64,000 bases of DNA from Simplicispira sp. 125 (lineage in GTDB: Bacteria > Pseudomonadota > Gammaproteobacteria > Burkholderiales > Burkholderiaceae_C), in NCBI RefSeq assembly GCF_003096555.1, contig NZ_QEKM01000001.1, positions 372,001-436,000 on the forward strand. The letters run 5' to 3'. The translations under genes were made by a program, and so were the position numbers. Below the pieces are notes generated by a model, which saw only the letters and a program-made list of their open reading frames with translations, ran no database searches and was not told where the DNA came from. Numbering within the stretch: position 1 is the stretch's first letter; each line of letters opens with the position of its first letter. This document shows, in pieces, positions 1 to 64,000 of the stretch.

Positions 1-368
1 AGCCGCGCCTGGATGCGCTTGCGGTCATCGCCCAGGCCAAAACCCGCTTTGGTCACACCACGCAGCGCCAGCAGCTGTGCCACCACAGCGCGGCAATCGG
101 GGTCGTGCAGCTGGAACACCCAGGCGCGGTCCAGGGTGGACAGCTGCACGGTGTGCGGCCCCTCGGACGCCTGGCCTTTGGTGAAGGTAGGGCGCGATTC
201 GGTGTCAAAACCCCAGAAGCGGCTGGCGGCCAGCGCATCCCAGGCGCGCTCGGCTTGCGCGGCGGTGTGGACCAGGAAGATGCGGTCCAGGCCCAGGCGT
301 TCAAAGGGTTCGAGCAGGGCGATCTGCTCTTTGTCGGGAACCCGGTGAAAATTGTGCATGGAGGGCAT
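1..368 (-). CDS. 3'-5' exonuclease, DEDD/RNase D-like (partial)
   Basis: This is the N-terminal part of a protein that runs off the left edge of the window. The reading frame starts at an ATG at 368 (a second in-frame ATG lies at 359) and is open to base 1. The visible residues contain the stretch FDTESRPTF, which fits motif I of the DEDD exonuclease superfamily (Asp and Glu as metal ligands), followed by the TVQLSTLDRAWVFQL strand typical of the RNase D/WRN exonuclease fold. The likely activity is 3'-5' hydrolysis of RNA or DNA. The remaining catalytic motifs lie outside the window, so the subfamily cannot be decided. The next gene on the same strand ends 38 bp upstream. Confidence 0.8.
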   Translation of the reverse strand, partial: MPSMHNFHRVPDKEQIALLEPFERLGLDRIFLVHTAAQAERAWDALAASRFWGFDTESRPTFTKGQASEGPHTVQLSTLDRAWVFQLHDPDCRAVVAQLLALRGVTKAGFGLGDDRKRIQAR

Positions 369-406
369 TGTGAACCCAGCGCCCAGGCCCCCGTGGGGAG
401 GCGCGG

Positions 407-1729
407 TCAGGGCGCTGCAGCGGGGGCGGCCATGGCGCCGCCGCTTCCGGCGTCCAGCACTGCGAGCTGGTTGCGGCCCCGGTGCTTGGCCAGGTACAGG
501 GCCTGGTCGGCGCGGTCCAGCAGCTCATGCAGACTGCGGTCGCCCGGGCTGAGCGTGCCCAGACCAACGCTGGTGGTGATGCCGTAGTGCTGCCCGGTGC
601 TGTCGGTCAGCGACAGGGCGCGAATGGCCTCCAGAATGCGGGACGCGATGTCGGCACCCTCGGTAGAGGTGGTTTGTGGCAGCAGCAGGCCAAACTCCTC
701 GCCGCCCAGACGGCCCATGGTATCGGTGGCGCGCAACTGGTGTTTGGTGGCCCGGGCAAACTCCGCCAGCACCCGGTCACCTTCCAGGTGGCCGAAGCGG
801 TCATTGATGCTCTTGAAATGGTCCAGGTCAAGCATCAGCAAGGTCAGCGGTAGCTGGCTTTCCTGGGCCCGCTGGAAGGCCGCCTCGGCCACTTCGAGAA
901 AGGAGCGGCGGTTGGCCATGCCGGTCAGCATATCGGTGGTGGCCAGGCGGTGTAGTTCGCGCTCCAGGTTTTTGCGCTGCGTGACGTCGCGGTACATGCC
1001 CTCGACGCCGGCAAACGCACCGTTGTGGTCGAACAGCGCGTGGCTGCTGATGGAAATGTCGATGACGGTGCCGTCCTTGCGCACCATCTGGCCCGGAAAA
1101 TCAGACACCTCACCGTGCGCCAGAATCGCGGCCTTGAAGGCATCGCGGTCGCTGCTGTGCGGGTAATACGACTCGGCGGTGTGTCCCTCGATCTCATGGG
1201 GCTCGTAGCCCAGCACGCGGCGCACGCCCGGGCCCACGTGCTGCACTACGCCGTGGGCGTCGGTGCGGTAGTACACATCCTGCATGCTCTCGAACAGGCG
1301 GCGAAAGTGGCGCTCGCTGTCGCGCAGCTGCTCCTGGATCTCGTTCTGGTGCGTCATGTCCATGCCGCAGATCAGCAAGGATGCAACGCCGTCGAGCGTG
1401 ATGCCGACGGTCGAGACCAACACCATGCGCAGATGGCCCTTGGCGGTGCGAACGCGGAACTCGGCCGGTTTGTTGGCATGGCCGATCTGCTCTGGCGCGC
1501 TGGCCTGGCGGACGCGGTCGCTGGAACGCAGCTTGTCCAGCGTGTGCACAAAATCGGAAAGCCGTCGACCTTGCAGGTCTTCCTGCGTGTCCGCCTCCAG
1601 CAACGCCACTCCGGCCGGATTGGCGCGGCAGATCACGCCCTGCTGGGTGATCAGCGCGGCCACCGGCAAGGCTTGCATCAGTTCTGTATCGCTCGGCATG
1701 GCCCTGGCATTCTTTGATTTGCAATCCAT
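407..1729 (-). CDS. PAS-PAS-GGDEF diguanylate cyclase
   Basis: This is a predicted cytoplasmic enzyme making cyclic di-GMP from two GTP. Two PAS sensor domains (about residues 15-135 and 145-265) are followed by a GGDEF domain (about 270-435). The active-site signature is intact as GGEEF. The inhibitory RxxD site (RATD) lies exactly five residues upstream, so product feedback inhibition is expected. No transmembrane segment or EAL domain is visible. The frame is open upstream to 1975, but that extension is low-complexity and overlaps the divergent DUF6172 gene. I therefore chose the ATG at 1729; the ATG at 1699 is an alternative. Neither has a strong ribosome-binding site. The signal sensed by the PAS domains cannot be read from sequence. 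Confidence 0.88.
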   Translation of the reverse strand: MDCKSKNARAMPSDTELMQALPVAALITQQGVICRANPAGVALLEADTQEDLQGRRLSDFVHTLDKLRSSDRVRQASAPEQIGHANKPAEFRVRTAKGHLRMVLVSTVGITLDGVASLLICGMDMTHQNEIQEQLRDSERHFRRLFESMQDVYYRTDAHGVVQHVGPGVRRVLGYEPHEIEGHTAESYYPHSSDRDAFKAAILAHGEVSDFPGQMVRKDGTVIDISISSHALFDHNGAFAGVEGMYRDVTQRKNLERELHRLATTDMLTGMANRRSFLEVAEAAFQRAQESQLPLTLLMLDLDHFKSINDRFGHLEGDRVLAEFARATKHQLRATDTMGRLGGEEFGLLLPQTTSTEGADIASRILEAIRALSLTDSTGQHYGITTSVGLGTLSPGDRSLHELLDRADQALYLAKHRGRNQLAVLDAGSGGAMAAPAAAP

Positions 1730-1778
1730 TGTGGCACTTGGGCGCTTGTTGTGGCTACGCGGCGCGCTACCATTGGCC

Positions 1779-2075
1779 ATGAAAAAAACATTTGCCCTGC
1801 ATGTCGAGGGTCTACACCCCGACCGGCGCCTTGACGCCATCAAGCACGAAATCCGCAAATACTTGCGCCGCGAACGTGGCAAGTCGCTGCCCGAAGGCAT
1901 GGATTTTTGGGATTTTGACTGCCGTTTCGCTGTACCGCCGGCCGCGCCTGAACCGGTGGCACTGGCGGACATCATGGGTTTGATTGATGCCGCTGCTGCA
2001 GCGCAGGCCGGGCAGTTTTACCTGGAAGTTCTGGCGCGCGCCGCCAAGCGCCCGCCGCCAGCCCTCTCGGCCTAA
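1779..2075 (+). CDS. DUF6172 family conserved protein
   Basis: This is a 98-residue protein starting MKKTFALHVEGLHPDRR with a central RKYLRRERGKSLPEGMDFWDF block. I recognise it as the small proteobacterial family DUF6172, whose function is unknown. It is charged, has no signal peptide or membrane segment, and is probably cytosolic. It is divergent from the diguanylate cyclase, with only about 50 bp between the start codons. It is convergent with the helicase gene downstream, with a 101-bp inverted-repeat element in the gap. Function cannot be assigned. Confidence 0.75.
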   Translation: MKKTFALHVEGLHPDRRLDAIKHEIRKYLRRERGKSLPEGMDFWDFDCRFAVPPAAPEPVALADIMGLIDAAAAAQAGQFYLEVLARAAKRPPPALSA

Positions 2076-2111
2076 AGCGTCAACGGCACACGCCGCTTGT
2101 CGCTGCGCCTT

Positions 2112-2212
2112 ATTCTGTTTCCAAATCATCCGTGTCTAGGCGCGAAGCCGCAGACAGTGCTATTGCACGGCAAGGCGAAGCAACAACGACACGGATGGTT
2201 TAGAAATGGAAT
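2112..2212. repeat. 101-bp inverted-repeat element, copy 1
   Basis: This short element begins ATTCTGTTTCCAAATCATCC and ends GGATGGTTTAGAAATGGAAT, so its 25-bp ends are imperfect inverted repeats. The interior carries a small GTGC-TATT-GCAC hairpin. Further copies lie at 25485-25586 (inverted) and 47146-47246. This copy sits between two convergent genes, and its last base is also the first base of the helicase stop codon read on the other strand. No transposase is present, so it is MITE-like or REP-like. A bidirectional terminator role is possible. Confidence 0.85.
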
Positions 2213-3480
2213 TACTCTGAGGATTGATCGAGCGGTGGCAGCAAGCCTGCAGCGCGCAATTTGTCTTTCTTGCTCGGGCGCTTGCCCTTGATACCGCCGA
2301 CGCCACTGCCTGGCTGCGGGGGCGGCGCCGCTTCGGTGGGCTCAAAGCCTGTCACCTGTTCCAGCGGCAGACTGAGGCCCTGGCGCTTTTCAATCAGGTG
2401 CCAATGCGCCGTGCTGGCGGGGGTGACCAAAGTGACGGCCAGGCCGCTTTCGCCCGCACGGCCGGTGCGGCCGATGCGGTGGATGTAATCGACGGCCGAG
2501 CGCGGCAGGTCGTAATTGACCACCACGGGCAGTTGCGCAATGTCGATGCCGCGCGCCGCCAGGTCGGTGGTCACCACCACTTGCCAGCGGTCGGCCTTGA
2601 ATTCGTCGAGCACCTGCGTGCGTGCGCCCTGGCTCAGGTCGCCATGGAAGGGCGTGGCAAACACCTTGGCGCGGTAGAGTTTTTCCGCCACATGCTCGGC
2701 GGTGTATTTGGTGGCAACAAATACCAGCACGCGCTCCCAGCCTTCGTCTTTGATCAGCTTGAGCAAGAGCTGCGTGCGCCGCTTCTCGTCCACCGCGATG
2801 GCGCGTTGCAGGATGGTGGCCGCACCATCTTCGCCCGCCTCGGTCGGTGCGACTTCAATGCGCACGGGTTCGCGCAGCAGGCCAGTGGCCAGCTGCTGCA
2901 CGTCGGCCGGAAAGGTGGCAGAGAACAGCAGGTTCTGGCGCTGGCGCGGCAGCAGCGCCAATACGCGCTGCAACTCTTCGGCAAAACCCAGGTCGAGCAG
3001 GCGGTCGGCTTCATCGAGCACCAGCAACGTGGCCCCCGAGAGGCCCAGTGCGTTGTGTTCCACCAGATCGAGCAGACGCCCTGGTGTGGCCACCACGACA
3101 TCCGCACCACCGCGCAGCGCCATCATCTGCGGGTTGATGGAGACGCCGCCAAACACCACGGCGATGCGCGGTGGCGAGGGCAACGCCGCAGCCAAGTCGC
3201 GCAGCACGCCGCCCACCTGGGCCGCCAGTTCCCGCGTGGGCACCAGCACCAGGGCCTGCACGCTCCGCTGGCCGGGCAGGCGGGCCTCTTGCGCCCGCTG
3301 CAGCAGCGGCAGGGCAAAGGCTGCGGTCTTGCCCGAGCCCGTTTGCGCCTGGCCCAGCAGGTCGGCGCCGCGCAGGATGGCGGGAATGGCCTCGGCCTGA
3401 ATCGGGGTTGGCGACTGAAATCCTTGTGCAGCAGCAGCGGCAGCCAGGGCGGGGGAAAGACCAAGAGAGGCAAAAGGCAT
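2212..3480 (-). CDS. rhlE: DEAD-box RNA helicase, RhlE type
   Basis: This is a 422-residue ATP-dependent RNA helicase. All hallmark motifs are visible in order: Q motif (FQSPTPIQ), Walker A (AQTGSGKT), PTRELA, TPGRL, DEAD, SAT, and motif VI (HRIGRTGR). The C-terminal tail is short and basic, ending in a Lys-rich segment, as in RhlE proteins involved in RNA turnover and ribosome assembly. I chose the ATG at 3480, which gives the usual MPFASLGLSPAL start. The frame is open further upstream without homology-like sequence. The stop codon abuts the 101-bp repeat. The exact RhlE/DbpA-type assignment is by overall look, not by tree. Confidence 0.9.
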   Translation of the reverse strand: MPFASLGLSPALAAAAAAQGFQSPTPIQAEAIPAILRGADLLGQAQTGSGKTAAFALPLLQRAQEARLPGQRSVQALVLVPTRELAAQVGGVLRDLAAALPSPPRIAVVFGGVSINPQMMALRGGADVVVATPGRLLDLVEHNALGLSGATLLVLDEADRLLDLGFAEELQRVLALLPRQRQNLLFSATFPADVQQLATGLLREPVRIEVAPTEAGEDGAATILQRAIAVDEKRRTQLLLKLIKDEGWERVLVFVATKYTAEHVAEKLYRAKVFATPFHGDLSQGARTQVLDEFKADRWQVVVTTDLAARGIDIAQLPVVVNYDLPRSAVDYIHRIGRTGRAGESGLAVTLVTPASTAHWHLIEKRQGLSLPLEQVTGFEPTEAAPPPQPGSGVGGIKGKRPSKKDKLRAAGLLPPLDQSSE

Positions 3481-3590
3481 GGAATAAGCGCTGGAGCCAC
3501 TACGGGCGCCTGCAGGCGTACATGGAACAAAGACAGTCATTGTGCTGCACCGCCGATAATCCACGCCTGCTTTTTACAAAGACCCAGAAC

Positions 3591-4046
3591 ATGGCCCTTG
3601 CCCTTGATTCCAGTGCCATCACCCACGGCATCCAGCTGGCGGTTGCGCCGGTGTTCCTGCTTACCGCAGTCTCGGGGATGATCGGCGCGGTGGCCGGGCG
3701 GCTGGCCCGCATCATTGACCGCGCGCGCGTGGTGGAAGACCGGGCCCTCAAGGACGCCAGCTTTGTGGCTGCCGCCTACCGGGAACTGGCCCAACTGCGC
3801 ACACGCGGGCGGCTGGCCAATGGCTGCATCGCCTTGCTGACTTTTTGCGCCTTCCTGATCGGGCTCACCATCATTTTGCTGTTTTTGGGGGAGACCACCA
3901 GCTTTCAGGCCAACCGCCTGGCGGTGGCGGGTTTTCTCGCTGGCGTGGTGTGTTTCCTGCTGGCGCTGGTGTGCTTTCTGACCGAAACCGTGATCGCCAC
4001 GCGCCTGCTCAATTTTTCCTTGCTGAACAAGGGCGGTACGCCATGA
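3591..4046 (+). CDS. DUF2721 membrane protein
   Basis: This is a 151-residue inner-membrane protein with three hydrophobic segments (about residues 12-36, 78-100 and 108-132). The loop between the first two is basic and rich in Ala/Arg. The pattern matches the DUF2721 family, whose function is unknown. Its stop codon overlaps the start of the next gene in an ATGA arrangement, so it is translationally coupled to the SUI1-domain gene at 4043. Nothing in the sequence indicates a substrate or partner. Confidence 0.75.
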   Translation: MALALDSSAITHGIQLAVAPVFLLTAVSGMIGAVAGRLARIIDRARVVEDRALKDASFVAAAYRELAQLRTRGRLANGCIALLTFCAFLIGLTIILLFLGETTSFQANRLAVAGFLAGVVCFLLALVCFLTETVIATRLLNFSLLNKGGTP

Positions 4047-4405
4047 GATCGACGTCCAAGGCAGGTGGCCTGGTTTATTCAACCGATGCGGGACGTATGT
4101 GTCCCGACTGCCGCCAGCCGGTCGCCAGTTGCACCTGCCGCCAGGCACCGCCCCGCCCGGTGGGCGATGGCACCGCCCGCGTCAGCCGCGAAAGCAAGGG
4201 GCGTGGGGGTAAGACAGTCACCCTGGTGCGCGGGCTGGTGCTGGACGATGCCGCGCTGGCGCAATTGGGCAAGCTGCTCAGAACGGGGTGCGGTAGCGGC
4301 GGTACGGTGAAAGACGGCGTGATCGAGGTGCAAGGCGATCATGCCGACCAGGTGCTGGACTTGTTGCGCAAGCAGGGCCACGCTGCCAAGCGGGCCGGAG
4401 GCTGA
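4043..4405 (+). CDS. yciH: SUI1/eIF1-like translation factor (YciH family)
   Basis: This is a 120-residue protein with an N-terminal four-cysteine segment (MCPDCRQPVASCTC) and a C-terminal SUI1 domain (KTVTLVRGL, then GCGSGGTVKDGVIEVQGDH). That is the eIF1-like core of bacterial YciH proteins. The family binds the small ribosomal subunit and affects start-codon fidelity in vitro. Its start overlaps the stop of the DUF2721 gene (ATGA). A DUF3820 gene follows 4 bp downstream, so the three genes look like one transcription unit. Confidence 0.85.
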   Translation: MRSTSKAGGLVYSTDAGRMCPDCRQPVASCTCRQAPPRPVGDGTARVSRESKGRGGKTVTLVRGLVLDDAALAQLGKLLRTGCGSGGTVKDGVIEVQGDHADQVLDLLRKQGHAAKRAGG

Positions 4406-4409
4406 ACGC

Positions 4410-4634
4410 ATGGCGCCCATGCACCCGGAGCAGTTGCAAAAACTGGTGGAGACGCGCATGCCTTTCGGCAAATACGAAGGGCGCTTGCTGGCCGACCTGC
4501 CCGGCAACTACCTGAACTGGTTTGCGCGGGAGGGTTTTCCGCGGGGCGAACTGGGCCGCTTGCTAGCCCTGATGCATGAGATCGATCACAACGGCCTGTC
4601 GGCCTTGCTCGATCCCTTGCGCCCGCGCAGATAA
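4410..4634 (+). CDS. DUF3820 family small protein
   Basis: This is a 74-residue protein containing the family core MPFGKYEGRLLADLPGNYL followed by LNWFAREGFPRGELGRLL. I recognise this as DUF3820, sometimes labelled a quorum-sensing-regulated virulence factor on slim evidence. A good ribosome-binding site (GGAGG, 9 bp upstream) supports the ATG at 4410. It is the last gene of a three-gene run and is convergent with the ScdA/RIC gene 20 bp downstream. Function is unknown. Confidence 0.75.
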   Translation: MAPMHPEQLQKLVETRMPFGKYEGRLLADLPGNYLNWFAREGFPRGELGRLLALMHEIDHNGLSALLDPLRPRR

Positions 4635-4654
4635 ATATTGATCAGGGGTTCAGC

Positions 4655-5407
4655 TCAACCGCACTGGCAGCCGCCACCGCTGCCACCGCATCCGCCACCG
4701 CCCATGGCCTTCTGGGCCTGGGCCTCGAAAGCCGGGAACAGGACATTGTTTTCCAGGTGGATGTGGTTGATCAGGTCGTCATTGAGCTGGGCAATGCCAC
4801 TGTAGAGCGCGCGCCAGGTATTGCAGGCGCCCGCCGGAGGGGTAGCGTCGTTGGTCAGGGCATTGAGCTTGTCGAGGGCGGCGCCGTGGTCCACATGCTC
4901 GGAGCGCATCACGCTGATCGGGTGCTGAACGAAAGGGTTGCCGCCCGACTTGAGCATGGGGAACAGAATGTTCTCTTCCTTCTGCATGTGGCCCAACAGC
5001 TCCGCCTGGATTTCTTCCAGCAGGTCGCCCAGACCCGCCGGTACATCAGGGTTGGCCCGGTGCACGCTTTCCACACGGTGGGCCATGCGGATCAGTTCGG
5101 GCAACTGGGCGCGGTGCACCTCGTGGTAGCGCACCAGGATGTGGTCGATCAGTGCGCCGGGTTCAGTCACCTCGGGCAGACTGGTCGGGCGCTGCAGCTG
5201 CGCCAATTCGCCCAGAACGGCCTGCAAGTCAAGCCCTTTTTCGGCCACGGCCTGTGCCAGGCTCAGGTGGCCGCCACAACAAAAATCCAGCTTCAGGCGC
5301 CGAAAAACAGCCGTGGAGCCCGGCAATTCGACGGCAATCTGCCCAATGGATTGGCCGACATTGAGAGCAGATGCCGAGGTTTCAGCGGGCGACATGGGGG
5401 CGTTCAT
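4655..5407 (-). CDS. scdA: ScdA/RIC (YtfE) di-iron iron-sulfur repair protein
   Basis: This is a 250-residue cytoplasmic protein that repairs iron-sulfur clusters damaged by nitric oxide or peroxide. The N-terminal ScdA_N domain carries the family's Cys-Cys pair (DFCCGG, residues 43-44). A hemerythrin-like four-helix domain follows, with the His/Glu di-iron ligands in HEVHR, HMQKEENILFP, RSEHVDHG and HIHLENNVLFP. The C-terminus is an unusual Gly/Cys tail. The ATG at 5407 is preceded by AAGGA. It is divergent from nsrR, and the NsrR operator at 5424-5446 lies just upstream, so NO-induced derepression is expected. Confidence 0.93.
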   Translation of the reverse strand: MNAPMSPAETSASALNVGQSIGQIAVELPGSTAVFRRLKLDFCCGGHLSLAQAVAEKGLDLQAVLGELAQLQRPTSLPEVTEPGALIDHILVRYHEVHRAQLPELIRMAHRVESVHRANPDVPAGLGDLLEEIQAELLGHMQKEENILFPMLKSGGNPFVQHPISVMRSEHVDHGAALDKLNALTNDATPPAGACNTWRALYSGIAQLNDDLINHIHLENNVLFPAFEAQAQKAMGGGGCGGSGGGCQCG

Positions 5408-5423
5408 GGGGAATGTCCTTATA

Positions 5424-5446
5424 AAGATGCATTGTGATTGCATATT
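5424..5446. promoter_or_regulatory. NsrR operator between scdA and nsrR
   Basis: AAGATGCATTG and GATTGCATATT are separated by one base, an 11-1-11 imperfect dyad. This matches the known NsrR consensus of inverted AAGATGCAttt half-sites. It lies 17 bp upstream of the scdA start and 56 bp upstream of the nsrR start, so it could control both divergent genes. Confidence 0.85.
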
Positions 5447-5501
5447 TTATCGAATAAGATCTATACCGTATGCGTATTCTTCTTGATCTGCGGCAAGCTC
5501 C

Positions 5502-5969
5502 ATGAGGCTCACTCAGTGGACCGACTTCACATTGCGGGTGCTGATGTACTGCGCCGCCTGCGAGGGGCGTGAGCAGCCGGTCACCATCAGCGAGGTGGCC
5601 GAGAGCTATGGCATCTCACGCAGCCATCTGACAAAAATAGTGCAGGAACTGTCAGCCAGTGGCCTGCTGGAAACCACCCGTGGCCGGGGCGGTGGTATGC
5701 GCCTGATGAAACCGGCCCGCGAGATCAACATCGGCGCTGTCGTTCGCTCGACCGAGACGGACTTCACCGTCGTAGAGTGCTTCGACCCCGAGAACAACCA
5801 GTGCCGCCTCAGCAGCCACTGCCGCTTGCAGGGTGTGCTGGGCAAGGCCATGCAGAGTTTTTTTGGGGTGCTTGACGCGCTCACTCTTGAAGATCTGATG
5901 GCGCCACCGACCGAGCAGCGCCCGGGCACGATCCGGCTCGTGCCGGGTCTGCCGCGCACGCCTCACTGA
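5502..5969 (+). CDS. nsrR: Rrf2-family nitric-oxide-sensing repressor NsrR
   Basis: This is a 155-residue Rrf2-type transcription factor. An N-terminal winged helix-turn-helix (ISRSHLTKIVQELSASG) is followed by the three iron-sulfur ligands Cys93, Cys101 and Cys107 (VECFDPENNQCRLSSHC). This spacing is characteristic of NsrR rather than IscR. NO nitrosylates the cluster and lifts repression. It is divergent from scdA with a textbook operator in between, so autoregulation and control of scdA are expected. Its 3' end overlaps the convergent scsD-like gene by a few bases. Confidence 0.92.
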   Translation: MRLTQWTDFTLRVLMYCAACEGREQPVTISEVAESYGISRSHLTKIVQELSASGLLETTRGRGGGMRLMKPAREINIGAVVRSTETDFTVVECFDPENNQCRLSSHCRLQGVLGKAMQSFFGVLDALTLEDLMAPPTEQRPGTIRLVPGLPRTPH

Positions 5970-6511
5970 ACCATTCGCACCCAGAGCATGCGAAGCCGCA
6001 TGCCGATTTCGCTGGTGTAGCCCACCGTTGCCGCGCGGACATGGCCGTGAACGTCGATCACCAATAGGGCGGGCACCGACTGCACGCCCAGGCTGCGGGC
6101 CAGCGTGCCCTGGCTGTCAATGGCGGTGTTCCAGGGCAACTGGCGTTTTTCCAGAACCTTCTGAACCGTTTGCAAGCTACCAGACTGCATGGCCAGCGTG
6201 AGCACGGGCCAGTCCTGGTGCAGCCGCGTGATACTGTGTTCTTCCGTGCGGCAGATGGGACACCATTCGGCCCAGACATGCAGGGCCACCGGTTGGCCGG
6301 GGTGTCGCGCCCGCCATGCGTGCAAGGTGGTCGTCTCGCCGGAAGTCAGCACCAGGGGCAGGTCGGGCACGGGCCCGGACGGCACATGGCGTGTCTGCCA
6401 AAGGTGTGCGCCCACCAATACGGCCATGACCGTCAACAGGGTGCCCAGGTGTGCACGCCAGCGCTGGCGCCGTAGTACCGTGGCAAGTCGCTGCCACAGC
6501 GATGCCGTCAA
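5963..6511 (-). CDS. Membrane-anchored thioredoxin-like protein, ScsD type
   Basis: This is a 182-residue protein with one N-terminal transmembrane segment (about residues 22-38) and a periplasmic thioredoxin fold. The active site is WAEWCPIC (Cys84, Cys87), and a cis-proline loop is visible as SVPALLVID. The WAEWCP..RTE context resembles ScsD/TlpA-like disulfide reductases linked to copper or oxidative stress. The start appears to be TTG at 6511, overlapping the serB stop (TTGA), so it is translationally coupled to serB. Which substrate it reduces is unknown. Confidence 0.75.
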   Translation of the reverse strand: MTASLWQRLATVLRRQRWRAHLGTLLTVMAVLVGAHLWQTRHVPSGPVPDLPLVLTSGETTTLHAWRARHPGQPVALHVWAEWCPICRTEEHSITRLHQDWPVLTLAMQSGSLQTVQKVLEKRQLPWNTAIDSQGTLARSLGVQSVPALLVIDVHGHVRAATVGYTSEIGMRLRMLWVRMVQ

Positions 6512-7224
6512 GGCTGAACCACTTCCAGCAAACGGTCGAGGCCGCCGCTGTTGATGGCGATACGGGCTTGTGCGCGTACCGAGGGTTTGGCCCGGAAAGC
6601 CACTGAGAGCCCGGCGATCTCCATCATGGGCAGGTCGTTGGCGCCATCACCCACGGCGATGATCTGCGCCCGGCTGATGCCCAGGAGCGCTGCCAGTTCC
6701 AGCACGGTGCGGCGTTTTTCCTGGCCGTCGCAAATATCGCCCCAGTCCTGGTCCACCATGCGGCCTGTCAGGTGGCCGTCGTGCACCTCCAGCACATTCG
6801 AGCGCGCGTACTGTATGCCCAGTGCGGACTGGACGTGGCTGGAGAAAAAAGTGAACCCGCCGGACACCAATAACGTGGCCAACCCCGCGTTGCGGCATGC
6901 AGCGACCAGCGTCTGTGCGCCAGGGTTGTACTGCATCCGTTCGCGCAGCACTTGTTCCATGTGGGCTACCGGCACGCCCCTCAGAAGGGCAACACGCTGG
7001 CGCAGGCTTTCCTTGTAGTCGGTGATCACGCCCTGCATGGCCGCTTCGGTGATGGCGGCCACCTCGGCCTTGCGGCCGGCGGCGTCGGCGATCTCGTCCA
7101 CGCATTCAATGTTGATGAGCGTGGAGTCCATGTCAAAAGCGATGAGCTTGTAATCGGACAGGCGCAGGGGCGCAACAATTCTCTGGACGATGAGGCCGGG
7201 TGCGAATTCGGTAGCGTGTTTCAT
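6508..7224 (-). CDS. serB: Phosphoserine phosphatase
   Basis: This 238-residue HAD-superfamily enzyme performs the last step of serine biosynthesis, phosphoserine to serine. The catalytic DMDST motif (Asp31 nucleophile, Asp33) opens the core. A mid-chain VSGGF supplies motif II and GDGANDLPM is motif IV. It is shorter than the E. coli enzyme because it lacks the N-terminal ACT-like extension, as is normal in this bacterial group. The ATG at 7224 was chosen; the frame continues upstream over unrelated sequence. It lies downstream of the cbiM-like gene and overlaps the scsD-like gene. Confidence 0.93.
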   Translation of the reverse strand: MKHATEFAPGLIVQRIVAPLRLSDYKLIAFDMDSTLINIECVDEIADAAGRKAEVAAITEAAMQGVITDYKESLRQRVALLRGVPVAHMEQVLRERMQYNPGAQTLVAACRNAGLATLLVSGGFTFFSSHVQSALGIQYARSNVLEVHDGHLTGRMVDQDWGDICDGQEKRRTVLELAALLGISRAQIIAVGDGANDLPMMEIAGLSVAFRAKPSVRAQARIAINSGGLDRLLEVVQP

Positions 7225-7262
7225 GGAAGAGCCGAGCAGCGGAAATGGAAGGATCTTAACTT

Positions 7263-7910
7263 TCAGGGGTGCAGGTACAGCCGGTCTGACCATGTCGCCA
7301 GCCATTCGGGCTTGAAGGCCACGAAAACCGCGCAGAGCATACCGGTGACGATGGCATCGCCCCAGGCCATGAGCCAATGCGCTACCAGGGACAGTGGACC
7401 ACCCACGCCGGGCAGCGGGTTGCTCGCCCATTGGGCGAGTACGGATGCTGCAAAGGTGCACAGCGCCGTGCCGAGGAAGCCGCGCCCCAGGATATAGACG
7501 AACATGTTTTCGCCGGTAAGGCGCCGCAGGGCTGTGCCCAGCAGCAGGGCCAGCGTGGCGGGCACCAGGCCCTGCCACACCGTGGTGACCAGGCTTTGCG
7601 ACCATTCCATGGGCGATACAAGGCCAGTGGCGCAACCCACCACCAGCAGCACAGGAATGGCCAGCGGCCAGCCCAGCATCAGCACTACCAGGCAGGCGCC
7701 CGACCACTGCAATTGCAGTGGCATGGCGTGCAAGGCCGGTAGAGCCCACAGCCAAGGCAGCAGCACCAGCGTGGCCAGCAAGGGGGTGAGTAAGGGGCTG
7801 GCGGTGGCGGCTGCACCGGCGGCTCCCGGCCTGCTGGCCAGCAGACGCCAGGGCCGGGTGGCCAGGGCAGCCGCGAGGGCCAGGGCGACGATGAGCCATT
7901 CGAGCAGCAT
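7263..7910 (-). CDS. CbiM-like polytopic membrane protein
   Basis: This is a hydrophobic protein of about 215 residues with roughly six membrane spans. The segment ENMFVYILGRGFLGTAL resembles the conserved region of the CbiM/energy-coupling-factor permease family, which imports cobalt or nickel with an ATPase. No CbiQ/CbiO-type partner is nearby, so the transport role is unproven. It is sandwiched between mfd (stop 20 bp upstream) and serB. A GTG at 7919 is an alternative start; neither has a good ribosome-binding site. Confidence 0.6.
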   Translation of the reverse strand: MLLEWLIVALALAAALATRPWRLLASRPGAAGAAATASPLLTPLLATLVLLPWLWALPALHAMPLQLQWSGACLVVLMLGWPLAIPVLLVVGCATGLVSPMEWSQSLVTTVWQGLVPATLALLLGTALRRLTGENMFVYILGRGFLGTALCTFAASVLAQWASNPLPGVGGPLSLVAHWLMAWGDAIVTGMLCAVFVAFKPEWLATWSDRLYLHP

Positions 7911-7929
7911 GCTGTTCACGCCGTTTTAC

Positions 7930-10900
7930 TCAGACCGTCGTGGGCTGTCCCAGGCTGCGCAGAATGTCGCGCACCATCTGCGCACGGGCCTTGGGGTCGG
8001 GCAGCTCTCGTTCGATGCGCAGTTTTTCGTTGCCTGCCAACTTGATGTGCCGGTTCTTCTGGATGAGTTCGATGATGCGCATCGGCTCTACCGGTGGTTG
8101 GGGCCGGAAGGTGATATTCGTGATGCCGGGCGCTGCATCCACCTTGATGACGCCATAGGGTTGGCTCAGGCAGCGCAGTCGGTGTACGTCGATCAGCGTT
8201 TGCGCCTGCGGGGGCAGCTTGCCAAAACGATCGACAATTTCTTCGAGCAAGGTGTCAATCTGCTCGCTGGTTTTCGCGGTGGCCAGTTTTTTGTAGAACG
8301 ACAGGCGCAGATGCACGTCGCCACAGTAGTCGTCGGGCAGCAGGGCGGGAGCGTGCAGGTTGATGTCGGTGGTGACGGACAAGGGACTGAGCAGGTCGGG
8401 TTCTTTGCCTGCCTTCAAGCAGCGCACGGCCTCGGACAGCATCTCGTTGTAGAGCTGGAAGCCGATCTCCAGCATGTTGCCGCTCTGGTTCTCGCCCAGC
8501 ACTTCACCAGCGCCGCGGATCTCCAGGTCGTGCATGGCCAGGTAGAAGCCGCTGCCCAGTTCTTCCATTTGCTGGATGGCATCCAGGCGCTGAGCTGCCT
8601 GCTTGGTCAGACCCTCGGTGTCGGGCACCATGAGGTAGGCATACGCCTGGTGGTGGCTGCGGCCTACGCGACCGCGCAGCTGATGCAATTGGGCCAGGCC
8701 GAACTTGTCGGCGCGGCTCATGATGATGGTGTTGGCCGTGGGCACGTCGATGCCGGTTTCGATGATGGTCGAGCACAGCAGGATGTTGTAGCGCTGGGCC
8801 ACGAAGTCGCGCATCACGCGCTCGAGCTCGCGCTCGGGCATCTGGCCGTGGGCCACGGCGATGCGGGCCTCGGGCAGGATTTCTTCGAGCTTCTGGCGGC
8901 GGTTCTCGATGGTCTCGACCTCGTTGTGCAAAAAGTAGCACTGCCCGCCGCGCTTCAATTCGCGCAGCACCGCCTCGCGGATCACGCCCGTGCCCTCGTT
9001 GCGCACAAAAGTCTTGATCGCCAGGCGGCGCTGCGGCGCGGTGGCAATCACGCTGAGGTCGCGCAGGCCTTCGAGTGCCATGCCCAAGGTGCGTGGAATG
9101 GGCGTGGCCGTGAGGGTGAGCACGTCCACCTCGGCGCGTAGCGCCTTCATCTGCTCCTTGTGGCGCACGCCAAAGCGATGTTCCTCGTCAATGATGAGCA
9201 GGCCCAGGTTATGGAACTTGGTCGATTCGCTGAGCAGCTTGTGCGTGCCGACCACGATGTCCACCGTGCCGTCGGCAATGCCTTTGATGGCCGCGGTGAT
9301 CTCCTTGCCCGAGCGAAAGCGCGACACCTCGGCCACTTTCACGGGCCACTTGCTGAAGCGGTCCACCAGCGTGCGGTAGTGCTGTTCAGCCAACAGCGTG
9401 GTGGGCGCCAGCAGCGCCACCTGCTTGCCTCCTGTGACGGCCACGAACGCAGCGCGCAGCGCCACCTCGGTCTTGCCAAAGCCCACGTCACCACAGACCA
9501 GGCGGTCCATGGGGCGCGGCGAGATCATGTCCTGGATCACCGCGTGGATGGCTGCGTTCTGGTCAGCGGTTTCCTCAAAGCCGAAGTCGTTGGCAAAAGT
9601 CTCGTAGTCCTGCGCGCTGTAGCGGAAGGCGTGGCCTTCGCGTGCGGCGCGCCGGGCATAAATATTAAGCAACTCGGCCGCGCTGTCGCGCACCTGTTCG
9701 GCGGCCTTGCGTTTGGCTTTTTCCCATTGGCCGCTGCCCAGCTTGTGCAGTGGGGCTTCGTCGGCGCTCACACCCGTGTAGCGGCTGATAAGTTGCAGCT
9801 GGCTCACAGGCACGTACAGCACCGCTTCACCCGCATATTCCAGGTGTAAAAATTCTTGCAGGGCAGGGGTTCCGTCCGGGTTTTTGTTGCCTACGTCCAT
9901 GTTGACGAGGCCCCGGTAGCGGCCGATGCCGTGCGCGTTGTGCACGACGGGGTCGCCCACGTTGAGCTCCGAGAGGTCCTTGATCAGCGCCTCGACATCG
10001 CTCACCTGTTCCTGTTTCTTGCGGCGGCGGGTGGTGGGGCCTGCGGCAAAAAGCTCGGTCTCGGTGACGAAATCGATGCCTTCCTCCATCCACTTGAACC
10101 CCGTGGTGAGAGCCGCCGTGGCGATGCCCACTTTTTCATCGGTGCTGGCCTGGAATTCAGTCAGCGTGTCAAAGGCAGGTGGATTCAGGTGCGATGCACG
10201 CAGGAAGTCGAGCAGGCTTTCGCGCCGCCCGGCGCTTTCGGCTAGCAGAAGCACACGGTGCGGCGTGTTGCGAATGTGGGCGTGCAACCGGGCCAGCGGG
10301 TCTTCTGCACCACGGACCACGGACAGGTCGGTGTGGGGCTGGAAGTGCGCGTTGTCGATCACATCGTCAACACCCGGGCGGATGGACAGCTGCGGGAGCG
10401 TTTTGCACCGGGTGTAGAACTGGTCGGCGCTCAGGAACAGGGCCTCGGGCGGTAGCACCGGGCGTTCGGGGTCGCCCTGCAGCAGGCGGTAGCGGTCGCG
10501 CGTGTCCTGCCAGAAGCGCTGAAACGCGGGTTCCAGGTCGCCATGCAGGACTACTGTGGCTGCATCGCCCAGATAGTCAAATACCGTGGCGGTCTCGTCA
10601 AAGAACAGCGGCAGGTAGTATTCGATGCCAGCCGTGGCGACGCCTGCGCCCATGTCCTTGTAGATGCGGCTCTTGGTGGGGTCGCCCTCCAGCAGCTCGC
10701 GCCAGCGGGCCCGAAAGCGTGCCCGGGCCGGTTCATCCATGGGGAATTCGCGCCCGGGCAGCAGGCGCACTTCGGGCACGGGGTACAGGCTGCGCTGGCT
10801 GTCGGGGTCAAAGGTGCGGATGCTGTCGATCTCATCGTCGAACAGGTCCACGCGGAAGGGCTGTAGCGAGCCCATCGGAAACAGGTCGATCAGGCCGCCG

Positions 10901-11403
10901 CGCACCGCGTATTCACCTGGGCTCACCACCTGGGTCACATGGCTGTAGCCGGCCAGCGTGAGCTGGGCTTTAAGTTTTGCTTCGTCCAGCTTTTGCTTGA
11001 CCTTGAACTGGAAGGTGTAGCCCGCCAGGAACGAGGGAGGGGCAAGCCGGTAGAGTGCTGTGGTCGCGGGCACGATGACCACGTCGGCGCCGGTTTCGCG
11101 GTCCTTCTGGCTGATGCGCCACAGCGCCGCGAGCCGCTCGCTGATCAGATCCTGGTGCGGCGAGAACTGGTCGTAGGGCAGGGTTTCCCAATCGGGGAAA
11201 AGCGCGCAGCGCAGTTCTGGCGCAAAGAACGCCATTTCGTCGATGAGTCGCTGGGCATCGCTGGCATCGGCCGTGACGATCACGGTGGTGCGTTGCGCAG
11301 ATTTTTCACGCTCGCCCAGGCGTGCCAGCAACAGGGCATCGGCGCTACCTGTGGGGCGGGGCACAGTGAAACGTTTGCCGGGGGGAAGTTTGGGAAGATC
11401 CAT
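7930..11403 (-). CDS. mfd: Transcription-repair coupling factor Mfd
   Basis: This is a 1157-residue DNA translocase that displaces RNA polymerase stalled at lesions and recruits UvrA. The length matches the family. Visible parts are an N-terminal UvrB-homology region, a CarD-like RNA-polymerase-interacting domain (VHNAHGIGRYRG), the helicase core with GDVGFGKTEVALRAA and DEEHRFGV, motif VI (GRVGRSHHQAYAY), and the C-terminal TRCF domain. The ATG at 11403 was chosen, giving MDLPKLPPGKRF. It is divergent from ispD, whose start is 90 bp away. Confidence 0.96.
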   Translation of the reverse strand: MDLPKLPPGKRFTVPRPTGSADALLLARLGEREKSAQRTTVIVTADASDAQRLIDEMAFFAPELRCALFPDWETLPYDQFSPHQDLISERLAALWRISQKDRETGADVVIVPATTALYRLAPPSFLAGYTFQFKVKQKLDEAKLKAQLTLAGYSHVTQVVSPGEYAVRGGLIDLFPMGSLQPFRVDLFDDEIDSIRTFDPDSQRSLYPVPEVRLLPGREFPMDEPARARFRARWRELLEGDPTKSRIYKDMGAGVATAGIEYYLPLFFDETATVFDYLGDAATVVLHGDLEPAFQRFWQDTRDRYRLLQGDPERPVLPPEALFLSADQFYTRCKTLPQLSIRPGVDDVIDNAHFQPHTDLSVVRGAEDPLARLHAHIRNTPHRVLLLAESAGRRESLLDFLRASHLNPPAFDTLTEFQASTDEKVGIATAALTTGFKWMEEGIDFVTETELFAAGPTTRRRKKQEQVSDVEALIKDLSELNVGDPVVHNAHGIGRYRGLVNMDVGNKNPDGTPALQEFLHLEYAGEAVLYVPVSQLQLISRYTGVSADEAPLHKLGSGQWEKAKRKAAEQVRDSAAELLNIYARRAAREGHAFRYSAQDYETFANDFGFEETADQNAAIHAVIQDMISPRPMDRLVCGDVGFGKTEVALRAAFVAVTGGKQVALLAPTTLLAEQHYRTLVDRFSKWPVKVAEVSRFRSGKEITAAIKGIADGTVDIVVGTHKLLSESTKFHNLGLLIIDEEHRFGVRHKEQMKALRAEVDVLTLTATPIPRTLGMALEGLRDLSVIATAPQRRLAIKTFVRNEGTGVIREAVLRELKRGGQCYFLHNEVETIENRRQKLEEILPEARIAVAHGQMPERELERVMRDFVAQRYNILLCSTIIETGIDVPTANTIIMSRADKFGLAQLHQLRGRVGRSHHQAYAYLMVPDTEGLTKQAAQRLDAIQQMEELGSGFYLAMHDLEIRGAGEVLGENQSGNMLEIGFQLYNEMLSEAVRCLKAGKEPDLLSPLSVTTDINLHAPALLPDDYCGDVHLRLSFYKKLATAKTSEQIDTLLEEIVDRFGKLPPQAQTLIDVHRLRCLSQPYGVIKVDAAPGITNITFRPQPPVEPMRIIELIQKNRHIKLAGNEKLRIERELPDPKARAQMVRDILRSLGQPTTV

Positions 11404-11492
11404 GCGCAGAAAATAGGGTTGCGCCGCCCATGCAGCCGTGCAACAAATGCGCCAGCCGGGCGCAACGGAAGGAGCGATTTTAGAATGCTCCC

Positions 11493-12329
11493 ATGACAGA
11501 ACCCCTGATACCGCCACTGAAGGCCCCCGCTGGCGTGCCGCCGTCTGTGCCCGGAAACTTTTGGGCTTTGCTGCCCTGTGCGGGTGTGGGCGCGCGTGCC
11601 GTATCGGCACCGGCTGCCAGCCCCGGCCTGCCCAAGCAGTATCAGCCGGTGGCGGGCCAGCCCATGGTGTTGCACACGCTGGCGGCCTTTGCCGGGGTGG
11701 CACGCCTGCGCGGCACGCTGGTGGCCGTGGCGTCCGGAGACCGCTTTTTACAGGCCTACGCCAACCCCTCCTTTTTTACCGTCGATTGCGGCGGTCCGAC
11801 GCGCGCCGATACGGTGTTGGGCGGACTGGGGGCCCTGCTGGAGCGTGGTGCCCAGGCAAACGACTGGGTGCTGGTACACGATGCCGCACGCTGCCTGGTC
11901 ACTTCGGCCCAGATTGATGGTTTGATCGACGCCTGCGCACACGATGGCGTGGGCGGTCTGCTGGCGCATAAGCTGGCCGACACCCTCAAAACGGCGATTT
12001 CGGGGCCGGGTGGAATCCGCGTGGCGTCCACGGTGGACCGCGCCGACAAGTGGCTGGCCCAGACGCCGCAGATGTTCCGCATCGGCGCGCTGCGCGCTGC
12101 ACTGGAGCATGTGGGCTCGTCCGCCACCGACGAGGCGAGCGCCATGGAGGCCATGGGGCTACACCCCCGCCTGGTGCCAGGCAGCGCCCTGAATTTCAAG
12201 GTGACCTACCCGGAGGACTTCTTGTTGGCCCAGGCCGTGCTGGCGCAGCGCATGCATGGTGCGACACTGGAGCGTTTCGGCGGAACCCGCGGCCAGGCCA
12301 GCGACACGCCGATGAAAACCATTTTTTGA
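11493..12329 (+). CDS. ispD: 2-C-methyl-D-erythritol 4-phosphate cytidylyltransferase
   Basis: This 278-residue enzyme of the non-mevalonate isoprenoid pathway forms CDP-methylerythritol from MEP and CTP. The nucleotide-binding loop is present as PCAGVGAR with downstream PKQY. HDAARCLV, GLLAHKLADTLK and AQTPQMFR follow in the family order. The loop between GVGAR and PKQY is longer than in E. coli (an Ala/Ser/Pro insert of roughly 9 residues). ispF follows 18 bp downstream, so the two are probably co-transcribed. Confidence 0.93.
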   Translation: MTEPLIPPLKAPAGVPPSVPGNFWALLPCAGVGARAVSAPAASPGLPKQYQPVAGQPMVLHTLAAFAGVARLRGTLVAVASGDRFLQAYANPSFFTVDCGGPTRADTVLGGLGALLERGAQANDWVLVHDAARCLVTSAQIDGLIDACAHDGVGGLLAHKLADTLKTAISGPGGIRVASTVDRADKWLAQTPQMFRIGALRAALEHVGSSATDEASAMEAMGLHPRLVPGSALNFKVTYPEDFLLAQAVLAQRMHGATLERFGGTRGQASDTPMKTIF

Positions 12330-12347
12330 TATTGCCAGGGCAACAAC

Positions 12348-12827
12348 ATGTATTTCAGGATCGGAGAAGGCTGGGACGTACACGCATTGGTGCCGGGGCG
12401 CCGACTCGTCATCGGCGGGGTGGACATTCCGCACACGGCGGGCCTGCTCGGGCATTCCGATGCCGACGTGCTGTTGCACGCCATCACCGACGCCCTGCTG
12501 GGCGCGGCCGCGCTGGGCGACATCGGCACGCATTTTCCCGACACCGATGCGCAATTTCGGGGCGCCGATTCGGTGGTGCTGCTGCAGGAGGCGGCGCGCC
12601 GTGTGCGCGCGCAGGGCCATGCGATCGGCAACATCGACAGCACCGTGGTGGCGCAGGCGCCGCGCCTCGCAGTGCACATCCCGGCCATGCGCGAGCGCAT
12701 CGCCAGTGCGCTCGGCCTGGGCCTGGACCAGGTGAACGTCAAGGCCAAGACCGCCGAGCGCATGGGCCCCGTGGGCCAGTGTCTGGCCATCGAGGCACGG
12801 GCCGTAGCCTTGTTGCTGAAGGTCTGA
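12348..12827 (+). CDS. ispF: 2-C-methyl-D-erythritol 2,4-cyclodiphosphate synthase
   Basis: This 159-residue enzyme cyclises CDP-ME 2-phosphate to MEcPP with release of CMP. The zinc ligands are visible in GEGWDVHAL (Asp, His) and the [10 protein letters not shown] motif. IGTHFPDTD and the C-terminal [13 protein letters not shown]-binding loop are intact. Length is normal. It directly follows ispD as in most proteobacteria. A hairpin-bearing repeat and the convergent envZ gene follow. Confidence 0.96.
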
Positions 12828-12840
12828 CTCCACCGTCAGC

Positions 12841-12992
12841 GGCGCATGTTGCTGGCGCGGCCTGGTCCAGCGGCCACCGCGCAAGGGCCGCCATGCCGCG
12901 TAGGCGGCGCTCCACTTGCGTGCGCTGGTGGCGTCCCCCTTCCCGGCGATAGCCGAGAGAAGGGGGAAGGCGCGCAGCGCCACAGGGGGATG
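12841..12992. repeat. Intergenic hairpin repeat between ispF and envZ
   Basis: This roughly 150-bp non-coding stretch lies between convergent genes. Its core is CCCCCTTC (12935-12942) paired with GAAGGGGG (12959-12966), with an inner CCGGC-gata-GCCG stem, followed by a GGCGCGCAGCGCC-like palindrome. No T-run follows on either strand, so it looks more like a family-wide interspersed hairpin repeat than a classical terminator. It could still stall transcription from both sides. Confidence 0.6.
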
Positions 12993-14474
12993 TCATCCTT
13001 TTTTTTGCGGCAGGTTGCGCTTGATCTGGGGGCGTTGCAGGCGTTGGTGCAGGTCGGTGCCCGCGGGCTGGTCGCCTGCGCGTTGCAGTTGGACATGTGC
13101 CACGAGTCCCCCAGAAGTGGAATTGGCCAGCGCAAAGATGCCGCCCATGCGCTGCACCGTCTTGTCCACGATGGACAGCCCCAGGCCTGCCCCAGCTGCT
13201 GCCGTGCGTGCCGCGTCGCCGCGGAAAAACGGTTTGGTCAGGTTGGCCAGTTGCTCGGGCGGAACGCCCGCGCCATGGTCGCGCAGCTTGAGCAGCACCC
13301 AGTCCTCGCGTCCCTTGGCGGCAATGTCCACCTGCGTGATGCCGGTGTCGCTCGATTTGCCGTAGCGACGTGCGTTCTCCAGCAGGTTGGAGATGATGCG
13401 GGCGAGTTCCACCTCGTCGGCCAGGACGTTCAGGTCTTCGGGGATGGCGGTGTGGATCTGCAACTCGCGGTGGTCCTGCACGGCATATACGCACGACGAC
13501 ACGACCGCATTCAGGTTGACCGGCGTAAGCGTCACATGGTCGGGCCGTGCGTAGTCCAGAAATTTATCAATGGTGGCATCGAGCTGCACGATGTCGGCCA
13601 CCATGTGCTCGCGGGCTACTTCGTCGTTCACGCTCATCTCGGTTTCCAGCCGCAAACGTGCCAGGGGCGTGCGCAGGTCGTGTGAAATGCCAGCCAGCAT
13701 GACAGCGCGGTCCTGTTCCAGTTTGGCCAGTTTTTGTGCCATGCGGTTGAAGCCGATGTTGACCTCGCGGATCTCGCTGGTTACCGCTTCTTCGTCCAGA
13801 TGGCTGGCTGCAAAGTCGCCGTCGCGCACGCGGTTGGCGGCATCTGACAACTGCTTGAGCGGCTGGTTGATCAACCGTGCGATGGCGGCGGCGCCGGCCA
13901 GCGAGAGCGCGGCCGCCGTGACCAGCCAGATCATCCAGGTGCGTCCCCCGGCTGGGCTGAAACGCGAACGGTCCATCAGCAGCCAGTTCGGGTCGCCATT
14001 GATGGTGAAACCGACCCACAGACCTTTTTCAGCGTTGACACTCTGGGCCACGATGGTGTCTGGCCCCAGGCGGTACGTGAGCTGCTCGGTCAGGCGTTGG
14101 CCCAGCGCCGAATCATCGAGCGCTTCGAACCGATCGCCCGGCTCGCGCGGCAGAATGCGCACGCCCTCCTGGTCGGCCATGGTCTTGATGAGTGAAACGC
14201 GCGCAATGGCATCAGCGTGAACCAGCGCTGCGCGGCTCAGGTTGACGAGCGATGCGATCTGCTGCGCTGTTTGCAGTGCACGCGGCTCAAATTCCAGCGC
14301 CCGCAGTGTCTGCAGCCAGGCCAGGATGCTGCCCACCAGCAGCATGCTGAGCAGAAAAAACGTGCGCCAAAACAGGTTCAGGCCGACCCGCGCGCGTACC
14401 TCCTTGCGTCGCTCGGTGTATTCGAGGGGCGCAGGGCTGGTGGCTTCGCTGTCGAGGGGACGGGAGCGTTTCAT
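12993..14474 (-). CDS. envZ: Sensor histidine kinase, EnvZ type
   Basis: This is a 493-residue inner-membrane kinase. The first transmembrane helix (about residues 38-60) and second (about 178-200) flank a periplasmic domain. A HAMP segment (INQPLKQLSDAANRVRDGDF) follows, then the H-box GISHDLRTPLARLRLETEM with the phospho-accepting His. The N box (NLLENARRYG) and Gly-rich boxes of the HATPase domain come next. The response regulator ends 16 bp upstream on the same strand, forming an ompR-envZ operon. The C-terminal tail is Gln/Arg/Lys-rich. Chosen start is the ATG at 14474. Confidence 0.92.
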   Translation of the reverse strand: MKRSRPLDSEATSPAPLEYTERRKEVRARVGLNLFWRTFFLLSMLLVGSILAWLQTLRALEFEPRALQTAQQIASLVNLSRAALVHADAIARVSLIKTMADQEGVRILPREPGDRFEALDDSALGQRLTEQLTYRLGPDTIVAQSVNAEKGLWVGFTINGDPNWLLMDRSRFSPAGGRTWMIWLVTAAALSLAGAAAIARLINQPLKQLSDAANRVRDGDFAASHLDEEAVTSEIREVNIGFNRMAQKLAKLEQDRAVMLAGISHDLRTPLARLRLETEMSVNDEVAREHMVADIVQLDATIDKFLDYARPDHVTLTPVNLNAVVSSCVYAVQDHRELQIHTAIPEDLNVLADEVELARIISNLLENARRYGKSSDTGITQVDIAAKGREDWVLLKLRDHGAGVPPEQLANLTKPFFRGDAARTAAAGAGLGLSIVDKTVQRMGGIFALANSTSGGLVAHVQLQRAGDQPAGTDLHQRLQRPQIKRNLPQKKG

Positions 14475-14490
14475 GGAGGCCCAAAGGATT

Positions 14491-15222
14491 TCAGCTGGAT
14501 CCGTCTGGAACAAAAACATAGCCCACACCCCATACCGTCTGGATGTAGCGGGGTGCAGCGGCGTCGTCCTCGATGAGCTTGCGCAGGCGCGAGATTTGTA
14601 CGTCCAGGCTGCGGTCGAAAGGCTCGAACTCGCGGCCGCGGGCCAGTAGTGCCAGTTTTTCGCGCGACAGCGGCTGGCGGGGGTGGCGCACCAAGGCCTT
14701 GAGCATGGCGAATTCGCCTGTGGTCAGTGGCAACTCTTCGCCGCTCTTTTGCAGAGCACGGGTGCCCATGTCGAAGCTGAAGGGCCCAAAGGTGACGACT
14801 TCGTTGTCGCCCGATGGGGCGCCCGGAGCCTCCTGGGGTGGGCGGCGGCGTAGCACGGCATGGATACGGGCGAGCAGCTCGCGCGGGTTGAAGGGCTTGC
14901 CCAGGTAGTCGTCGGCGCCCACCTCCAAACCAACGATGCGGTCCACGTCTTCGCCCTTGGCGGTCAGCATGATGATCGGGGTTCGGTCGTTGGCGGCGCG
15001 CAAGCGGCGGCAGATCGACAGGCCATCTTCACCCGGCATCATCAGATCGAGCACGATCAAGTCGACCGTGTCGCGCAGCAGAATGCGATTGAGTGCCTTG
15101 CCATCCTCGGCCAGGATGACTTCCAGGCCCTCCTGGGTCAGGTAGCGTCGCAGCAGGTCGCGGATGCGGGCATCGTCGTCCACCACCAGAATTTTGTCGG
15201 TGCGTGTGCTTGTTGTGGCCAT
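14491..15222 (-). CDS. ompR: OmpR-family response regulator
   Basis: This is a 243-residue DNA-binding response regulator. The receiver domain has the acidic triad (VVDDD), the phosphorylated Asp in VLDLMMPG, and the conserved Thr and Lys in MLTAKGE and GKPFNPREL. The C-terminal winged-helix domain has LTTGEFAMLKALV and the recognition-helix region DVQISRLRKLIEDD. It is the first gene of the pair with the EnvZ-like kinase. Over 200 bp of non-coding sequence upstream separate it from the divergent SIMPL gene. Confidence 0.94.
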   Translation of the reverse strand: MATTSTRTDKILVVDDDARIRDLLRRYLTQEGLEVILAEDGKALNRILLRDTVDLIVLDLMMPGEDGLSICRRLRAANDRTPIIMLTAKGEDVDRIVGLEVGADDYLGKPFNPRELLARIHAVLRRRPPQEAPGAPSGDNEVVTFGPFSFDMGTRALQKSGEELPLTTGEFAMLKALVRHPRQPLSREKLALLARGREFEPFDRSLDVQISRLRKLIEDDAAAPRYIQTVWGVGYVFVPDGSS

Positions 15223-15427
15223 GGTGTACCTCGGTCCAATTTGTAACAGCCGCCATTGTTACCAGTTTGCGGGTGAAAAACCGGGGGGCTTACCGGAGGC
15301 TGACCAACGGTTACATGTTTTGCCGGGGATGCACAGAGTTTTTTGAAATCGCGGCGTCGGCTGACATCGAAGCACACCAATCCCCGCTATTGTGTTGCGC
15401 AGATCTCTTTTTTCAGGATGTCAAAAC

Positions 15428-16138
15428 ATGAATTTTGCTATTAAAACAATAGCTGTTTGCACTTTAATTACGGGCTATGGAGCCGCTTTTTCTCAAGTAT
15501 CGAGCGTGCCGCCACCGCACAATGTGCTGCAGCTGTCTGCCTCCGGTTCGGTGGAGGTGCAGCAAGACTTGCTGGTGCTGACGCTGGGCACTTCGCGTGA
15601 TGGCAAGGAGGCGGGGGCCGTGCAGGCCCAGTTGCGCCAGGCGTTGGACGCCGCCCTGCAAGAGGCGCGCCGCAGCGCCGAGCCCGGAAAAATGGATGTG
15701 CGCACCGGCCAGTTCAGCCTGTTCCCGCGCTATGGCAAGAACAGCGAGATTGTGGGCTGGCAGGGCCGGGCCGAAGTAGTCCTGGAGGGGCTGGACTTTG
15801 CCCGCATCACGGGCACCGCGGCGCGCATGTCGACCATGGCGATCACGCAGACCGGTTTTGGATTAAGCAAAGCCGAACGCAGCCGTGTGGAGCGTCAGGC
15901 CCAAACCCAGGCGATCGATAATTTCAAGAACCAGGCCAGCGGCCTGTCGCAGGCGTTTGGTTTTGCCGACTACAGCCTGCGCGAGGTGGTGGTGAGCAGC
16001 CATGACAGTGCTCCTGGCCCGCGCCCGCGCATGATGGCCATGGAAGCCAAGCTCGGTGGTGCCGACGCGCCCGTGCCGGTGGAGGCGGGCAAGAGCACGG
16101 TGGAGGTCACCGTCTCCGGTTCGGTGCAGATGCGCTAA
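15428..16138 (+). CDS. Exported SIMPL-domain (DUF541) protein
   Basis: This is a 236-residue periplasmic protein with an N-terminal signal peptide (MNFAIKTIAVCTLITGYG, cleavage near AFSQ) and a DUF541/SIMPL domain. Typical elements are LQLSASGSVEVQQDLLVLTL near the start and VEVTVSGSVQMR at the C-terminus. SIMPL proteins are periplasmic or outer-membrane-associated and have been linked to oxidative stress; the molecular function is unknown. AGGATG precedes the ATG. The first ~65 bp of the gene, which encode the signal peptide, closely resemble the ~60-bp interspersed repeat found elsewhere in the window and have lower GC than the rest of the gene. Confidence 0.85.
   Translation: MNFAIKTIAVCTLITGYGAAFSQVSSVPPPHNVLQLSASGSVEVQQDLLVLTLGTSRDGKEAGAVQAQLRQALDAALQEARRSAEPGKMDVRTGQFSLFPRYGKNSEIVGWQGRAEVVLEGLDFARITGTAARMSTMAITQTGFGLSKAERSRVERQAQTQAIDNFKNQASGLSQAFGFADYSLREVVVSSHDSAPGPRPRMMAMEAKLGGADAPVPVEAGKSTVEVTVSGSVQMR
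15430..15494. repeat. ~60-bp interspersed repeat, copy inside SIMPL gene start
   Basis: TGCTATTAAAACAATAGCTG followed by TTTGCACTTTAATTACGG and GGAGCCGCTTTTTC aligns along its length with the intergenic copies at 37341 (TGCTATTGATACAATAGCTA) and 43120. Here it is read in frame as the signal-peptide coding region. Identity is judged by eye at about two thirds. Confidence 0.65.
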
Positions 16139-16201
16139 TTTCAATGAAAATAGCTTCTAGCGCTTACTGGTTAAGCGTCAGAAGCTATTGAAAAGATAGT
16201 G
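16139..16201. repeat. ~60-bp palindromic repeat; probable bidirectional terminator
   Basis: AATAGCTTCT-GCGCTTA pairs with TTAAGCG-AGAAGCTATT around a short loop, giving a long imperfect hairpin. It fills the entire gap between the convergent SIMPL and 3-hydroxybutyrate dehydrogenase genes (stop codons at 16138 and 16202). It is one of the family also seen at 25310, 30121, 37341, 43117 and 53399. Confidence 0.75.
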
Positions 16202-16984
16202 TTATTGGGCCGTCCAACCGCCGTCCATGTTCCAAGCCACTCCGCGCACGTTGTTGGCTGCGGCGGAGCAGAAGAACACGGCCAGTTCCGCCAGCTCTTC
16301 GGGGGTGGTGAACTGCATGGAAGGCTCTTTTTCGCCCAGCAGCACTTTCTTGGCCTCTTCGTTCGAAACGCCCAGCGCGGCAGCCTTGGCATCCACCTGC
16401 TTTTGCACCAGGGGCGTCAGCACCCAGCCTGGGCAAATAGCGTTGCAGGTGATGCCTGTGGTGGCGTTCTCCAGGGCGGTCACCTTGGTCAGGCCCACGA
16501 TGCCGTGCTTGGCGGCCACGTAGGCCGATTTTTGTGCCGAACCTACCAGGCCGTGCACCGAGGCTACGTTGATGATGCGGCCCCAGTTGGCCGCCTTCAT
16601 GGCGGGCAGGGCCAGGCGGGTGGTGTGGAAGGCGCTGGTCAGGTTGATGGCGATCACGGCGTCCCAGCGTTCGACCGGGAAGTCTTCGACGTTGGCCACA
16701 TGCTGGATGCCGGCGTTGTTGACCAGGATGTCGACCGTGCCGAATTCGCGGGCGCAAAACGCCATCATGTCTTCGATCTCGGCGGCGCGACTCATGTCGG
16801 CGCCGTGGTAGGCCACGCGCACGCCAGCGTGCTGGCCAGCGGCCTGCACCTCGGCACGGGGGCCTTCCGAATCACCGAAACCGTTGAGCACGATGTTGGC
16901 GCCCTGGCGCGCCAGGCCGATGGCGATACCCAGGCCAATGCCGCTGGTGGAGCCGGTGACGAGAGCCGTTTTGCCTTTGAGCAT
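16202..16984 (-). CDS. bdhA: 3-hydroxybutyrate dehydrogenase
   Basis: This is a 260-residue short-chain dehydrogenase that interconverts 3-hydroxybutyrate and acetoacetate with NAD. The Rossmann motif TGSTSGIGLGIA, NNAGIQHV and the catalytic Ser-Tyr-Lys (NVASVHG, then SAYVAAKHG) are intact. The C-terminal half (ICPGWVLTPLVQKQ, ending MDGGWTAQ) is typical of PHB-cycle enzymes. GGAG precedes the ATG at 16984. It is divergent from a hydrolase gene, and the window also holds phaC and phaR, consistent with PHA turnover. Confidence 0.92.
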   Translation of the reverse strand: MLKGKTALVTGSTSGIGLGIAIGLARQGANIVLNGFGDSEGPRAEVQAAGQHAGVRVAYHGADMSRAAEIEDMMAFCAREFGTVDILVNNAGIQHVANVEDFPVERWDAVIAINLTSAFHTTRLALPAMKAANWGRIINVASVHGLVGSAQKSAYVAAKHGIVGLTKVTALENATTGITCNAICPGWVLTPLVQKQVDAKAAALGVSNEEAKKVLLGEKEPSMQFTTPEELAELAVFFCSAAANNVRGVAWNMDGGWTAQ

Positions 16985-17058
16985 GGATTTTTCTCCGAAA
17001 CAAATCAATTACGATGCAATGAAAGAATTATCAAACAGTGCTTTTGGAATCCGCATCC

Positions 17059-18006
17059 ATGATTGAACCTAGGCTGAACTACGTATCCTGCCCCGGGTCT
17101 GCCGTTCACCCGCCGGAGGGCGCTGCCGCGCAGCAGCACCGTATGGCCTGGTGGGAGTGGAATGCCACCGGCAACCCGCAACATCCCCATGTGGTGGTGT
17201 GCGTGCACGGCCTCTCGCGCCAGGGGCGCGATTTCGATGCGTTGGCCCGGGCGATATGCCACAAGGTGCGCGTGGTGTGCCCGGACGTGGTGGGCCGTGG
17301 CCAGAGCGACTGGCTGGCCGACCCCATGGGTTACCAGCTGGGCCAGTACGCGGGCGACATGCTGGCGCTGCTGGGCCACCTGCACCAGCAGTCGCCCCTG
17401 CAGACGCTGGACTGGGTGGGTACCAGCATGGGCGGGCTGATTGGCATGGCCGTGTGTGGCCAGCCCGGCCTGCCGCTGCCCGTGCCCGTGCGCCGCCTGG
17501 TGCTCAACGATGTGGGGCCGGTGATCGAGTGGCAGGCGCTGCAGCGCATTGGTCAATACCTGGGCCAGCCCGTGCGTTTTGAGTCGGTGCAGCAGGCGGC
17601 CGACATGCTCTGGAGCCTGTCCACCACCTTTGGGCCGCACACGCCCGAGCAGTGGCTGGAACTCTCGCGTCCTATGCTGCGCACCCTGCCCGAAGGCGGA
17701 CTGGGCCTGCATTATGATCCGGCCATTGCCGTGCCTTTCCGCGCTATTGATGCGCAGGCTGCGGCGGCAGGTGGGGCCGCCTTGTGGCAACTGTATGACC
17801 AGATCACGGCGCGGACCTTGCTGCTGCGCGGCGCGCAGTCTGATCTGCTGTCGCCCGAGACAGCGCAGGCCATGGGCCAGCGTGGGCCCCAGGCCCGGCT
17901 GGTGGAATTTGCGGGCGTGGGCCATGCCCCTACGCTGGTAGCGTCGGATCAGATCGACGCTGTGGCGTCGTTTCTTTTAGATCCCTGCGACAAGAGCCCT
18001 GCATGA
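17059..18006 (+). CDS. Alpha/beta hydrolase
   Basis: This is a 315-residue alpha/beta-hydrolase-fold enzyme. The oxyanion region is VHGLSRQGRDFD, the nucleophile elbow is GTSMGG, and the C-terminal catalytic His is in GVGHAP. No signal peptide is seen, so it is cytosolic. Its divergence from bdhA suggests a role with hydroxyalkanoate oligomers or esters, but that is inference from position only. Its stop overlaps the relA start region by four bases, so it may be co-transcribed with relA. Confidence 0.82.
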   Translation: MIEPRLNYVSCPGSAVHPPEGAAAQQHRMAWWEWNATGNPQHPHVVVCVHGLSRQGRDFDALARAICHKVRVVCPDVVGRGQSDWLADPMGYQLGQYAGDMLALLGHLHQQSPLQTLDWVGTSMGGLIGMAVCGQPGLPLPVPVRRLVLNDVGPVIEWQALQRIGQYLGQPVRFESVQQAADMLWSLSTTFGPHTPEQWLELSRPMLRTLPEGGLGLHYDPAIAVPFRAIDAQAAAAGGAALWQLYDQITARTLLLRGAQSDLLSPETAQAMGQRGPQARLVEFAGVGHAPTLVASDQIDAVASFLLDPCDKSPA

Positions 18007-20237
18007 AAAACCATTCCGCGCGGCCGGTGGCTGAAGGCGCAGGCGTGCAAGGCGCGGCAGCGGTACCCGAACTCATTGCGGCCACGGCCCACACCTTGCC
18101 CGAACAGGTGGATGCCTTGGCGCGTGCGCGCAATTTTGCCGAACCCCTGATTGCCGGTGAATCGCTGGATACGGGCGAGAACGCCCTGGAGCACGCCGAT
18201 GCGGTCGCCGCGATCCTCAAGACCATTGGCGGCTCCGAGGCCATGCAGGCGTCCAGCTACCTGGTGCACGCCTGCACGCACCTGAGCAAGCCGCGCGAGG
18301 TGATCGCCAAGGCCTTTGGTGAAAACTTTGCCACCTTGGCCGTGGAGACCACGCAGTTGATGCGCGTGCAGCAGCAGGCCCGCGTGGCGCAGGCCTCGGG
18401 GCAACTGGTGGACGATTCCGTGGTCCAGACGGAAAACGTGCGCAAGATGCTGCTGGCCTTCTCACGCGACCTGCGCGTGGTCATGCTGCGGCTGGCGTCT
18501 CGCCTGCAAACACTGCGCTACTACGCCGCAAGCAAGCAGCCGGTATCGCCCGGCATCGCCCGCGAGGCATTGCATGTATTCGCTCCACTGGCCAACCGCC
18601 TGGGTATCTGGCAGATCAAATGGGAAATGGAGGACTTGGCCTTTCGCTTCCTGGAGCCCGAGACCTACCGCGAGATCGCGGGGTTGCTCGATGAAAAGCG
18701 CGGCGAGCGCGAGCTGAACATGGCGCAACTGCGCGAGCGCGTCGAATCGCAGCTGCGTGCCCAAAGCATCAGCGCCACGGTGACCGGGCGGCCCAAGCAT
18801 ATCTACAGCATCGTCAAAAAGATGCGCGGCAAGTCGCTCAACTTCGATCAGGTGCTGGACATCCGTGCGCTGCGTGTCATCGTTCCCAACGTCAAGGACT
18901 GCTATGCCGCATTGAGCTGGGTGCACTCCGAGTTCACGCCCGTGGTGGAAGAATTTGACGACTACATCGCCAAGCCCAAGCCCAATGGCTACCAGTCGCT
19001 GCACACCATCGTGCGCGACGACAGCGGCAAGGCGACCGAGATACAGATCCGTACCCAGGCCATGCACGATCATGCCGAGCATGGCGTGGCCGCGCATTGG
19101 GCCTATAAGGAAGCGGGCAACAAGGGTTATGCAGGGGTGTCGGCCAGCGGGGATTACGACTCCAAGATCGCCGTGCTGCGCCAGTTGCTGGCCTGGGAGC
19201 GCGACCTGGCCGGAGCGCCCCAACATGCCAACCTGTTTGACGACCGCATCTATGTGCTGACCCCCAACGCCGCCATCGTAGAACTGCCGCAGGGCGCTAC
19301 GCCTGTGGACTTTGCCTATGCGGTGCACACCAACGTCGGCCACCGCTGCCGGGGTGCGCGGGTGGATGGTGCGATGGTGCCGCTCAATACGCCTTTGCAG
19401 AACGGCCAGACCGTGGAGGTCACGATCGCCAAGGAGGGTGGGCCATCGCGCGACTGGCTCAACACCGATCTGGGGTATCTGACCAGCCACCGGGCGCGGG
19501 CCAAGGCGCGTGCCTGGTTCAACGCGCTGGCGCAGCACGAAACAATTGCGCGCGGACGTGAAGCCGTCGAAAAGTTGCTGCAGCGAGAAGGCAAGACCGC
19601 CATGCGGCTGGAAGACCTTGCCAGCCAGCTGGGTTTCAAGTCGGCCGACGCGCTGTTTGAAGTGGTGGGCAAGGACGAGTTCTCGCTGCGCAACATCGAA
19701 ACCCTGCTGCGCCCCCCCGAGCCCGTTTTGCAGCCCGACGACTATCTGCTGCTGAAAAAACCGCGCAGCAATGACAAAACGGCCAAGGGTGGTGTGCTGG
19801 TGGTGGGGGTCGAATCGCTGATGACGCAGCTGGCCAAGTGCTGCAAGCCGGCGCCACCCGACGACATCCGGGGCTTCGTCACGCGTGGCAAGGGCGTCAG
19901 CATTCACCGCGCCGATTGCAGCAATTTCCGCGAATTGGAGGTGCGCAATGGCGAGCGCGTGATCGAGGTCGAATGGGGTACGCCCAAGGCTACGGCCGCG
20001 GCATCGGTGTACCCGGTGGATGTCGCCATTGAGGCCGCCGACCGCCAGGGCCTGCTGCGGGACATCTCGGAAGTCTTCGCCAAGGAGAAGATGAACGTGA
20101 TCGGTGTGCAGACCCAATCGGTCAAGGGAACGGCTTGGATGACGTTTACCGTCGAAGTGGTTGACTCGGGACGCCTGAACAAAGTGTTGGGCATCGTGGC
20201 CTCGGTCTCGGGCGTGCGCTCTGCGCGCAGGCGTTGA
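18003..20237 (+). CDS. relA: (p)ppGpp synthetase RelA
   Basis: This is a 744-residue stringent-response enzyme of the RelA/SpoT family. The N-terminal HD region lacks the HDxxED hydrolase residues, and the synthetase signature reads EFDDYIAKPKPNGYQSLHT. The acidic EFDD form marks monofunctional RelA, against RFKD in bifunctional SpoT. It continues with a TGS domain (YVLTPNAAIVELPQGATPVD), a cysteine-containing region (AKCCKPAPPDDIRGFV) and a C-terminal ACT domain. I therefore call a ribosome-linked ppGpp synthetase without hydrolase activity. The gene starts 4 bp inside the hydrolase gene and is followed by tRNA-Val. Confidence 0.92.
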   Translation: MKNHSARPVAEGAGVQGAAAVPELIAATAHTLPEQVDALARARNFAEPLIAGESLDTGENALEHADAVAAILKTIGGSEAMQASSYLVHACTHLSKPREVIAKAFGENFATLAVETTQLMRVQQQARVAQASGQLVDDSVVQTENVRKMLLAFSRDLRVVMLRLASRLQTLRYYAASKQPVSPGIAREALHVFAPLANRLGIWQIKWEMEDLAFRFLEPETYREIAGLLDEKRGERELNMAQLRERVESQLRAQSISATVTGRPKHIYSIVKKMRGKSLNFDQVLDIRALRVIVPNVKDCYAALSWVHSEFTPVVEEFDDYIAKPKPNGYQSLHTIVRDDSGKATEIQIRTQAMHDHAEHGVAAHWAYKEAGNKGYAGVSASGDYDSKIAVLRQLLAWERDLAGAPQHANLFDDRIYVLTPNAAIVELPQGATPVDFAYAVHTNVGHRCRGARVDGAMVPLNTPLQNGQTVEVTIAKEGGPSRDWLNTDLGYLTSHRARAKARAWFNALAQHETIARGREAVEKLLQREGKTAMRLEDLASQLGFKSADALFEVVGKDEFSLRNIETLLRPPEPVLQPDDYLLLKKPRSNDKTAKGGVLVVGVESLMTQLAKCCKPAPPDDIRGFVTRGKGVSIHRADCSNFRELEVRNGERVIEVEWGTPKATAAASVYPVDVAIEAADRQGLLRDISEVFAKEKMNVIGVQTQSVKGTAWMTFTVEVVDSGRLNKVLGIVASVSGVRSARRR

Positions 20238-20316
20238 AGAGAGTGCTGGCGGTTTTTCAGCGTTTGAGCCAAAAGAGCCATTTTTTTGCTGCTACAATCT
20301 CATCTCTCGAATACAC

Positions 20317-20393
20317 AGGCGCGTAGCTCAGCTGGTTAGAGCACCACCTTGACATGGTGGGGGTCGTTGGTTCGAGTCCAATCGCGCCTACCA
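20317..20393 (+). tRNA. tRNA-Val (anticodon GAC)
   Basis: A 77-nt cloverleaf: acceptor AGGCGCG pairs with CGCGCCT, D-arm GCTC/GAGC, anticodon stem CCACC/GGTGG around TTGACAT (GAC, valine), and a T-arm with TTCGAGT. CCA is genomically encoded. A TACAAT -10 element lies at 20293-20298. Confidence 0.97.
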
Positions 20394-20422
20394 AATTTCT
20401 GTTGACCAGACAGATCGCACTA

Positions 20423-20454
20423 AGCCTTGCATCATCACGATGCAGGGCTTTTTT
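20423..20454 (+). terminator. Rho-independent terminator after tRNA-Val
   Basis: AGCCTTGCATC pairs with GATGCAGGGCT (one G-T pair) around ATCAC and is followed by six T residues. It separates tRNA-Val from the convergent acetate kinase gene. Confidence 0.85.
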
Positions 20455-20485
20455 GCTTGTGGGCCTCCGCTTTACGCTTCCTTTT

Positions 20486-21673
20486 TCAATCTGGCAAGAC
20501 CAGTGCTGCTGCTTCCGATGCGGCTACGTGGCCTTCGTCGGTCGGTACCACCCAGATTTCCACCGCGCTGTCTTTGGTGTGGATGGGCCGGGCACTCTGG
20601 CGGCCCGCTTGCTGATTGCTTGCCTCGTCCATGCGCACGCCCAGATAGGCCAGTTTGTGGCAAACCTGCGCGCGCAGAACCGCATCGTTTTCTCCGATTC
20701 CACCGCTAAAGGCCAGTACGTCCATGCCCGACATACTGGCGGTGAGTTCGCCGGCGCCGCGCACGATGCGGTGCGTGAACAGGTCAATGGCAAACTGGGC
20801 CGATGGGCTGTTGTCGGCGCGCAGTGCGCGCATATCGGCGGCGATGCCGGAGACACCCAGCAGGCCGCTTTGCTTGTACAGCAAACCTTGGATACGGTCG
20901 TGGCTCCAGCCTTGTTCCAGCAAATACAAGAGTACGCCTGGGTCGATGGAGCCGCAGCGCGTGCCCATCATCAAACCATCGAGTGCCGAAAAACCCATGG
21001 TGGTCGATAGGCTGTGCCCTTCCAGGGCAGCGCACAGGCTGGCACCATTGCCCAGGTGGGCCATCAGCGTGCGCCCGTAGGCACGCGGGCTGCGCTGTTG
21101 CAGCGTGCCCATGATGAACTGGTAGGACAGACCATGGAAACCATAGCGCCGAACGCCTTGTGCGCTCAGGGCTTGCGGCAGGGCATAGCAATACTCCAGC
21201 GCAGGCAAGGTGGCGTGGTAGGCGGTGTCGAAGCAGGCCACCTGGGGCAGATGGGCAAATGTCTGGCTGAAGGAGCGGATGCCTGCCAGGTTGTGCGGCT
21301 GGTGCAGCGGCGCCAGTGAATTGAGGCGCTCCAGCGCGGCCAGGGTGGCGGGCGTAACGATGATGCTGGAGCGGAAATCCTGGCCGCCATGCACCACCCG
21401 GTGCGCCACGGCCTGAAGCACCGGCAACGACAACTCGCGCGTGAGCAGCTCGCGCAACGCTTCAAGGGCCTGGCCAAAGGGGTTGTGTTGGGAGGGGGGC
21501 AGAGCGCGGTGCGCGCGCTCGCCGTTCAACGTCCAGCGCATTTCAGGGGTGCCGCCCGGCTCCAGCCCCTGGATGCTGCCTGTCAGGACAGCGGGCTGAA
21601 CCTGCTTTCCCTGCAGGGGGTGGACCGAAAACTTGAGCGTGGACGAGCCCGCATTGATCGCAAGAATAGCCAT
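20486..21673 (-). CDS. ackA: Acetate kinase
   Basis: This is a 395-residue enzyme that interconverts acetyl phosphate plus ADP and acetate plus ATP. The ASKHA-fold motifs are present: INAGSSTLKF at the N-terminus, RRYGFHGLSY, AHLGNGAS, DGLMMGTRCGSIDP, and FSGGIGEND near the C-terminus. Chosen start is the ATG at 21673. It lies 16 bp after the MaoC-phosphotransacetylase gene on the same strand, so the two enzymes of acetyl-CoA to acetate conversion form an operon. Confidence 0.94.
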   Translation of the reverse strand: MAILAINAGSSTLKFSVHPLQGKQVQPAVLTGSIQGLEPGGTPEMRWTLNGERAHRALPPSQHNPFGQALEALRELLTRELSLPVLQAVAHRVVHGGQDFRSSIIVTPATLAALERLNSLAPLHQPHNLAGIRSFSQTFAHLPQVACFDTAYHATLPALEYCYALPQALSAQGVRRYGFHGLSYQFIMGTLQQRSPRAYGRTLMAHLGNGASLCAALEGHSLSTTMGFSALDGLMMGTRCGSIDPGVLLYLLEQGWSHDRIQGLLYKQSGLLGVSGIAADMRALRADNSPSAQFAIDLFTHRIVRGAGELTASMSGMDVLAFSGGIGENDAVLRAQVCHKLAYLGVRMDEASNQQAGRQSARPIHTKDSAVEIWVVPTDEGHVAASEAAALVLPD

Positions 21674-21689
21674 GGTGCGCGAACCCCCT

Positions 21690-23120
21690 TCAGGCGGCGT
21701 TGCTTGGGTTGGCGCGCATGGCTTCGCGGCCATGGTGGGCGATGAGCTTGGCCAGCAAGGCTGAAGAGACGCGCGCCAGCGGGCCGTCGGCCCGGCTGGT
21801 CAGTGCAATGGGGACGCGCGCGCCCAGCACCACGCCCGAGCCTGTGGCGCCGGCCAGGTATTCCAGCTGTTTGGCCAGCATGTTGCCGCTTTCCAGGTCC
21901 GGCACGGCCAGAATGTCGGCCTGGCCTGCCACTGGAGATGTAATCTGCTTGATCAGCGCGGCCTGGGCCGAAATGGCGTTGTCGAAGGCCAGCGGGCCGT
22001 CCAGCAGGCCACCCGTGATCTGGTGGCGGTCTGCCATCTTGCACAGCGCCGCAGCATCCAGGGTGGAGGGAATATTGGGGCTGACCGTTTCCACCGCAGA
22101 GAGAATGGCCACCTTGGGTTGCTCCACCCCCAGAATGCGTGCGAAGTCGATCGCGTTCTGGATGATGTCCGCCTTTTCGGCCAGGCTGGGGCGGATGTTC
22201 AGGGCTGCGTCGGTGATGAGCAGCGGCTTGGGGTACAGCGGAATGTCAAACCGGAACACATGGGACATGCGCCGCCCGGTGCGCAACGCCGGGCTGGAGA
22301 GCACGGCATGCATCAGTTCGTCTGTGTGCAGGCTGCCCTTCATCAGCATGCCCACATCACCCAGCGCGGCCAGGTCCACCGCTTTTTGGGCAGCGGCGTG
22401 GCTGTGCGGGACATTGATGATTTCGATGCCGTTCAGGTCGATGTCCGCCGCTTCGGCCACGCTGCGCAGGCGCGCCTGCGGGCCGATGAGCACCGGGATG
22501 ATGAGGCCGTACTGCGCTGCGTCGATGGCGCCGCGCAGCGAATCGGTGTCGCAGGGGTGCACCACCGCGCAGCGCTCGGCCGACAAGCCCTGGCCCAGGG
22601 CCAGCAGGTCCTGAAAGCGCGCCTGGGGATCGAACAACTGGATCTGGGGGGCTTGGGGCTTGGGCAGGCGCACCTTTTGCGTGGGCGCAATCACCTGGGC
22701 CATGCCGTGCAGCACGCTTTCACCCTTCTGGTTGATGGCCTGGCAGGCCAGTTCCACCCGCTTGCGGCTGTCGTCCTTGCTGACCACGGTGGCGGTGACG
22801 GTCAGGGTGTCGCCGATGCGCACGGGCCGGGTGAAGTGCAGGTCTTGCGACACGTAGATGGTGCCAGGGCCGGGGAAGCTGGTGCCCAGCAAAGCCGAAA
22901 TCAGGGCGCCGCCCCACATGCCGTGGGCAATCACGCCGTGGAACAAGGTGTCGTTGGCGTAGTCCGAATCCAGGTGGGCCGGGTTGGTGTCGCCCGAGAC
23001 GGCGGCAAAGGCCTGGATGTCACTCGTGCTCAGGGTGCGCAGCAGGCGCGCGCTTTGGCCGACGACCATTTCGTCGTAGGTGACGTTTTCCAGCCATTCG
23101 CTGGGAGAGATCTGGTTCAT
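21690..23120 (-). CDS. MaoC-like hydratase / phosphate acyltransferase fusion
   Basis: This is a 476-residue two-domain protein. The N-terminal ~150 residues are a MaoC/hot-dog (R)-enoyl-CoA hydratase domain (AFAAVSGDTNPAHLD, then GVIAHGMWGGALIS). The C-terminal ~300 residues are a phosphate acetyl/butyryltransferase domain (IPVLIGPQARL, MLMKGSLHTDELMHA, ending near GARVPIALTSRAD). The fusion is known in beta-proteobacteria as a bifunctional enoyl-CoA hydratase/phosphate acetyltransferase. It could link acyl-CoA intermediates of PHA or fatty-acid metabolism to acyl phosphates, which AckA next door could use for ATP. Start ATG at 23120. Confidence 0.9.
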   Translation of the reverse strand: MNQISPSEWLENVTYDEMVVGQSARLLRTLSTSDIQAFAAVSGDTNPAHLDSDYANDTLFHGVIAHGMWGGALISALLGTSFPGPGTIYVSQDLHFTRPVRIGDTLTVTATVVSKDDSRKRVELACQAINQKGESVLHGMAQVIAPTQKVRLPKPQAPQIQLFDPQARFQDLLALGQGLSAERCAVVHPCDTDSLRGAIDAAQYGLIIPVLIGPQARLRSVAEAADIDLNGIEIINVPHSHAAAQKAVDLAALGDVGMLMKGSLHTDELMHAVLSSPALRTGRRMSHVFRFDIPLYPKPLLITDAALNIRPSLAEKADIIQNAIDFARILGVEQPKVAILSAVETVSPNIPSTLDAAALCKMADRHQITGGLLDGPLAFDNAISAQAALIKQITSPVAGQADILAVPDLESGNMLAKQLEYLAGATGSGVVLGARVPIALTSRADGPLARVSSALLAKLIAHHGREAMRANPSNAA

Positions 23121-23343
23121 TGCTATCGGGGCGAAATGGGAAGGTGGCGCCACGGTATCACGGACGCACGAAGGGCCCGGCGTTGTCGGGTAGAGCACAT
23201 GCCCTAACCGGGCGCACCTGTCGGGAGGCGCCGCACCGCAGTGCTGGGGCAGTCAGGGTATTCCTGCGCGGGGCGATAGAGTCACCCGCCTAAAATCTGC
23301 TGCAGTGCAATACATGGGCGCGATGGCCCGAGGAGACTCCACA

Positions 23344-23880
23344 GTGCAAGAACAAAATGCCGCGCCAGCCCCCAAGCAAGCCCAGCGGGTCATCAAAAAA
23401 TACCCCAATCGGCGCCTCTATGACACCACGACCTCTTCGTACATCACCCTGGCGGAAGTCAAAAATCTGGTGATGGCCAGCGAGCCCGTGGTGGTGCGCG
23501 ATGCCAAGACGGGCGAAGACATCACGCGCAGCATCCTGCTGCAGATCATTCTGGAAGAAGAGGCGGGCGGCGCGCCCATGTTCACCGAGGCCGTGCTGGC
23601 CAACATCATCCGCTTCTATGGCCATGCCATGCAGGGCTTCATGGGCAGCTATCTGGAAAAGAACGTGCAAATGTTCACCGACATGCAGACCCGCCTGAAG
23701 GAACAATCGCAAAGCGTGACCCCGGAGATGTGGTCCCAGTTCATGGGCGCGCAGTCGCCCATGGTGCAGGGGCTGATGGGCAGTTATGCCGATCAGTCGC
23801 GCAACATGTTCACGCAGATGCAGGAACAGATGCAGAAACAGACCGAGCAGATGATGGGCGTGCTGGGACTCAAGCGCTGA
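23344..23880 (+). CDS. phaR: PHA synthesis regulator PhaR
   Basis: This is a 178-residue PHB/PHA accumulation regulator. The N-terminal DNA-binding domain shows RVIKKYPNRRLYDTTTSSYITL followed by two PHB-accumulation repeats (MFTEAVLANIIRFYGH region). The C-terminus is Met/Gln-rich and probably binds PHA or phasin-like surfaces. I chose the GTG at 23344 because AGGAG lies 8 bp upstream. An ATG at 23323 and a GTG at 23305 are open in frame but lack a site. It is known to repress phasin genes and release on PHA binding. phaC is about 20 kb away here, not adjacent. Confidence 0.9.
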   Translation: MQEQNAAPAPKQAQRVIKKYPNRRLYDTTTSSYITLAEVKNLVMASEPVVVRDAKTGEDITRSILLQIILEEEAGGAPMFTEAVLANIIRFYGHAMQGFMGSYLEKNVQMFTDMQTRLKEQSQSVTPEMWSQFMGAQSPMVQGLMGSYADQSRNMFTQMQEQMQKQTEQMMGVLGLKR

Positions 23881-23913
23881 TCACTGGTTTCGCAATACTG
23901 GGACAATACGGGG

Positions 23914-25305
23914 ATGACTGAAGTCTCCTCCCCCACGAAAATTCCCAAGGTCGGTTTTGTCAGCCTGGGCTGCCCCAAGAACCTGACCGACTCCGAACTC
24001 ATCCTCACCCAGCTCAGCGCAGAGGGCTACGAGACCGCCAAGACGTTTGAAGGCGCGGATCTGGTTATCGTCAATACCTGCGGTTTCATCGACGACGCCG
24101 TCAAGGAAAGCCTGGACACCATTGGCGAGGCCCTGGCCGAGAATGGCAAGGTCATCGTCACCGGCTGCCTGGGGGCGCGTGCGGGCAAGGACGGCGGCAA
24201 TATGGTGCAGCAAATGCACCCGAGCGTGCTGGCCGTGACCGGCCCGCAGGCCACGCAGGAGGTGATGGATGCCGTGCACCACAACCTGCCCAAGCCGCAC
24301 GATCCCTTTATTGACCTGGTACCCGGTGCCATGGGCGTGGCCGGTATCAAGCTCACGCCGCGCCACTACGCCTACCTCAAGATCAGCGAAGGCTGCAACC
24401 ACCGCTGCACCTTCTGCATCATCCCCTCGATGCGCGGCGACCTCGTCTCGCGCCCCATTGGCGACGTGCTGAAGGAGGCCAAGGCGCTGTTCGAGGGCGG
24501 CGTGAAAGAGCTGCTGATCATCAGCCAGGACACCTCGGCCTATGGCGTGGACGTGAAGTACCGCACCGGCTTCTGGGACGGCAAGCCCGTCAAGACCCGT
24601 CTGCTGGAACTGGTGCAGTCGCTGGGCGAAATGGCAGAGCCTTATGGCGCCTGGGTGCGTTTGCATTACGTGTATCCCTACCCGAGCGTGGACGAGATCA
24701 TCCCGCTCATGGCGCAGGGCCGGGTGCTGCCGTACCTGGACGTACCTTTCCAGCACAGCCATCCCGATGTGCTGCGCCGCATGAAGCGTCCGGCCAGCGG
24801 CGAGAAGAACCTGGAGCGCATCCAGCGCTGGCGCGAAGCCTGTCCCGACATCGTGATCCGCAGCACCTTCATCGCCGGATTCCCCGGCGAGACCGAGGAA
24901 GAATTTCAGCACCTGCTGGACTTCATACGCGAGGCGCAAATTGACCGCGCCGGTTGCTTTGCCTACAGCGACGTCACGGGTGCCGAGGCCAACAAGCTGC
25001 CCGGCATGCTGCCACTGGAGGAGCGTGAGGCACGCCGGGCACGCTTCATGGCGGTGGCCGAGGAGGTCTCGATTGCCAAGCTGCAGCGCCGCGTGGGCGC
25101 GACCATGCAGGTGCTGGTGGATTCGGCTCCGGGCCTGGGGCGCAAGGGGGGCGTGGGCCGCAGCTACGCCGATGCGCCCGAGATCGACGGCACCGTGCGC
25201 CTGCTGCCGCCCGAGAAGATCAGCAAGACCATGAAAGTGGGCGAATTCACCAAGGCCCGCATCGTCGGCGTGCAAGGCCACGACTTGGTGGCGCAACCCA
25301 TCTAA
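23914..25305 (+). CDS. rimO: Ribosomal protein S12 methylthiotransferase RimO
   Basis: This is a 463-residue radical-SAM enzyme that adds a methylthio group to Asp of ribosomal protein S12. The N-terminal domain has the three auxiliary cluster cysteines ([19 protein letters not shown]). The radical-SAM motif is [19 protein letters not shown]-terminal TRAM domain ends the protein. [10 protein letters not shown] and [13 protein letters not shown] are family-typical. It follows phaR by 33 bp. A repeat, a strong terminator and the 101-bp element lie between it and the convergent efp gene. Confidence 0.96.
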
Positions 25306-25307
25306 AA

Positions 25308-25410
25308 AGTGAGCTAGTCGCGCTTGATGGCAGTGGATTTCGACCTGTTTTAACAGTGAATCCTTTGCATGAAAAGCGCTACTAGCTCATTTTTCCATAG
25401 CGCTTATCAG
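25308..25410. repeat. Expanded ~60-bp-family palindromic repeat
   Basis: GAGCTAGTCGCGCTTGATGG and, about 60 bp on, AAAAGCGCTACTAGCTCATT are inverted, with AGCTAGT-GCGCTT arms. The arm sequence resembles the other interspersed repeats, but the loop is longer. It lies just after the rimO stop. Confidence 0.55.
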
Positions 25411-25422
25411 CGCAGTGCCCAT

Positions 25423-25457
25423 AAAAAAGGCTTCCCTCGGGAAGCCTTTTTTGTTTT
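25423..25457. terminator. Bidirectional Rho-independent terminator after rimO
   Basis: AAAAAAGGCTTCCC and GGGAAGCCTTTTTT form a near-perfect hairpin with A and T runs on both sides, so it can stop transcription in both directions between the convergent rimO and efp genes. Confidence 0.93.
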
Positions 25458-25484
25458 TGCCGCCCGTGGCGGGCGCAGGGCGTA

Positions 25485-25586
25485 ATTCCATTTCTAAACC
25501 ATCCGTGTTGTTGTTGCTTCGCCTTGCCGTGCAATAGCACTGATCGTAGGCTTCGCGCCTAGGCACGAATGATTTGGAAACAGAAT
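25485..25586. repeat. 101-bp inverted-repeat element, copy 2 (inverted)
   Basis: This copy has the same ends as copy 1 in reverse orientation: ATTCCATTTCTAAACCATCC on the left and GATTTGGAAACAGAAT on the right. It lies between convergent rimO and efp, and its right end is 2 bp from the efp stop codon. The interior differs at several positions, so it is not a recent duplicate. Confidence 0.85.
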
Positions 25587-25588
25587 AA

Positions 25589-26143
25589 TTACACGCGCTT
25601 GCGGTATTCGCCCGTGCGGGTGTCGATTTCGATCTTGTCGCCTTGCGAGACAAACAGGGGCACGGGCACTTCAAAGCCGGTGGCGATCTTGGCGGGCTTG
25701 AGCACCTTGCCGGACGTGTCGCCCTTGACAGCGGGCTCGGTCCAGGTGATTTCGCGCTCGACGCTGGTGGGCAGTTCGACCGAGATGGCCTTGCCGTCAT
25801 AGAACACCACTTCCACGGCCATGCCGTCTTCGAGGTAATTGAGCGAGTCGCCCATGTTTTCGGCTTCCACTTCGTACTGGTTGAACTCTTCGTCCATGCA
25901 CACGTACATCGGGTCGGCGAAGTAGGAGTAGGTGCAGTCCTTCTTGTCCAGAATGACCTGGTCCATCTTGTCGTCGGCCTTGAACACGACTTCGGTGCCG
26001 AAGTTGGCGATCAGGCTCTTGAGCTTCATGCGCACGGTGGCTGAGTTGCGGCCGCCGCGCGAGTACTCTGTCTTGAGCACAACCATGGGGTCTTTGCCGT
26101 GCATGATGACGTTGCCGGCGCGGATTTCTTGAGCGATTTTCAT
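25589..26143 (-). CDS. efp: Elongation factor P, arginine-32 type
   Basis: This 184-residue factor binds between the P and E sites and relieves ribosome stalling at polyproline. The three-beta-barrel layout is normal. The tip of domain I reads [10 protein letters not shown] with Arg at position 32. Known EF-P proteins with Arg32 are rhamnosylated by EarP, while those with Lys34 use EpmA/B. The earP gene lies 140 bp upstream on the same strand, supporting rhamnosylation here. The stop codon lies beside the inverted-repeat element. Confidence 0.95.
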
Positions 26144-26283
26144 AGCATATTGCCTGGGTTGGGGCCGCTCAATGCGCAGGCCTGCAGCCCGATGGACTGC
26201 TGTGCCGACGCATGTTCCGCGGCGGGAATGCGCGAGGGTCGCTGTGCCAGTGGATCACAGCATTTTGCGCAAAGCCTTGGATT

Positions 26284-27390
26284 TTACCGTTTTTCGTAAA
26301 CGAACCCCAAAATGTGCGTCACCAGGTCGTCTTGCTCCAGTAAGCGGGCCCGCGCGGACTGCACGCACAGGGCCCATTCCGTCAGCGTGGATGCGTCTGG
26401 CAAAACCAGCGGCGCATCGCCGATTGCGTTCCAAGCGGCATGGAACTGCCGCAGCGAGGCGGGAGCCTGCAGCCAGTCCAGAAAGGCGTGCAGTTTGTCG
26501 TGGTGCGCGTTGTCGTGCTGGGGGTAGATTTGCCAGACCAGCGGGCGCCCTGCCCACAGCGCACGCACCAACGAGTCTTCGCCGCGTACGCAATTGAGGT
26601 CGCTGGCCCAGAGCATTTCGTCAAAGGCTGCTTGGGTGCAGTACGGCAGATATGAAATTGATAGCTGCTCGCGATTGATGGGTAAGCCCTGGCGGCTTGT
26701 TTCATTCAAAGCCTTCGGCAAGGCCATGCGCGTAGCCTGGGCCGCGCGACCAGGGGTGACCAGCAAGTGTGTCGGTTGTTTCGTGCTCTGTGCCAGCAGG
26801 GCGGGCAGGGCTGCCGGCTCGTAGCAGAACAGCGAAATCCAGTGTTCCTTCGCATCGATCGGGGCGCCAGAGTGCTGGCTGCGCCATGCTGCGGCGTCAA
26901 AGCGTGCCTGGCGCTCCAGCAGACCGGGCTCGCGCAGCAGCCCCCCAGTGTCAGGGGTGAAGCCCGGATAAAAAAACCACTTGGTCCAGCCGACTGCGGG
27001 GCCCTGCATTACCGGGCTGGGCAGGGTGTGGTGGCGTGGCACCCAGTTTTCGGCCGAGAGGTATTCCAGGTTGATCCATACGGGTTTGCGGGCGCCAGCG
27101 CTGACCCGGTCTGCGCAGGCTGCGATGAAATCCGGTCGAATGTCGCAGCCAAAGGCCTCCACCAGCACGTCGGGCGCGGCGTCGCCGGTTCCAAGCGGGC
27201 AGGCCCAGTCGCGCAGTTCCACGCCTGGTGCGCCAGCGGGGGCCATCCACTCCAAGGCAGATGCATCGTCCACCCACAGGCGCACGGCGTGGCCGTGGCC
27301 GGCGAGCTGGCTGGCCAGTCGCCAGCACACGCCAATATCGCCGTGGTTGTCGATGACTTGGCAAAAAATGTCCCAGTACAGAGGTGGCAT
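26284..27390 (-). CDS. earP: EF-P arginine rhamnosyltransferase EarP
   Basis: This is a 368-residue GT-B-fold enzyme using dTDP-rhamnose to modify Arg32 of EF-P. The N-terminal motif IDNHGDIGVCWRLA carries the two conserved aspartates, and the C-terminal half has the NCVRGEDSLVRA motif. The ATG at 27390 gives the family-typical MPPLYWDIFCQVIDN. It precedes efp on the same strand. At about 26650-26712 the coding strand contains a copy of the interspersed ~60-bp repeat, read in frame as a loop around SRQGLPINREQLSISYLPYC. uvrC starts divergently about 110 bp away. Confidence 0.92.
   Translation of the reverse strand: MPPLYWDIFCQVIDNHGDIGVCWRLASQLAGHGHAVRLWVDDASALEWMAPAGAPGVELRDWACPLGTGDAAPDVLVEAFGCDIRPDFIAACADRVSAGARKPVWINLEYLSAENWVPRHHTLPSPVMQGPAVGWTKWFFYPGFTPDTGGLLREPGLLERQARFDAAAWRSQHSGAPIDAKEHWISLFCYEPAALPALLAQSTKQPTHLLVTPGRAAQATRMALPKALNETSRQGLPINREQLSISYLPYCTQAAFDEMLWASDLNCVRGEDSLVRALWAGRPLVWQIYPQHDNAHHDKLHAFLDWLQAPASLRQFHAAWNAIGDAPLVLPDASTLTEWALCVQSARARLLEQDDLVTHILGFVYEKR
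26650..26712. repeat. ~60-bp interspersed repeat, copy inside earP
   Basis: ATGAAATTGATAGCTGCTCG, then CGATTGATGGGTAAGC and GGCGGCTTGTTTCA, aligns with the intergenic copy at 53410 (TTTTGATAGCTG, CGCTTGATAGATAAGCG, GAGGCCAATTTGA). It is in frame within earP and adds a loop without breaking the gene. Confidence 0.6.
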
Positions 27391-27503
27391 AGGGGCGCAT
27401 TGTCGGGGCATTGTCGTACCGCAGGCGCGGCGCAGGTGGGTGGGGGTTGGTGAAGTACCCCCGTGGCCAGGGTGGCGCCGTGTGTGGCGCCACAATAGGC
27501 GCG

Positions 27504-29444
27504 ATGCCCGATCTGCATTCCGACGAACTGCTGGCCCAGGTGGCCGCGCTACCTCCGCTGCCCGGCGTCTATCGCTATTTCGACGCCGAGGACGCGCTTC
27601 TTTACGTGGGCAAGGCGCGCAATCTGAAAAAACGGGTGTCCAGCTATTTCCAGAAAACCCATGGCGGCACGCGCATCGGCCACATGGTGGGCAAGATCGT
27701 GCGCATGGAGACCACCGTGGTGCGCTCCGAGGCCGAGGCGCTGCTGCTGGAGAACAACCTCATCAAGTCGTTGAACCCCCGGTACAACATCCTGTTCCGC
27801 GACGACAAGAGTTATCCCTACCTGAAGATCACGGGCGTGGCTTCCAAGGATGGCCAGGGCGATGCGCCGGGCCAGCAGTTTCCCCGCATGGCCTATTACC
27901 GGGGCGCCATCGACCGGCGGCACCGCTATTTCGGGCCGTACCCCAGTGCCTGGGCTGTCAAGGAGACCATCCAGCTGCTGCAAAAGGTGTTTCGCCTGCG
28001 TACCTGCGAAGACACGGTGTTTGCCAATCGGACCCGGCCCTGCCTGCTGTACCAAATCAAGCGCTGCACGGCCCCGTGCGTGGGTCTGGTCTCGCCCGAA
28101 GCCTATGCACAGGACGTGGCGCACGCCGAGGCGCTTTTGCGCGGCGAAACACAGGCGCTGTTGCAGACGCTGGAGTCGCGCATGATGGCGCACGCCGAAC
28201 GTCTCGAGTTTGAGCAGGCGGCCGAACTGCGCAACCAGATCACGGCACTGGCGCGTGTGCTGCACCAGCAGTCCATCGAAACCGTTTCCGACAAGGACGT
28301 GGACATCCTGGCCGTGAAGGTGCAAGGGGGCCGCGCGTGCGTGAACCTGGCGATGGTGCGCGGCGGGAGGCACCTGGGCGACCGGGCCTATTTTCCCGTG
28401 CATGTGGAAGATGCCGCCGCTGTTTTCGAGGCCGAAGACGCCGCCATGCCAGACCGTCCGGTGGAAGCCCTGGTACTGCATGCATTTATTGCGCAGCACT
28501 ACATTGGGGTGCCTGTGCCGCCGGTGTTGGTGACCACCGAGGCGGTGGACAAAGGGCTGCTGCAGGCCTTGTCGGAGCAATGCGGCGTGCAGGTGGGAGC
28601 GGTGCACCAGCCCAGGGCGCAGCGCCGTGCGTGGCTGGACATGGCGGAAAAGAATGCCGAGCTGCAGTTGGCCCGGCTGCTGGCCGAGGAAGGCTCGCAA
28701 CAGGCCCGCACGCGGGCGCTGGCCGAGGCGCTGGACCTGCCGGGGGAAGATCTGGACCAGCTCACCATCGAATGTTTCGACATCTCGCACACGGCGGGCG
28801 AGTCAACCCAAGCCTCGTGCGTGGTGTTCCATCACCACAAGATGCAGGGCAGCGAATACCGCCGGTACAAGATCGAGGGCATTACCGGCGGGGATGACTA
28901 CGCTGCGATGCGCCAGGTGCTCGAACGTCGCTACAGCAAGGTGGCCGAGGCGCAGCGCGAAGCAGGCGGCGCCGAGCCCACGGGGGCGCAGGCACGCTTG
29001 CCCGACCTGGTGCTGGTCGATGGCGGCAAGGGCCAGGTGTCCATGGCGCGCGAGGTGTTCACCGCCCTGGGGCTGGATGTCACGCGCATCATTGGCGTAG
29101 AAAAAGGCGAAGGCCGCAAGATCGGCCTGGAAGAACTGGTGTTTGCCGACGGGCGCGAGAAGGTGTACCTGGGCAAGGATTCCGCTGCGCTGATGCTCGT
29201 CGCGCAGATCCGCGACGAAGCGCACCGCTTTGCCATCACTGGCATGCGCGCAGCGCGCGCCAAGGTGCGGGTGGGCGGCAGTCGGCTGGAAGATATTCCC
29301 GGCATCGGGCCGAAAAAACGTGCGCGCCTGCTGCAGCGCTTTGGTGGCGTGCGCGGCGTGGCCGAGGCCAGCGTAGCCGACCTGGCCACGGTAGACGGAA
29401 TCTCGCACGAGCTGGCCGAAGAGATTTACCGCGCGCTGCGCTGA
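27504..29444 (+). CDS. uvrC: Excinuclease ABC subunit C
   Basis: This is a 646-residue nucleotide-excision-repair nuclease. The N-terminal GIY-YIG-type domain reads [24 protein letters not shown] motif ([15 protein letters not shown]) lies mid-chain. The RNase H-like 5' incision domain ([20 protein letters not shown]) follows, and a C-terminal double helix-hairpin-helix ([18 protein letters not shown]) ends it. A TTG at 27411 is open in frame, but the ATG at 27504 gives the normal start. pgsA follows 53 bp downstream, as is common in proteobacteria. Confidence 0.95.
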
Positions 29445-29497
29445 CAAGGCCGCAATGCCTGACGCCAAGGGCGCTGGGGCGTGACACAATCGCAGCC

Positions 29498-30064
29498 ATG
29501 TTCTGGACCATTCCCACCATCATGACCTGGACGCGCATCGTCGCGATACCTTTGATCGTGGGGGTGTTCTACCTGCCACTGGACCCGGCGATGCGCAACC
29601 TCATCGCCACGGTGATGTTCGTGGTGTTCGCGGCCACCGACTGGCTCGATGGTTTTTTGGCCCGCAAACTCAACCAGACTTCGGCCTTCGGCGCCTTTCT
29701 CGATCCCGTGGCCGACAAGTTCCTTGTCTGCGCCTCGCTGCTGGTGCTGGTGCACCTGCAGCGGACTGATGTGTTCGTGGCGCTCATCATCATCGGGCGC
29801 GAAATTGCCATCTCGGCCCTGCGCGAATGGATGGCACAAATCGGTGCCAGCAGGAGCGTGGCCGTGCACATGCTGGGCAAACTCAAGACCACGGTGCAGA
29901 TGGTGGCCATCCCCTTCTTGCTCTACGACGGGCGCGTGTTCGAGCGCATCGACACCGGCGTTTGGGGCACCTGGCTGATCTGGATTGCGGCAGTGCTCAC
30001 GGTGTGGTCCATGGTGTATTACCTGCAAAAGGCCTTGCCGGAAATCCGCGCCCGCGTGAAGTAG
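29498..30064 (+). CDS. pgsA: CDP-diacylglycerol-glycerol-3-phosphate 3-phosphatidyltransferase
   Basis: This is a 188-residue inner-membrane enzyme making phosphatidylglycerol phosphate, the committed step to anionic phospholipids. The CDP-alcohol phosphotransferase motif is complete: DWLDGFLARKLNQ followed by GAFLDPVADK (the DG..AR...G...D...D pattern). Several hydrophobic helices surround it. It sits downstream of uvrC. Confidence 0.94.
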   Translation: MFWTIPTIMTWTRIVAIPLIVGVFYLPLDPAMRNLIATVMFVVFAATDWLDGFLARKLNQTSAFGAFLDPVADKFLVCASLLVLVHLQRTDVFVALIIIGREIAISALREWMAQIGASRSVAVHMLGKLKTTVQMVAIPFLLYDGRVFERIDTGVWGTWLIWIAAVLTVWSMVYYLQKALPEIRARVK

Positions 30065-30120
30065 TCAACGCGGCTGAAAGCGCCCTTGGCTGGGTTGCTC
30101 CGCTCAGTTCTCAACAGTTT

Positions 30121-30179
30121 TAAAGCGAAATCAGCCTTGAGCGCTTGATGGATAAGCGCAAGCAGCTATCAATAGAGGA
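30121..30179. repeat. ~60-bp interspersed repeat upstream of tartrate-dehydrogenase-like gene
   Basis: TTGAGCGCTTGATGGATAAGCGCAAGCAGC in two blocks, followed by TATCAATAGAGG, is a member of the family in inverted orientation. Its end merges with AGAGGAG, the ribosome-binding site of the gene starting at 30187, so the repeat probably supplies that site. Confidence 0.7.
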
Positions 30180-30186
30180 GTATTCC

Positions 30187-31272
30187 ATGCCCACGCACCG
30201 CATTGCCGTTGTGGCCGGAGATGGTATTGGCAAAGAGGTCGTTCCCGAGGGGTTGCGGGTGCTCGACGCCGTGGCCCGCAAACAGGGCATCGACCTGCGA
30301 TTCGACCATTTCGACTTCGCCAGTTGGGATTATTTTGAACGCCACGGCAAGATGCTGCCCGACGATTGGAAGGCGCAGATCGGCGGCCACGATGCCATCT
30401 ACTTTGGCGCCGTAGGCTGGCCCGAGAAAATCCCGGATCACATCTCGCTGTGGGGCTCTCTGTTGCTGTTCAGGCGCGAGTTCGACCAGTACGTGAACCT
30501 ACGCCCGGCCCGCCTCATGCCGGGCATCACGGCACCTGTGGTGCGGCGAGACGGCAGTGCGCGCCTGCCAGGTGAGATCGATATGCTCATCGTGCGTGAA
30601 AACACCGAAGGCGAATATTCCAGCATTGGCGGGCGCATGTTCGAGGGCACTCCGCGAGAGATCGTTCTGCAGGAAACCGTGATGACCCGCCATGGCGTGG
30701 ACCGCGTGCTCCGCTATGCGTTTGATCTGGCGCAAGCGCGCCCGAAAAAACACCTGACCAGTGCCACCAAGTCCAACGGTATCGCCATCACCATGCCCTA
30801 CTGGGACGAGCGTGTGGCCGAGATGGCGCGGCACTACCCTGAAGTACGGGTGGACAAGTTCCACATCGACATTCTGACGGCGCACTTCGTGCAGCGGCCC
30901 GATCAGTTTGATGTGGTGGTGGCCAGCAACCTGTTTGGCGACATCCTGTCGGACCTGGGGCCCGCCTGCACCGGCACGATTGGCATTGCGCCCAGCGCCA
31001 ACCTCAATCCAGACCGTTTGTTCCCTTCGCTTTTTGAGCCTGTGCATGGCTCAGCGCCGGACATTGCGGGCCAGGGCATTGCCAATCCCATTGGCCAGAT
31101 CTGGTGTGGAGCGCTCATGCTCGACTTTCTGGGTTACCGGGCCGCGCACGATGCGATCCTGGCCGCCATCGAAACCGTACTGGATCCCCGTGCGGACGGC
31201 CCCCGAACACCGGACCTGGGTGGTCGGGCGTCCACGCAGGATCTGGGGCGCGCCATTGCCAATGCACTGTGA
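30187..31272 (+). CDS. Tartrate dehydrogenase/decarboxylase-like (isocitrate/isopropylmalate family)
   Basis: This is a 361-residue NAD-dependent beta-decarboxylating dehydrogenase. The family signatures are clear: RENTEGEYSSIGGR, TSATKSNGI, and the metal-binding NLFGDILSDLGPACTG block, then FEPVHGSAPDIAG. The N-terminal IAVVAGDGIGKEVVPEGL and the SLWGSLLLFRREFDQYVNLRP stretch fit tartrate/D-malate dehydrogenases better than LeuB. AGAGGAG lies 7 bp before the ATG at 30187. Substrate (tartrate, D-malate or 3-isopropylmalate) cannot be settled by reading alone. Confidence 0.85.
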   Translation: MPTHRIAVVAGDGIGKEVVPEGLRVLDAVARKQGIDLRFDHFDFASWDYFERHGKMLPDDWKAQIGGHDAIYFGAVGWPEKIPDHISLWGSLLLFRREFDQYVNLRPARLMPGITAPVVRRDGSARLPGEIDMLIVRENTEGEYSSIGGRMFEGTPREIVLQETVMTRHGVDRVLRYAFDLAQARPKKHLTSATKSNGIAITMPYWDERVAEMARHYPEVRVDKFHIDILTAHFVQRPDQFDVVVASNLFGDILSDLGPACTGTIGIAPSANLNPDRLFPSLFEPVHGSAPDIAGQGIANPIGQIWCGALMLDFLGYRAAHDAILAAIETVLDPRADGPRTPDLGGRASTQDLGRAIANAL

Positions 31273-31398
31273 AAGCGCGTTGTCAATCCGTAAAGATGCC
31301 AAGCGTGGCAGAGGTGTCAAAAAACGCACGCAAGGGCAATGGGTGCCATAAATGCGTCTAGAATTGCCCGCAACGCCGTTGCATTCCGGCCCCTTGTA

Positions 31399-31427
31399 TT
31401 GACACCCGGAGAGTCGATGGCTTTAAT
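31399..31427 (+). promoter_or_regulatory. Sigma-70 promoter upstream of hupB
   Basis: TTGACA (31399-31404) and TTTAAT (31422-31427) are separated by 17 bp, a near-consensus housekeeping promoter. The predicted leader to the hupB GTG is about 120 nt. Confidence 0.7.
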
Positions 31428-31556
31428 CTGACACGGCGGCGCCTGCTGTGCCCACCAGTCAATCATTCGCCACCACAATGCCGCTTAAGAGCCCATTGGC
31501 GTATGGTGACCAGACCATCCAGAGACAATCCAACCATTTTTCCCGAGAGGCTTCTT

Positions 31557-31829
31557 GTGAACAAAACCGAACTGATTGAGCATATTGCGAACAATGCCGA
31601 TATCTCCAAGGCTGCGGCTGCGCGGGCACTGGAGGCCACGATCGAAGCCGTGAAGAAGACGCTGAAAAAGGGCGGTACTGTTTCACTCGTCGGTTTTGGC
31701 ACCTTTGCCGTGGGCAAGCGTGCCGCGCGCACGGGTCGCAATCCCCGTACGGGCGATGCGATTAAAATCAAGGCTGCTAAAGTTCCGAAGTTCCGTCCAG
31801 GTAAGGCATTGAAGGATGCCTTGAACTGA
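31557..31829 (+). CDS. hupB: DNA-binding protein HU
   Basis: This is a 90-residue nucleoid protein of the HU/IHF family. It begins with [13 protein letters not shown] and has the beta-arm region [21 protein letters not shown]. Length is exactly that of HU-beta. The start is GTG at 31557, preceded by GAGAGG 6 bp upstream. An ATG-like longer frame (31503) has no site and unrelated sequence. tRNA-Val begins 16 bp after the stop, so the two may be co-transcribed. Confidence 0.96.
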
Positions 31830-31845
31830 TGGCAAGTTAACGGTG

Positions 31846-31921
31846 GGGTGCTTAGCTCAGTTGGTAGAGCGGCGCCCTTACAAGGCGTAGGTCGGCGGTT
31901 CGAACCCGTCAGCACCCACCA
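31846..31921 (+). tRNA. tRNA-Val (anticodon TAC)
   Basis: A 76-nt cloverleaf: acceptor GGGTGCT pairs with AGCACCC, anticodon loop CTTACAA gives TAC (valine), T-loop GTTCGAAC, and CCA is encoded. It is 16 bp after hupB and has no obvious own promoter. Confidence 0.97.
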
Positions 31922-31928
31922 CCGATGC

Positions 31929-31956
31929 AAAGGCGAACGAAAGTTCGCCTTTTGTT
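31929..31956 (+). terminator. Hairpin terminator between tRNA-Val and ppiD
   Basis: AAAGGCGAAC and GTTCGCCTTT pair perfectly around a GAAA tetraloop and run into TTTTGTTTT. It should end hupB-tRNA transcripts. ppiD starts only about 20 bp later, so some read-through or a hidden promoter is needed for ppiD. Confidence 0.85.
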
Positions 31957-31978
31957 TTATGTCACAGAAAGATTGACC

Positions 31979-33898
31979 ATGTTTGAATCCATCCGCAAGC
32001 ACACCAAGATCGCTATGTTCTTGCTGTTCTTGCTGATCATTCCCTCGTTCGTGCTTGTCGGTATCGACAGTAGCTACTTCTCCGGCAGCAGCCCGGTAGT
32101 TGCCCGTGTTGATGGCCATGACATCACGCAAGCGGAATGGGATTCCGCCCACAAAATGGAGTCGGATCGCATGCGGTCGCAGCAGCCCACGATGGATGCC
32201 AAGCTGCTCGATTCACCTGAGGCGCGCTATGCCACGTTGGAGCGCATGGTGCGGGATCGCGTCCTGCAAATCGCTGCGCAGAAGATGCACCTGGCGACCA
32301 GTGACGCCCGTCTGGCTCGCAGCCTGCAGGAAATTCCGCAAATCGCGGCGCTGCGCAAGCCCGATGGCTCCTTGGACAGCGAAGGTTATCGTGCCCTGGT
32401 CGCCACCCAGGGCATGACACCGGAAGGCTTTGAAGCCACCATGCGGCGTGACCTGGCCGTGAGCCAGGTGCTCGGTGGGGTCATGAGCACCAGTTTTGCC
32501 ACGGATGCGCAAACCAATGCAGCCATCGGCCCGCTGTTCCAGCAGCGCGAGATCCAGGTGGCATGGTTCAAGCCAGCCGATTTCGCCGGCCAGGTCAAAC
32601 CCTCCGGCGAGCAATTGCAGGCCTACTACAAGGAGCACTCCGACCAGTTCCAGCAGGCCGAGCAGGCCACGGTGGAGTATGTAGTGCTAGACCTCGAGAG
32701 TCTGCGCGCCGGCATGGTGCTCAACGAAGACGACCTGCGCACCTACTACAAGGAAAACGCGGCGCGCATGGCCGGCAAAGAAGAGCGCCGTGCCAGCCAC
32801 ATCTTGATTACTGCGGGCAAGGATGCCCCAGCGGCTGAGCGCGAAAAGGCCCGCGCACGCGCCACCGAATTGCTCGAGCAGGCGCGCAAGACCCCTGGCG
32901 CCTTCGCTGATTTGGCCAAAAAGAATTCCCAGGATTCGGGGTCGGCCACACAAGGTGGTGACCTGGGCTTCTTTGCACGGGGCGCTATGGTCAAGCCCTT
33001 TGAAGATGCCGCTTTTGCCTTGAATAAAGGTGACATCAGCGATGTGGTGGAGAGCGATTTCGGGTACCACGTCATCCAACTGACGGACATCAAAGCACCG
33101 CGCACCCCCACTTTCGACGAATTGCGTCCGAGCATGGAAGCCGAGTTGAAGCAGCAGCAGGCGCAACGCAAGTTTGCTGAGGTGGCCGAGTCTTTCACCA
33201 ATACGGTCTATGAGCAGTCCGATAGCCTGCAGCCTGTGGCGGACAAACTGAAGCTGAAGATCCAGACCGCTAAGGGCGTGGTACGCACGCCAGCGCTCGG
33301 AGTCGCGGGTGCCTTGGCCAACCCCAAATTCCTGGAGGCCCTGTTCTCGTCGGATTCTCTGGAGAACAAGCGCAACACCGAAGCCGTGGAGTTTGGCCCT
33401 AGCCAGATGGTTGCAGGCCGGGTTACGGAGTACACCCCAGCGCGCACACTGGCGTTCGATGAAGTGCAAACCCAGGTACGCCAGCGTTATGTCGCCGAAA
33501 AATCTGCAGAACTGGCGCGCAAGGAAGGTGAATCCAAGCGCGCAGCGTGGGCAGAGAAGGCCGGCAGCGCAACGGGCCTTTCCGCACCGACTGTGGTCGC
33601 GCGTGACCAGCCCCAAAACCAGCCACGTGCGGTGGTGGATGCCGTTTTGAGCGTTCGTGCGGACGAACTGCCTGCATGGACCGGTGTGGACATGGGCGAC
33701 ATGGGCTACGTGGTAGCCAAGGTCAACCGCGTACTGCCCCAGGTCACGCCCGAGCCGCAAGTCAATGCGCAGCGCCACCAGCAATACGTACAGTGGTGGT
33801 CGGAGGCCGAAGGCCTTGCCTACTATGAAACGCTCAAGCAGCGCTACAAAGCGCAGGTCAAGGTGCCACGCCCGGCACCGGCTGGCGCCGAAAAATGA
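31979..33898 (+). CDS. ppiD: Periplasmic peptidyl-prolyl isomerase PpiD
   Basis: This is a 639-residue inner-membrane-anchored periplasmic folding factor. A short cytoplasmic N-terminus (MFESIRKHTKIAM) leads into one transmembrane helix (about residues 13-31), then a SurA-like N-terminal chaperone region. A parvulin domain (RASHILITAGKDAP, then GGDLGFFARGAMVKPFEDAAF and GYHVIQL) lies at about residues 265-370, followed by a long C-terminal chaperone-like region. It acts near the Sec translocon on emerging proteins. It follows hupB and tRNA-Val, as in other beta-proteobacteria. Confidence 0.93.
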   Translation: MFESIRKHTKIAMFLLFLLIIPSFVLVGIDSSYFSGSSPVVARVDGHDITQAEWDSAHKMESDRMRSQQPTMDAKLLDSPEARYATLERMVRDRVLQIAAQKMHLATSDARLARSLQEIPQIAALRKPDGSLDSEGYRALVATQGMTPEGFEATMRRDLAVSQVLGGVMSTSFATDAQTNAAIGPLFQQREIQVAWFKPADFAGQVKPSGEQLQAYYKEHSDQFQQAEQATVEYVVLDLESLRAGMVLNEDDLRTYYKENAARMAGKEERRASHILITAGKDAPAAEREKARARATELLEQARKTPGAFADLAKKNSQDSGSATQGGDLGFFARGAMVKPFEDAAFALNKGDISDVVESDFGYHVIQLTDIKAPRTPTFDELRPSMEAELKQQQAQRKFAEVAESFTNTVYEQSDSLQPVADKLKLKIQTAKGVVRTPALGVAGALANPKFLEALFSSDSLENKRNTEAVEFGPSQMVAGRVTEYTPARTLAFDEVQTQVRQRYVAEKSAELARKEGESKRAAWAEKAGSATGLSAPTVVARDQPQNQPRAVVDAVLSVRADELPAWTGVDMGDMGYVVAKVNRVLPQVTPEPQVNAQRHQQYVQWWSEAEGLAYYETLKQRYKAQVKVPRPAPAGAEK

Positions 33899-33946
33899 TG
33901 TACTAGTGCGGAAGGCATCTATTTACAGGTTATAATTTAAAGCTAC

Positions 33947-34023
33947 GGTGGCTGTAGCTCAGTTGGTAGAGTCCAGGATTGTGATTCCTGTTGTCGTGGG
34001 TTCGAGCCCCATCAGCCACCCCA
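33947..34023 (+). tRNA. tRNA-His (anticodon GTG)
   Basis: The acceptor GTGGCTG pairs with CAGCCAC, with the extra G-1 (33947) opposite C73 that is diagnostic of tRNA-His. The anticodon stem CAGGA/TCCTG holds TTGTGAT (GTG). CCA is encoded. A consensus TATAAT (33931-33936) lies just upstream. Confidence 0.97.
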
Positions 34024-34031
34024 AGTAAAAG

Positions 34032-34069
34032 AAAAACCCGAATTTCGAAAGAAGTTCGGGTTTTTTTTG
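34032..34069 (+). terminator. Rho-independent terminator after tRNA-His
   Basis: AAAAACCCGAA and TTCGGGTTTTT form a stable hairpin continuing into a T-run of eight. The A-run on the left makes it potentially bidirectional, which would also stop transcripts from the antisense SRP RNA. Confidence 0.9.
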
Positions 34070-34236
34070 TTGGTGGTATTTGCTCAGGATTCTGCACCCC
34101 CAAAACAGGGTTGCACTCCAAGAGGGAATTGTCTTTGGATCGTGGGGATGATGCGCTTGGCCGCTGGAGCTGAGCTGCAGGCACCGCAGCCACGAGAGGG
34201 CTGCTGATGGATGGCTGGTGAAAGCCAGAAGAAGTT

Positions 34237-34330
34237 GACGAGCCTTACCCCCGGCACTGGCTCCACAGTTAGGGCTGCTTGGTTCCCCACCTGACCCGGT
34301 TGGCCGCTTCACCATGCGGGGAGGCCCGTC
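34237..34330 (-). ncRNA. ffs: Signal recognition particle 4.5S RNA
   Basis: On the minus strand a 94-nt RNA folds end to end: 5' GACGGGCC pairs with 3' GGCTCGTC, and CCTCCCCGCA pairs with TGCCGGGGG. The apical domain has the conserved SRP core GGTCAGGTGGGGAACCAAG followed by CAGCC, matching bacterial 4.5S RNA (GGUCAGG...GGAA..AAGCAGCC). A TACAAT -10 element lies 7 bp upstream on the minus strand (34338-34343). It binds Ffh for co-translational membrane targeting. Its position upstream of dnaX is common in proteobacteria; here it is transcribed away from dnaX. The ~165 bp between the terminator and this RNA shows no other gene. Confidence 0.9.
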
Positions 34331-34402
34331 AGGGTCGATTGTACGCTGACTTGGCGTACCGTTTGAGCCCGCGGGGCTTGCGCAGCCCGTAGAATCGCCC
34401 CG

Positions 34403-36367
34403 ATGTCTTACCTCGTGCTCGCCCGCAAGTACCGTCCGCGCAACTTCACCGAGATGGTGGGGCAGCAGCACGTGGTGCAGGCCCTGACCAACGCACTTAC
34501 CCAGCAGCGGCTGCACCATGCCTACCTGTTCACGGGAACGCGGGGCGTGGGCAAGACCACGGTGTCGCGCATCCTGGCCAAGTCGCTCAATTGCCAGGGG
34601 CTGGATGGGCAAGGTGGCATCACAGCCACACCGTGCGGACAATGCCAGGCGTGCCGGGACATCGACAGCGGCCGCTTTGTGGATTACACCGAGCTGGATG
34701 CAGCTTCCAATCGGGGTGTGGACGAGGTGCAGAGCTTGCTGGAGCAAGCGGTGTACAAGCCGGTGCAAGGGCGCTTCAAGGTCTTCATGATCGATGAGGT
34801 GCACATGCTGACCAACACCGCTTTCAATGCCATGCTGAAAACGCTGGAGGAGCCGCCCGAGTACCTGAAATTTGTTTTGGCTACGACCGACCCGCAGAAG
34901 GTGCCGGTCACGGTGCTCAGCCGCTGCCTGCAGTTCAACCTGCGTCCCATGGCGCCTGAAACCGTGCGGGAGCATCTTGTGCAGGTGTTGCAGGCCGAAA
35001 ACGTGGCGGCTGAACCCCAGGCATTGCGCCTGCTGGCACAGGCGGCGCGTGGCTCGATGCGCGATGCGCTGTCCCTGACCGATCAGGCCATTGCTTTTGG
35101 TTGTGGACAGATCGAAGAAGCAGCTGTGCGCCAGATGCTGGGCAGCGTGGACCGCAGCTATGTGTTCCGGCTGATGGATGCGTTGGCGCAAGGCGATGGC
35201 CGGACGGTGGTCGAAACTGTGGATGTGCTGCGCCTCAATGGCTTGTCGGCGGCCTCGACGCTGGAGGACATGGCGACCGTGCTGCAGCGCATGGCCGTGC
35301 TGCAGGCGGTTCCGGGCATGGAAGGAAGGCCGACCGACGCCGAAGACCCCGATGCTGCTGAAACGGCACGCCTGGCGGCATTGTTGCCGGCTGACGAGAC
35401 CCAGTTGCTTTACAGCATCTGCCTGCATGGGCGTGGTGACCTGGGTCTGGCCCCCGACGAATATGCGGCGCTCACCATGGTGTTGCTGCGCCTGCTGGCT
35501 TTCAAGCCTGTAGGCGGCGCCCTGGAAAAAAAAACACTGTCGCAGCCTGACCGTCCCGCGTTAACGCCATCACCGGCGATTTCTACAGCACCGGTGGCCG
35601 CGCCCGCCGCTGCGCAGGGATCTGCGCCAGTCTCTGAGTACATGGTTTCAGAGGCACCAGAATATGGAGAAAAACAGGCTTTCGCGACCGCTGATAAAGC
35701 GTCGTTAGCTACTGTTTTGATAGTAAATGCTTCTTCGGTGGAGTCAACGGTAGCTGCGGCGCCCATGGCCGTGTCGGCGCTGCCTTCACCCCCAGCGCAG
35801 GTGCTGCCCGCGCGTATTGTGGAGGGCGTGGCTGCGGACGCAGGGGCGGTATCTGGGCCTGCACCTGCCGAACCAGTCCCGACCGTCGTTGCGATTCCTG
35901 TACGCCAGACGCCCGAACCGGGTGCACGCCTGCAAGCCCAGGCCAGTGGAGAAGGGCGCGGCGCTGCGGCGCGTTTCACACCGACTGAAGAGGGCGAAAT
36001 ATGGCACGCCACGGTGCAGCAGTTGGTCGCCAGCGAGGCGATCACCGCGCTGGTGCGCGAACTTGCTCTGCAGGCGCAATTGGTGGCCCGCGATGGTGAC
36101 CACTGGCTGTTGCGCGTGGAGCGCGAATCTCTGAATCAACCGACCACGCGCGAGCGCTTGCGCGGTGCTTTGGCTGCGGCGGGCCACGCGCAGCGCATCA
36201 GCGTGGAGTTGGGTGTGGTCATCGACAGCCCCGCCCGTCGCAATGCCGCCCTTGAGAACGAACGCCAGCAGCGTGCGCTCGACATCGTCATGAACGATCC
36301 CTTCGTACAGACCATGGTGCGCGAGTTTGACGCCCGCATTGTGCCCGGCAGCATTCAGCCCCTCTGA
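34403..36367 (+). CDS. dnaX: DNA polymerase III tau/gamma subunit
   Basis: This 654-residue clamp-loader subunit binds the replicative polymerase and helicase. Domains I-III are clear: the start MSYLVLARKYRPRNFTEMVG, Walker A GTRGVGKTT, a four-Cys zinc module (CQGLDG, CGQCQACRD), and DEVHML and SRC motifs. After a Pro/Ala-rich linker (about residues 385-530), the C-terminal tau domain follows. An A9 run at 35526-35534, with a -1-frame stop at 35548-35550, suggests a shorter gamma form. The linker includes an in-frame copy of the ~60-bp repeat. ybaB and recR follow in the usual order. Confidence 0.95.
   Translation: MSYLVLARKYRPRNFTEMVGQQHVVQALTNALTQQRLHHAYLFTGTRGVGKTTVSRILAKSLNCQGLDGQGGITATPCGQCQACRDIDSGRFVDYTELDAASNRGVDEVQSLLEQAVYKPVQGRFKVFMIDEVHMLTNTAFNAMLKTLEEPPEYLKFVLATTDPQKVPVTVLSRCLQFNLRPMAPETVREHLVQVLQAENVAAEPQALRLLAQAARGSMRDALSLTDQAIAFGCGQIEEAAVRQMLGSVDRSYVFRLMDALAQGDGRTVVETVDVLRLNGLSAASTLEDMATVLQRMAVLQAVPGMEGRPTDAEDPDAAETARLAALLPADETQLLYSICLHGRGDLGLAPDEYAALTMVLLRLLAFKPVGGALEKKTLSQPDRPALTPSPAISTAPVAAPAAAQGSAPVSEYMVSEAPEYGEKQAFATADKASLATVLIVNASSVESTVAAAPMAVSALPSPPAQVLPARIVEGVAADAGAVSGPAPAEPVPTVVAIPVRQTPEPGARLQAQASGEGRGAAARFTPTEEGEIWHATVQQLVASEAITALVRELALQAQLVARDGDHWLLRVERESLNQPTTRERLRGALAAAGHAQRISVELGVVIDSPARRNAALENERQQRALDIVMNDPFVQTMVREFDARIVPGSIQPL
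35526..35550 (+). promoter_or_regulatory. Candidate dnaX frameshift/slippage site producing gamma
   Basis: Nine consecutive A residues read as GAA-AAA-AAA-ACA in frame 0. A -1 shift reads AAC-ACT-GTC-GCA-GCC-TGA and stops after five codons, just past domain III, giving a protein of about 381 residues. Slippery A-runs at this position make gamma in E. coli (ribosomal) and Thermus (transcriptional slippage). Confidence 0.6.
35664..35730. repeat. ~60-bp interspersed repeat, copy inside dnaX linker
   Basis: Read on the minus strand, ACTATCAAAACAGTAGCTAA, then CGACGCTTTATCAGCG and GAAAGCCTGTTTTTC, aligns with the repeat family. On the coding strand it is in frame and encodes part of the flexible linker (about residues 421-443, ATADKASLATVLIVNASS). 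Confidence 0.6.
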
Positions 36368-36400
36368 TCCCTTATTTCCCATCACGAAAGGACTCTTTCC

Positions 36401-36733
36401 ATGTTCAACAAAGGACAACTCGCCGGTCTCATGAAGCAGGCGCAGGCCATGCAGGACAACCTCAAGAAAGCGCAGGACGAGCTGGCCCACATCGAGGTCG
36501 AAGCCGAGGCGGGCGCCGGATTGGTGAAAGTGCTGATGACCTGCAAGCACGACGTCAAGCGCGTCACCATTGATCCGAGCCTGTTGGCCGAAGACAAAGA
36601 CATGCTCGAAGATTTGGTGGCTGCCGCGTTCAATGCCGCAGTGCGCAAGGCCGAGGACACCTCGGCCGAGAAGATGGGTAAGCTGACCCAGGGCATGCCC
36701 GGTTTGCCTGGCGGAATGAAATTCCCTTTTTGA
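36401..36733 (+). CDS. ybaB: YbaB/EbfC nucleoid-associated protein
   Basis: This is a 110-residue dimeric DNA-binding protein. It starts [18 protein letters not shown], has the central strand [17 protein letters not shown], and ends in a Gly/Met/Pro-rich tail ([13 protein letters not shown]), all typical of YbaB. It lies between dnaX and recR, as in most bacteria, and is likely co-transcribed with both (33 bp and 15 bp gaps). Confidence 0.95.
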
Positions 36734-36748
36734 CGGATTCTGGTTTTC

Positions 36749-37339
36749 ATGTCGACCACCAACGCGCTTGAGGTGCTGGTCCAGGCCCTGCGACGGCTGC
36801 CGGGGGTGGGGGTGAAGTCGGCTGCGCGCATGGCTTTCCATTTGCTGCAGCACGACCGTGCAGGGGCCCAGGTGCTGGCGCAGGCCTTGGCGCATGCGGC
36901 AGACCATGTGAAGCATTGCACGCGCTGCCATACTTTCACGGAGGCCGAGGTGTGTGATGCCTGCCTTGACCCGGGGCGTGATGCGACGCGGCTGTGCGTG
37001 GTGGAAACTCCAGCCGACCAATCGGCACTGGAGCGCACTGGGGCCTTTCAAGGGCTTTATTTTGTGCTCATGGGGCGGTTGTCGCCGCTCGATGGCGTGG
37101 GCCCAAAGGACATTGGTGTGCAAAAGCTCCTGGAGCGCGCCACCGACGGTGTGGTGCAAGAGGTCATTTTGGCCACCAATTTCACTGCCGAGGGTGAAAC
37201 CACAGCCTATGTGATTGGCGAGGCGCTCAAGGCCCGTGGCCTGACCGTCACGCGCCTGGCGCGGGGGGTACCCGTGGGCAGTGAGTTGGAATACGTGGAC
37301 TTGGGGACCATCGCCCATGCCTTGGCCGATCGCCGCTGA
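36749..37339 (+). CDS. recR: Recombination mediator RecR
   Basis: This is a 196-residue protein that with RecO and RecF loads RecA at gaps. The N-terminal helix-hairpin-helix ([20 protein letters not shown]), the four-Cys zinc finger ([19 protein letters not shown]) and the Toprim domain ([17 protein letters not shown]) are all present. The C-terminus has the [15 protein letters not shown]alker B-like segment. It is the third gene of the dnaX-ybaB-recR unit. Confidence 0.96.
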
Positions 37340-37340
37340 T

Positions 37341-37399
37341 GTGCTATTGATACAATAGCTATTGCCGCTTGACAGTTAAGCGTTTGAAGCCTTTTTGAA
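37341..37399. repeat. ~60-bp interspersed repeat after recR
   Basis: GTGCTATTGATACAATAGCT, then GCCGCTTGACAGTTAAGCG and GAAGCCTTTTTGA, is a member of the interspersed family with GCTT/AAGC arms. It fills most of the gap between recR and the MAPEG gene and may act as an attenuating hairpin. Confidence 0.7.
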
Positions 37400-37415
37400 T
37401 GCCAGGAGTACAGCC

Positions 37416-37826
37416 ATGCTGCCCCATTTCACCGTTGCCTATTGGTGCGTTTTCGTGGCGGCGATGCTGCCCTTGCTGTGTTCTGTCCTTGCCAAGCGGG
37501 GGAGCTTTGGCAAGAAGCGCTCCCAAGGCGGGTATGACAACCACGATCCGCGGACCTGGCTGGCGCAGCAATCAGGCGCCTCGGCCCGGGCCAATGCCGC
37601 GCAGGCCAACAGTTTTGAGGCGCTGCCGTTCTTCATTGGCGCCGTACTGGTGGCGCACCAGCTTGGTGCGGGACAAACGGTGCTCGACCTGTTGGCCGTG
37701 TTCTATGTGCTGCTGCGCCTGTTCTACATCATGATGTATGTGTCCGACATGCCCAGGGCGCGCAGTGCGGTCTGGGGCGTTGCTTTGTTGGTGAACATTG
37801 CCATTTTCTTTGTTGGTTATCGCTAA
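37416..37826 (+). CDS. MAPEG-family membrane protein
   Basis: This is a 136-residue protein with four hydrophobic helices. Features are AYWCVFVAAMLPLLCSVLAK, a DPRTWLAQQSG loop, ANAAQANSFEALPFF, and a final helix pair ending NIAIFFVGYR. The AN..AQ.NSFEA.PFF..AVL motif is typical of bacterial MAPEG proteins (membrane-associated eicosanoid/glutathione metabolism fold). Substrate unknown. AGGAG lies 7 bp before the ATG at 37416. Confidence 0.82.
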   Translation: MLPHFTVAYWCVFVAAMLPLLCSVLAKRGSFGKKRSQGGYDNHDPRTWLAQQSGASARANAAQANSFEALPFFIGAVLVAHQLGAGQTVLDLLAVFYVLLRLFYIMMYVSDMPRARSAVWGVALLVNIAIFFVGYR

Positions 37827-37951
37827 TAAACAGTGGTGACTGGCTTGAGCCAAATCGGCGGTACGTAGTAATCCTGACGGGCTCACCCTGATGTGCTGCG
37901 CGTGGGGTTTGGGCAAAATTGCTGCATTGCACCAATTTTGAATTGCCCGCT

Positions 37952-39001
37952 GTGTCTTTCTCCTTTTCCCGTCGTCGCACTCTAGGGGCTGTCTCTGCCT
38001 TGGCGGTGGCCGGCCTGTTGCCGACGTTGTGGGCGCGTGCCGCCGCACCACCGGCGCGGGTGCGGGTAGCGGTCGGAGGTGGTGAGGGACAGGCGCTGCG
38101 GCATTTGCCGCTGACCGTTGCGACCCAGTTGGATTATTTTCGACCCAAGGGTGTGGATGTCACCTGGCTCTCCTACCCCAATGACGCTTTGGCTTTGCAG
38201 GCCGTGCAGGAAGGTGTGGCAGACGTGGGTGCGATGGGTTTCGAGCAGGCCCTGCGTTCCCAGGGGCGCTCACAGGCTGTGCGTTCGCTGGTGTTGCAGG
38301 CGCGGACGCCGCAATTGGTCCTGGCCGTATCGACCCGCGCATTACCCCATTACCGCACCCCCCAGGATCTGCGCCGTTGCAAGATTGGCGTGGACGAATG
38401 GGGCGGGCTTGCGCATGCAATGGCCTGCCGGGTGCTGGAGCAGGCCGGGGTAGGCATGCAGGAGGTGGGTTTCGTGGTCGTGGGCGATGGGGTTCAGGCT
38501 GTGGCGGCCCTGCGGGCCGGCAAGGTGCAGGCGCTGTGCCACGGTGCCCCGGTCCTGGCCCGGCTGGAGCGCAGCCGCGAGTTGCGTATGGTGTACGACA
38601 CCCGCAGCCTGGCGGGTGCGCAGGCCGTGTTCGGCGGGAGCCTGCCCGGCAGCTGCCTGGCCGCGCTGCCGCAGTTTCTACAAACGTATCCTGCGCGGGC
38701 ACAGTCGCTGGCTGATGGCGTTGTGCACGCGCTCAAGTGGCTGCAGACAGCCGCCCCAGCGGATATTGTCAAAGTGATTCCTGCGGAGTCTTTGATGGGC
38801 GACCGCCGCCTGTTTCTGGCTGCGCTGGACCGTGTGCGCGAATCCATCTCGCCCGATGGCCTAGTGCCCGAGGGAGGGGCGCTGACCGCTGCGAAAACCC
38901 TGGCCATGCTGGACCCGACCCTCGACGCCCGCCGCTCCTTGCTGGCGCGGGCTTACACGCAAGAGTTTGCGCGCAAGGCCAAGCAACAATTCAGCGCCTG
39001 A
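37952..39001 (+). CDS. Orphan ABC substrate-binding protein, NitT/TauT type
   Basis: This is a 349-residue exported protein with a Tat-like signal (SFSRRRTLGAVSALAVAG) and the type-2 periplasmic-binding fold of the NMT1/SsuA group. Strands such as RVRVAVGGGEGQALRHLPL and DVGAMGFEQALRSQG belong to it. No permease or ATPase gene is adjacent, so it is an orphan or works with a distant system. The start is uncertain: GTG at 37952 is chosen because it sits just before the signal, while TTG at 37919 is also open. Ligand unknown; sulfonates, nitrate or thiamine precursors are precedents in the family. Confidence 0.75.
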   Translation: MSFSFSRRRTLGAVSALAVAGLLPTLWARAAAPPARVRVAVGGGEGQALRHLPLTVATQLDYFRPKGVDVTWLSYPNDALALQAVQEGVADVGAMGFEQALRSQGRSQAVRSLVLQARTPQLVLAVSTRALPHYRTPQDLRRCKIGVDEWGGLAHAMACRVLEQAGVGMQEVGFVVVGDGVQAVAALRAGKVQALCHGAPVLARLERSRELRMVYDTRSLAGAQAVFGGSLPGSCLAALPQFLQTYPARAQSLADGVVHALKWLQTAAPADIVKVIPAESLMGDRRLFLAALDRVRESISPDGLVPEGGALTAAKTLAMLDPTLDARRSLLARAYTQEFARKAKQQFSA

Positions 39002-39055
39002 TGCGCCGATACTCCTGGGTTCGGATTGTATGAACCCTTTTGCTCTTTTGCCCCT

Positions 39056-39208
39056 ATGACGCTTCATCTCAGCATTGCTCCCCTGATCTCCCTGATTGCA
39101 GGCATCCTGGTTCTGGTGTTCCCGCGCCTGCTCAGCACCATCGTGGCGCTGTACCTGATCGCCATCGGCATCATTGGCTTGCTCGGATTGCACCAGTGGC
39201 GTCTTTAG
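39056..39208 (+). CDS. DUF3096 small membrane protein
   Basis: This is a 50-residue hydrophobic protein with two helices. The sequence LSIAPLISLIAGILVLVFPR, then LLSTIVALYLIAIGIIGLLG, is the DUF3096 pattern. Function is unknown. The ATG at 39056 gives the family start; a longer frame from 39026 adds ten unrelated residues. Its TAG stop coincides with the first bases of the 168-bp MITE-like element. Confidence 0.7.
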   Translation: MTLHLSIAPLISLIAGILVLVFPRLLSTIVALYLIAIGIIGLLGLHQWRL

Positions 39209-39373
39209 GGCAATGCTGAACAAGTCCCTCACGCGCTGCGCATCCGTACCTCGGGCGGTCTGCGGCGTTGCAAATCCTCGCCATAGCTGCGGCTATGGCT
39301 GCGGTGTGCGCCTTGCATCCCATCCCGATGCACGGCGGCGCGCATCATCGGTGACTTATTCAGCATCGCCTTA
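39206..39373. mobile_element. MITE-like element with 21-bp terminal inverted repeats
   Basis: TAGGGCAATGCTGAACAAGTC at the left and GACTTATTCAGCATCGCCTTA at the right are inverted repeats with about three mismatches. The 168-bp element holds no open frame of note and an internal ATAGCTGCGGCTAT palindrome. It lacks a transposase, so it is non-autonomous. TA bases at both outer edges could be a two-base target duplication, but this is uncertain. It overlaps the DUF3096 stop codon. Confidence 0.7.
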
Positions 39374-39449
39374 GAGCGGCGCACAGGCGTCCCCTGGTGT
39401 CGTTTTTCGTCTGCGTGTGGGACGAAGCGCCTGACCAGGGCCTCTGAAC

Positions 39450-40955
39450 TCAGCGACGCTTGACTTTGGACGGCTTGCCGCCCCGGCGCACGGGCGCGCT
39501 TTTGCCCGCAGTGCGCTTGCCCGCGCGGGCCTGTGTGGAAGGGCCGGTGCGAACCGGCACGAACAGCACCACCTGCTGGCCCAGCTTGAAGGCCGCATTG
39601 GCCTTGACGTCGTTCCAGTCGGCCACGCTGGCTGCGCTCACGCGGTAGCGGCGGGCAATGCTGGCGACCGATTCGTTCTTGCGTGCGCGCACCGTGGTGC
39701 GGCGCGTCACCTGTTCGGGCGTGAGCGAGATCTGGCCGTTGTCGGCCACACTTTCGGCAACGTCGGCGCGCGATGTAGTGGAGCGGGGCACGATGAGTGC
39801 CGACCCTGCCTTGATCAGCATGCGCGGCGGGATGCCGTTGAGATTGCGCAAGTCCGACTCGTCCATGGCCACCCGGCGTGCAGCTTCGGCCGTCGACATG
39901 GTCGAGGGCAGGGTCCAGACAGTCCAGCTCGCATACTGCCCCTGGTTGTAGGCCTCGAAATTGCGCTCGAAGACCTTGGCGTTGTCCCAGGGCAGCAAAA
40001 TCTGCGGGGTGCCCGCAGCGAGGATCAAGGGCCGGTGCAAAGAGGGGTTCAGGGCCTTGAAATCTTCCTCGCGCACACCGGCCAGTTTGGCTGCCAGGGC
40101 CACGTCGATGTCGCGGGTGATGTCTACGGTCTGGAAGTAGGGGTGGTTTTCAATCAATGGCAGTTCGGTGCCATAGGCGTCGGGGCGGGCCACAATGTTT
40201 TTCACCGCCTGCAGCTTGGGAACATACATGCGCGTCTCGCCCGGCAGGGTCAGGTCGGTGTAGCGGGTGCCCAGGCCCGCTTTCTGGTTGCGGGCGATGG
40301 CGCGGCCCACGCTGCCTTCGCCCCAGTTGTAAGCAGCCAGGGCCAGGTGCCAGTCGCCAAACATGCCGTACAGCTTTTGCAGATAGTCCAGTGCGGCCCG
40401 CGTCGAAGCGAGTACGTCGCGTCGGTCGTCGCGGAAAGCGTTCTGCTTGAGGTCAAAATAATTGCCTGTGGCGGGCATGAACTGCCACATGCCCGCAGCC
40501 TTGGCCGTGGAGACCGCCTGCGGGTTGAAAGCGCTTTCAATGTAGGGCAGCAGCGCCAGTTCGGTCGGCATGCCCCGGCGCTCCAGTTCCTCGACGATAT
40601 GGAACAGGTATTTGCGTGAGCGCTCGGTCATGCGCTGCATGTATTCGGGGCGGGTGGCATACCACTGCTCGCGGTCCTGCACCAACTCGTGCTGAAGGTC
40701 GGGCATGGCAAAGCCACGACGGATGCGGTCCCACAGGTCTGACGGCGTGAACAGCGGCATGACCTGCTGGCCCGTGGCCTGCGCTGCGGTGATGGGCCGC
40801 AGTGGGCCCGAGGGGATGATGGGGGAGAGGGGTGCTGCCGGGGCCTCGGAAGGGATTGCAGGCGTGTTGCTCGTGGTGTCCTGGGTGCCCACGGGGGTGG
40901 CGCAGCCGGTCAGCCAGAGCAGGCCTGACAGGCAGGCAATGTGCAGAAACTTCAT
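39450..40955 (-). CDS. mltD: Membrane-bound lytic murein transglycosylase D with LysM
   Basis: This 501-residue lipoprotein cleaves peptidoglycan glycan strands. The signal peptide ends in the lipobox LTGC. An SLT domain contains the catalytic Glu in ALLPYIESAFNPQAVS, plus GMWQFMPATG and ALAAYNWGEGSVGRAI. LysM-like domains occupy the C-terminal half (for example KNESVASIARRYRVSAASVADWN). The tail is Arg/Lys/Gly-rich. The start ATG at 40955 overlaps the gloB stop (ATGA), so translation is coupled. Confidence 0.93.
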   Translation of the reverse strand: MKFLHIACLSGLLWLTGCATPVGTQDTTSNTPAIPSEAPAAPLSPIIPSGPLRPITAAQATGQQVMPLFTPSDLWDRIRRGFAMPDLQHELVQDREQWYATRPEYMQRMTERSRKYLFHIVEELERRGMPTELALLPYIESAFNPQAVSTAKAAGMWQFMPATGNYFDLKQNAFRDDRRDVLASTRAALDYLQKLYGMFGDWHLALAAYNWGEGSVGRAIARNQKAGLGTRYTDLTLPGETRMYVPKLQAVKNIVARPDAYGTELPLIENHPYFQTVDITRDIDVALAAKLAGVREEDFKALNPSLHRPLILAAGTPQILLPWDNAKVFERNFEAYNQGQYASWTVWTLPSTMSTAEAARRVAMDESDLRNLNGIPPRMLIKAGSALIVPRSTTSRADVAESVADNGQISLTPEQVTRRTTVRARKNESVASIARRYRVSAASVADWNDVKANAAFKLGQQVVLFVPVRTGPSTQARAGKRTAGKSAPVRRGGKPSKVKRR

Positions 40956-41728
40956 CGGAACTCGTTTTTCCATGCGCGCAGCGCCGCCAATACAGCGACG
41001 GCATCCTGCGTGGGGGTGGATGGGTCAAAACCTGCTGCAGCCGCTGCCACGGCAGGCGTGCGGGTGCGCAGAAAGGGGTTGATCTCGCGCTCGGTGGCGA
41101 TGCGCGAGGGTAGCGTAGGCAGGCCCTGTGCACGCAGCGCTTCGCAGCGGCTGCTGTAGTGGAGCAGGTCTGTGTTGCCGGGTTCCACGGCGCGGGCAAA
41201 TTTCAGGTTCGAAAGTGTGTATTCATGGGCGCAGCACACCCGCGTATCGCCGGGCAGGGCTGCCAGGGCATCCAGTGATGCCAGCATCTGCGCCGGGCTG
41301 CCTTCAAACAGGCGGCCACAGCCGCCAGAAAACAGCGTGTCGCCGCAAAACAGCAGCGGCGCCCCGTCCATCTGTGGGCAATAGTAGGCAATGTGCCCGG
41401 CGGTGTGGCCCGGCACGTCGATGACGTCAAAGCCCAGGCCCAGCACTTCGACCCGGTTGCCCTGCACCAGCGGCACGAACGGGGCGGGAATGCGCTCGCG
41501 CGCCGGACCGTACACGGCAGCCCCCGTGGCTTCACGCAGCGCCTGCACACCACCGACGTGGTCGGCATGGTGGTGGGTGACTAGAATGGCCTGCAACTGC
41601 AGATTCCGTTCTTCGAGGGCCTGCAGGACAGGCTCCGACTGGCCGGGGTCGACCACCACCGCATGGCGCTCATCGTGCAGCAGCCACAGGTAGTTATCGG
41701 AGAAGGCGGGCAATGCAAGCAGGTTCAT
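40952..41728 (-). CDS. gloB: Hydroxyacylglutathione hydrolase (glyoxalase II)
   Basis: This is a 258-residue metallo-beta-lactamase-fold enzyme that hydrolyses S-lactoylglutathione in methylglyoxal detoxification. The binuclear metal motif THHHADHVGG, then PGHTAGH, FCGDTLFSGGCGR and CCAHEYTLSN, are complete. The substrate-binding C-terminal domain ends near FLRTRTPAV. Its start codon (complement of CAT at 41726-41728) shares bases with the start codon of the divergent methyltransferase. Confidence 0.94.
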   Translation of the reverse strand: MNLLALPAFSDNYLWLLHDERHAVVVDPGQSEPVLQALEERNLQLQAILVTHHHADHVGGVQALREATGAAVYGPARERIPAPFVPLVQGNRVEVLGLGFDVIDVPGHTAGHIAYYCPQMDGAPLLFCGDTLFSGGCGRLFEGSPAQMLASLDALAALPGDTRVCCAHEYTLSNLKFARAVEPGNTDLLHYSSRCEALRAQGLPTLPSRIATEREINPFLRTRTPAVAAAAAGFDPSTPTQDAVAVLAALRAWKNEFR

Positions 41729-42497
41729 GAGCAATCAAATTATAGGTTTGCACCATTGGTTCGATTCACCGGCAGGGCGCTACGTGCTGGGATGGGAGCA
41801 GGCGCGCTTTGACGAGGCCGTTGCCGATGTCTTTGGTTACCACAGTCTGCAGCTGGGAATGCCGCTGCTCGATGGCCTGCGCGCCAACCGCATGCCGCAC
41901 CGCTGGCTGGCGCTGGATGAGGCCTCGGCCCCGGGTGCGGGCCCCATTCCCGACCTGCTGAGCCATGCCGTTGCGCTGCCATTTCCGGACAACAGCCTCG
42001 ATCTGGTGCTGCTGCCCCATGCGCTGGAACTGAGCCACGACCCGCACACGGCATTGCGTGAGGTGGCGCGGGTGCTCGTGCCCGAAGGGCGTGTAGTCAT
42101 CACCGGGTTGAACCCGGCCAGCCTGTGGGGGCTGCGCCAGCGCCGCATTCGCTTGTATCAACGTTTGAGCGGCCGGCGAGGGCGTTCGTTTTTGCCCGAT
42201 GTGAACGAGTTCATTGGCTACTGGCGCTTGCGCGACTGGCTGCGCCTGCTCAACTTCGAAGTGGACGACACCCAGTTTGGCTGCTACCGCCCGGCGGTGC
42301 GCACCGAGCAGTGGCTGGAAAAATTTTCATGGATGGACGCGGTGGGCGACCGCTGCTGGCCCATACTGGGCGCCGTCTATTTCGTGGTGGGCATCAAGCG
42401 GGTGCACGGCATGCGTTTGCTGGAACCCGCGTGGCGCGCCAGCCCACAGCGCGCTACGGCCACCATGCCGATTGCACGGCGCCACGGGAAACATTGA
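41727..42497 (+). CDS. SAM-dependent methyltransferase
   Basis: This is a 256-residue protein with a class I methyltransferase domain. The post-I and motif IV-VI area is seen as ALPFPDNSLDLVLLPHALELS and LREVARVLVPEGRVVITGLNPASLWGLRQ. The N-terminus LHHWFDSPAGRYVLGWEQ is typical of a conserved family found beside gloB and rnhA in beta-proteobacteria. The glycine-rich motif I is weak. Substrate unknown. The start ATG shares the CATG tetranucleotide with the gloB start. rnhA follows 16 bp downstream. Confidence 0.82.
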   Translation: MSNQIIGLHHWFDSPAGRYVLGWEQARFDEAVADVFGYHSLQLGMPLLDGLRANRMPHRWLALDEASAPGAGPIPDLLSHAVALPFPDNSLDLVLLPHALELSHDPHTALREVARVLVPEGRVVITGLNPASLWGLRQRRIRLYQRLSGRRGRSFLPDVNEFIGYWRLRDWLRLLNFEVDDTQFGCYRPAVRTEQWLEKFSWMDAVGDRCWPILGAVYFVVGIKRVHGMRLLEPAWRASPQRATATMPIARRHGKH

Positions 42498-42513
42498 CCG
42501 ACAGGAACATTGA

Positions 42514-42963
42514 GTGAACCAGGTACAGATTTATACCGACGGGGCCTGCAAGGGCAACCCTGGCCCCGGCGGCTGGGGCGTTTTGATGCGCTCGGGCTCG
42601 ACTGAAAAAGAGCTTTTCGGCGGCGAACTGGGCACCACCAACAACCGCATGGAATTGCTGGCAGTGATTGAGGCGCTCACCGCCCTCAAGCGCCCCTGTG
42701 CTGTCACGCTGTTTCTCGACAGCGAATACGTGCGCAAGGGCATTACGGAGTGGATCCACGGCTGGAAAGCCCGGGGCTGGCGCACCGCCGCCAAGCAGCC
42801 CGTCAAAAACGTGGAACTGTGGCAGCGCCTTGATGCACTGGTGGCACAGGGCGGCCACCAGATCGACTGGCGCTGGGTGAAGGGGCATTCGGGCGACCCC
42901 GGCAACGAGCGGGCCGATGCCCTGGCCAACTATGGTGTGGAACAGGCGTTGGGCCAGCGTTGA
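42514..42963 (+). CDS. rnhA: Ribonuclease HI
   Basis: This is a 149-residue enzyme that degrades RNA in RNA-DNA hybrids. The catalytic carboxylates are visible: Asp9 ([12 protein letters not shown]), Glu47 ([10 protein letters not shown]), Asp69 (LFLDSEYV) and a C-terminal Asp (NERADALA). The start is GTG at 42514. Length matches E. coli RNase HI. It is downstream of the methyltransferase. Confidence 0.96.
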
Positions 42964-43116
42964 AGCGCTTCGGTATTTTGTAAGGGCAGGCTACAGACTG
43001 GAGCCTTTCCAGGTGTGTTGAGCCGGTTCGGGGAGTACCTACAGGTGCGCAAGGCCATGCCCGGTGCCCGCACCACCGTGGCGCACGACCAAGTGGAACG
43101 CCCTCCTATTGGTGCA

Positions 43117-43181
43117 TAGCTAAATGCTATATAAATAATAGCTGTTGGCGCTTTGCAGTATTGCGTTAGAGCCATTTTTCA
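43117..43181. repeat. ~60-bp interspersed repeat between rnhA and phaC
   Basis: AATGCTATATAAATAATAGC, then TGTTGGCGCTTTGCAG, TATTGCGTTAGAGCC and ATTTTTCAT, is a family member lying just before the phaC stop codon, between convergent genes. The 150 bp before it, after rnhA, shows no gene. Confidence 0.7.
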
Positions 43182-43183
43182 TA

Positions 43184-44998
43184 TTATTCTTGATAGCGCT
43201 GGAGCACATAGCTGCCGGGCGCGTCGCCCAGGGTGTGGGCCGTGCCCAGCGGCTTGGCGGGCCGTGGAGTGGACGAATGGGCCGCCAACCAGCCATGCCA
43301 GGCCGGCCACCAGGAACCCTCGGTTTGGGGCGCGGTGGCGGCCCAGGTGTCGGGTTCTACCCAGGTGCCGTACGCCGGGCGGGTATCCATCTGGTAGCTG
43401 CGGCGTGGGTGGCCAGGCTCGGAGATGATGCCGGCGTTGTGTCCGCCGCTGGTCAGCACGAAGGTGATTTCCGCATCGCAAAGACGGTGCAGCTTGTAGA
43501 CCGAGCGCCAGGGCGACACATGGTCGCGCTGTGTGCCCACCACGAACAGGGGCAGCCGGATGTCTCCCAGTGACACCGCACGCCCTTCCACGCGGTAAGT
43601 GTGTGCCGCCAGGGCGTTTTTCAGGTACAGCGCCACCAGGTATTCGTGGTGCATGCGGGCGGGCATGCGCGTGGTGTCGGCGTTCCAGGCCATCAGATCG
43701 TTGGGCTGGTCGCGCTCGCCCAGCAGGTATTCGCGCATGCGCCGCGCCCATACCAGGTCGCGTGAGTGCAGAAACTGGAAGGACCCCGCCATCTGCTTGC
43801 CCGACAGGTAGCCCTGACCGCGCGTGATGTGGTCCAGCAGGGCGATCTGGCCTTCGTCGATGAACAGGCCCAGCTCGCCCGGCTCGGAGAAGTCGGTCTG
43901 CGCCGCCAGCAGCGTGAGTGACTGCAGGGGCGGGAATTCTTCCTGGCCCTGCACGCCGCCCTTGCGCGCCATCGCGGCGGCGGCAATGGCCAGCAGCGTG
44001 CCGCCCAGACAGTAGCCCATGGCGTGCACCGGCGTGTTGGGGGTGCTTTGTGCTCCCACGGCCTGCAGCGCATCGAACACGCCCAGGCGCAGGTAGTCAT
44101 CCATGCAAAGTTCTGCATCGGCGGCGTCGGGGTTGCGCCATGACAGCATGTAGACGGTATGGCCCTGGCCCACCAGATAGCGCACCAGCGAGTTGTGGGG
44201 CGAGAGGTCGAGGATGTAGTACTTCATGATCCACGACGGCACGATCAGCACCGGCTCGGGGTGGACCCGAGGGGTTTGCGGCGCGTAGCGGATCAGCTCG
44301 ATCAGTGCATTGCGAAACACCACCTTGCCCGGCGTCACGGCCACGTCGTGCCCTACGCGAAAGCGCTCGGCTTGTTCGTCCTTGTCCGGTGTGGGCATGC
44401 CCGTGGCATCTGCCAGCCAGTGCTGCAACCCCTTGCGCAGGTGCGCACCGCCTGATTCGAGCACGTCGCGCTGCACCACCGGGTTGGTGGTGGGCATGTT
44501 GGCTGGCGAAAGCATGTCCAGCCACTGCCGCGCAAAGAACTGGGTCAGGTCGGTGTGGTGCGCCGTCATGCCGGGCACCTGGGCAGCTTCGCGCCAAAAC
44601 GCTTCGGTGTTGTGAAAACCTGTGCGCATTTGGTTGAAAGGCCATTGGGACCAGGCGGGGTGCCGAAAGCGCGGGTCTTCGTCGGGCGGGGCCGACTCGT
44701 CGGTGGTGCTGGTCACGGCCGAGCGCAGGGTGTCACCAGCGAGCCGGGTGGCCAGCGCTGCCAGCTCCAGCTGACGGCCTGGTGACAGCGCCAGATGCCA
44801 GGCCCAGTCCGCCGTGGCCAGGCCCAGCGATACCGGCGACAGCCCGCCTGTGAGGGGAGCGATGGCCGCCTGCGTCAGCCGGTCGAGTTTTTGGGTCGGG
44901 GTCTCCGTGGCAGGCGCGGTGTACTGGCCGGGGAGGGGGGGCGTGGGAGTAGTGCGTTGGGCCATGGTGTGTCGGGATGGGTTGAGTCCTGTCTCCAT
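43184..44998 (-). CDS. phaC: Class I poly(3-hydroxyalkanoate) synthase
   Basis: This is a 604-residue enzyme polymerising (R)-3-hydroxyacyl-CoA into PHA at granule surfaces. The N-terminal domain (WSQWPFNQ, HNTEAFWREAAQ) is followed by an alpha/beta-hydrolase catalytic domain. Its lipase-like box GYCLGG carries the nucleophilic Cys (about residue 330). The Asp is in RDHVSPW and the His in SGGHNAGI. Length fits class I. Start ATG at 44998, with 44965 as an alternative; neither has a strong site. No phaA/phaB genes are adjacent. Confidence 0.92.
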   Translation of the reverse strand: METGLNPSRHTMAQRTTPTPPLPGQYTAPATETPTQKLDRLTQAAIAPLTGGLSPVSLGLATADWAWHLALSPGRQLELAALATRLAGDTLRSAVTSTTDESAPPDEDPRFRHPAWSQWPFNQMRTGFHNTEAFWREAAQVPGMTAHHTDLTQFFARQWLDMLSPANMPTTNPVVQRDVLESGGAHLRKGLQHWLADATGMPTPDKDEQAERFRVGHDVAVTPGKVVFRNALIELIRYAPQTPRVHPEPVLIVPSWIMKYYILDLSPHNSLVRYLVGQGHTVYMLSWRNPDAADAELCMDDYLRLGVFDALQAVGAQSTPNTPVHAMGYCLGGTLLAIAAAAMARKGGVQGQEEFPPLQSLTLLAAQTDFSEPGELGLFIDEGQIALLDHITRGQGYLSGKQMAGSFQFLHSRDLVWARRMREYLLGERDQPNDLMAWNADTTRMPARMHHEYLVALYLKNALAAHTYRVEGRAVSLGDIRLPLFVVGTQRDHVSPWRSVYKLHRLCDAEITFVLTSGGHNAGIISEPGHPRRSYQMDTRPAYGTWVEPDTWAATAPQTEGSWWPAWHGWLAAHSSTPRPAKPLGTAHTLGDAPGSYVLQRYQE

Positions 44999-45101
44999 GA
45001 TAGGTCGTGGCCCCTCCATTTATGCGATACGTGACTTGCCGCAAGGGGTGCGGAATGAGGGCTTCTATGATGGCCCTATCGTTGTTGCGCAAGGAGGGCC
45101 C

Positions 45102-45749
45102 ATGAATACGCTCACCAAGATGGCCCTGGGCCTGATCGGGCAGTTGCGCCCCGAGGCCCCCACCGGCGATGGCAGCCCGGCTTTGCTGCTGCCGCCACCC
45201 GACAGGGCGGGCGGCGTGCCGCTGATGCAGGCGCTGGCACGGCGCCAGTCGGCGCGCACTTTTGACCCGGCTGCGTTGCCGCTGCAAACCCTCTCCGACC
45301 TGCTGTGGGCCGCGGCCGGCATCAACCGCGCCGACCACGCAGGCCGCACCACCCCCAGCGCCCTGAACGCCCAGGAGATCGATGTGTACGTCGCCCTGCC
45401 CGAGGGTCTGTACCGCTACGACCCCGTGGCCCACACCCTGCAGCGCGTGGTGGCGGCCGACGTGCGGCGTGTGACGGGCTACCAGGACTTCGTGGACACC
45501 GCGCCGCTTGACCTGGTGTATGTGGCCGACCATGCGCGCATGAAACTCGTGCCTGCGGCGCAGCGTGAATCCTATGCCTCGGTGGCGGCCGGTGCCATGG
45601 CGCAAAACGTCTACCTGTATTGCGCAAGCGCGGGCCTGTCCACCGTGATTCGGGCCTGGATCGACCGCCAGGCACTGGCCCAGGCCATGTCCCTGGGTAC
45701 CGACCAGCAGATATTGCTGTCGCAGACCGTGGGGGCCAGCGCACCATGA
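45102..45749 (+). CDS. SagB-like nitroreductase-family oxidoreductase
   Basis: This is a 215-residue FMN-binding nitroreductase-fold protein. ALARRQSARTFDPAALP is the family N-terminal FMN/phosphate motif, and LWAAAGINRADHAGRTTPSA is typical of the SagB/ThcOx branch. No YcaO or cyclodehydratase gene is nearby, so azole synthesis is not implied. AAGGAGG precedes the ATG at 45102. Its stop overlaps the start of the PaaK-like gene (ATGA), giving tight coupling with an AMP-forming enzyme. Confidence 0.82.
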   Translation: MNTLTKMALGLIGQLRPEAPTGDGSPALLLPPPDRAGGVPLMQALARRQSARTFDPAALPLQTLSDLLWAAAGINRADHAGRTTPSALNAQEIDVYVALPEGLYRYDPVAHTLQRVVAADVRRVTGYQDFVDTAPLDLVYVADHARMKLVPAAQRESYASVAAGAMAQNVYLYCASAGLSTVIRAWIDRQALAQAMSLGTDQQILLSQTVGASAP

Positions 45750-47146
45750 GCGCCGTGTTCGATCTGCTGCGCCTGTCCACCGTGTCGCTCGACGTGGCGG
45801 CAGCCCACCGGGGCACGGCCCAGGGCATTGCCCAGCTGCAGCAGCGGCGCCTGGCGCAGTTGCTCGACGTGGCACTGCGCGAATCGCGCCTGTACCAGGA
45901 ACTGCTGCCCCCGGGCTGCAGCGCCCGCACGCCGCTGCAGCAACTGCCCGTGGTCACGCGCGGCCAGCTCATGGAGCGCTTTGACGACTGGGTGACCGAT
46001 CCGCGCCTCAAGCTCGACGAACTGCGCGCCTTTACCGCCGACCCCGAACGCATTGCCGAACCCTGGCTGGGCCGCTACATGGTGTGGGAAAGCTCGGGCA
46101 CCACCGGCCAGCCCGGCATGTTTGTGCAAGACGCGCAGGCCATGGCCGTGTACGACGCGCTGGAAGCCCTGCGCCGCAGCGCACCGCGTCCGCTGGCGCA
46201 CTGGATGGACCCGTTGCAACTGGCCGAGCGCTATGCCTTTGTGGGCGCCACGGGCGGGCATTTCGCCAGCCTGGTCTCGCTGCGGCGCCTGTGCGGTATC
46301 AACCCCTGGCTGGCTGCCAGCACGCGCAGCTTTTCCATCCAGGCGCCCACGGCCGAACTGGTGCAGTCCCTCAACGACTTTGCACCCAGCGTGCTCATCA
46401 CCTACCCGACCGTGGCGGCCTTGCTGGCCGATGAAGCGTGCGCCGGTCGCCTGCGCATTGCCCCGCGCGAGGTCTGGACCGGTGGCGAAACCCTGGGACC
46501 CACCGTGCGCGCCCACATCGAGCGCAGCCTGGACTGTGCGCTGCGCAACAGCTATGGGGCCTCGGAGTTCCTGGCCATGGGCTGGGAGTGCCAGAACGGC
46601 CACATGCACCTCAATGCCGACTGGGTCATCCTGGAGCCCGTGGACGAACGCTACCGGCCGGTGCCACCGGGCGAGCCGCCTTACGCCGTGCTGCTGACCA
46701 ACCTGGCCAACACGGTGCAGCCCCTGATCCGCTACGAACTGGGCGACCATGTCACCGTGCACGCCGAACCGTGCACCTGCGGCTCGCCCTTGCCCATGAT
46801 CACGGTGCGCGGTCGCCAGGACGATCCGCTGCACATGGCGGGACGGCACGGCGGCACGGTCACGCTGCTGCCCCTCGCGCTGACGGCTGTGCTGGAAGAT
46901 GTTGCGGGGGTGTTCGACTTTCACCTGCGCCAGCTGGACGACCACAGCCTGGCGCTGCGCCTGCCCCTGCACGGCGAGGAAGGCCGCGCCGCCATGGCGC
47001 GCTGCCGTGCCGCCCTCAAGGCCTTTGCGCTCGCCCAAGGGCTGGCGCCCTTGCAGGTAAAGGCCGAACTGGGCCAGCCCGTGCCGCGTGGGCGCAGCGG
47101 CAAAGCCTGCCGCATCGTGGCCTGCACGGCCCCCGGCACCCCGTAA
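45746..47146 (+). CDS. PaaK-like AMP-forming acyl-CoA ligase/adenylate-forming enzyme
   Basis: This is a 466-residue adenylate-forming protein resembling phenylacetate-CoA ligase. The nucleotide motif reads WESSGTTGQPGMFVQD. REVWTGGETLGPTVRAHIE, NSYGASEFLAMGWEC and RYELGDHVTVHAEPCTCGSP follow in order. The Cys-rich CTCGSP loop is family-like. Substrate unknown; an aromatic or fatty acid is plausible. It is translationally coupled to the SagB-like gene. Its TAA stop shares its last base with the 101-bp repeat copy 3. Confidence 0.82.
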   Translation: MSAVFDLLRLSTVSLDVAAAHRGTAQGIAQLQQRRLAQLLDVALRESRLYQELLPPGCSARTPLQQLPVVTRGQLMERFDDWVTDPRLKLDELRAFTADPERIAEPWLGRYMVWESSGTTGQPGMFVQDAQAMAVYDALEALRRSAPRPLAHWMDPLQLAERYAFVGATGGHFASLVSLRRLCGINPWLAASTRSFSIQAPTAELVQSLNDFAPSVLITYPTVAALLADEACAGRLRIAPREVWTGGETLGPTVRAHIERSLDCALRNSYGASEFLAMGWECQNGHMHLNADWVILEPVDERYRPVPPGEPPYAVLLTNLANTVQPLIRYELGDHVTVHAEPCTCGSPLPMITVRGRQDDPLHMAGRHGGTVTLLPLALTAVLEDVAGVFDFHLRQLDDHSLALRLPLHGEEGRAAMARCRAALKAFALAQGLAPLQVKAELGQPVPRGRSGKACRIVACTAPGTP

Positions 47147-47246
47147 TTCTGTTTCCAAATCATTCGTGTCTAGGCGCGAAGCCGCAGACAGTGCTGTAGC
47201 ACGGCAAGGCGAAGCAACAACGACACGGATGATTTAGAAATGGAAT
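47146..47246. repeat. 101-bp inverted-repeat element, copy 3
   Basis: This copy has the same orientation and length as copy 1 (ATTCTGTTTCCAAATCATTC at the left, GGATGATTTAGAAATGGAAT at the right). It lies between the convergent ligase and CRP/FNR genes. Its first base is the last base of the ligase stop codon. Confidence 0.87.
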
Positions 47247-47255
47247 AAGCAGGTT

Positions 47256-47963
47256 CTAAAAGGCCCGCGCCAATGCGCCCGTCAGGCTCTCCAGGGCGGC
47301 CGGGTTCAGCACCGTCCAGTGGCGGCGCTCGCCCTGCACCCAGCGGCGTGACTGCCATTGCGACAACAGACGGCTGAGGGTTTCCGCACGAATGCCCAGG
47401 TGGGCGGCCACCTGCCGCTGGGTGCCCGGCAGCTCCAGCCGGGTGCCCTGGTCGGCCGACAGGCGCAGCAGGCAGGCGGCCAACCTTTGCGGCGCACTGC
47501 TGACCGTAAGCCATTCCACCTCATTGATGTAGTGGTAGAGCCTGCGGCTCAGGTCTTGCAGCAGGCACAAACCCAGGGCAGAGTGGGCTTCGCAGGCACA
47601 CTGCAGGGCGCAGCGGCACAGGCGCCAGGCAGCGGTGGTGCCCACGCTGCGCGCCTGCATGGGGTAGCGCCCATGGGCCATGAACATGGCCACCTCGGCC
47701 ACGCACTGGCCCGGCCCAAAGCGGTGAAACACCCGCTCATCGCCATCGCAGCCAAAGCGCACCACCTCCACATGGCCCTGCACCACGAGAAACCAGTGGC
47801 GGGCAGCGTCGCCTTCGTGGAAAACCACTTCACCCGGGTGGAATGAATGCAAGTCGGCTTGCTGGCACATGGCCTGCAGCACAGCGGCTGGCAGGTCTTG
47901 GAACAAGGGGTGCGCCGCCAGGATGGATTGGGGCGTGGCGGGAGAAACGTTGATAAATGTCAT
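47256..47963 (-). CDS. CRP/FNR-family transcription regulator (DNR/FNR-like DNA specificity)
   Basis: This is a 235-residue regulator. The N-terminal cyclic-nucleotide-like beta-roll (HPGEVVFHEGDAARHWFLVVQG) leads into a C-terminal Crp-type helix-turn-helix. Its recognition helix AETLSRLLSQW keeps the Glu-x-x-Ser-Arg pattern that makes FNR/DNR bind TTGAT-N4-ATCAA. The N-terminal FNR four-Cys cluster is missing. However, residues 116-124 form a CxC-x3-CxC cluster (LCRCALQCAC) with another Cys at 133, unusual for DNR. It is divergent from the TonB-receptor gene at 48027 and probably controls it. NO, oxygen or heme sensing is inference. Confidence 0.85.
   Translation of the reverse strand: MTFINVSPATPQSILAAHPLFQDLPAAVLQAMCQQADLHSFHPGEVVFHEGDAARHWFLVVQGHVEVVRFGCDGDERVFHRFGPGQCVAEVAMFMAHGRYPMQARSVGTTAAWRLCRCALQCACEAHSALGLCLLQDLSRRLYHYINEVEWLTVSSAPQRLAACLLRLSADQGTRLELPGTQRQVAAHLGIRAETLSRLLSQWQSRRWVQGERRHWTVLNPAALESLTGALARAF
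47950..47963. promoter_or_regulatory. Candidate FNR/DNR-type site
   Basis: TTGAT-AAAT-GTCAT matches the FNR/DNR palindrome at 8 of 10 defined positions. It overlaps the first codons of the regulator gene and lies about 70 bp upstream of the chosen receptor start. That places a class II activated start near 47998. Confidence 0.35.
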
Positions 47964-47989
47964 TGCCGGATACCGGTGGTTTCAAGGAT

Positions 47990-48011
47990 GATATTGCAAA
48001 TGCGAATGAAT
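47990..48011. promoter_or_regulatory. Candidate Fur-box-like hexamer array
   Basis: GATATT-GCAAAT-GCGAAT-GAAT shows AAT-ending hexamers at 6-bp spacing, as in Fur boxes of beta/gamma-proteobacteria. It is imperfect. It overlaps the upstream in-frame ATGs at 48000 and 48006, which is one reason I start the receptor at 48027. Confidence 0.35.
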
Positions 48012-48026
48012 CCCAATAAGTTTTGT

Positions 48027-50153
48027 ATGAATCCTAAAACCCATCGTTTCCCTTTGCGAGCCACCGCCAGCGCTGTGATGGTCGCCGCCCTCGGCACGCC
48101 TGCTCTGGCGCAAGAGGGCATGGCGCTGCCATCCGTCACCGTGCAGTCCACCCGCGCCAGCGCCACGGTGCCTCTGCGCAGCACCGTGCAGGCCGAACGC
48201 GAAAAACTGGACAAAGTGCCCGGCGGCACCAACCTGGCCGAGCCGCAGAAAGAAGCGCGCCTGGCCACGCTGCGCGATGCGCTGGACTACCAGCCCGGCA
48301 TCGTGCTGCAGGACTTTTTTGGTGGCACCGACCAGCCGCGCCTGGGCATTCGTGGCTCGGGCATCCAGAGCAACCCGGTGAACCGGGGCGTGCTGCTGCT
48401 GCAGGACGGCTTGCCGCTCAACGAGGCCGATGGCTCCTTCATCATCGGCCTGATCGAACCGCGCAACGCGGCCCTGGTCAGCGCGCGGCGCGGCGCCAAC
48501 GCCACGTCGCCCAGCGCCACCATGCTGGGTGGCGAGCTGGACTTTGTGTCGATGACCGGTGCCGACGAGCGCGGCCGGGTGCGTGCTGAATACGGCAGCT
48601 TTGGCCGCCAGGGCTTACAGGCTGCGGTGGGAGGTGTGGGCGAGAGGGTCGATGGCCGGGTGTCCGTCAGCAGTGACCGCTACGACGGCTACCGCCACCA
48701 CTCGGCCTCGCGGCGCGACAGCGTGCAGGCCAATGTGGGTTTTCAGGGCGATGGCAGTTTCGAGAACCGCACCTACCTGGGCTGGACCGACCTGGCCTTC
48801 CAGATCCCCAACGTGGTGCCCAAGGACCGCATCGAATCGGACCCGCGCGGCGTGATGGGCGATGGCGCCACCCCGCAGGACCAGTTGCTCAACGTCTACA
48901 AGCGCGACCCGCGCCGCGCTGCCACGCAACTGCGCCTGGCCAACCGCTCGCGCTGGGGCAGCGACACCCTGCGCCAGGAAGTGGGCGTGTACTGGCAAGA
49001 CACGGACGACCTGTTCAACAACATGACCAGCCACACCGTCACCCACAGCCGCACCGCTGGCGCGCAGTGGCAGGCGACCGGGCGCCCCGCAGGCCGTGAT
49101 GGCGCCCTGGGCTGGCGCACGGCTTTGTCGTGGGCCGACAGTGCCATGCAGCGCGACCTGTACGCCACCAACCCGGCCAATGGCCAGCAAATGCAGCGCT
49201 TTGGCAGCTATGACCTGGGTGCCCAAAACCTGCAGGCCCTGGCGGCGACCGACTGGCGCCTGGCGCCGGGCTGGACGCTGCTGGGCAGCGTGCAATGGAG
49301 CCATCTCACGCGCGATGCGCAAAGCCGCAGCAGCGCCGCGCAGCTCGACCAGGACTGGAGCTTTGCCACGCCCAAGATTGGTGTGAACTGGGCTGCCACG
49401 CCCACCACGCGCCTGTGGGCCAACCTGAGCCGCAGCCACGAGGCGCCCACCTTCTGGGAAATCGTCAGCGCCACCGTGGCACCCAATAGCCCGGCCACGG
49501 CCCAGGCCGAACTGGTGCGCCTGAAGATGCAGCGCGCCACCACCTTCGAACTCGGCGGTGCCGGTCGCTGGGGCGAGGGCGCCCATGCCGTGCACTGGAC
49601 GGCCGCTGTGTACCGCAGCGTGCTGGCCGACGAGTTGATCTCGACGACCGACGCCAACGGCATCAAGGTGGGCACGTACAACTATGCGGGCGGCACGCGC
49701 CACCAGGGCGTGGAGCTGGGCCTCTCGGGCAGCCAGCGCGTGGGCACGGGCGCGCTCGACGTCCGTGCCAGCTGGACCTACAGCGACTTCCGCTTTCGCG
49801 GCGGTGAGTACGCGGGCAAGCAGATTGCCGGTGTGCCGCGCCAGCTCATCAATGCCGAAGTGCTCTACCGCATGGGCGCCTGGCGCTTCGGCCCCAATGT
49901 GCGCTGGATGCCCGTCAGTACGCCCACCGACCATGCCAACACGCCCGGTGCCGAGCAAGACGCTTACGCGCTGCTGGGCCTCAAGCTCGAATGGCGCGAT
50001 GGACCCTTGGCGCTGTATGTGCAGGCCGACAACGTGACCGACCGGCGCTATGCCAGCGCCTACGCCATCCGCAACCAGGCCACCGCAGCGCAGCCGGGCT
50101 ACTTGCAGGGCCTGGGCCGCAGCTTCACGGCAGGCCTGAGCTACCAGTTCTGA
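48027..50153 (+). CDS. TonB-dependent outer-membrane receptor 1
   Basis: This is a 708-residue receptor. A signal peptide (MNPKTHRFPLRATASAVMVA, cleavage after ALA) precedes a plug domain (LRDALDYQPGIVLQDFFGG, then RGSGIQSNPVNRGVLLLQDG). A 22-strand barrel ends in the terminal aromatic FTAGLSYQF. It imports a scarce ligand by TonB/PMF energy. The start is uncertain: in-frame ATGs at 48000 and 48006 are possible, but they sit in a candidate operator. It is the first gene of the plus-strand run with the CobN-like protein. The ligand is probably a tetrapyrrole or metal complex (inference from context). Confidence 0.9.
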   Translation: MNPKTHRFPLRATASAVMVAALGTPALAQEGMALPSVTVQSTRASATVPLRSTVQAEREKLDKVPGGTNLAEPQKEARLATLRDALDYQPGIVLQDFFGGTDQPRLGIRGSGIQSNPVNRGVLLLQDGLPLNEADGSFIIGLIEPRNAALVSARRGANATSPSATMLGGELDFVSMTGADERGRVRAEYGSFGRQGLQAAVGGVGERVDGRVSVSSDRYDGYRHHSASRRDSVQANVGFQGDGSFENRTYLGWTDLAFQIPNVVPKDRIESDPRGVMGDGATPQDQLLNVYKRDPRRAATQLRLANRSRWGSDTLRQEVGVYWQDTDDLFNNMTSHTVTHSRTAGAQWQATGRPAGRDGALGWRTALSWADSAMQRDLYATNPANGQQMQRFGSYDLGAQNLQALAATDWRLAPGWTLLGSVQWSHLTRDAQSRSSAAQLDQDWSFATPKIGVNWAATPTTRLWANLSRSHEAPTFWEIVSATVAPNSPATAQAELVRLKMQRATTFELGGAGRWGEGAHAVHWTAAVYRSVLADELISTTDANGIKVGTYNYAGGTRHQGVELGLSGSQRVGTGALDVRASWTYSDFRFRGGEYAGKQIAGVPRQLINAEVLYRMGAWRFGPNVRWMPVSTPTDHANTPGAEQDAYALLGLKLEWRDGPLALYVQADNVTDRRYASAYAIRNQATAAQPGYLQGLGRSFTAGLSYQF

Positions 50154-50162
50154 GGGCCCGCC

Positions 50163-51179
50163 ATGCTGCCATCCCTGCCTGTGCCGACCCTCTCACGCCG
50201 CCAGGTGCTGGCGGCGCTGGCCGCCTCCGGCCTGCCCGCTGTGGCGTGTTCTGCCCCGCGCCTGCCGCGCATCACCCTGTCGGGCCCTCCGGCGATTGTG
50301 TCGGCGCCCTTGATCCACATGGCCGAGACCCATGCGTTGGCGGGTGTGGCGGGCGAAACCGCTTTTGTGTCGTGGCGCGACCCCGACCAACTGCGCATGA
50401 TGGCCATGGGCGGCAAGGCCGACGTGCTGGCCATGCCCAGCAACGTGGCCGCCAACCTGTTCAACCGGGGCGCGGGCGTCACGCTGCTCAACATCTCGAC
50501 CTGGGGCGCGCTGTGGCTTGTGACGCGCGATGCCCACCGCAAGGCGCTGGCCGACTACCGGGGCGAGGAAATTGCCGTGCCCTTCCGGGGCGACATGCCC
50601 GACATCGTGCTGCAGCTGCTGGCCGCGAAGCAGGGGCTGGATCTGCACAAGGATTTTCGCGTGCGCTACGTGCCCACGCCCATGGAGGCCATGCAGTTGC
50701 TCATCACGCGCCGTGTCTCGCATGCGCTGCTGGCCGAGCCCGCCGTATCGCTGGCGCTGCGCAAAACCAAGTCCTTCCCCATCGGCCTGATCGCGCCCGA
50801 GTTGCACCGGGGTGCCGACCTGCAGCAGGAGTGGGGGCGTCTTTTTGAGCGCAAACCCCGCTTGCCGCAGGCGGGTATCGCTGCCGTGGGCACGGTGCGC
50901 CAGCAGCCCGAGGTTCTGGCTGCCGTGGCCAACGCCTATGCCCAGTCGCTCGCCTGGTGCCGCGCACACCCCCTGGAGTGCGGCGCCATGATGGCCCAAC
51001 ACATTGACCTGCTCATCCCCGAGGCCGTGGCCGACGCCATTGCCGTGAGCCAGCTCGATGCGGTGCCTGCCGCCGCAGCGCGCCCCGAGCTGGAGTTCTT
51101 CTTCGGCCAGTTGATGGTGCGCAACCCGGCGCTGGTGGGCGGCAAGCTGCCTGCCAGCGCGTTCTACGGGATGACCTAG
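50163..51179 (+). CDS. ABC substrate-binding protein, NitT/TauT type
   Basis: This is a 338-residue periplasmic binding protein. The N-terminus TLSRRQVLAALAASGLPAVAC has a Tat-like SRRQVL and a possible lipobox (AVAC). The NMT1-type fold is seen in GGKADVLAMPSNVAANLFNRG and PFRGDMPDIVLQLLAAK. It starts 9 bp after receptor 1 and belongs with the permease and ATPase genes at 58484 and 59275, which lack their own binding protein. Family members bind small organic anions or pyrimidine-like ligands. Whether it binds a tetrapyrrole or another factor is unknown. Confidence 0.85.
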   Translation: MLPSLPVPTLSRRQVLAALAASGLPAVACSAPRLPRITLSGPPAIVSAPLIHMAETHALAGVAGETAFVSWRDPDQLRMMAMGGKADVLAMPSNVAANLFNRGAGVTLLNISTWGALWLVTRDAHRKALADYRGEEIAVPFRGDMPDIVLQLLAAKQGLDLHKDFRVRYVPTPMEAMQLLITRRVSHALLAEPAVSLALRKTKSFPIGLIAPELHRGADLQQEWGRLFERKPRLPQAGIAAVGTVRQQPEVLAAVANAYAQSLAWCRAHPLECGAMMAQHIDLLIPEAVADAIAVSQLDAVPAAAARPELEFFFGQLMVRNPALVGGKLPASAFYGMT

Positions 51180-51286
51180 CTGCGGCGGGCACACCTTCGT
51201 ATTCCTTTTCGTTGTTTTTCATTGTTTGTCCCCGGCAGCCGCCGCCACCTGGGTCTTTGTTTTTTTGATTCCAGGAGTTTGCAGTC

Positions 51287-53323
51287 ATGACGTATTCCCC
51301 CGAGGCCCACGGCGCGCCCAGCGCAGCCCTGAACTTTTCGCACTCCTTGCGTCCCCGTCCCGCGGCATGGGCCGCAATGCTGTTGTTTGCGGGCGCGGGC
51401 GTTCAGGCCCAGGGCGTCAGCCCGACGGGTGCGGGTGCCCAGGAAGCACCATCCCAGCAGGTGGCGCAGGCCGCTGCGGCCCTGCCTGCGGTCACCGTCA
51501 CGGCCACGCTGACCGAGCAGGACGCGCGCACCGCGCCCGCCAGCGTCACCGTGATCGATCGCGAGGAGCTGGCTGCGCGCAATGCGTCCGATCTGCTCGA
51601 CGCCGTGCGCGGCGCCCCCGGCCTCACGCTCTCGCCGCGCCAGGTGGGCGGGCGCAAGACGCTGGCGTTGCGGGGGCTGGAAGGCAAGCACACGCTCACT
51701 CTCATCGACGGGCGGCGCATCAGCGCCACGGACGATGTGGTGGGCCATTCCGACTACCAATACGGCTGGCTGCCCATGTCGGCGGTCGAGCGCATCGAGA
51801 TCATCCGGGGGCCTATGTCGGCGCTGTATGGCTCCGAGGCGCTGGGCGGTGTCATCAACCTCATTACCCGCCAGCCCAAGGACCGCTGGATCGGCTCGGT
51901 GGGCGTCTCGGCCAGCGCCCCTACCCGCTCCAGCGAAGGCGAACCCACGGGCGCCACCTCGGTGTTTGCCGCAGGGCCCGTGGGCGAACGCCTGAGCCTG
52001 CGCGTGAACGCCGAGCTGGCGCACAGCGCCCCCGTGGCCGATCGACAGAGCCCGCTGCTGTCGGAAATCGAAGGCAGCCACGCCAAGAACGGTGGCCTGG
52101 CTGCCCGCTATGCGCTGACGCCGGAACAAACCCTGGAGGCGGGGTGGAGTGGCGGCAAAGAGCAGCGTGTGTACGACACCAGCTCTACCTCCAAGGGGGT
52201 GTACCGCAGCACCTACGACATCGATCGTTCGCAGGCCCATGTCGGCTGGGAGGGCCAGTTTGACAACTGGCGCGGCAAGCTGCGCGCCTACCGCAGCGAG
52301 ATCGACATTGCCAACCGCGCCAGCAACGGCGCTACGCCCACGCGCCCGCAGAACATGGTGGACGACGTGCTGGACGGCCATGCCAGCTTTGCCCTGGGCG
52401 CGCACCAGATCACCGTGGGCGGCGAATGGCGCCGCGAGACGCTGGAGAACGCCGGCCTGAAAAACGGTGTGGACGACGCGGCGCACAAGGCCCTGTTTGC
52501 GCAAGATGAAATCGCCCTGACCGACACGCTGATGCTCACCGCCGGTCTGCGTGCCGACCACCACGCACTGTTTGGCAGCGAAGTCAGCCCGCGCGCCTAC
52601 CTGGTGTGGGAGCCCACCCCGGCGCTGGTGGTCAAGGGCGGTTTTGGTCACGCCTTCAAGGCGCCCACGCTCAAGCAGATCTCGCCCAACTACGTGGGGG
52701 CCGAAGGACCACACACCTTTGCAGGCAACGGCGACATCCAGCCCGAGTCGTCCAACTCGTTTGAAGTGGGTGCCGACTGGCAGGTTGCGCCCGCCTGGTC
52801 GCTGCGCGCCACGGTGTTCAACACCGAGGTCAAAGACCTCATCACCTACCGCCTGCTGCGCCAGGAGGGCGTGCGGCGCTTCTACCAATACGACAACGTG
52901 GACGCCGCGCGCATCCAGGGGCTGGAGGCGGGCATGACCTGGGACATGACGCGCCAGCTTGCCTGGAGCAACGACCTGACGCTGCTGCACACGCGCGACA
53001 AAAGCACCGGCAAGAAGCTGGCCGACCGGCCATCGAGCAGCCTGACCTCGCGCCTGGAATGGAAAGGCGCCGAGGGCTGGAGCGCCCGCCTCACCGGCGA
53101 ATTCACCGGCAGCCAGACCGGCACCGACGGCGCGGCGCTGCCCTCGTACGCACTGTGGAGCGCCAGCGTGGGCAAGCAGTTTGCGCTGGACGCCCACCGC
53201 AAGCTGGTGCTGCGCGCCGGGCTGGAAAACATTGGCAACGTGAACCTGGCCGAGAAGTCGGAGAGCTTTGGCTATGCCGAGCGCGCGCGCCGTGTGTTCG
53301 TGACCGCAAGGGTTGATTTCTGA
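51287..53323 (+). CDS. TonB-dependent outer-membrane receptor 2 (BtuB/HmuR-like)
   Basis: This is a 678-residue receptor. A signal peptide ends near GAGVQAQG. The TonB box region is VTVTATLTEQDARTAPASVT. The plug has DLLDAVRGAPGLTLSPRQ, LRGLEGKHTLTLIDGRR, VERIEIIRGPMSALYGSEAL and GGVINLITRQP, and the barrel ends RVFVTARVDF. This layout is that of colicin I/BtuB/heme receptors such as HmuR. AGGAG lies upstream of the ATG at 51287. It precedes the CobN-like chelatase by 135 bp. The heme-receptor FRAP/NPNL motif is not obvious, although AFKAPTLKQISPNYVG occupies that position. Confidence 0.9.
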   Translation: MTYSPEAHGAPSAALNFSHSLRPRPAAWAAMLLFAGAGVQAQGVSPTGAGAQEAPSQQVAQAAAALPAVTVTATLTEQDARTAPASVTVIDREELAARNASDLLDAVRGAPGLTLSPRQVGGRKTLALRGLEGKHTLTLIDGRRISATDDVVGHSDYQYGWLPMSAVERIEIIRGPMSALYGSEALGGVINLITRQPKDRWIGSVGVSASAPTRSSEGEPTGATSVFAAGPVGERLSLRVNAELAHSAPVADRQSPLLSEIEGSHAKNGGLAARYALTPEQTLEAGWSGGKEQRVYDTSSTSKGVYRSTYDIDRSQAHVGWEGQFDNWRGKLRAYRSEIDIANRASNGATPTRPQNMVDDVLDGHASFALGAHQITVGGEWRRETLENAGLKNGVDDAAHKALFAQDEIALTDTLMLTAGLRADHHALFGSEVSPRAYLVWEPTPALVVKGGFGHAFKAPTLKQISPNYVGAEGPHTFAGNGDIQPESSNSFEVGADWQVAPAWSLRATVFNTEVKDLITYRLLRQEGVRRFYQYDNVDAARIQGLEAGMTWDMTRQLAWSNDLTLLHTRDKSTGKKLADRPSSSLTSRLEWKGAEGWSARLTGEFTGSQTGTDGAALPSYALWSASVGKQFALDAHRKLVLRAGLENIGNVNLAEKSESFGYAERARRVFVTARVDF

Positions 53324-53344
53324 CAACAAGGACTCTTTGAACCT

Positions 53345-53384
53345 CCCCTGGCCCCCTCTCTGGTGGGGAAGTGTGGGCCAGGGG
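53345..53384. promoter_or_regulatory. Perfect 10-bp inverted repeat upstream of the chelatase gene
   Basis: CCCCTGGCCC (53345-53354) and GGGCCAGGGG (53375-53384) form a GC-rich hairpin with a 20-nt loop. There is no T-run. It may be a partial terminator or an RNA-stability element separating receptor from chelatase expression. Confidence 0.5.
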
Positions 53385-53398
53385 CCGGTTGTATCAAT

Positions 53399-53461
53399 AT
53401 TCAAATACTACTATTTTGATAGCTGTTACCGCTTGATAGATAAGCGATAGAGGCCAATTTG
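53399..53461. repeat. ~60-bp interspersed repeat overlapping the chelatase start
   Basis: ACTACTATTTTGATAGCTGT, then TACCGCTTGATAGATAAGCG and ATAGAGGCCAATTTGA, is a clear family member. Its right end supplies AGAGG (53449-53453) and TTG (53459-53461), the best ribosome-binding site and start codon for the CobN-like gene. Confidence 0.75.
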
Positions 53462-56400
53462 ACTCATAAAACTATTGCAAACACCATCGCCTGCGTGCGG
53501 CGCTGGCTGGCCCTGTGCCTGCTGGTGCTGGCGCCCTTTGGCGCTGCGCAGGCGGCGCAGGTGTTGTTCATCGCCACGTCCAACGTGCCCGCAGGCAAGT
53601 TCCGCCAGTTGGCCGACATCGCACGGCCCCACGGCATCGAGCTGCAGGTGCGCTACCTGGAAAGGCTGCCCGCCGAGACCGACGAAGGCCTGTTCAAGGG
53701 CTTCGACGCGGTGTTTATCGACAGCTATTTGCAGGATGTGGTGCAAGACCGGTTGGCGCATGCGCTACCGGGCCTGCGTGCGCCCCACGCCTGGCTGTAC
53801 GACGCCAAACCCGCCTGGGGCGGCGGCTTGCCCGAGCCCGTGGCGCGGCGGCTCATCACCTACTACAGCAATGGCGGCAAGCAGAACTTCGAGGGCTTCT
53901 TCGCCACACTGGCCGCGCAGCTGCAGGGGCGCCAGGCCCAGGGCGTGCCCGAGCCCGTGGTGTTCCCCAAAACCGCCGTCTACCACCCGCGTGCGCCGGG
54001 CCTGGTCATGGCAGACCCTGTGGCGTGGCTGCGCTCGCAAGGCGTCGATCCAGCCGCCACCAACCGCCGCCCTGTGGTGGCGCTGGCGCTGCACCAGCAG
54101 TACATCGCCGCCATGCAGACCGCCTTCATCGACGACCTGATTGCGCGCATCGAAGCCGGCGGCGCCGTGGCGCTGCCGTTCTACAGCCCCATGCTGGAGG
54201 CGGGCGCGCTGGAGCAGATGCTCAAGCCGTCGGGCACGCGGCTGGCCGACGTGCTCATCAACACGCAAATCATGCTGAACGCCGAGGAGCGCCGCGCCGA
54301 GTTCGAGCGGCTGGGCATCCCCGTGTTGCAGGCCATGCCGTACCGGCGCGGCGACGAGGCCGCCTGGGCCGCCAACCCGCAGGGCGTGGCGCTGATGGAT
54401 GTGCCGTTTTACCTGGCGCAGGCCGAATACGCGGGCGTCACCGACATCCAGGTGGCGGCCGCCACCCGTGCTTCGGATGAGCAGATCGTGCCGATTGCCG
54501 CGCAGGCCGACGCCGTGGTGGGCAAGGCGCTCAACCTGGCTAGCTTGCAGCGCAAGCAGAACGCCGACAAGCGCCTGTCCATCTTCTTCTGGAACTACCC
54601 ACCGGGCGAGAAGAACCTGTCTGCCTCGTTTTTGAACGTGCCGCGCAGCCTGCACACCACGCTGGCCGCGCTGCAGGCAGCGGGCTACGACACCGAGTCG
54701 CCTGCCGAGCCCCTGTTGATCGGCAATTTGCAGCGCCTGCTGGCTCCGGCCTACCGCCAAGGCGAGTTGGAGCCCCTGCTGCGCGATGGCCTGGCCGCCA
54801 CCCTGCCCGTGGCGCAGTACCGCCAGTGGCTGGCCACGCTGCCTGCGGCCACGCAAGAAGCCCTGCGCGAGCGCTGGGGCGCGCCCGAAGCGTCGAGCAT
54901 GGTGCTGCGGCGCGGCGGCGAAGCCGTGTTCGTGGTGCCGCGCCTGATGCTGGGCAAGGTCGCCATCCTGCCGCAGCCGCCGCGCGGCGAGCAATGGGAC
55001 GACAAGGAAAAGGCGCTGTACCACTCGCCCAGCGCCCTGCCATCGCACTACTACCTGGCCGCCTACCTGTGGGCGCGCGAGCAGCACAAAAGCGACGCAT
55101 TGGTGCACTTTGGCACCCACGGCAGCCAGGAATGGCTGCCCGGCAAGGAGCGTGGCCTGTCGGTGTTCGACCCCGGCATGCTCGCCGTGGGCAACGTGCC
55201 GGTGGCCTACCCGTACATTGCCGACAACATCGGCGAGGCCCAGCAGGCCAAGCGCCGGGGCCGCGCGGTCATCGTCAGCCACCAGACGCCGCCGTTCAAA
55301 CCGGCAGGCCTGCACCAGGCGCTGACCCACATGCACGACCTGCTGCACGCCTGGCTGGCGCAGGACGACGGCGTGGTCAAGGAAAAAATCAAGGCCGACC
55401 TGCTGGCCGCCGTGCAAAAAGAGCACATCGACCGCGACATGGGCTGGACGCCCGAACGCACGCGCAGCGCGTTCCCGGCCTTTGTGGACCTGCTGCACAA
55501 CCACCTGCACGAACTGGCCGAAACCGCCCAGCCGCTGGGCCTGCACACCCTGGGCCGTGCGCCCGAGGAGCAGCACCGCCTGGCCACCGTGCTGCTGATG
55601 CTGGGGCGCCCGTTCTGGGAGGCTGCGGCACTGCACGCCGGAGCACCGGCTGCCGATGTGGACGAGGCGCTGATTGGCGACTACAGCCGCTTGGCGCAAA
55701 CGGCGCCCTACCAGTTGCTACAGCGCCATGTGATCGAGGGCCAGAGCTTTGAGACCCTGCCAGCGGCGTTGCAAACCGGCATCGCCAAGGCCCGCACCGC
55801 CTACGCCCACATTGGCGCCGACCAGGAGCTGCCTGCCTTGCTGCAGGTGCTGGCCGGGCGCCACCTGCCCACGTCGTATGGCGGCGACCCCATCAAGAAC
55901 CCCGACGCCTACCCCACAGGGCGCAACCTGTACGGTTTTGACCCCTCGCGCGTGCCCACGCCCCAGGCCTGGGCGGCCGGCAAGGACGCTGCCGAGCAAC
56001 TGATCGCTGAGCACCAACGCCTGACCGGCAAGGCGCCAACGAAGCTGGCCGTGTCGCTGTGGTCGGTGGAGACCATGCGCCACCAGGGTTTGCTCGAAGC
56101 ACAGGCGCTGTGGCTGCTGGGCGTGGAACCGGTGTGGGACGACGGCGGGCGCGTGACGGGCGTGAAGCTGGTGCCGCGCAACGTGCTCGGGCGCGAGCGG
56201 GTGGACGTGGTGCTGTCGGCCACCGGCCTGTACCGCGACCATTTCCCTAATGCCATGAAGCAGCTGGCCCGTGCCGTGCAACTGGCTGCGCAGGCCGAGG
56301 GGCCGGGCGAAGAGGCCAACCCCGTGGCGGCGCACACGCGCGGCATGGCCGCCAAGCTGCGCGCCCAGGGCATGGGCGAGCAGGCCGCGCTGGCGGCGGC

Positions 56401-57604
56401 GCAAACGCGCATCTTCTCGTCCGAATCGGGCAACTACGGCACGGGCCTGGACAACGCCACGCTGGCCACCGACAGCTGGCAGGGCAAGAAAGAGGGCGAC
56501 CGCAAGCTCGCGCAGCTGTACCTCTCGCGCATGCAGTACGCCTATGGACCGGACGAATCCACCTGGGGCAGCCTGCCCACCGCGGCCCAGGAGGGGAAAA
56601 GCGGTAAAGGCGGCCAAGGCGGTCAAGCGCTCAACCTGTATGCCGAGCACCTGCGCGGCACCGAGGGCGCGGTGCTCTCGCGCAGCTCCAATCTCTATGG
56701 CATGTTGACCACCGACGACCCGTTCCAGTACCTGGGCGGCATTGCGCTGGCCGTGCGGCACCTGGACGGCAAGGCGCCGCAGCTCTACATCAGCAACCTG
56801 CGCGGGGCAGGAAGTGGCAAGGTCGAAGGCGCGGCGCAGTTCCTGGCCAAAGAGCTGGCCACGCGCCAGTTCCACCCCGGCTACATCAAAGGTCTGATGG
56901 CCGAGGGCTACGCGGGCACGCTGCAGGTGCTGGATGCCACCAACAACTTCTGGGGCTGGACAGCGGTGGCGCGCGAGATCGTGCGCGACGACCAGTGGCA
57001 GGAGATGGCCGACGTGTACGTGCGCGACAAGCATCAACTGGGCCTCAGGCGCTGGTTCGAGGCGCACAACCCGCATGCGCTGGCGCAGACCATGGAGCGC
57101 ATGCTCGAAGCCGCCCGCCAGGGCTACTGGAAGGCCGACCCGAAAACCGTGGCCGAGCTGAAAGCGCGCTGGCGCGACCTGGCGGAGCGCTTTGATGTGC
57201 GCACCGATAACGCACGCTTTCAAGCGTATGTAGGCAAAGCGCCTGCGGCCCACAACCCGGCGGCGCCCGCTGCACCGGGGTTCGGCCTCGATGCCCCGTT
57301 GGCGCAGGCTGCACCGCCTGCCGTCGCACAGGCCGCTGCGCCAGCGCCGCCGCCCGCCGAGCCATCGCAGTCCACCACACCGCCGCAATCCGCCGAGCCC
57401 CCCGCGGCAGAGCCCCCGGTGGTCAGCGGCCTCTTGATGGCGCCCGTGCCGCAAGCCCAGCCGGTCAGCGTGGGCCCCACGCAGGCTGCGCTGCTGGCGC
57501 TGATGTTGGCGGGCATCACCGGCGCCGGTGCCATGCGGCAGGCGCGCCGCAGCAGCGTGGTGCGCCCCCACCGAATCCCTTCACTTTCTGGAGTTTTCCA
57601 ATGA
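53459..57604 (+). CDS. Exported, membrane-anchored CobN/HmuS-like chelatase
   Basis: This is a 1381-residue CobN/BchH-superfamily protein. The signature HFGTHGSQEWLPGKERGLS (His550, His554, Glu558) and downstream LVPRNVLGRERVDVVLS and FSSESGNYGTGLDN are present. Unlike the cytosolic cobaltochelatase, it has an N-terminal signal peptide (RRWLALCLLVLAPFGAAQA) and a Pro/Ala-rich tail (about residues 1265-1340). One C-terminal transmembrane helix (TQAALLALMLAGITGAG) and an Arg-rich end follow. The catalytic part should therefore face the periplasm. That matches HmuS, reported to strip iron from heme in Bacteroidetes. Start is TTG at 53459, or GTG at 53495. It overlaps the next gene (ATGA). Confidence 0.9.
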   Translation: MTHKTIANTIACVRRWLALCLLVLAPFGAAQAAQVLFIATSNVPAGKFRQLADIARPHGIELQVRYLERLPAETDEGLFKGFDAVFIDSYLQDVVQDRLAHALPGLRAPHAWLYDAKPAWGGGLPEPVARRLITYYSNGGKQNFEGFFATLAAQLQGRQAQGVPEPVVFPKTAVYHPRAPGLVMADPVAWLRSQGVDPAATNRRPVVALALHQQYIAAMQTAFIDDLIARIEAGGAVALPFYSPMLEAGALEQMLKPSGTRLADVLINTQIMLNAEERRAEFERLGIPVLQAMPYRRGDEAAWAANPQGVALMDVPFYLAQAEYAGVTDIQVAAATRASDEQIVPIAAQADAVVGKALNLASLQRKQNADKRLSIFFWNYPPGEKNLSASFLNVPRSLHTTLAALQAAGYDTESPAEPLLIGNLQRLLAPAYRQGELEPLLRDGLAATLPVAQYRQWLATLPAATQEALRERWGAPEASSMVLRRGGEAVFVVPRLMLGKVAILPQPPRGEQWDDKEKALYHSPSALPSHYYLAAYLWAREQHKSDALVHFGTHGSQEWLPGKERGLSVFDPGMLAVGNVPVAYPYIADNIGEAQQAKRRGRAVIVSHQTPPFKPAGLHQALTHMHDLLHAWLAQDDGVVKEKIKADLLAAVQKEHIDRDMGWTPERTRSAFPAFVDLLHNHLHELAETAQPLGLHTLGRAPEEQHRLATVLLMLGRPFWEAAALHAGAPAADVDEALIGDYSRLAQTAPYQLLQRHVIEGQSFETLPAALQTGIAKARTAYAHIGADQELPALLQVLAGRHLPTSYGGDPIKNPDAYPTGRNLYGFDPSRVPTPQAWAAGKDAAEQLIAEHQRLTGKAPTKLAVSLWSVETMRHQGLLEAQALWLLGVEPVWDDGGRVTGVKLVPRNVLGRERVDVVLSATGLYRDHFPNAMKQLARAVQLAAQAEGPGEEANPVAAHTRGMAAKLRAQGMGEQAALAAAQTRIFSSESGNYGTGLDNATLATDSWQGKKEGDRKLAQLYLSRMQYAYGPDESTWGSLPTAAQEGKSGKGGQGGQALNLYAEHLRGTEGAVLSRSSNLYGMLTTDDPFQYLGGIALAVRHLDGKAPQLYISNLRGAGSGKVEGAAQFLAKELATRQFHPGYIKGLMAEGYAGTLQVLDATNNFWGWTAVAREIVRDDQWQEMADVYVRDKHQLGLRRWFEAHNPHALAQTMERMLEAARQGYWKADPKTVAELKARWRDLAERFDVRTDNARFQAYVGKAPAAHNPAAPAAPGFGLDAPLAQAAPPAVAQAAAPAPPPAEPSQSTTPPQSAEPPAAEPPVVSGLLMAPVPQAQPVSVGPTQAALLALMLAGITGAGAMRQARRSSVVRPHRIPSLSGVFQ

Positions 57605-58137
57605 GCAATCCCATTGAATCGATGATGTATGGCGTCAGCCAGTTCTTCCTGTTCCCCGTGCTGCTGGCCATTGCCGCGCTGTTCGTGCATGCCTTCTACG
57701 CGGCAGGCGCCTTTGCCTGGCAGGCCTGGCAGCGCCGCAGCGGCAAAGCCGCAGGTTTTGAAATGCTGGCCGCACGCCGCGCCAACCCCGCCATCACCGT
57801 GCTCGACCTGGAAGTGCTGGCAGCAGAGCGGCTCGAATTTGCCCGCATCGCCACCCGCGTGGCGCCCATGCTGGGCCTGGTGGCCACCATGATCCCCATG
57901 GGCCCGGCGCTGATGGCACTGGCCGATGGCAATCTGGCCGATGTGTCGCGCAGCCTGATGGTGGCGTTCTCCGCCGTGATTTTGGCGCTGCTGGCCGCCG
58001 CCATCAGCTACAGCGTGGTCAACGTGCGCAAGCGCTGGTACGCCACCGACCTGGCCGCCATTGAGCAAGGCGTGGCTCCGCTGGAGTCGCCCGCACAAGA
58101 CATGCTGGGCCACCTGGTGAGTGAGGTGCCCGCATGA
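57601..58137 (+). CDS. MotA/TolQ/ExbB-like membrane protein (HmuT-like)
   Basis: This is a 178-residue inner-membrane protein with three predicted helices (about 12-36, 88-108 and 120-142). The segment VAPMLGLVATMIPMGPAL corresponds to the proton-channel signature of TolQ/ExbB (P..LGL.GT...G). It is smaller than ExbB, and its start overlaps the chelatase stop while its end overlaps the DUF2149 gene. It probably forms a channel with the next protein that energises the membrane-anchored chelatase or a receptor. The same pair follows HmuS in Bacteroidetes hmu loci. Confidence 0.85.
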   Translation: MSNPIESMMYGVSQFFLFPVLLAIAALFVHAFYAAGAFAWQAWQRRSGKAAGFEMLAARRANPAITVLDLEVLAAERLEFARIATRVAPMLGLVATMIPMGPALMALADGNLADVSRSLMVAFSAVILALLAAAISYSVVNVRKRWYATDLAAIEQGVAPLESPAQDMLGHLVSEVPA

Positions 58138-58484
58138 AGCTGCGTTTGATGGACGACATGGAGGCCGACGACCCCATCCAGTCGGTGGTGAACCTGATCG
58201 ACGTGTTCCTGGTCATCATCGCTGCGCTGCTGCTGGCGGTGGCCAACAACCCGGTGAACCCGTTCAGCACCGAATCGGTCACCGTCATCAAGAACCCCGG
58301 CAAGCCCAACATGGAAGTCGTGATCAAGGACGGCCAGAAGATCGAGCGCTACAAGGCCAGCGGCGAGATTGGCGAAGGCCAGGGCAACAAGGCGGGCGTG
58401 GCCTATCGCCTCAAAGATGGCTCCATGGTGTATGTGCCCGAAGCAGGTGCAGAGCAGTCTGCAGCGGCAGGGGTGGTGCAGTAA
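58134..58484 (+). CDS. DUF2149, ExbD-like protein (HmuU-like)
   Basis: This is a 116-residue protein with one N-terminal transmembrane helix and a small periplasmic domain. The helix reads VVNLIDVFLVIIAALLLAV. Asp23 in NLIDVFL is in the place of the essential proton-carrying Asp of ExbD/TolR (PLIDVMLVLL). The family DUF2149 is typically next to CobN-like and MotA/TolQ-like genes. Overlapping starts with both neighbours indicate tight co-translation (ATGA, TAATG). Confidence 0.85.
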   Translation: MKLRLMDDMEADDPIQSVVNLIDVFLVIIAALLLAVANNPVNPFSTESVTVIKNPGKPNMEVVIKDGQKIERYKASGEIGEGQGNKAGVAYRLKDGSMVYVPEAGAEQSAAAGVVQ

Positions 58485-59278
58485 TGCTGCGGCTGCTGGC
58501 GCGTGTTTTGCGGGGGCTGCCCGGCTACTTGTGGAGCGGCTGGGGTGCGTGCGCCAGCCTGTTTTTGCTGCTGGCCGCCTGGGAGGCGGTGGCTGCTTTC
58601 TACGACCCACTCATCCTGCCCGACCCGCTCACCGCCTTTGCCGCGCTGTGGGGCCTGGTAGAGCAGGGCAGTGCCTGGCCCGCGCTGGCCGCCACCGCAC
58701 GGCGTGCACTCATGGGGCTGGCGCTGGCCGTTGCGGTGGGCAGCCTGTTGGGGCTGGCCGCAGGCCTGTCGGTCACCGCGTCCGTCCTTTCGCGCCCGTT
58801 GGTCACGGTGCTGCTGGGTACGCCGCCCATCGCCTGGCTGGTGCTGGCCATGCTGTGGTTCGGCATGAGCGACGGCACGCCCGTGTTCACCGTGTTCATC
58901 GCCTGCTTTCCGGTGGTGTTTGCCAGTGCCCTGCAGGGCACGCGCACGCTGGATTTGCAGCTGCGCGACATGGCGCGTGCCTACCGCCTGCCGCGCTGGA
59001 TGGCGCTGCGCGAGGTGTATGGCCCGCATGTGCTGTCGTACCTGTTCCCGGCCTGGGTGACGGCGCTGGGCAGCGCCTGGAAAGTGACCGTCATGGCCGA
59101 ACTGCTGGCCAGCACCGACGGCGTGGGCGCCGCGTTGGCGGCCAGCCGCTCGCAACTGGACACCGCCACCACCCTGGGCTGGATCACCGCCGTGGTGGGC
59201 TGCCTGCTGGTGGTCGAGTATGGATTTTTGGAACCGCTCAAGCGCGAAGTCGAGCGCTGGCGGGAGGCACCGCGATGA
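58484..59278 (+). CDS. ABC transporter permease, NitT/TauT type
   Basis: This is a 264-residue inner-membrane permease with about six helices. The cytoplasmic EAA-type loop AYRLPRWMALREVYGPHVLSY couples to the ATPase. The sequence pattern (LPDPLTAFAALWGLV near the start, GTPPIAWLVLAMLWFG mid-chain) is that of SsuC/TauC-like BPD permeases. It uses the binding protein at 50163 and the ATPase at 59275. It follows the DUF2149 gene with overlapping codons. Confidence 0.9.
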   Translation: MLRLLARVLRGLPGYLWSGWGACASLFLLLAAWEAVAAFYDPLILPDPLTAFAALWGLVEQGSAWPALAATARRALMGLALAVAVGSLLGLAAGLSVTASVLSRPLVTVLLGTPPIAWLVLAMLWFGMSDGTPVFTVFIACFPVVFASALQGTRTLDLQLRDMARAYRLPRWMALREVYGPHVLSYLFPAWVTALGSAWKVTVMAELLASTDGVGAALAASRSQLDTATTLGWITAVVGCLLVVEYGFLEPLKREVERWREAPR

Positions 59279-60141
59279 ATCTTGTTTTGAAAGACGTGCG
59301 CCACAGCTACGCGCTGACCGAAGTGCTGGGCTGCGTGGGCCTGGCCTTGCCTGCGGGCGGCGTGCTGGCGCTGGTGGGGCCCTCGGGCTGCGGAAAGACC
59401 ACGCTGCTGCACCTGTGCGCGGGCCTGCTCGACCTGCAGGAGGGTCGGCTGGACAACTCCTTTGTGAACCCCGCGTTGATGTTCCAGCAGCCGCGCCTGC
59501 TGCCCTGGCAGACCACGATGGACAACATCGCCCTGGGCCTGCGCGCACGGGGCATGGCCCGTGCCGACGCCCGCGCCAAAGCCCACGCCATGGGCGCCGT
59601 GCTGGGGCTGGACGCCGAGGCGCTGGCCGCCTACCCGCACCAGCTTTCGGGCGGCATGCAAAGCCGCGCCGCGTTGGCGCGCGCCCTGGTGCTCGAACCC
59701 GATCTACTGCTGATGGACGAGCCCTTCGCCGCGCTGGACATCGGCCTCAAGGCGCAGCTGCACCGCCTGCTGCTGCGCCACCAGGCCGAGATGGGCACGG
59801 CGGTGCTGATGATCACGCACGACCTGATGGAGGCCGTCCGCCTGGCCGACACCGTGCTCGTCATGGCCGCAGGGCCGGGCCGCATCGTGCACGGGCACAC
59901 GCCTGCCGCGCCCGCGCTGGCGCGCAGCGATGCCATGGTCTACCACGACACCGCCGAGCTGCTGCGCGTGCCCGCCGTGCGTGCGGCCTTCGGGCTCGAT
60001 GCGCTGCTGGACGAAAAAGCCTGTGGCGCCGATGAATTCGCCGAAACCCTGCCACCCCCCGATGCGCGCGTGCTGCCCCTGCCACTGGCGCCGCAGGCGG
60101 GCGACGCCACCCCCGCCGCGCGGAGGATGCGATGCGGATGA
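59275..60141 (+). CDS. ABC transporter ATP-binding protein, NitT/TauT type
   Basis: This is a 288-residue ATPase. Walker A is GPSGCGKT (residues 35-42), the Q-loop sits in MFQQPRLLPWQT, the signature is LSGGM, Walker B is LLLMDEPFAALD, and the H-loop is MITHDLMEA. A C-terminal extension of about 60 residues rich in Ala/Pro is present beyond the usual domain. It overlaps the permease gene by four bases, and the nnrS gene overlaps its 3' end. Confidence 0.92.
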   Translation: MNLVLKDVRHSYALTEVLGCVGLALPAGGVLALVGPSGCGKTTLLHLCAGLLDLQEGRLDNSFVNPALMFQQPRLLPWQTTMDNIALGLRARGMARADARAKAHAMGAVLGLDAEALAAYPHQLSGGMQSRAALARALVLEPDLLLMDEPFAALDIGLKAQLHRLLLRHQAEMGTAVLMITHDLMEAVRLADTVLVMAAGPGRIVHGHTPAAPALARSDAMVYHDTAELLRVPAVRAAFGLDALLDEKACGADEFAETLPPPDARVLPLPLAPQAGDATPAARRMRCG

Positions 60142-61364
60142 CCGCCCCCGTGATGACCCCGCCCGGCCTGCTGTCGCCCCAGCACCCGGTGTGGATGTGC
60201 GCCATGCGCCCCTTCTTTCTGCTCACCATGGGCTCGGCGGTGCTGCTCATCGGCCTGTGGAGCGCCGTGCTGGCGCTGGGCCTGCCGCCGCCGCCCGTGG
60301 CAGGCGGCGCGCTGGTGTGGCACGCGCATGAGCTGCTGCTGGGCTTTGGCCTGGCGGCGGTGGCGGGTTTTGTGCTGACTGCGGTGCCCGAATTCACGGC
60401 CACCGCCAGTGCCAACCCGCGCACGGCGCGCCAACTGGTGGCGCTGTGGCTGCTGGGCCGCGCGGGCTTTTGGCTCTCAGGCGTGGCCGGGTGGCCCGCA
60501 CTGGCCGTGGCGGGTGCGGCGCAGCTCGCCTTGCTGGGTACCCTCATCGCCCTGCTGTGGCCCGCCTTGCGCACGCCCGCAGGCCAGCGCCACCACGCCT
60601 TTGGCTGGGCGCTGGCAGGCATGGTATTGCTGGTGGCGGGTTTTTACCTTGATGCGCTGCGCGGCGCCTACCCCATGCGCTGGCTGCACGCCTTTCTGGG
60701 CCTGCTGATGGTGCTCATCGTCATCGCCATGAGCCGCATCTCCATGCGCATCGTCAACCGCGCCATCGACCAGGCAGGCACCGGCGCCGAGCCGTATCTG
60801 GCCCGCCCACCCCGGCGCAACCTGGCCGTGCTGTGCATTGCCTTGTTCACCCTGGCCGAGTTTGTGCACGAAGGCAGCGCTACCTCCGGCTGGCTGGCCT
60901 GCGCCAGTGCCGCCGCCCTGTTCAACCTGCTGGGCGACTGGCACGTGGGCCGCCCGCTGCTGCGGCGCTGGCCGCTCATGCTCTACACCGTGTACCTGTG
61001 CATGGCGCTGGGCTACGGGCTCATGGGCTGGGCCCTGCTGGCCGGTGGCCCAGGCGTGACGGCGGGGCGCCACCTGCTCACTGTGGGCGCCATGGGCCTG
61101 GCCATCTACGCTGTCATCTGCATCGCCGGGCGCGCGCACTGCGGCCTGGCGATGGATGAGCGTGCGTGGGGTGTGTGGGGCGCAGGCCTGATCGCCTTGG
61201 CCGCGCTGCTGCGCGCAGGGGCGGCGTGGGCGGGGGACTCTTCAGTGGCCTGGATGGCGCTGGCCGGGCTGTGCTGGGTGGCCGCGTTTGGATTGCTGTG
61301 CGTGTTCATCGCGCCGGTGCTGTGGCGGGTGCGGGCGGATGGATTGTGGGGGTGCGAGGGGTAG
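60132..61364 (+). CDS. nnrS: NnrS family heme/copper membrane protein
   Basis: This is a 410-residue polytopic membrane protein with about twelve helices. Recognisable parts are HPVWMCAMRPFFLLTMGSAV, LVWHAHELLLGFGLAAVAGF with its His pair, the ISMRIVNRAID loop, and LLTVGAMGLAIYAVI. NnrS is a heme- and copper-containing protein that eases nitric-oxide stress and is usually under DNR/NNR control in denitrifiers. Finding it at the end of this operon, with a CRP/FNR-type regulator at the head, links the cluster to NO or low-oxygen growth. Confidence 0.9.
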   Translation: MRMTAPVMTPPGLLSPQHPVWMCAMRPFFLLTMGSAVLLIGLWSAVLALGLPPPPVAGGALVWHAHELLLGFGLAAVAGFVLTAVPEFTATASANPRTARQLVALWLLGRAGFWLSGVAGWPALAVAGAAQLALLGTLIALLWPALRTPAGQRHHAFGWALAGMVLLVAGFYLDALRGAYPMRWLHAFLGLLMVLIVIAMSRISMRIVNRAIDQAGTGAEPYLARPPRRNLAVLCIALFTLAEFVHEGSATSGWLACASAAALFNLLGDWHVGRPLLRRWPLMLYTVYLCMALGYGLMGWALLAGGPGVTAGRHLLTVGAMGLAIYAVICIAGRAHCGLAMDERAWGVWGAGLIALAALLRAGAAWAGDSSVAWMALAGLCWVAAFGLLCVFIAPVLWRVRADGLWGCEG

Positions 61365-61953
61365 GGCGGGAGTGGCGTGGTGGTTTGGTGCGGGAGCGAT
61401 GGGGCGAATTTGATTGGTTTTGACCCACGGCGGTTTTTGATCCTGACGTTTGGTCGGCTGCTTTGCAGCGGTTGCGGCCCGTGGCCACCAACAGGCAAAC
61501 TCACGCTGACTGGCACCAAGCGGCCGTTGGATCCTGCACCCGGCGCTTGTGCGAACGGCGGCTGTATGAGGTGCTGCGGTCGTAGGTACCCCGATACCTT
61601 GGTGAAGCTGTGCCGCCGACCGCTTCCCCGACATCTGGATGGGCGGTACCGACCCGAAGGCGACGGTGAGCATCACTCTCCAAAGGGGTCTGCGATGCGC
61701 TACCCAGCGCTCCCACAGCCAGAACTTGCCCTGCGAGCGCCCAGATTTCACCTCTTCGCAAGCTATAGTTTCCCCGCTGCAAGCATGCCGGGTTTCACGG
61801 AATTTTTATACTTGGACGTTTACACAGCAAGGCCGCTGCAAACTTAGGCTGCAAGCGACTTCCAGGAGGACGCCGTGTTCAAAATATCCCGCATCGGCCT
61901 GTTTATCCCGCAGGTTTTGCGGTCTCAATTACGTCAGTCCCCAGGAGCCAGCC
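61365..61953. other. Gene-poor accessory stretch
   Basis: About 590 bp after nnrS contain no convincing gene. Short open frames on both strands lack ribosome-binding sites and read as low-complexity Arg/Pro sequence. Base use becomes visibly less GC-rich after about 61760. It may be the junction between the cluster and horizontally acquired DNA. No transposase fragment was recognised. Confidence 0.5.
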
Positions 61954-62418
61954 GTGTCTCTTACTCCAGACCTCTCGAAACGCATCGACGCACTGCTTGA
62001 GCGCGGCGGGGGCCTTCTCTCCCGGCGCAGGCACGAAAGGGATTACGGCCCGGAATATTGGATGGATGCCGGCCTCATCCCGGACGCGCAAGCGTGGATG
62101 ACGTCCTCTGCGAACCTGGTGTCGCTGACCACCATTCCGGGGAGCTACTTCCGCGACGAACTCGAGCGAATCACCACGAACAAGGAGCTTGCAGGCTGAG
62201 CCCCTTGGGCGCTCGTACAAAAAATGCACGTGCTCCTCTCCTCGCTGAAGGACGAAGCGGAGCATGGCCTGCTTCGGCGACTTGAGGATGTTGTAGTGGC
62301 TACCACTTTCGACGACTTCTTGGACCATGCGGAAGCTTTCCACAGGGCGAACAAAGCGCGCGAGGCCGGAGTGCTCGCGGCTATTGTTCTTGAGGACCTT
62401 AAGGAGAGGTTCGTCTGA
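61954..62418 (+). pseudogene. Broken conserved hypothetical gene (in-frame TGA)
   Basis: Starting at GTG 61954 with AGGAG 6 bp upstream, the frame encodes SLTPDLSKRIDALLERGGGL and so on to TTNKELAG, then meets TGA (62197-62199). It resumes in the same frame as APWALVQKMHVLLSSLKDEA and ends FLDHAEAFHRANKAREAGVL-AAIVLEDLKERFV. The two parts read as one ~154-residue protein whose C-terminal helices loosely resemble HEPN/DUF4145-like proteins. No selenocysteine machinery is known nearby, so decay by a nonsense mutation is the simplest reading. Confidence 0.55.
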
Positions 62419-62611
62419 TAGCAAGCTGTGTCTGACTTGGCTGATCAACGGTCAGAACTATTAGAAACGTATTGCTCAGAAATGCCAAGAGGCGTATTGT
62501 GATTCGTCGGCCTTGACCGGACCGGCTTCCGCAAATGCAGTCATGGAAATCCGAGCGCCGACAGCCGGCCGGACGATCGCATCGACGTCTCATGTTGAAA
62601 GGGGAGTTCGT

Positions 62612-63187
62612 ATGACGACTACACACAAAGTTGGCTACCTGATCGGCAGCCTCGCCAAGGCCTCCATCAATCGTCAGCTCGCCAAGGCGCTGGTGAAACT
62701 GGCTCCGCCCGCGCTGGTTTTTACGGAGATACCGATCAAGGACCTACCGCTCTACAGCTACGACTACGACGCCGACTATCCACCGGTGGCACGCGCCTTC
62801 AAGGAGGCCATCGCCGATGTCGATGCGCTGCTGTTCGTCACGCCGGAATACAACCGTTCGATCCCCGGCGGCCTGAAGAATGCCATCGACTGGGCCAGTC
62901 GGCCATGGGGGAAAAACTCCTTCACGCACAAGCCCTGCGCCGTGATTGGCACATCGCCCGGCGCCATTGGCACCGCGGTGGCCCAGCAGAGCCTGCGCAG
63001 CGTGCTCGGCTTCTGCAACGCGCCGCAGATGAACGCGCCGGAGGCCTACATCCATTTCACCCCCGGCCTCATCACGGAAGATGGCGACGTCACCAACGCA
63101 AGCACGGCGGAGTTTCTGCGCAACTACATGTCGGATTTCCACCAGTTCATCGCGCGCGTCATGGCGGTGCTGCCGCGCGACGCATGA
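62612..63187 (+). CDS. NADPH-dependent FMN reductase (ChrR/azoreductase-like)
   Basis: This is a 191-residue flavodoxin-like enzyme. The FMN phosphate loop is GSLAKASINRQLAKAL near the N-terminus, and TPEYNRSIPGGLKNAIDWASRP is the family signature. GTSPGAIGTAVAQQSLR follows. It probably reduces quinones, chromate or FMN with NADPH. GGGGAG lies 5 bp upstream of the ATG. A major-facilitator gene follows 95 bp downstream. Confidence 0.92.
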   Translation: MTTTHKVGYLIGSLAKASINRQLAKALVKLAPPALVFTEIPIKDLPLYSYDYDADYPPVARAFKEAIADVDALLFVTPEYNRSIPGGLKNAIDWASRPWGKNSFTHKPCAVIGTSPGAIGTAVAQQSLRSVLGFCNAPQMNAPEAYIHFTPGLITEDGDVTNASTAEFLRNYMSDFHQFIARVMAVLPRDA

Positions 63188-63282
63188 CCGCCGATGCCGG
63201 TGGCAGTGGCCGATCGGACGCTGCTTCTCAGTAACGCAGCCGTCGAGATAAGCCCAGTTGTCTAGGCGTAATGGAGAACGAG

Positions 63283-64000
63283 ATGAATACCAGCGTTCAA
63301 CCCAAGGTGGCATACAAGGGCAACGATCGGCTGCTATTCGGCATCATCATGGGCGTCATCGCGTTCTGGCTGTTTGCCCAGACGACGCTCAATATCGCGC
63401 CCGACATGGGCCGCGACCTTGGCATGGATGCGAGCATGATGAACGTCGCGGTGGCCATCACCTCGCTGTTTTCGGGCATCTTTATCGTGGTGATGGGCGG
63501 CTTGGCCGACCGTGTTGGTCGGCTGAAGATCACTCGCATTGGCTTTTATCTGAGCATCGCCGGCTCGCTGCTGGTGGCCATCACGCCCCAGGGGCGGTTG
63601 GCCGCACCTGTCATGCTGCTGGGCCGTGCGCTGCAAGGCCTGTCGGCTGCCTGCATCATGCCGGCCAGTCTGGCGCTGGTGAAGGCGTTTTGGGACGGCC
63701 CCGAGCGCCAGCGTGCCATCAGCATGTGGTCGATCGGTTCGTGGGGCGGTTCAGGCCTGTGCGCGCTTTTCGGCGGCTTGATGTCGCAGCACTTCGGCTG
63801 GCGCTCGATCTTCTGGGTGGCCATCGCTGTAAGCGTGCTCGGCCTGTGGATGATGCACGGCACGCCCGAGAGCAAGGCCGAAACCACGGGTGAGTACAAG
63901 TTTGACCTGACCGGCGTGCTGACTTTCATGGTCACCATGGTAGCGTTGCAGGTGCTGGTGACGCAGGGCAACAATTTGGGCTGGGCCAGCCCGGTGGGCT
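63283..64000 (+). CDS. MFS drug transporter, DHA2-like (partial)
   Basis: The reading frame runs off the right edge; about 239 residues are visible. The N-terminal transmembrane segment GIIMGVIAFWLFAQTTLNIA is followed by the MFS motif A loop GGLADRVGRLKITRIG. LGRALQGLSAACIMPASLALV is motif C-like for the 14-span DHA2 exporters. GGAG precedes the ATG at 63283; the ATG at 63271 is an alternative. The substrate cannot be stated. With the FMN reductase it may form a small detoxification unit. Confidence 0.88.
   Translation, partial: MNTSVQPKVAYKGNDRLLFGIIMGVIAFWLFAQTTLNIAPDMGRDLGMDASMMNVAVAITSLFSGIFIVVMGGLADRVGRLKITRIGFYLSIAGSLLVAITPQGRLAAPVMLLGRALQGLSAACIMPASLALVKAFWDGPERQRAISMWSIGSWGGSGLCALFGGLMSQHFGWRSIFWVAIAVSVLGLWMMHGTPESKAETTGEYKFDLTGVLTFMVTMVALQVLVTQGNNLGWASPVG

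Follow-up and report, generated by a model that had tools for sequence, protein, structure and literature searches.

An operon with a divergent regulator gene (ten genes in all) in the betaproteobacterium Simplicispira sp. 125 appears, with a probability of about 0.55, to be an iron-repressed uptake operon that obtains iron from heme or a related iron tetrapyrrole, the metal being removed by a CobN-like protein. The window, i.e. the whole stretch of DNA that was analysed, comprises 64,000 nucleotides (assembly GCF_003096555.1, contig NZ_QEKM01000001.1, positions 372,001-436,000 of the forward strand); all coordinates below are window positions and the operon region spans 47256..61364. An earlier note on this DNA had described a CobN-like envelope metal-acquisition system related to the hmu operon, and this description is supported. 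The operon encodes a relative of HmuS from a betaproteobacterium that seems to be under iron control, carries a different active-site pair and is tied to an ABC importer and NnrS.

Organization of the operon and its relatives

Pfam searches confirmed the genes named in the earlier note, with nine genes on the + strand in the order of Table 1 and the Crp/Fnr regulator gene divergent from them on the - strand. The operon consists of two interlocked modules, A (receptor-CobN-ExbB-DUF2149) and B (receptor-binding protein-permease-ATPase-NnrS). The term "fused" used previously refers to a single operon and not to a fusion of proteins.

Table 1. Features of the Simplicispira sp. 125 operon region (window positions)
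Feature	Position	Strand	Evidence and remarks
Crp/Fnr-family regulator	47256..47963	-	PF00027 (cNMP_binding) and PF13545 (HTH_Crp_2); 3' end at 47256
Predicted Fur-like operator	47998..48018		22.9 bits, PWM
TonB-dependent receptor 1	48027..50153	+	PF00593/PF07715; open frame from 47847; predicted start
NitT/TauT (NMT1-like) periplasmic binding protein	50163..51179	+	3hn0, E 1.4e-9
Receptor 2 conserved leader	51222..51286	+	GGCAGCYGCCGCCACCTGGGT, then Shine-Dalgarno
TonB-dependent receptor 2, CirA-type	51287..53323	+	PRK10064 CirA; colicin I receptor 2hdf
Exported CobN-like chelatase, 1381 aa	53459..57604	+	PF02514 (CobN-Mg_chel), 1000 bits
MotA/TolQ/ExbB-like proton channel subunit	57601..58137	+	PF01618 (MotA_ExbB), 27 bits; three hydrophobic segments
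DUF2149, ExbD-like (HmuV of the hmu operon)	58134..58484	+	PF09919, 105 bits
ABC permease	58484..59278	+	PF00528 (BPD_transp_1); SsuC/TauC-like, under cut-offs
ABC ATPase	59275..60141	+	PF00005 (ABC_tran); TauB-like, under cut-off
NnrS membrane protein	60132..61364	+	PF05940, 245 bits

The recognition helix of the regulator reads E-xx-SR, and its gene is conserved in 8 sister loci and also lies beside the binding-protein gene of two further loci (L181, L182). Receptor 1 probably starts at 48027, because the ATG at 48000 falls within the Fur-like site and is not conserved in L062 and L190. Its nearest solved structure is YncD/PqqU (70.6 bits), and it reaches 92.6 bits against a cut-off of 1200 for the PqqU equivalog NF041535. 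In Pfam, the binding protein matched nothing but PF02621, and that below the threshold; its nearest solved relative by sequence is the binding protein of an ABC transporter, 3hn0, the jgi naming of relatives likewise uses the NitT/TauT-type name, and a Foldseek search with a weak model (pLDDT 63) returned 3hn0, PqqT and SsuA. Receptor 2 scored 308 bits with PRK10064 CirA (cut-off 745) and matched the colicin I receptor 2hdf with an E value of 6e-82. The leader preceding it is alignable across 8 operons and occurs as a single copy in the Simplicispira genome; comparison of the leader with Rfam gave no convincing match, and no riboswitch at or above the Rfam cut-off was detected within the 64-kb window.

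Among 80 related loci, four contain the identical ten genes in identical order (L060, L061 of Simplicispira psychrophila DSM 11588, L063, L064), three contain them with an inserted gene, a cupin or a further receptor (L062, L065, L066), and one (L108) has the same arrangement up to a contig end after the permease. As 8 of the 80 loci repeat it (one cut by the contig end), the arrangement is not due to chance. All ten genes, with others inserted, are also present on a Diaphorobacter plasmid. The combination, of which the earlier note knew no described case, is therefore found outside this genome too. Module A is common in betaproteobacteria, Azospira oryzae DSM 21223 (L078) being one carrier. 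DUF2149 was found in 66 of the 80 loci; of the 14 others, 12 sit on contigs that stop no more than 1.7 kb from CobN.

Active site and family placement of the CobN-like protein

The N-terminus of the chelatase is hydrophobic and export-like. The motif HFGTHG at residues 550-555 contains His554, the equivalent of the catalytic His538 of HmuS, and HxGTHGxxEW is conserved in all 80 related loci. The second motif, DDPFQYLGG at residues 1086-1094, is likewise conserved throughout as DDPFQ[YF]LGG (80/80). In the alignment with the HmuS structure 9d26, the HmuS motif LSLDHxxEFMGG corresponds to TTDDPFQYLGG, which places Asp1087 and Gln1090 at the positions of His1209 and Glu1212; the resulting DDxxQ motif is of the cobaltochelatase type. 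The Met-rich insertion of HmuS (long domain IV) is absent: 68 residues without any Met lie between the two matched stretches, where HmuS has 228 (702 to 931). As to HmuS heme site 1 (Met79, His254), no invariant or near-invariant Met was found in residues 1-358 of 16 members, but a profile of the N-terminal part gave no alignment with HmuS.

By sequence, HmuS 9d26 is the best solved relative (363 bits vs 333 for CobN), and the fold comparison placed HmuS and CobN nearly level. The protein exceeded the cut-off of the NCBIfam CobN equivalog NF004644 (1372 vs 1248 bits), the other CobN models listed remaining under their cut-offs. In a tree built by a quick method, with long-branch warnings elsewhere in the tree and without PA1923, the type I clade was split from Sinorhizobium CobN by a branch with SH-aLRT 99, and the Zur-linked rows fell into a different clade from the chelatase of the window. 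The latter is a member of the iron-type clade (type I). A strict HmuS was rejected on account of the Asp/Gln replacement and the missing Met-rich insertion, and a cobaltochelatase on account of the separate clade and the genome content. Of 38 genomes searched, two encode CobT (PF06213), and the other 36, among them that of Simplicispira, lack it. CbiC (PF02570), the sole corrin-ring marker used, was also absent from the Simplicispira genome and detected in 7 of 14 control genomes. Together with the tree, these searches bear out the earlier argument against cobalamin synthesis.

Regulatory sites and the transported metal

A Fur-like position weight matrix built from loci other than the Simplicispira window placed its top site between the regulator and receptor 1, with the runner-up in the 64 kb at 9.4 bits (a gap of 13.5 bits). 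In all nine sister loci examined, the top-ranking site of the locus was a Fur-like site at this same place (15.9-27.0 bits, five of them at 15.9-17.0). Sites of at least 20 bits preceded module A in 22 of 58 non-training upstream regions vs 13 of 1066 control segments. In the other 36 regions no such site immediately precedes the receptor on the CobN side; eight of them belong to sister operons, which carry the Fur-like site before receptor 1 instead. No Zur site of at least 12/14 was found in 83 upstream regions, including three of the window, and the scores resembled those of shuffled sequences; NikR-like sites in upstream regions scored no better than shuffles either. Judged from these sites, the operon is apparently iron-controlled, and the enrichment of Fur-like sites before module A, with none for Zur or NikR sites, makes iron the likely metal. 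In eight relatives, six of them before module B, an FNR-type box lies 11-13 bases upstream of the Fur-like box. These double sites lend substance to the proposed link to NO or low oxygen for the relatives, but the operon of the window itself contains no FNR-type box of at least 9/10.

In 17 of the 80 loci a gene of the ChaN family (family verified for one member) adjoins the module, in the same orientation and no more than 600 bp away; in 63 it does not. Because ChaN is a heme-binding family, heme would be the likeliest iron source. Of the earlier proposal of heme or tetrapyrrole uptake, iron is supported by the Fur-like sites and heme is a likely substrate, but two features that define HmuS are lacking. 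The absence of heme oxygenase (PF01126) from the Simplicispira genome counts in favour of the heme reading. The operon lacks a ChaN gene, one copy being located elsewhere in the genome. Several observations speak against the preferred reading, namely the resemblance of receptor 2 to a siderophore receptor (CirA), the NF004644 score, the missing HmuS His/Glu pair and Met-rich insertion, the want of an invariant Met in residues 1-358, and the lack of ChaN and of a strong FNR-type box in the operon itself. The 36 regions without a 20-bit Fur-like site, the low scores of five sister sites and the nearly level fold comparison count against it as well.

Iron could alternatively be taken from a non-heme chelate (a siderophore or small ligand) through the CirA-type receptor, with the CobN-like protein releasing the iron or carrying periplasmic metal. 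The Fur-like operator, the affinity of receptor 2 to CirA, the Asp/Gln pair and the distant likeness of the binding protein and receptor 1 to PqqT and PqqU, which handle a small quinone, would all fit. We nevertheless regard this as rather unlikely, as to our knowledge the CobN-family proteins of known function (HmuS, CobN, ChlH) act on tetrapyrroles, and the ChaN neighbours likewise argue against it. That the two modules were merged by chance, module B being an importer related to NO or copper and functionally independent of A, would agree with the occurrence of module B without A and with the absence of its binding protein from 68 of the 80 CobN loci (some on short contigs). Such a merger is improbable, however, given that B adjoins A in several arrangements (the interlocked set, L069, L087, L119 and L127) and that both modules carry Fur-like sites. 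Moreover, a binding protein above 100 bits co-occurred with DUF2149 over its cut-off in 6 of 399 genomes vs 1.4 expected (p 0.0015, kinship uncorrected and the 100-bit line picked post hoc).

Uptake of zinc, the role put forward for PA1922-PA1925 of P. aeruginosa, has in its favour the same gene set in that Zur-controlled, zinc-responsive locus and Zur-like sites before a related clade (L038, L047, L048). The shuffle-like Zur scores, the Fur-like site in the window and the position of the Zur-linked rows in another clade, in a tree without PA1923, make it hardly probable here. A true cobaltochelatase subunit, or uptake of cobalt or a corrin, might be expected from the DDxxQ motif, the NF004644 match and the cobalamin riboswitches that a scan of seven type III loci revealed in five. 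It is very improbable in view of the export-like N-terminus, a type I clade apart from both true CobN and type III, the genome content and a window without a riboswitch at the Rfam cut-off. Nickel uptake is suggested by Runella slithyformis, where a receptor, a urease-accessory protein (as annotated), ExbB, DUF2149 and CobN lie between hypBF and hypCDE; with NikR-like scores at shuffle level and the Runella protein in another branch, it is extremely improbable for the window.

Proposed mechanism and comparison with known systems

In the preferred reading of iron uptake from heme or a related iron tetrapyrrole, Fur would block the promoter between the regulator and receptor 1 as long as iron is abundant. 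When iron becomes scarce, the two TonB receptors would deliver to the periplasm a ligand containing iron, with heme or a similar iron tetrapyrrole as the most likely candidate. There the exported CobN-like protein may strip the metal without CobS or CobT, presumably with proton-motive force supplied by the ExbB/DUF2149 pair. The ABC transporter and its binding protein may take up either a small product or another ligand, while NnrS could limit nitrosylation of iron or heme during denitrification. The genome encodes cd1-type proteins, and the host probably denitrifies.

The Bacteroidota hmuYRSTUV operon shares with the Simplicispira operon a TonB receptor, an envelope CobN-family protein, a MotA/TolQ/ExbB-like protein, DUF2149, iron-linked control and the HxGTHG loop. 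It differs in that HmuY and HmuT are not among the ten Simplicispira genes, in the His/Glu pair and the Met-rich insertion of HmuS, and in that Simplicispira adds the ABC importer, NnrS, a second receptor and the Crp/Fnr regulator. According to its 2025 description, HmuS is a heme dechelatase mainly of Bacteroidota. In hmuYRSTUV the name HmuV denotes the DUF2149 protein, and the Simplicispira operon encodes one too; the ABC module is therefore an addition and not, as had been suggested, a replacement of HmuV. The locus PA1922-PA1925 (CirA, CobN-like, ExbD-annotated, DUF2149), overlooked in the earlier note, is a closer organisational relative than hmu. By its published description it shares all four genes of the module, the receptor being CirA-type as well, but it is zinc-linked under Zur, whereas the Simplicispira operon has a Fur-like and no Zur site, and it is described without the ABC transporter, NnrS and second receptor. 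PqqU/PqqT-type PQQ import resembles the operon, distantly, in combining a TonB receptor with a NitT/TauT-like binding protein; receptor 1, however, is far under the PqqU cut-off, and Simplicispira has a Fur-like operator and NnrS. BtuS1 and BtuS2 of Bacteroides fragilis, compared by description, belong to an anaerobic host of another phylum; in Bacteroides these proteins and HmuS are reported to remove iron from heme, which favours the preferred reading.

The platform of envelope CobN, ExbB-like and DUF2149 proteins looks metal-diverse, possible metals of its clades being hinted at by Fur-like sites (iron, type I), Zur-like sites (zinc, part of type II), cobalamin riboswitches (cobalt/B12, type III) and the hyp hydrogenase operon (nickel, Runella). 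Tentatively, and as a possibility we hold to be somewhat unlikely, it may be a general proton-driven periplasmic demetallation machine, acting on tetrapyrroles or similar chelates, with clades tuned to these metals. The window would then represent the iron branch, using a cobaltochelatase-type Asp/Gln site in reverse and having added NnrS and an importer linked to iron and FNR, so that the cell could extract iron from heme or nitrosyl-heme during denitrification. DUF2149 gains a setting by this analysis, and a possible reason emerges why operons with Fur-like sites contain NnrS. What determines metal and direction in chelatases of the CobN family becomes testable by comparing clades whose own regulators hint at the metal.

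The operon and its chelatase

The gene set read in the window bore out the ten-gene description of the earlier note. Neighbouring genes from cobN through NnrS share a few bases (57601/57604, 58134/58137, 58484, 59275/59278 and 60132/60141), so a single transcript is possible. The accompanying claim that an ABC importer replaces HmuV was wrong, since the operon encodes both an ExbB-like and a DUF2149 protein. According to PMC10434189, the final two products of hmuYRSTUV in P. gingivalis are the MotA/TolQ/ExbB and DUF2149 proteins, and PMC13227078 describes HmuU as ExbB-like and HmuV as resembling no known family. As both kinds of protein are present, nothing has been replaced and the ABC importer is extra to the hmu-type gene set. 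The source assembly is one 3.97-Mb contig (100% complete by score; window at 372-436 kb) with one PF02514 gene. No published account of the ten-gene operon was found among papers on HmuS/DUF2149/CobN, PA1922-PA1925, NnrS with TonB/ABC/copper, CobN-like proteins with Fur, ExbB, and dechelatase, judged by title and start of abstract, with subscription journals little covered.

By sequence, the best solved relative of the CobN-like protein was the heme dechelatase HmuS (363 bits), followed by CobN (333) and ChlH (329). His538 of HmuS is kept as His554 in the motif HFGTHG. In contrast, LSLDHxxEFMGG of HmuS reads TTDDPFQYLGG in the window protein, where Asp1087 replaces His1209 and Gln1090 replaces Glu1212 (residue roles from PMC12583661); this Asp/Gln pair is as in cobaltochelatase (DSDDYYQFEGG). 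Moreover, DDPFQ[YF]LGG was present in all 80 related loci (best 80 of 222), and the Met-rich insertion of HmuS is absent from the window protein. Classification as HmuS was rejected because of these motif residues and the missing insertion; judged from its sequence, the protein may nevertheless work like HmuS.

Features located in the window
Position	Feature	Observation
37919-39001	Another binding-protein-like gene	NitT/TauT-like by eye; twin-arginine-like signal
45620-47146	AMP-binding (phenylacetate-CoA ligase-like) gene	Just upstream of the operon; preceded by a nitroreductase-like gene (read by eye)
47998-48018	Predicted Fur-like site	Regulator/receptor 1 spacer; PWM 22.9 bits, the window's best (next 9.4)
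51222-51286	Receptor 2 leader	Conserved block GGCAGCYGCCGCCACCTGGGT; stretch CCTGGGTC able to pair with Shine-Dalgarno region GACTCAGGAG
53320-53450	Repeat region before cobN	Inverted repeat CCCCTGGCCC...GGGCCAGGGG; palindromic repeat of AGCGCTTAT/ATAAGCGCT type

The receptor 2 leader was aligned across 8 operons; 2 of 150 family genomes, its own among them, have a single copy. It was not found in L062 or in L190 (a Diaphorobacter sp. HDW4A plasmid), whose receptor 2 is preceded by a cupin gene. A translational switch and a small uORF are both possible readings of the leader. The repeat region before cobN has similar sequence in the 10 operons compared.

Two gene modules among related loci

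A search of genome contigs with a CobN alignment yielded 222 relatives, the best 80 of which (loci L060-L139) underlie the counts out of 80 here and below; the closest named relatives of the CobN-like protein belong to Simplicispira, Giesbergeria, Acidovorax and Comamonas granuli. Module A (TonB receptor, CobN-like, ExbB-like, DUF2149) is the common core of these loci. DUF2149 was found in 66/80, and in 12 of the remaining 14 the contig ends at most 1.7 kb from CobN; in L089 and L136 it is absent though the contig leaves room. Module B (receptor, binding protein, permease, ATPase, NnrS) accompanied module A in 12 loci by binding protein and permease, and with NnrS as well in 10.

The modules are interlocked as in the window in L060, L061, L063 and L064, and also in L062, L065 and L066, with an inserted cupin or further receptor (receptor 2 of L066 is split over two frames); L108 is alike, its contig ending early. 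Module B comes before A in L069 and L127 and after it in L087 and L119. On the Diaphorobacter plasmid (242 kb, typed non-mobilizable) the interlocked operon is complete, its DUF2149 gene being present though unannotated, and it also contains a cupin, a third receptor and one further gene; the plasmid location hints at horizontal spread.

Module B was also found without A. Among 399 genomes of the order, binding-protein relatives above 100 bits occurred in 21 (62 at E 0.001) and DUF2149 above cut-off in 27; both occurred in 6 versus 1.4 expected (p 0.0015, uncorrected for kinship and with the 100-bit line picked after the search). An NnrS match lay nearby in 11 of 19 fetched loci with binding-protein relatives.

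An S4 ribosomal protein paralogue was seen within the fetched stretches of 15/80 loci (among L070-L137). The stretches also contained DUF2325 proteins (14 loci), ferritin-like proteins (8) and imelysins (5); within 600 bp of the module on the same strand these four kinds numbered 4, 2, 3 and 0, respectively.

Predicted iron control and the likely iron source

Scanning 83 upstream regions (80 from the loci, 3 from the window) against consensus motifs gave Fur-type palindromes well above shuffles, with at least 12/14 matches to TGAGAATNATTCTCA in 18 regions and none in shuffles. FNR-type sites showed some enrichment, and Zur and NikR scores stayed at shuffle level. With a PWM built from 18 palindrome sites, the regulator/receptor 1 spacer held the top Fur-like site of the whole locus in 9/9 sister loci (15.9 to 27.0 bits). 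Sites of at least 20 bits occurred in 22/58 non-training regions versus 13/1066 segments drawn at random from the same loci. Of the 19 module-B loci, 15 carried a site of at least 17 bits close to the binding-protein gene or its receptor, or upstream of them; L177-L180 had none there.

An FNR-type box (at least 9/10) lay within 45 bases at 10 of 156 Fur-like sites of at least 18 bits (all loci, repeats counted), in 8 of these 11-13 bases upstream, two of the eight being scored at +19, the same place on the other strand. A random control with 200 positions per locus gave none. The double site precedes module B in L119, L127 (common to a divergent imelysin gene), L171, L172, L173 and L176, and module A in L087 and L106. 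No such box was found in the window's operon, which carries its own Crp/Fnr-type regulator gene; relatives of this gene adjoin module-B genes in L181 and L182.

In 17/80 loci, CobN, ExbB or DUF2149 has a same-strand neighbour of the ChaN family (PF04187, haem-binding uptake; assigned by a Pfam check on one member) at most 600 bp away. The own genome has one ChaN-family gene, outside the operon, and no heme oxygenase PF01126, the one heme-degrading family searched. From these neighbours and this genome content, heme appears the likeliest iron source of the operon. The genome also encodes cd1-type proteins, so Simplicispira sp. 125 probably denitrifies.

Other CobN types and their suggested metals

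CobN proteins linked to DUF2149 were aligned with control CobN proteins and typed by two motifs, several rows fitting none of the three types; metals are suggested from regulators and neighbouring genes. Type I includes the window protein (HxGTHG, DDPFQ), type II has DHxFE and an HmuS-like His (L038, L040, L042, L047, L048, L225, L226), and type III has GRHSTYEF and NDxFDYLGG (L054-L057, L059, L228-L236). In a tree made by a quick method with a long-branch warning, type I was set apart by a branch with SH-aLRT 99, type II fell in two places and type III grouped with a Marinobacter CobN of a cobalamin operon. Type III is a divergent, DUF2149-linked kind with cobalamin riboswitches in 5 of the 7 loci scanned (out of 14), and is a candidate for the uptake of cobalt or corrins.

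Within type II, neither Zur- nor Fur-like sites were seen before the module in L040 (cut), L225 and L226. Strong Fur-like sites were found in L042, and Zur-like sites lie about where the receptor starts in L038 (13/14), L047 and L048 (11/14 each), L047 having a weak Fur-like site too (16.6 bits). In L038 a single open frame of 2086 aa appears to cover both the TonB receptor and CobN; this frame, preceded by a Zur-like site, may represent a fusion of receptor and chelatase. In Runella slithyformis (L193, 3140-11174), a receptor, a urease-accessory protein (as annotated), ExbB, DUF2149 and CobN lie within a hyp operon, and this location inside a NiFe-hydrogenase maturation operon points to nickel. 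Finally, the P. aeruginosa operon PA1922-PA1925 is described as Zur-controlled in PMC9431628, PMC10393844 and PMC4542158.
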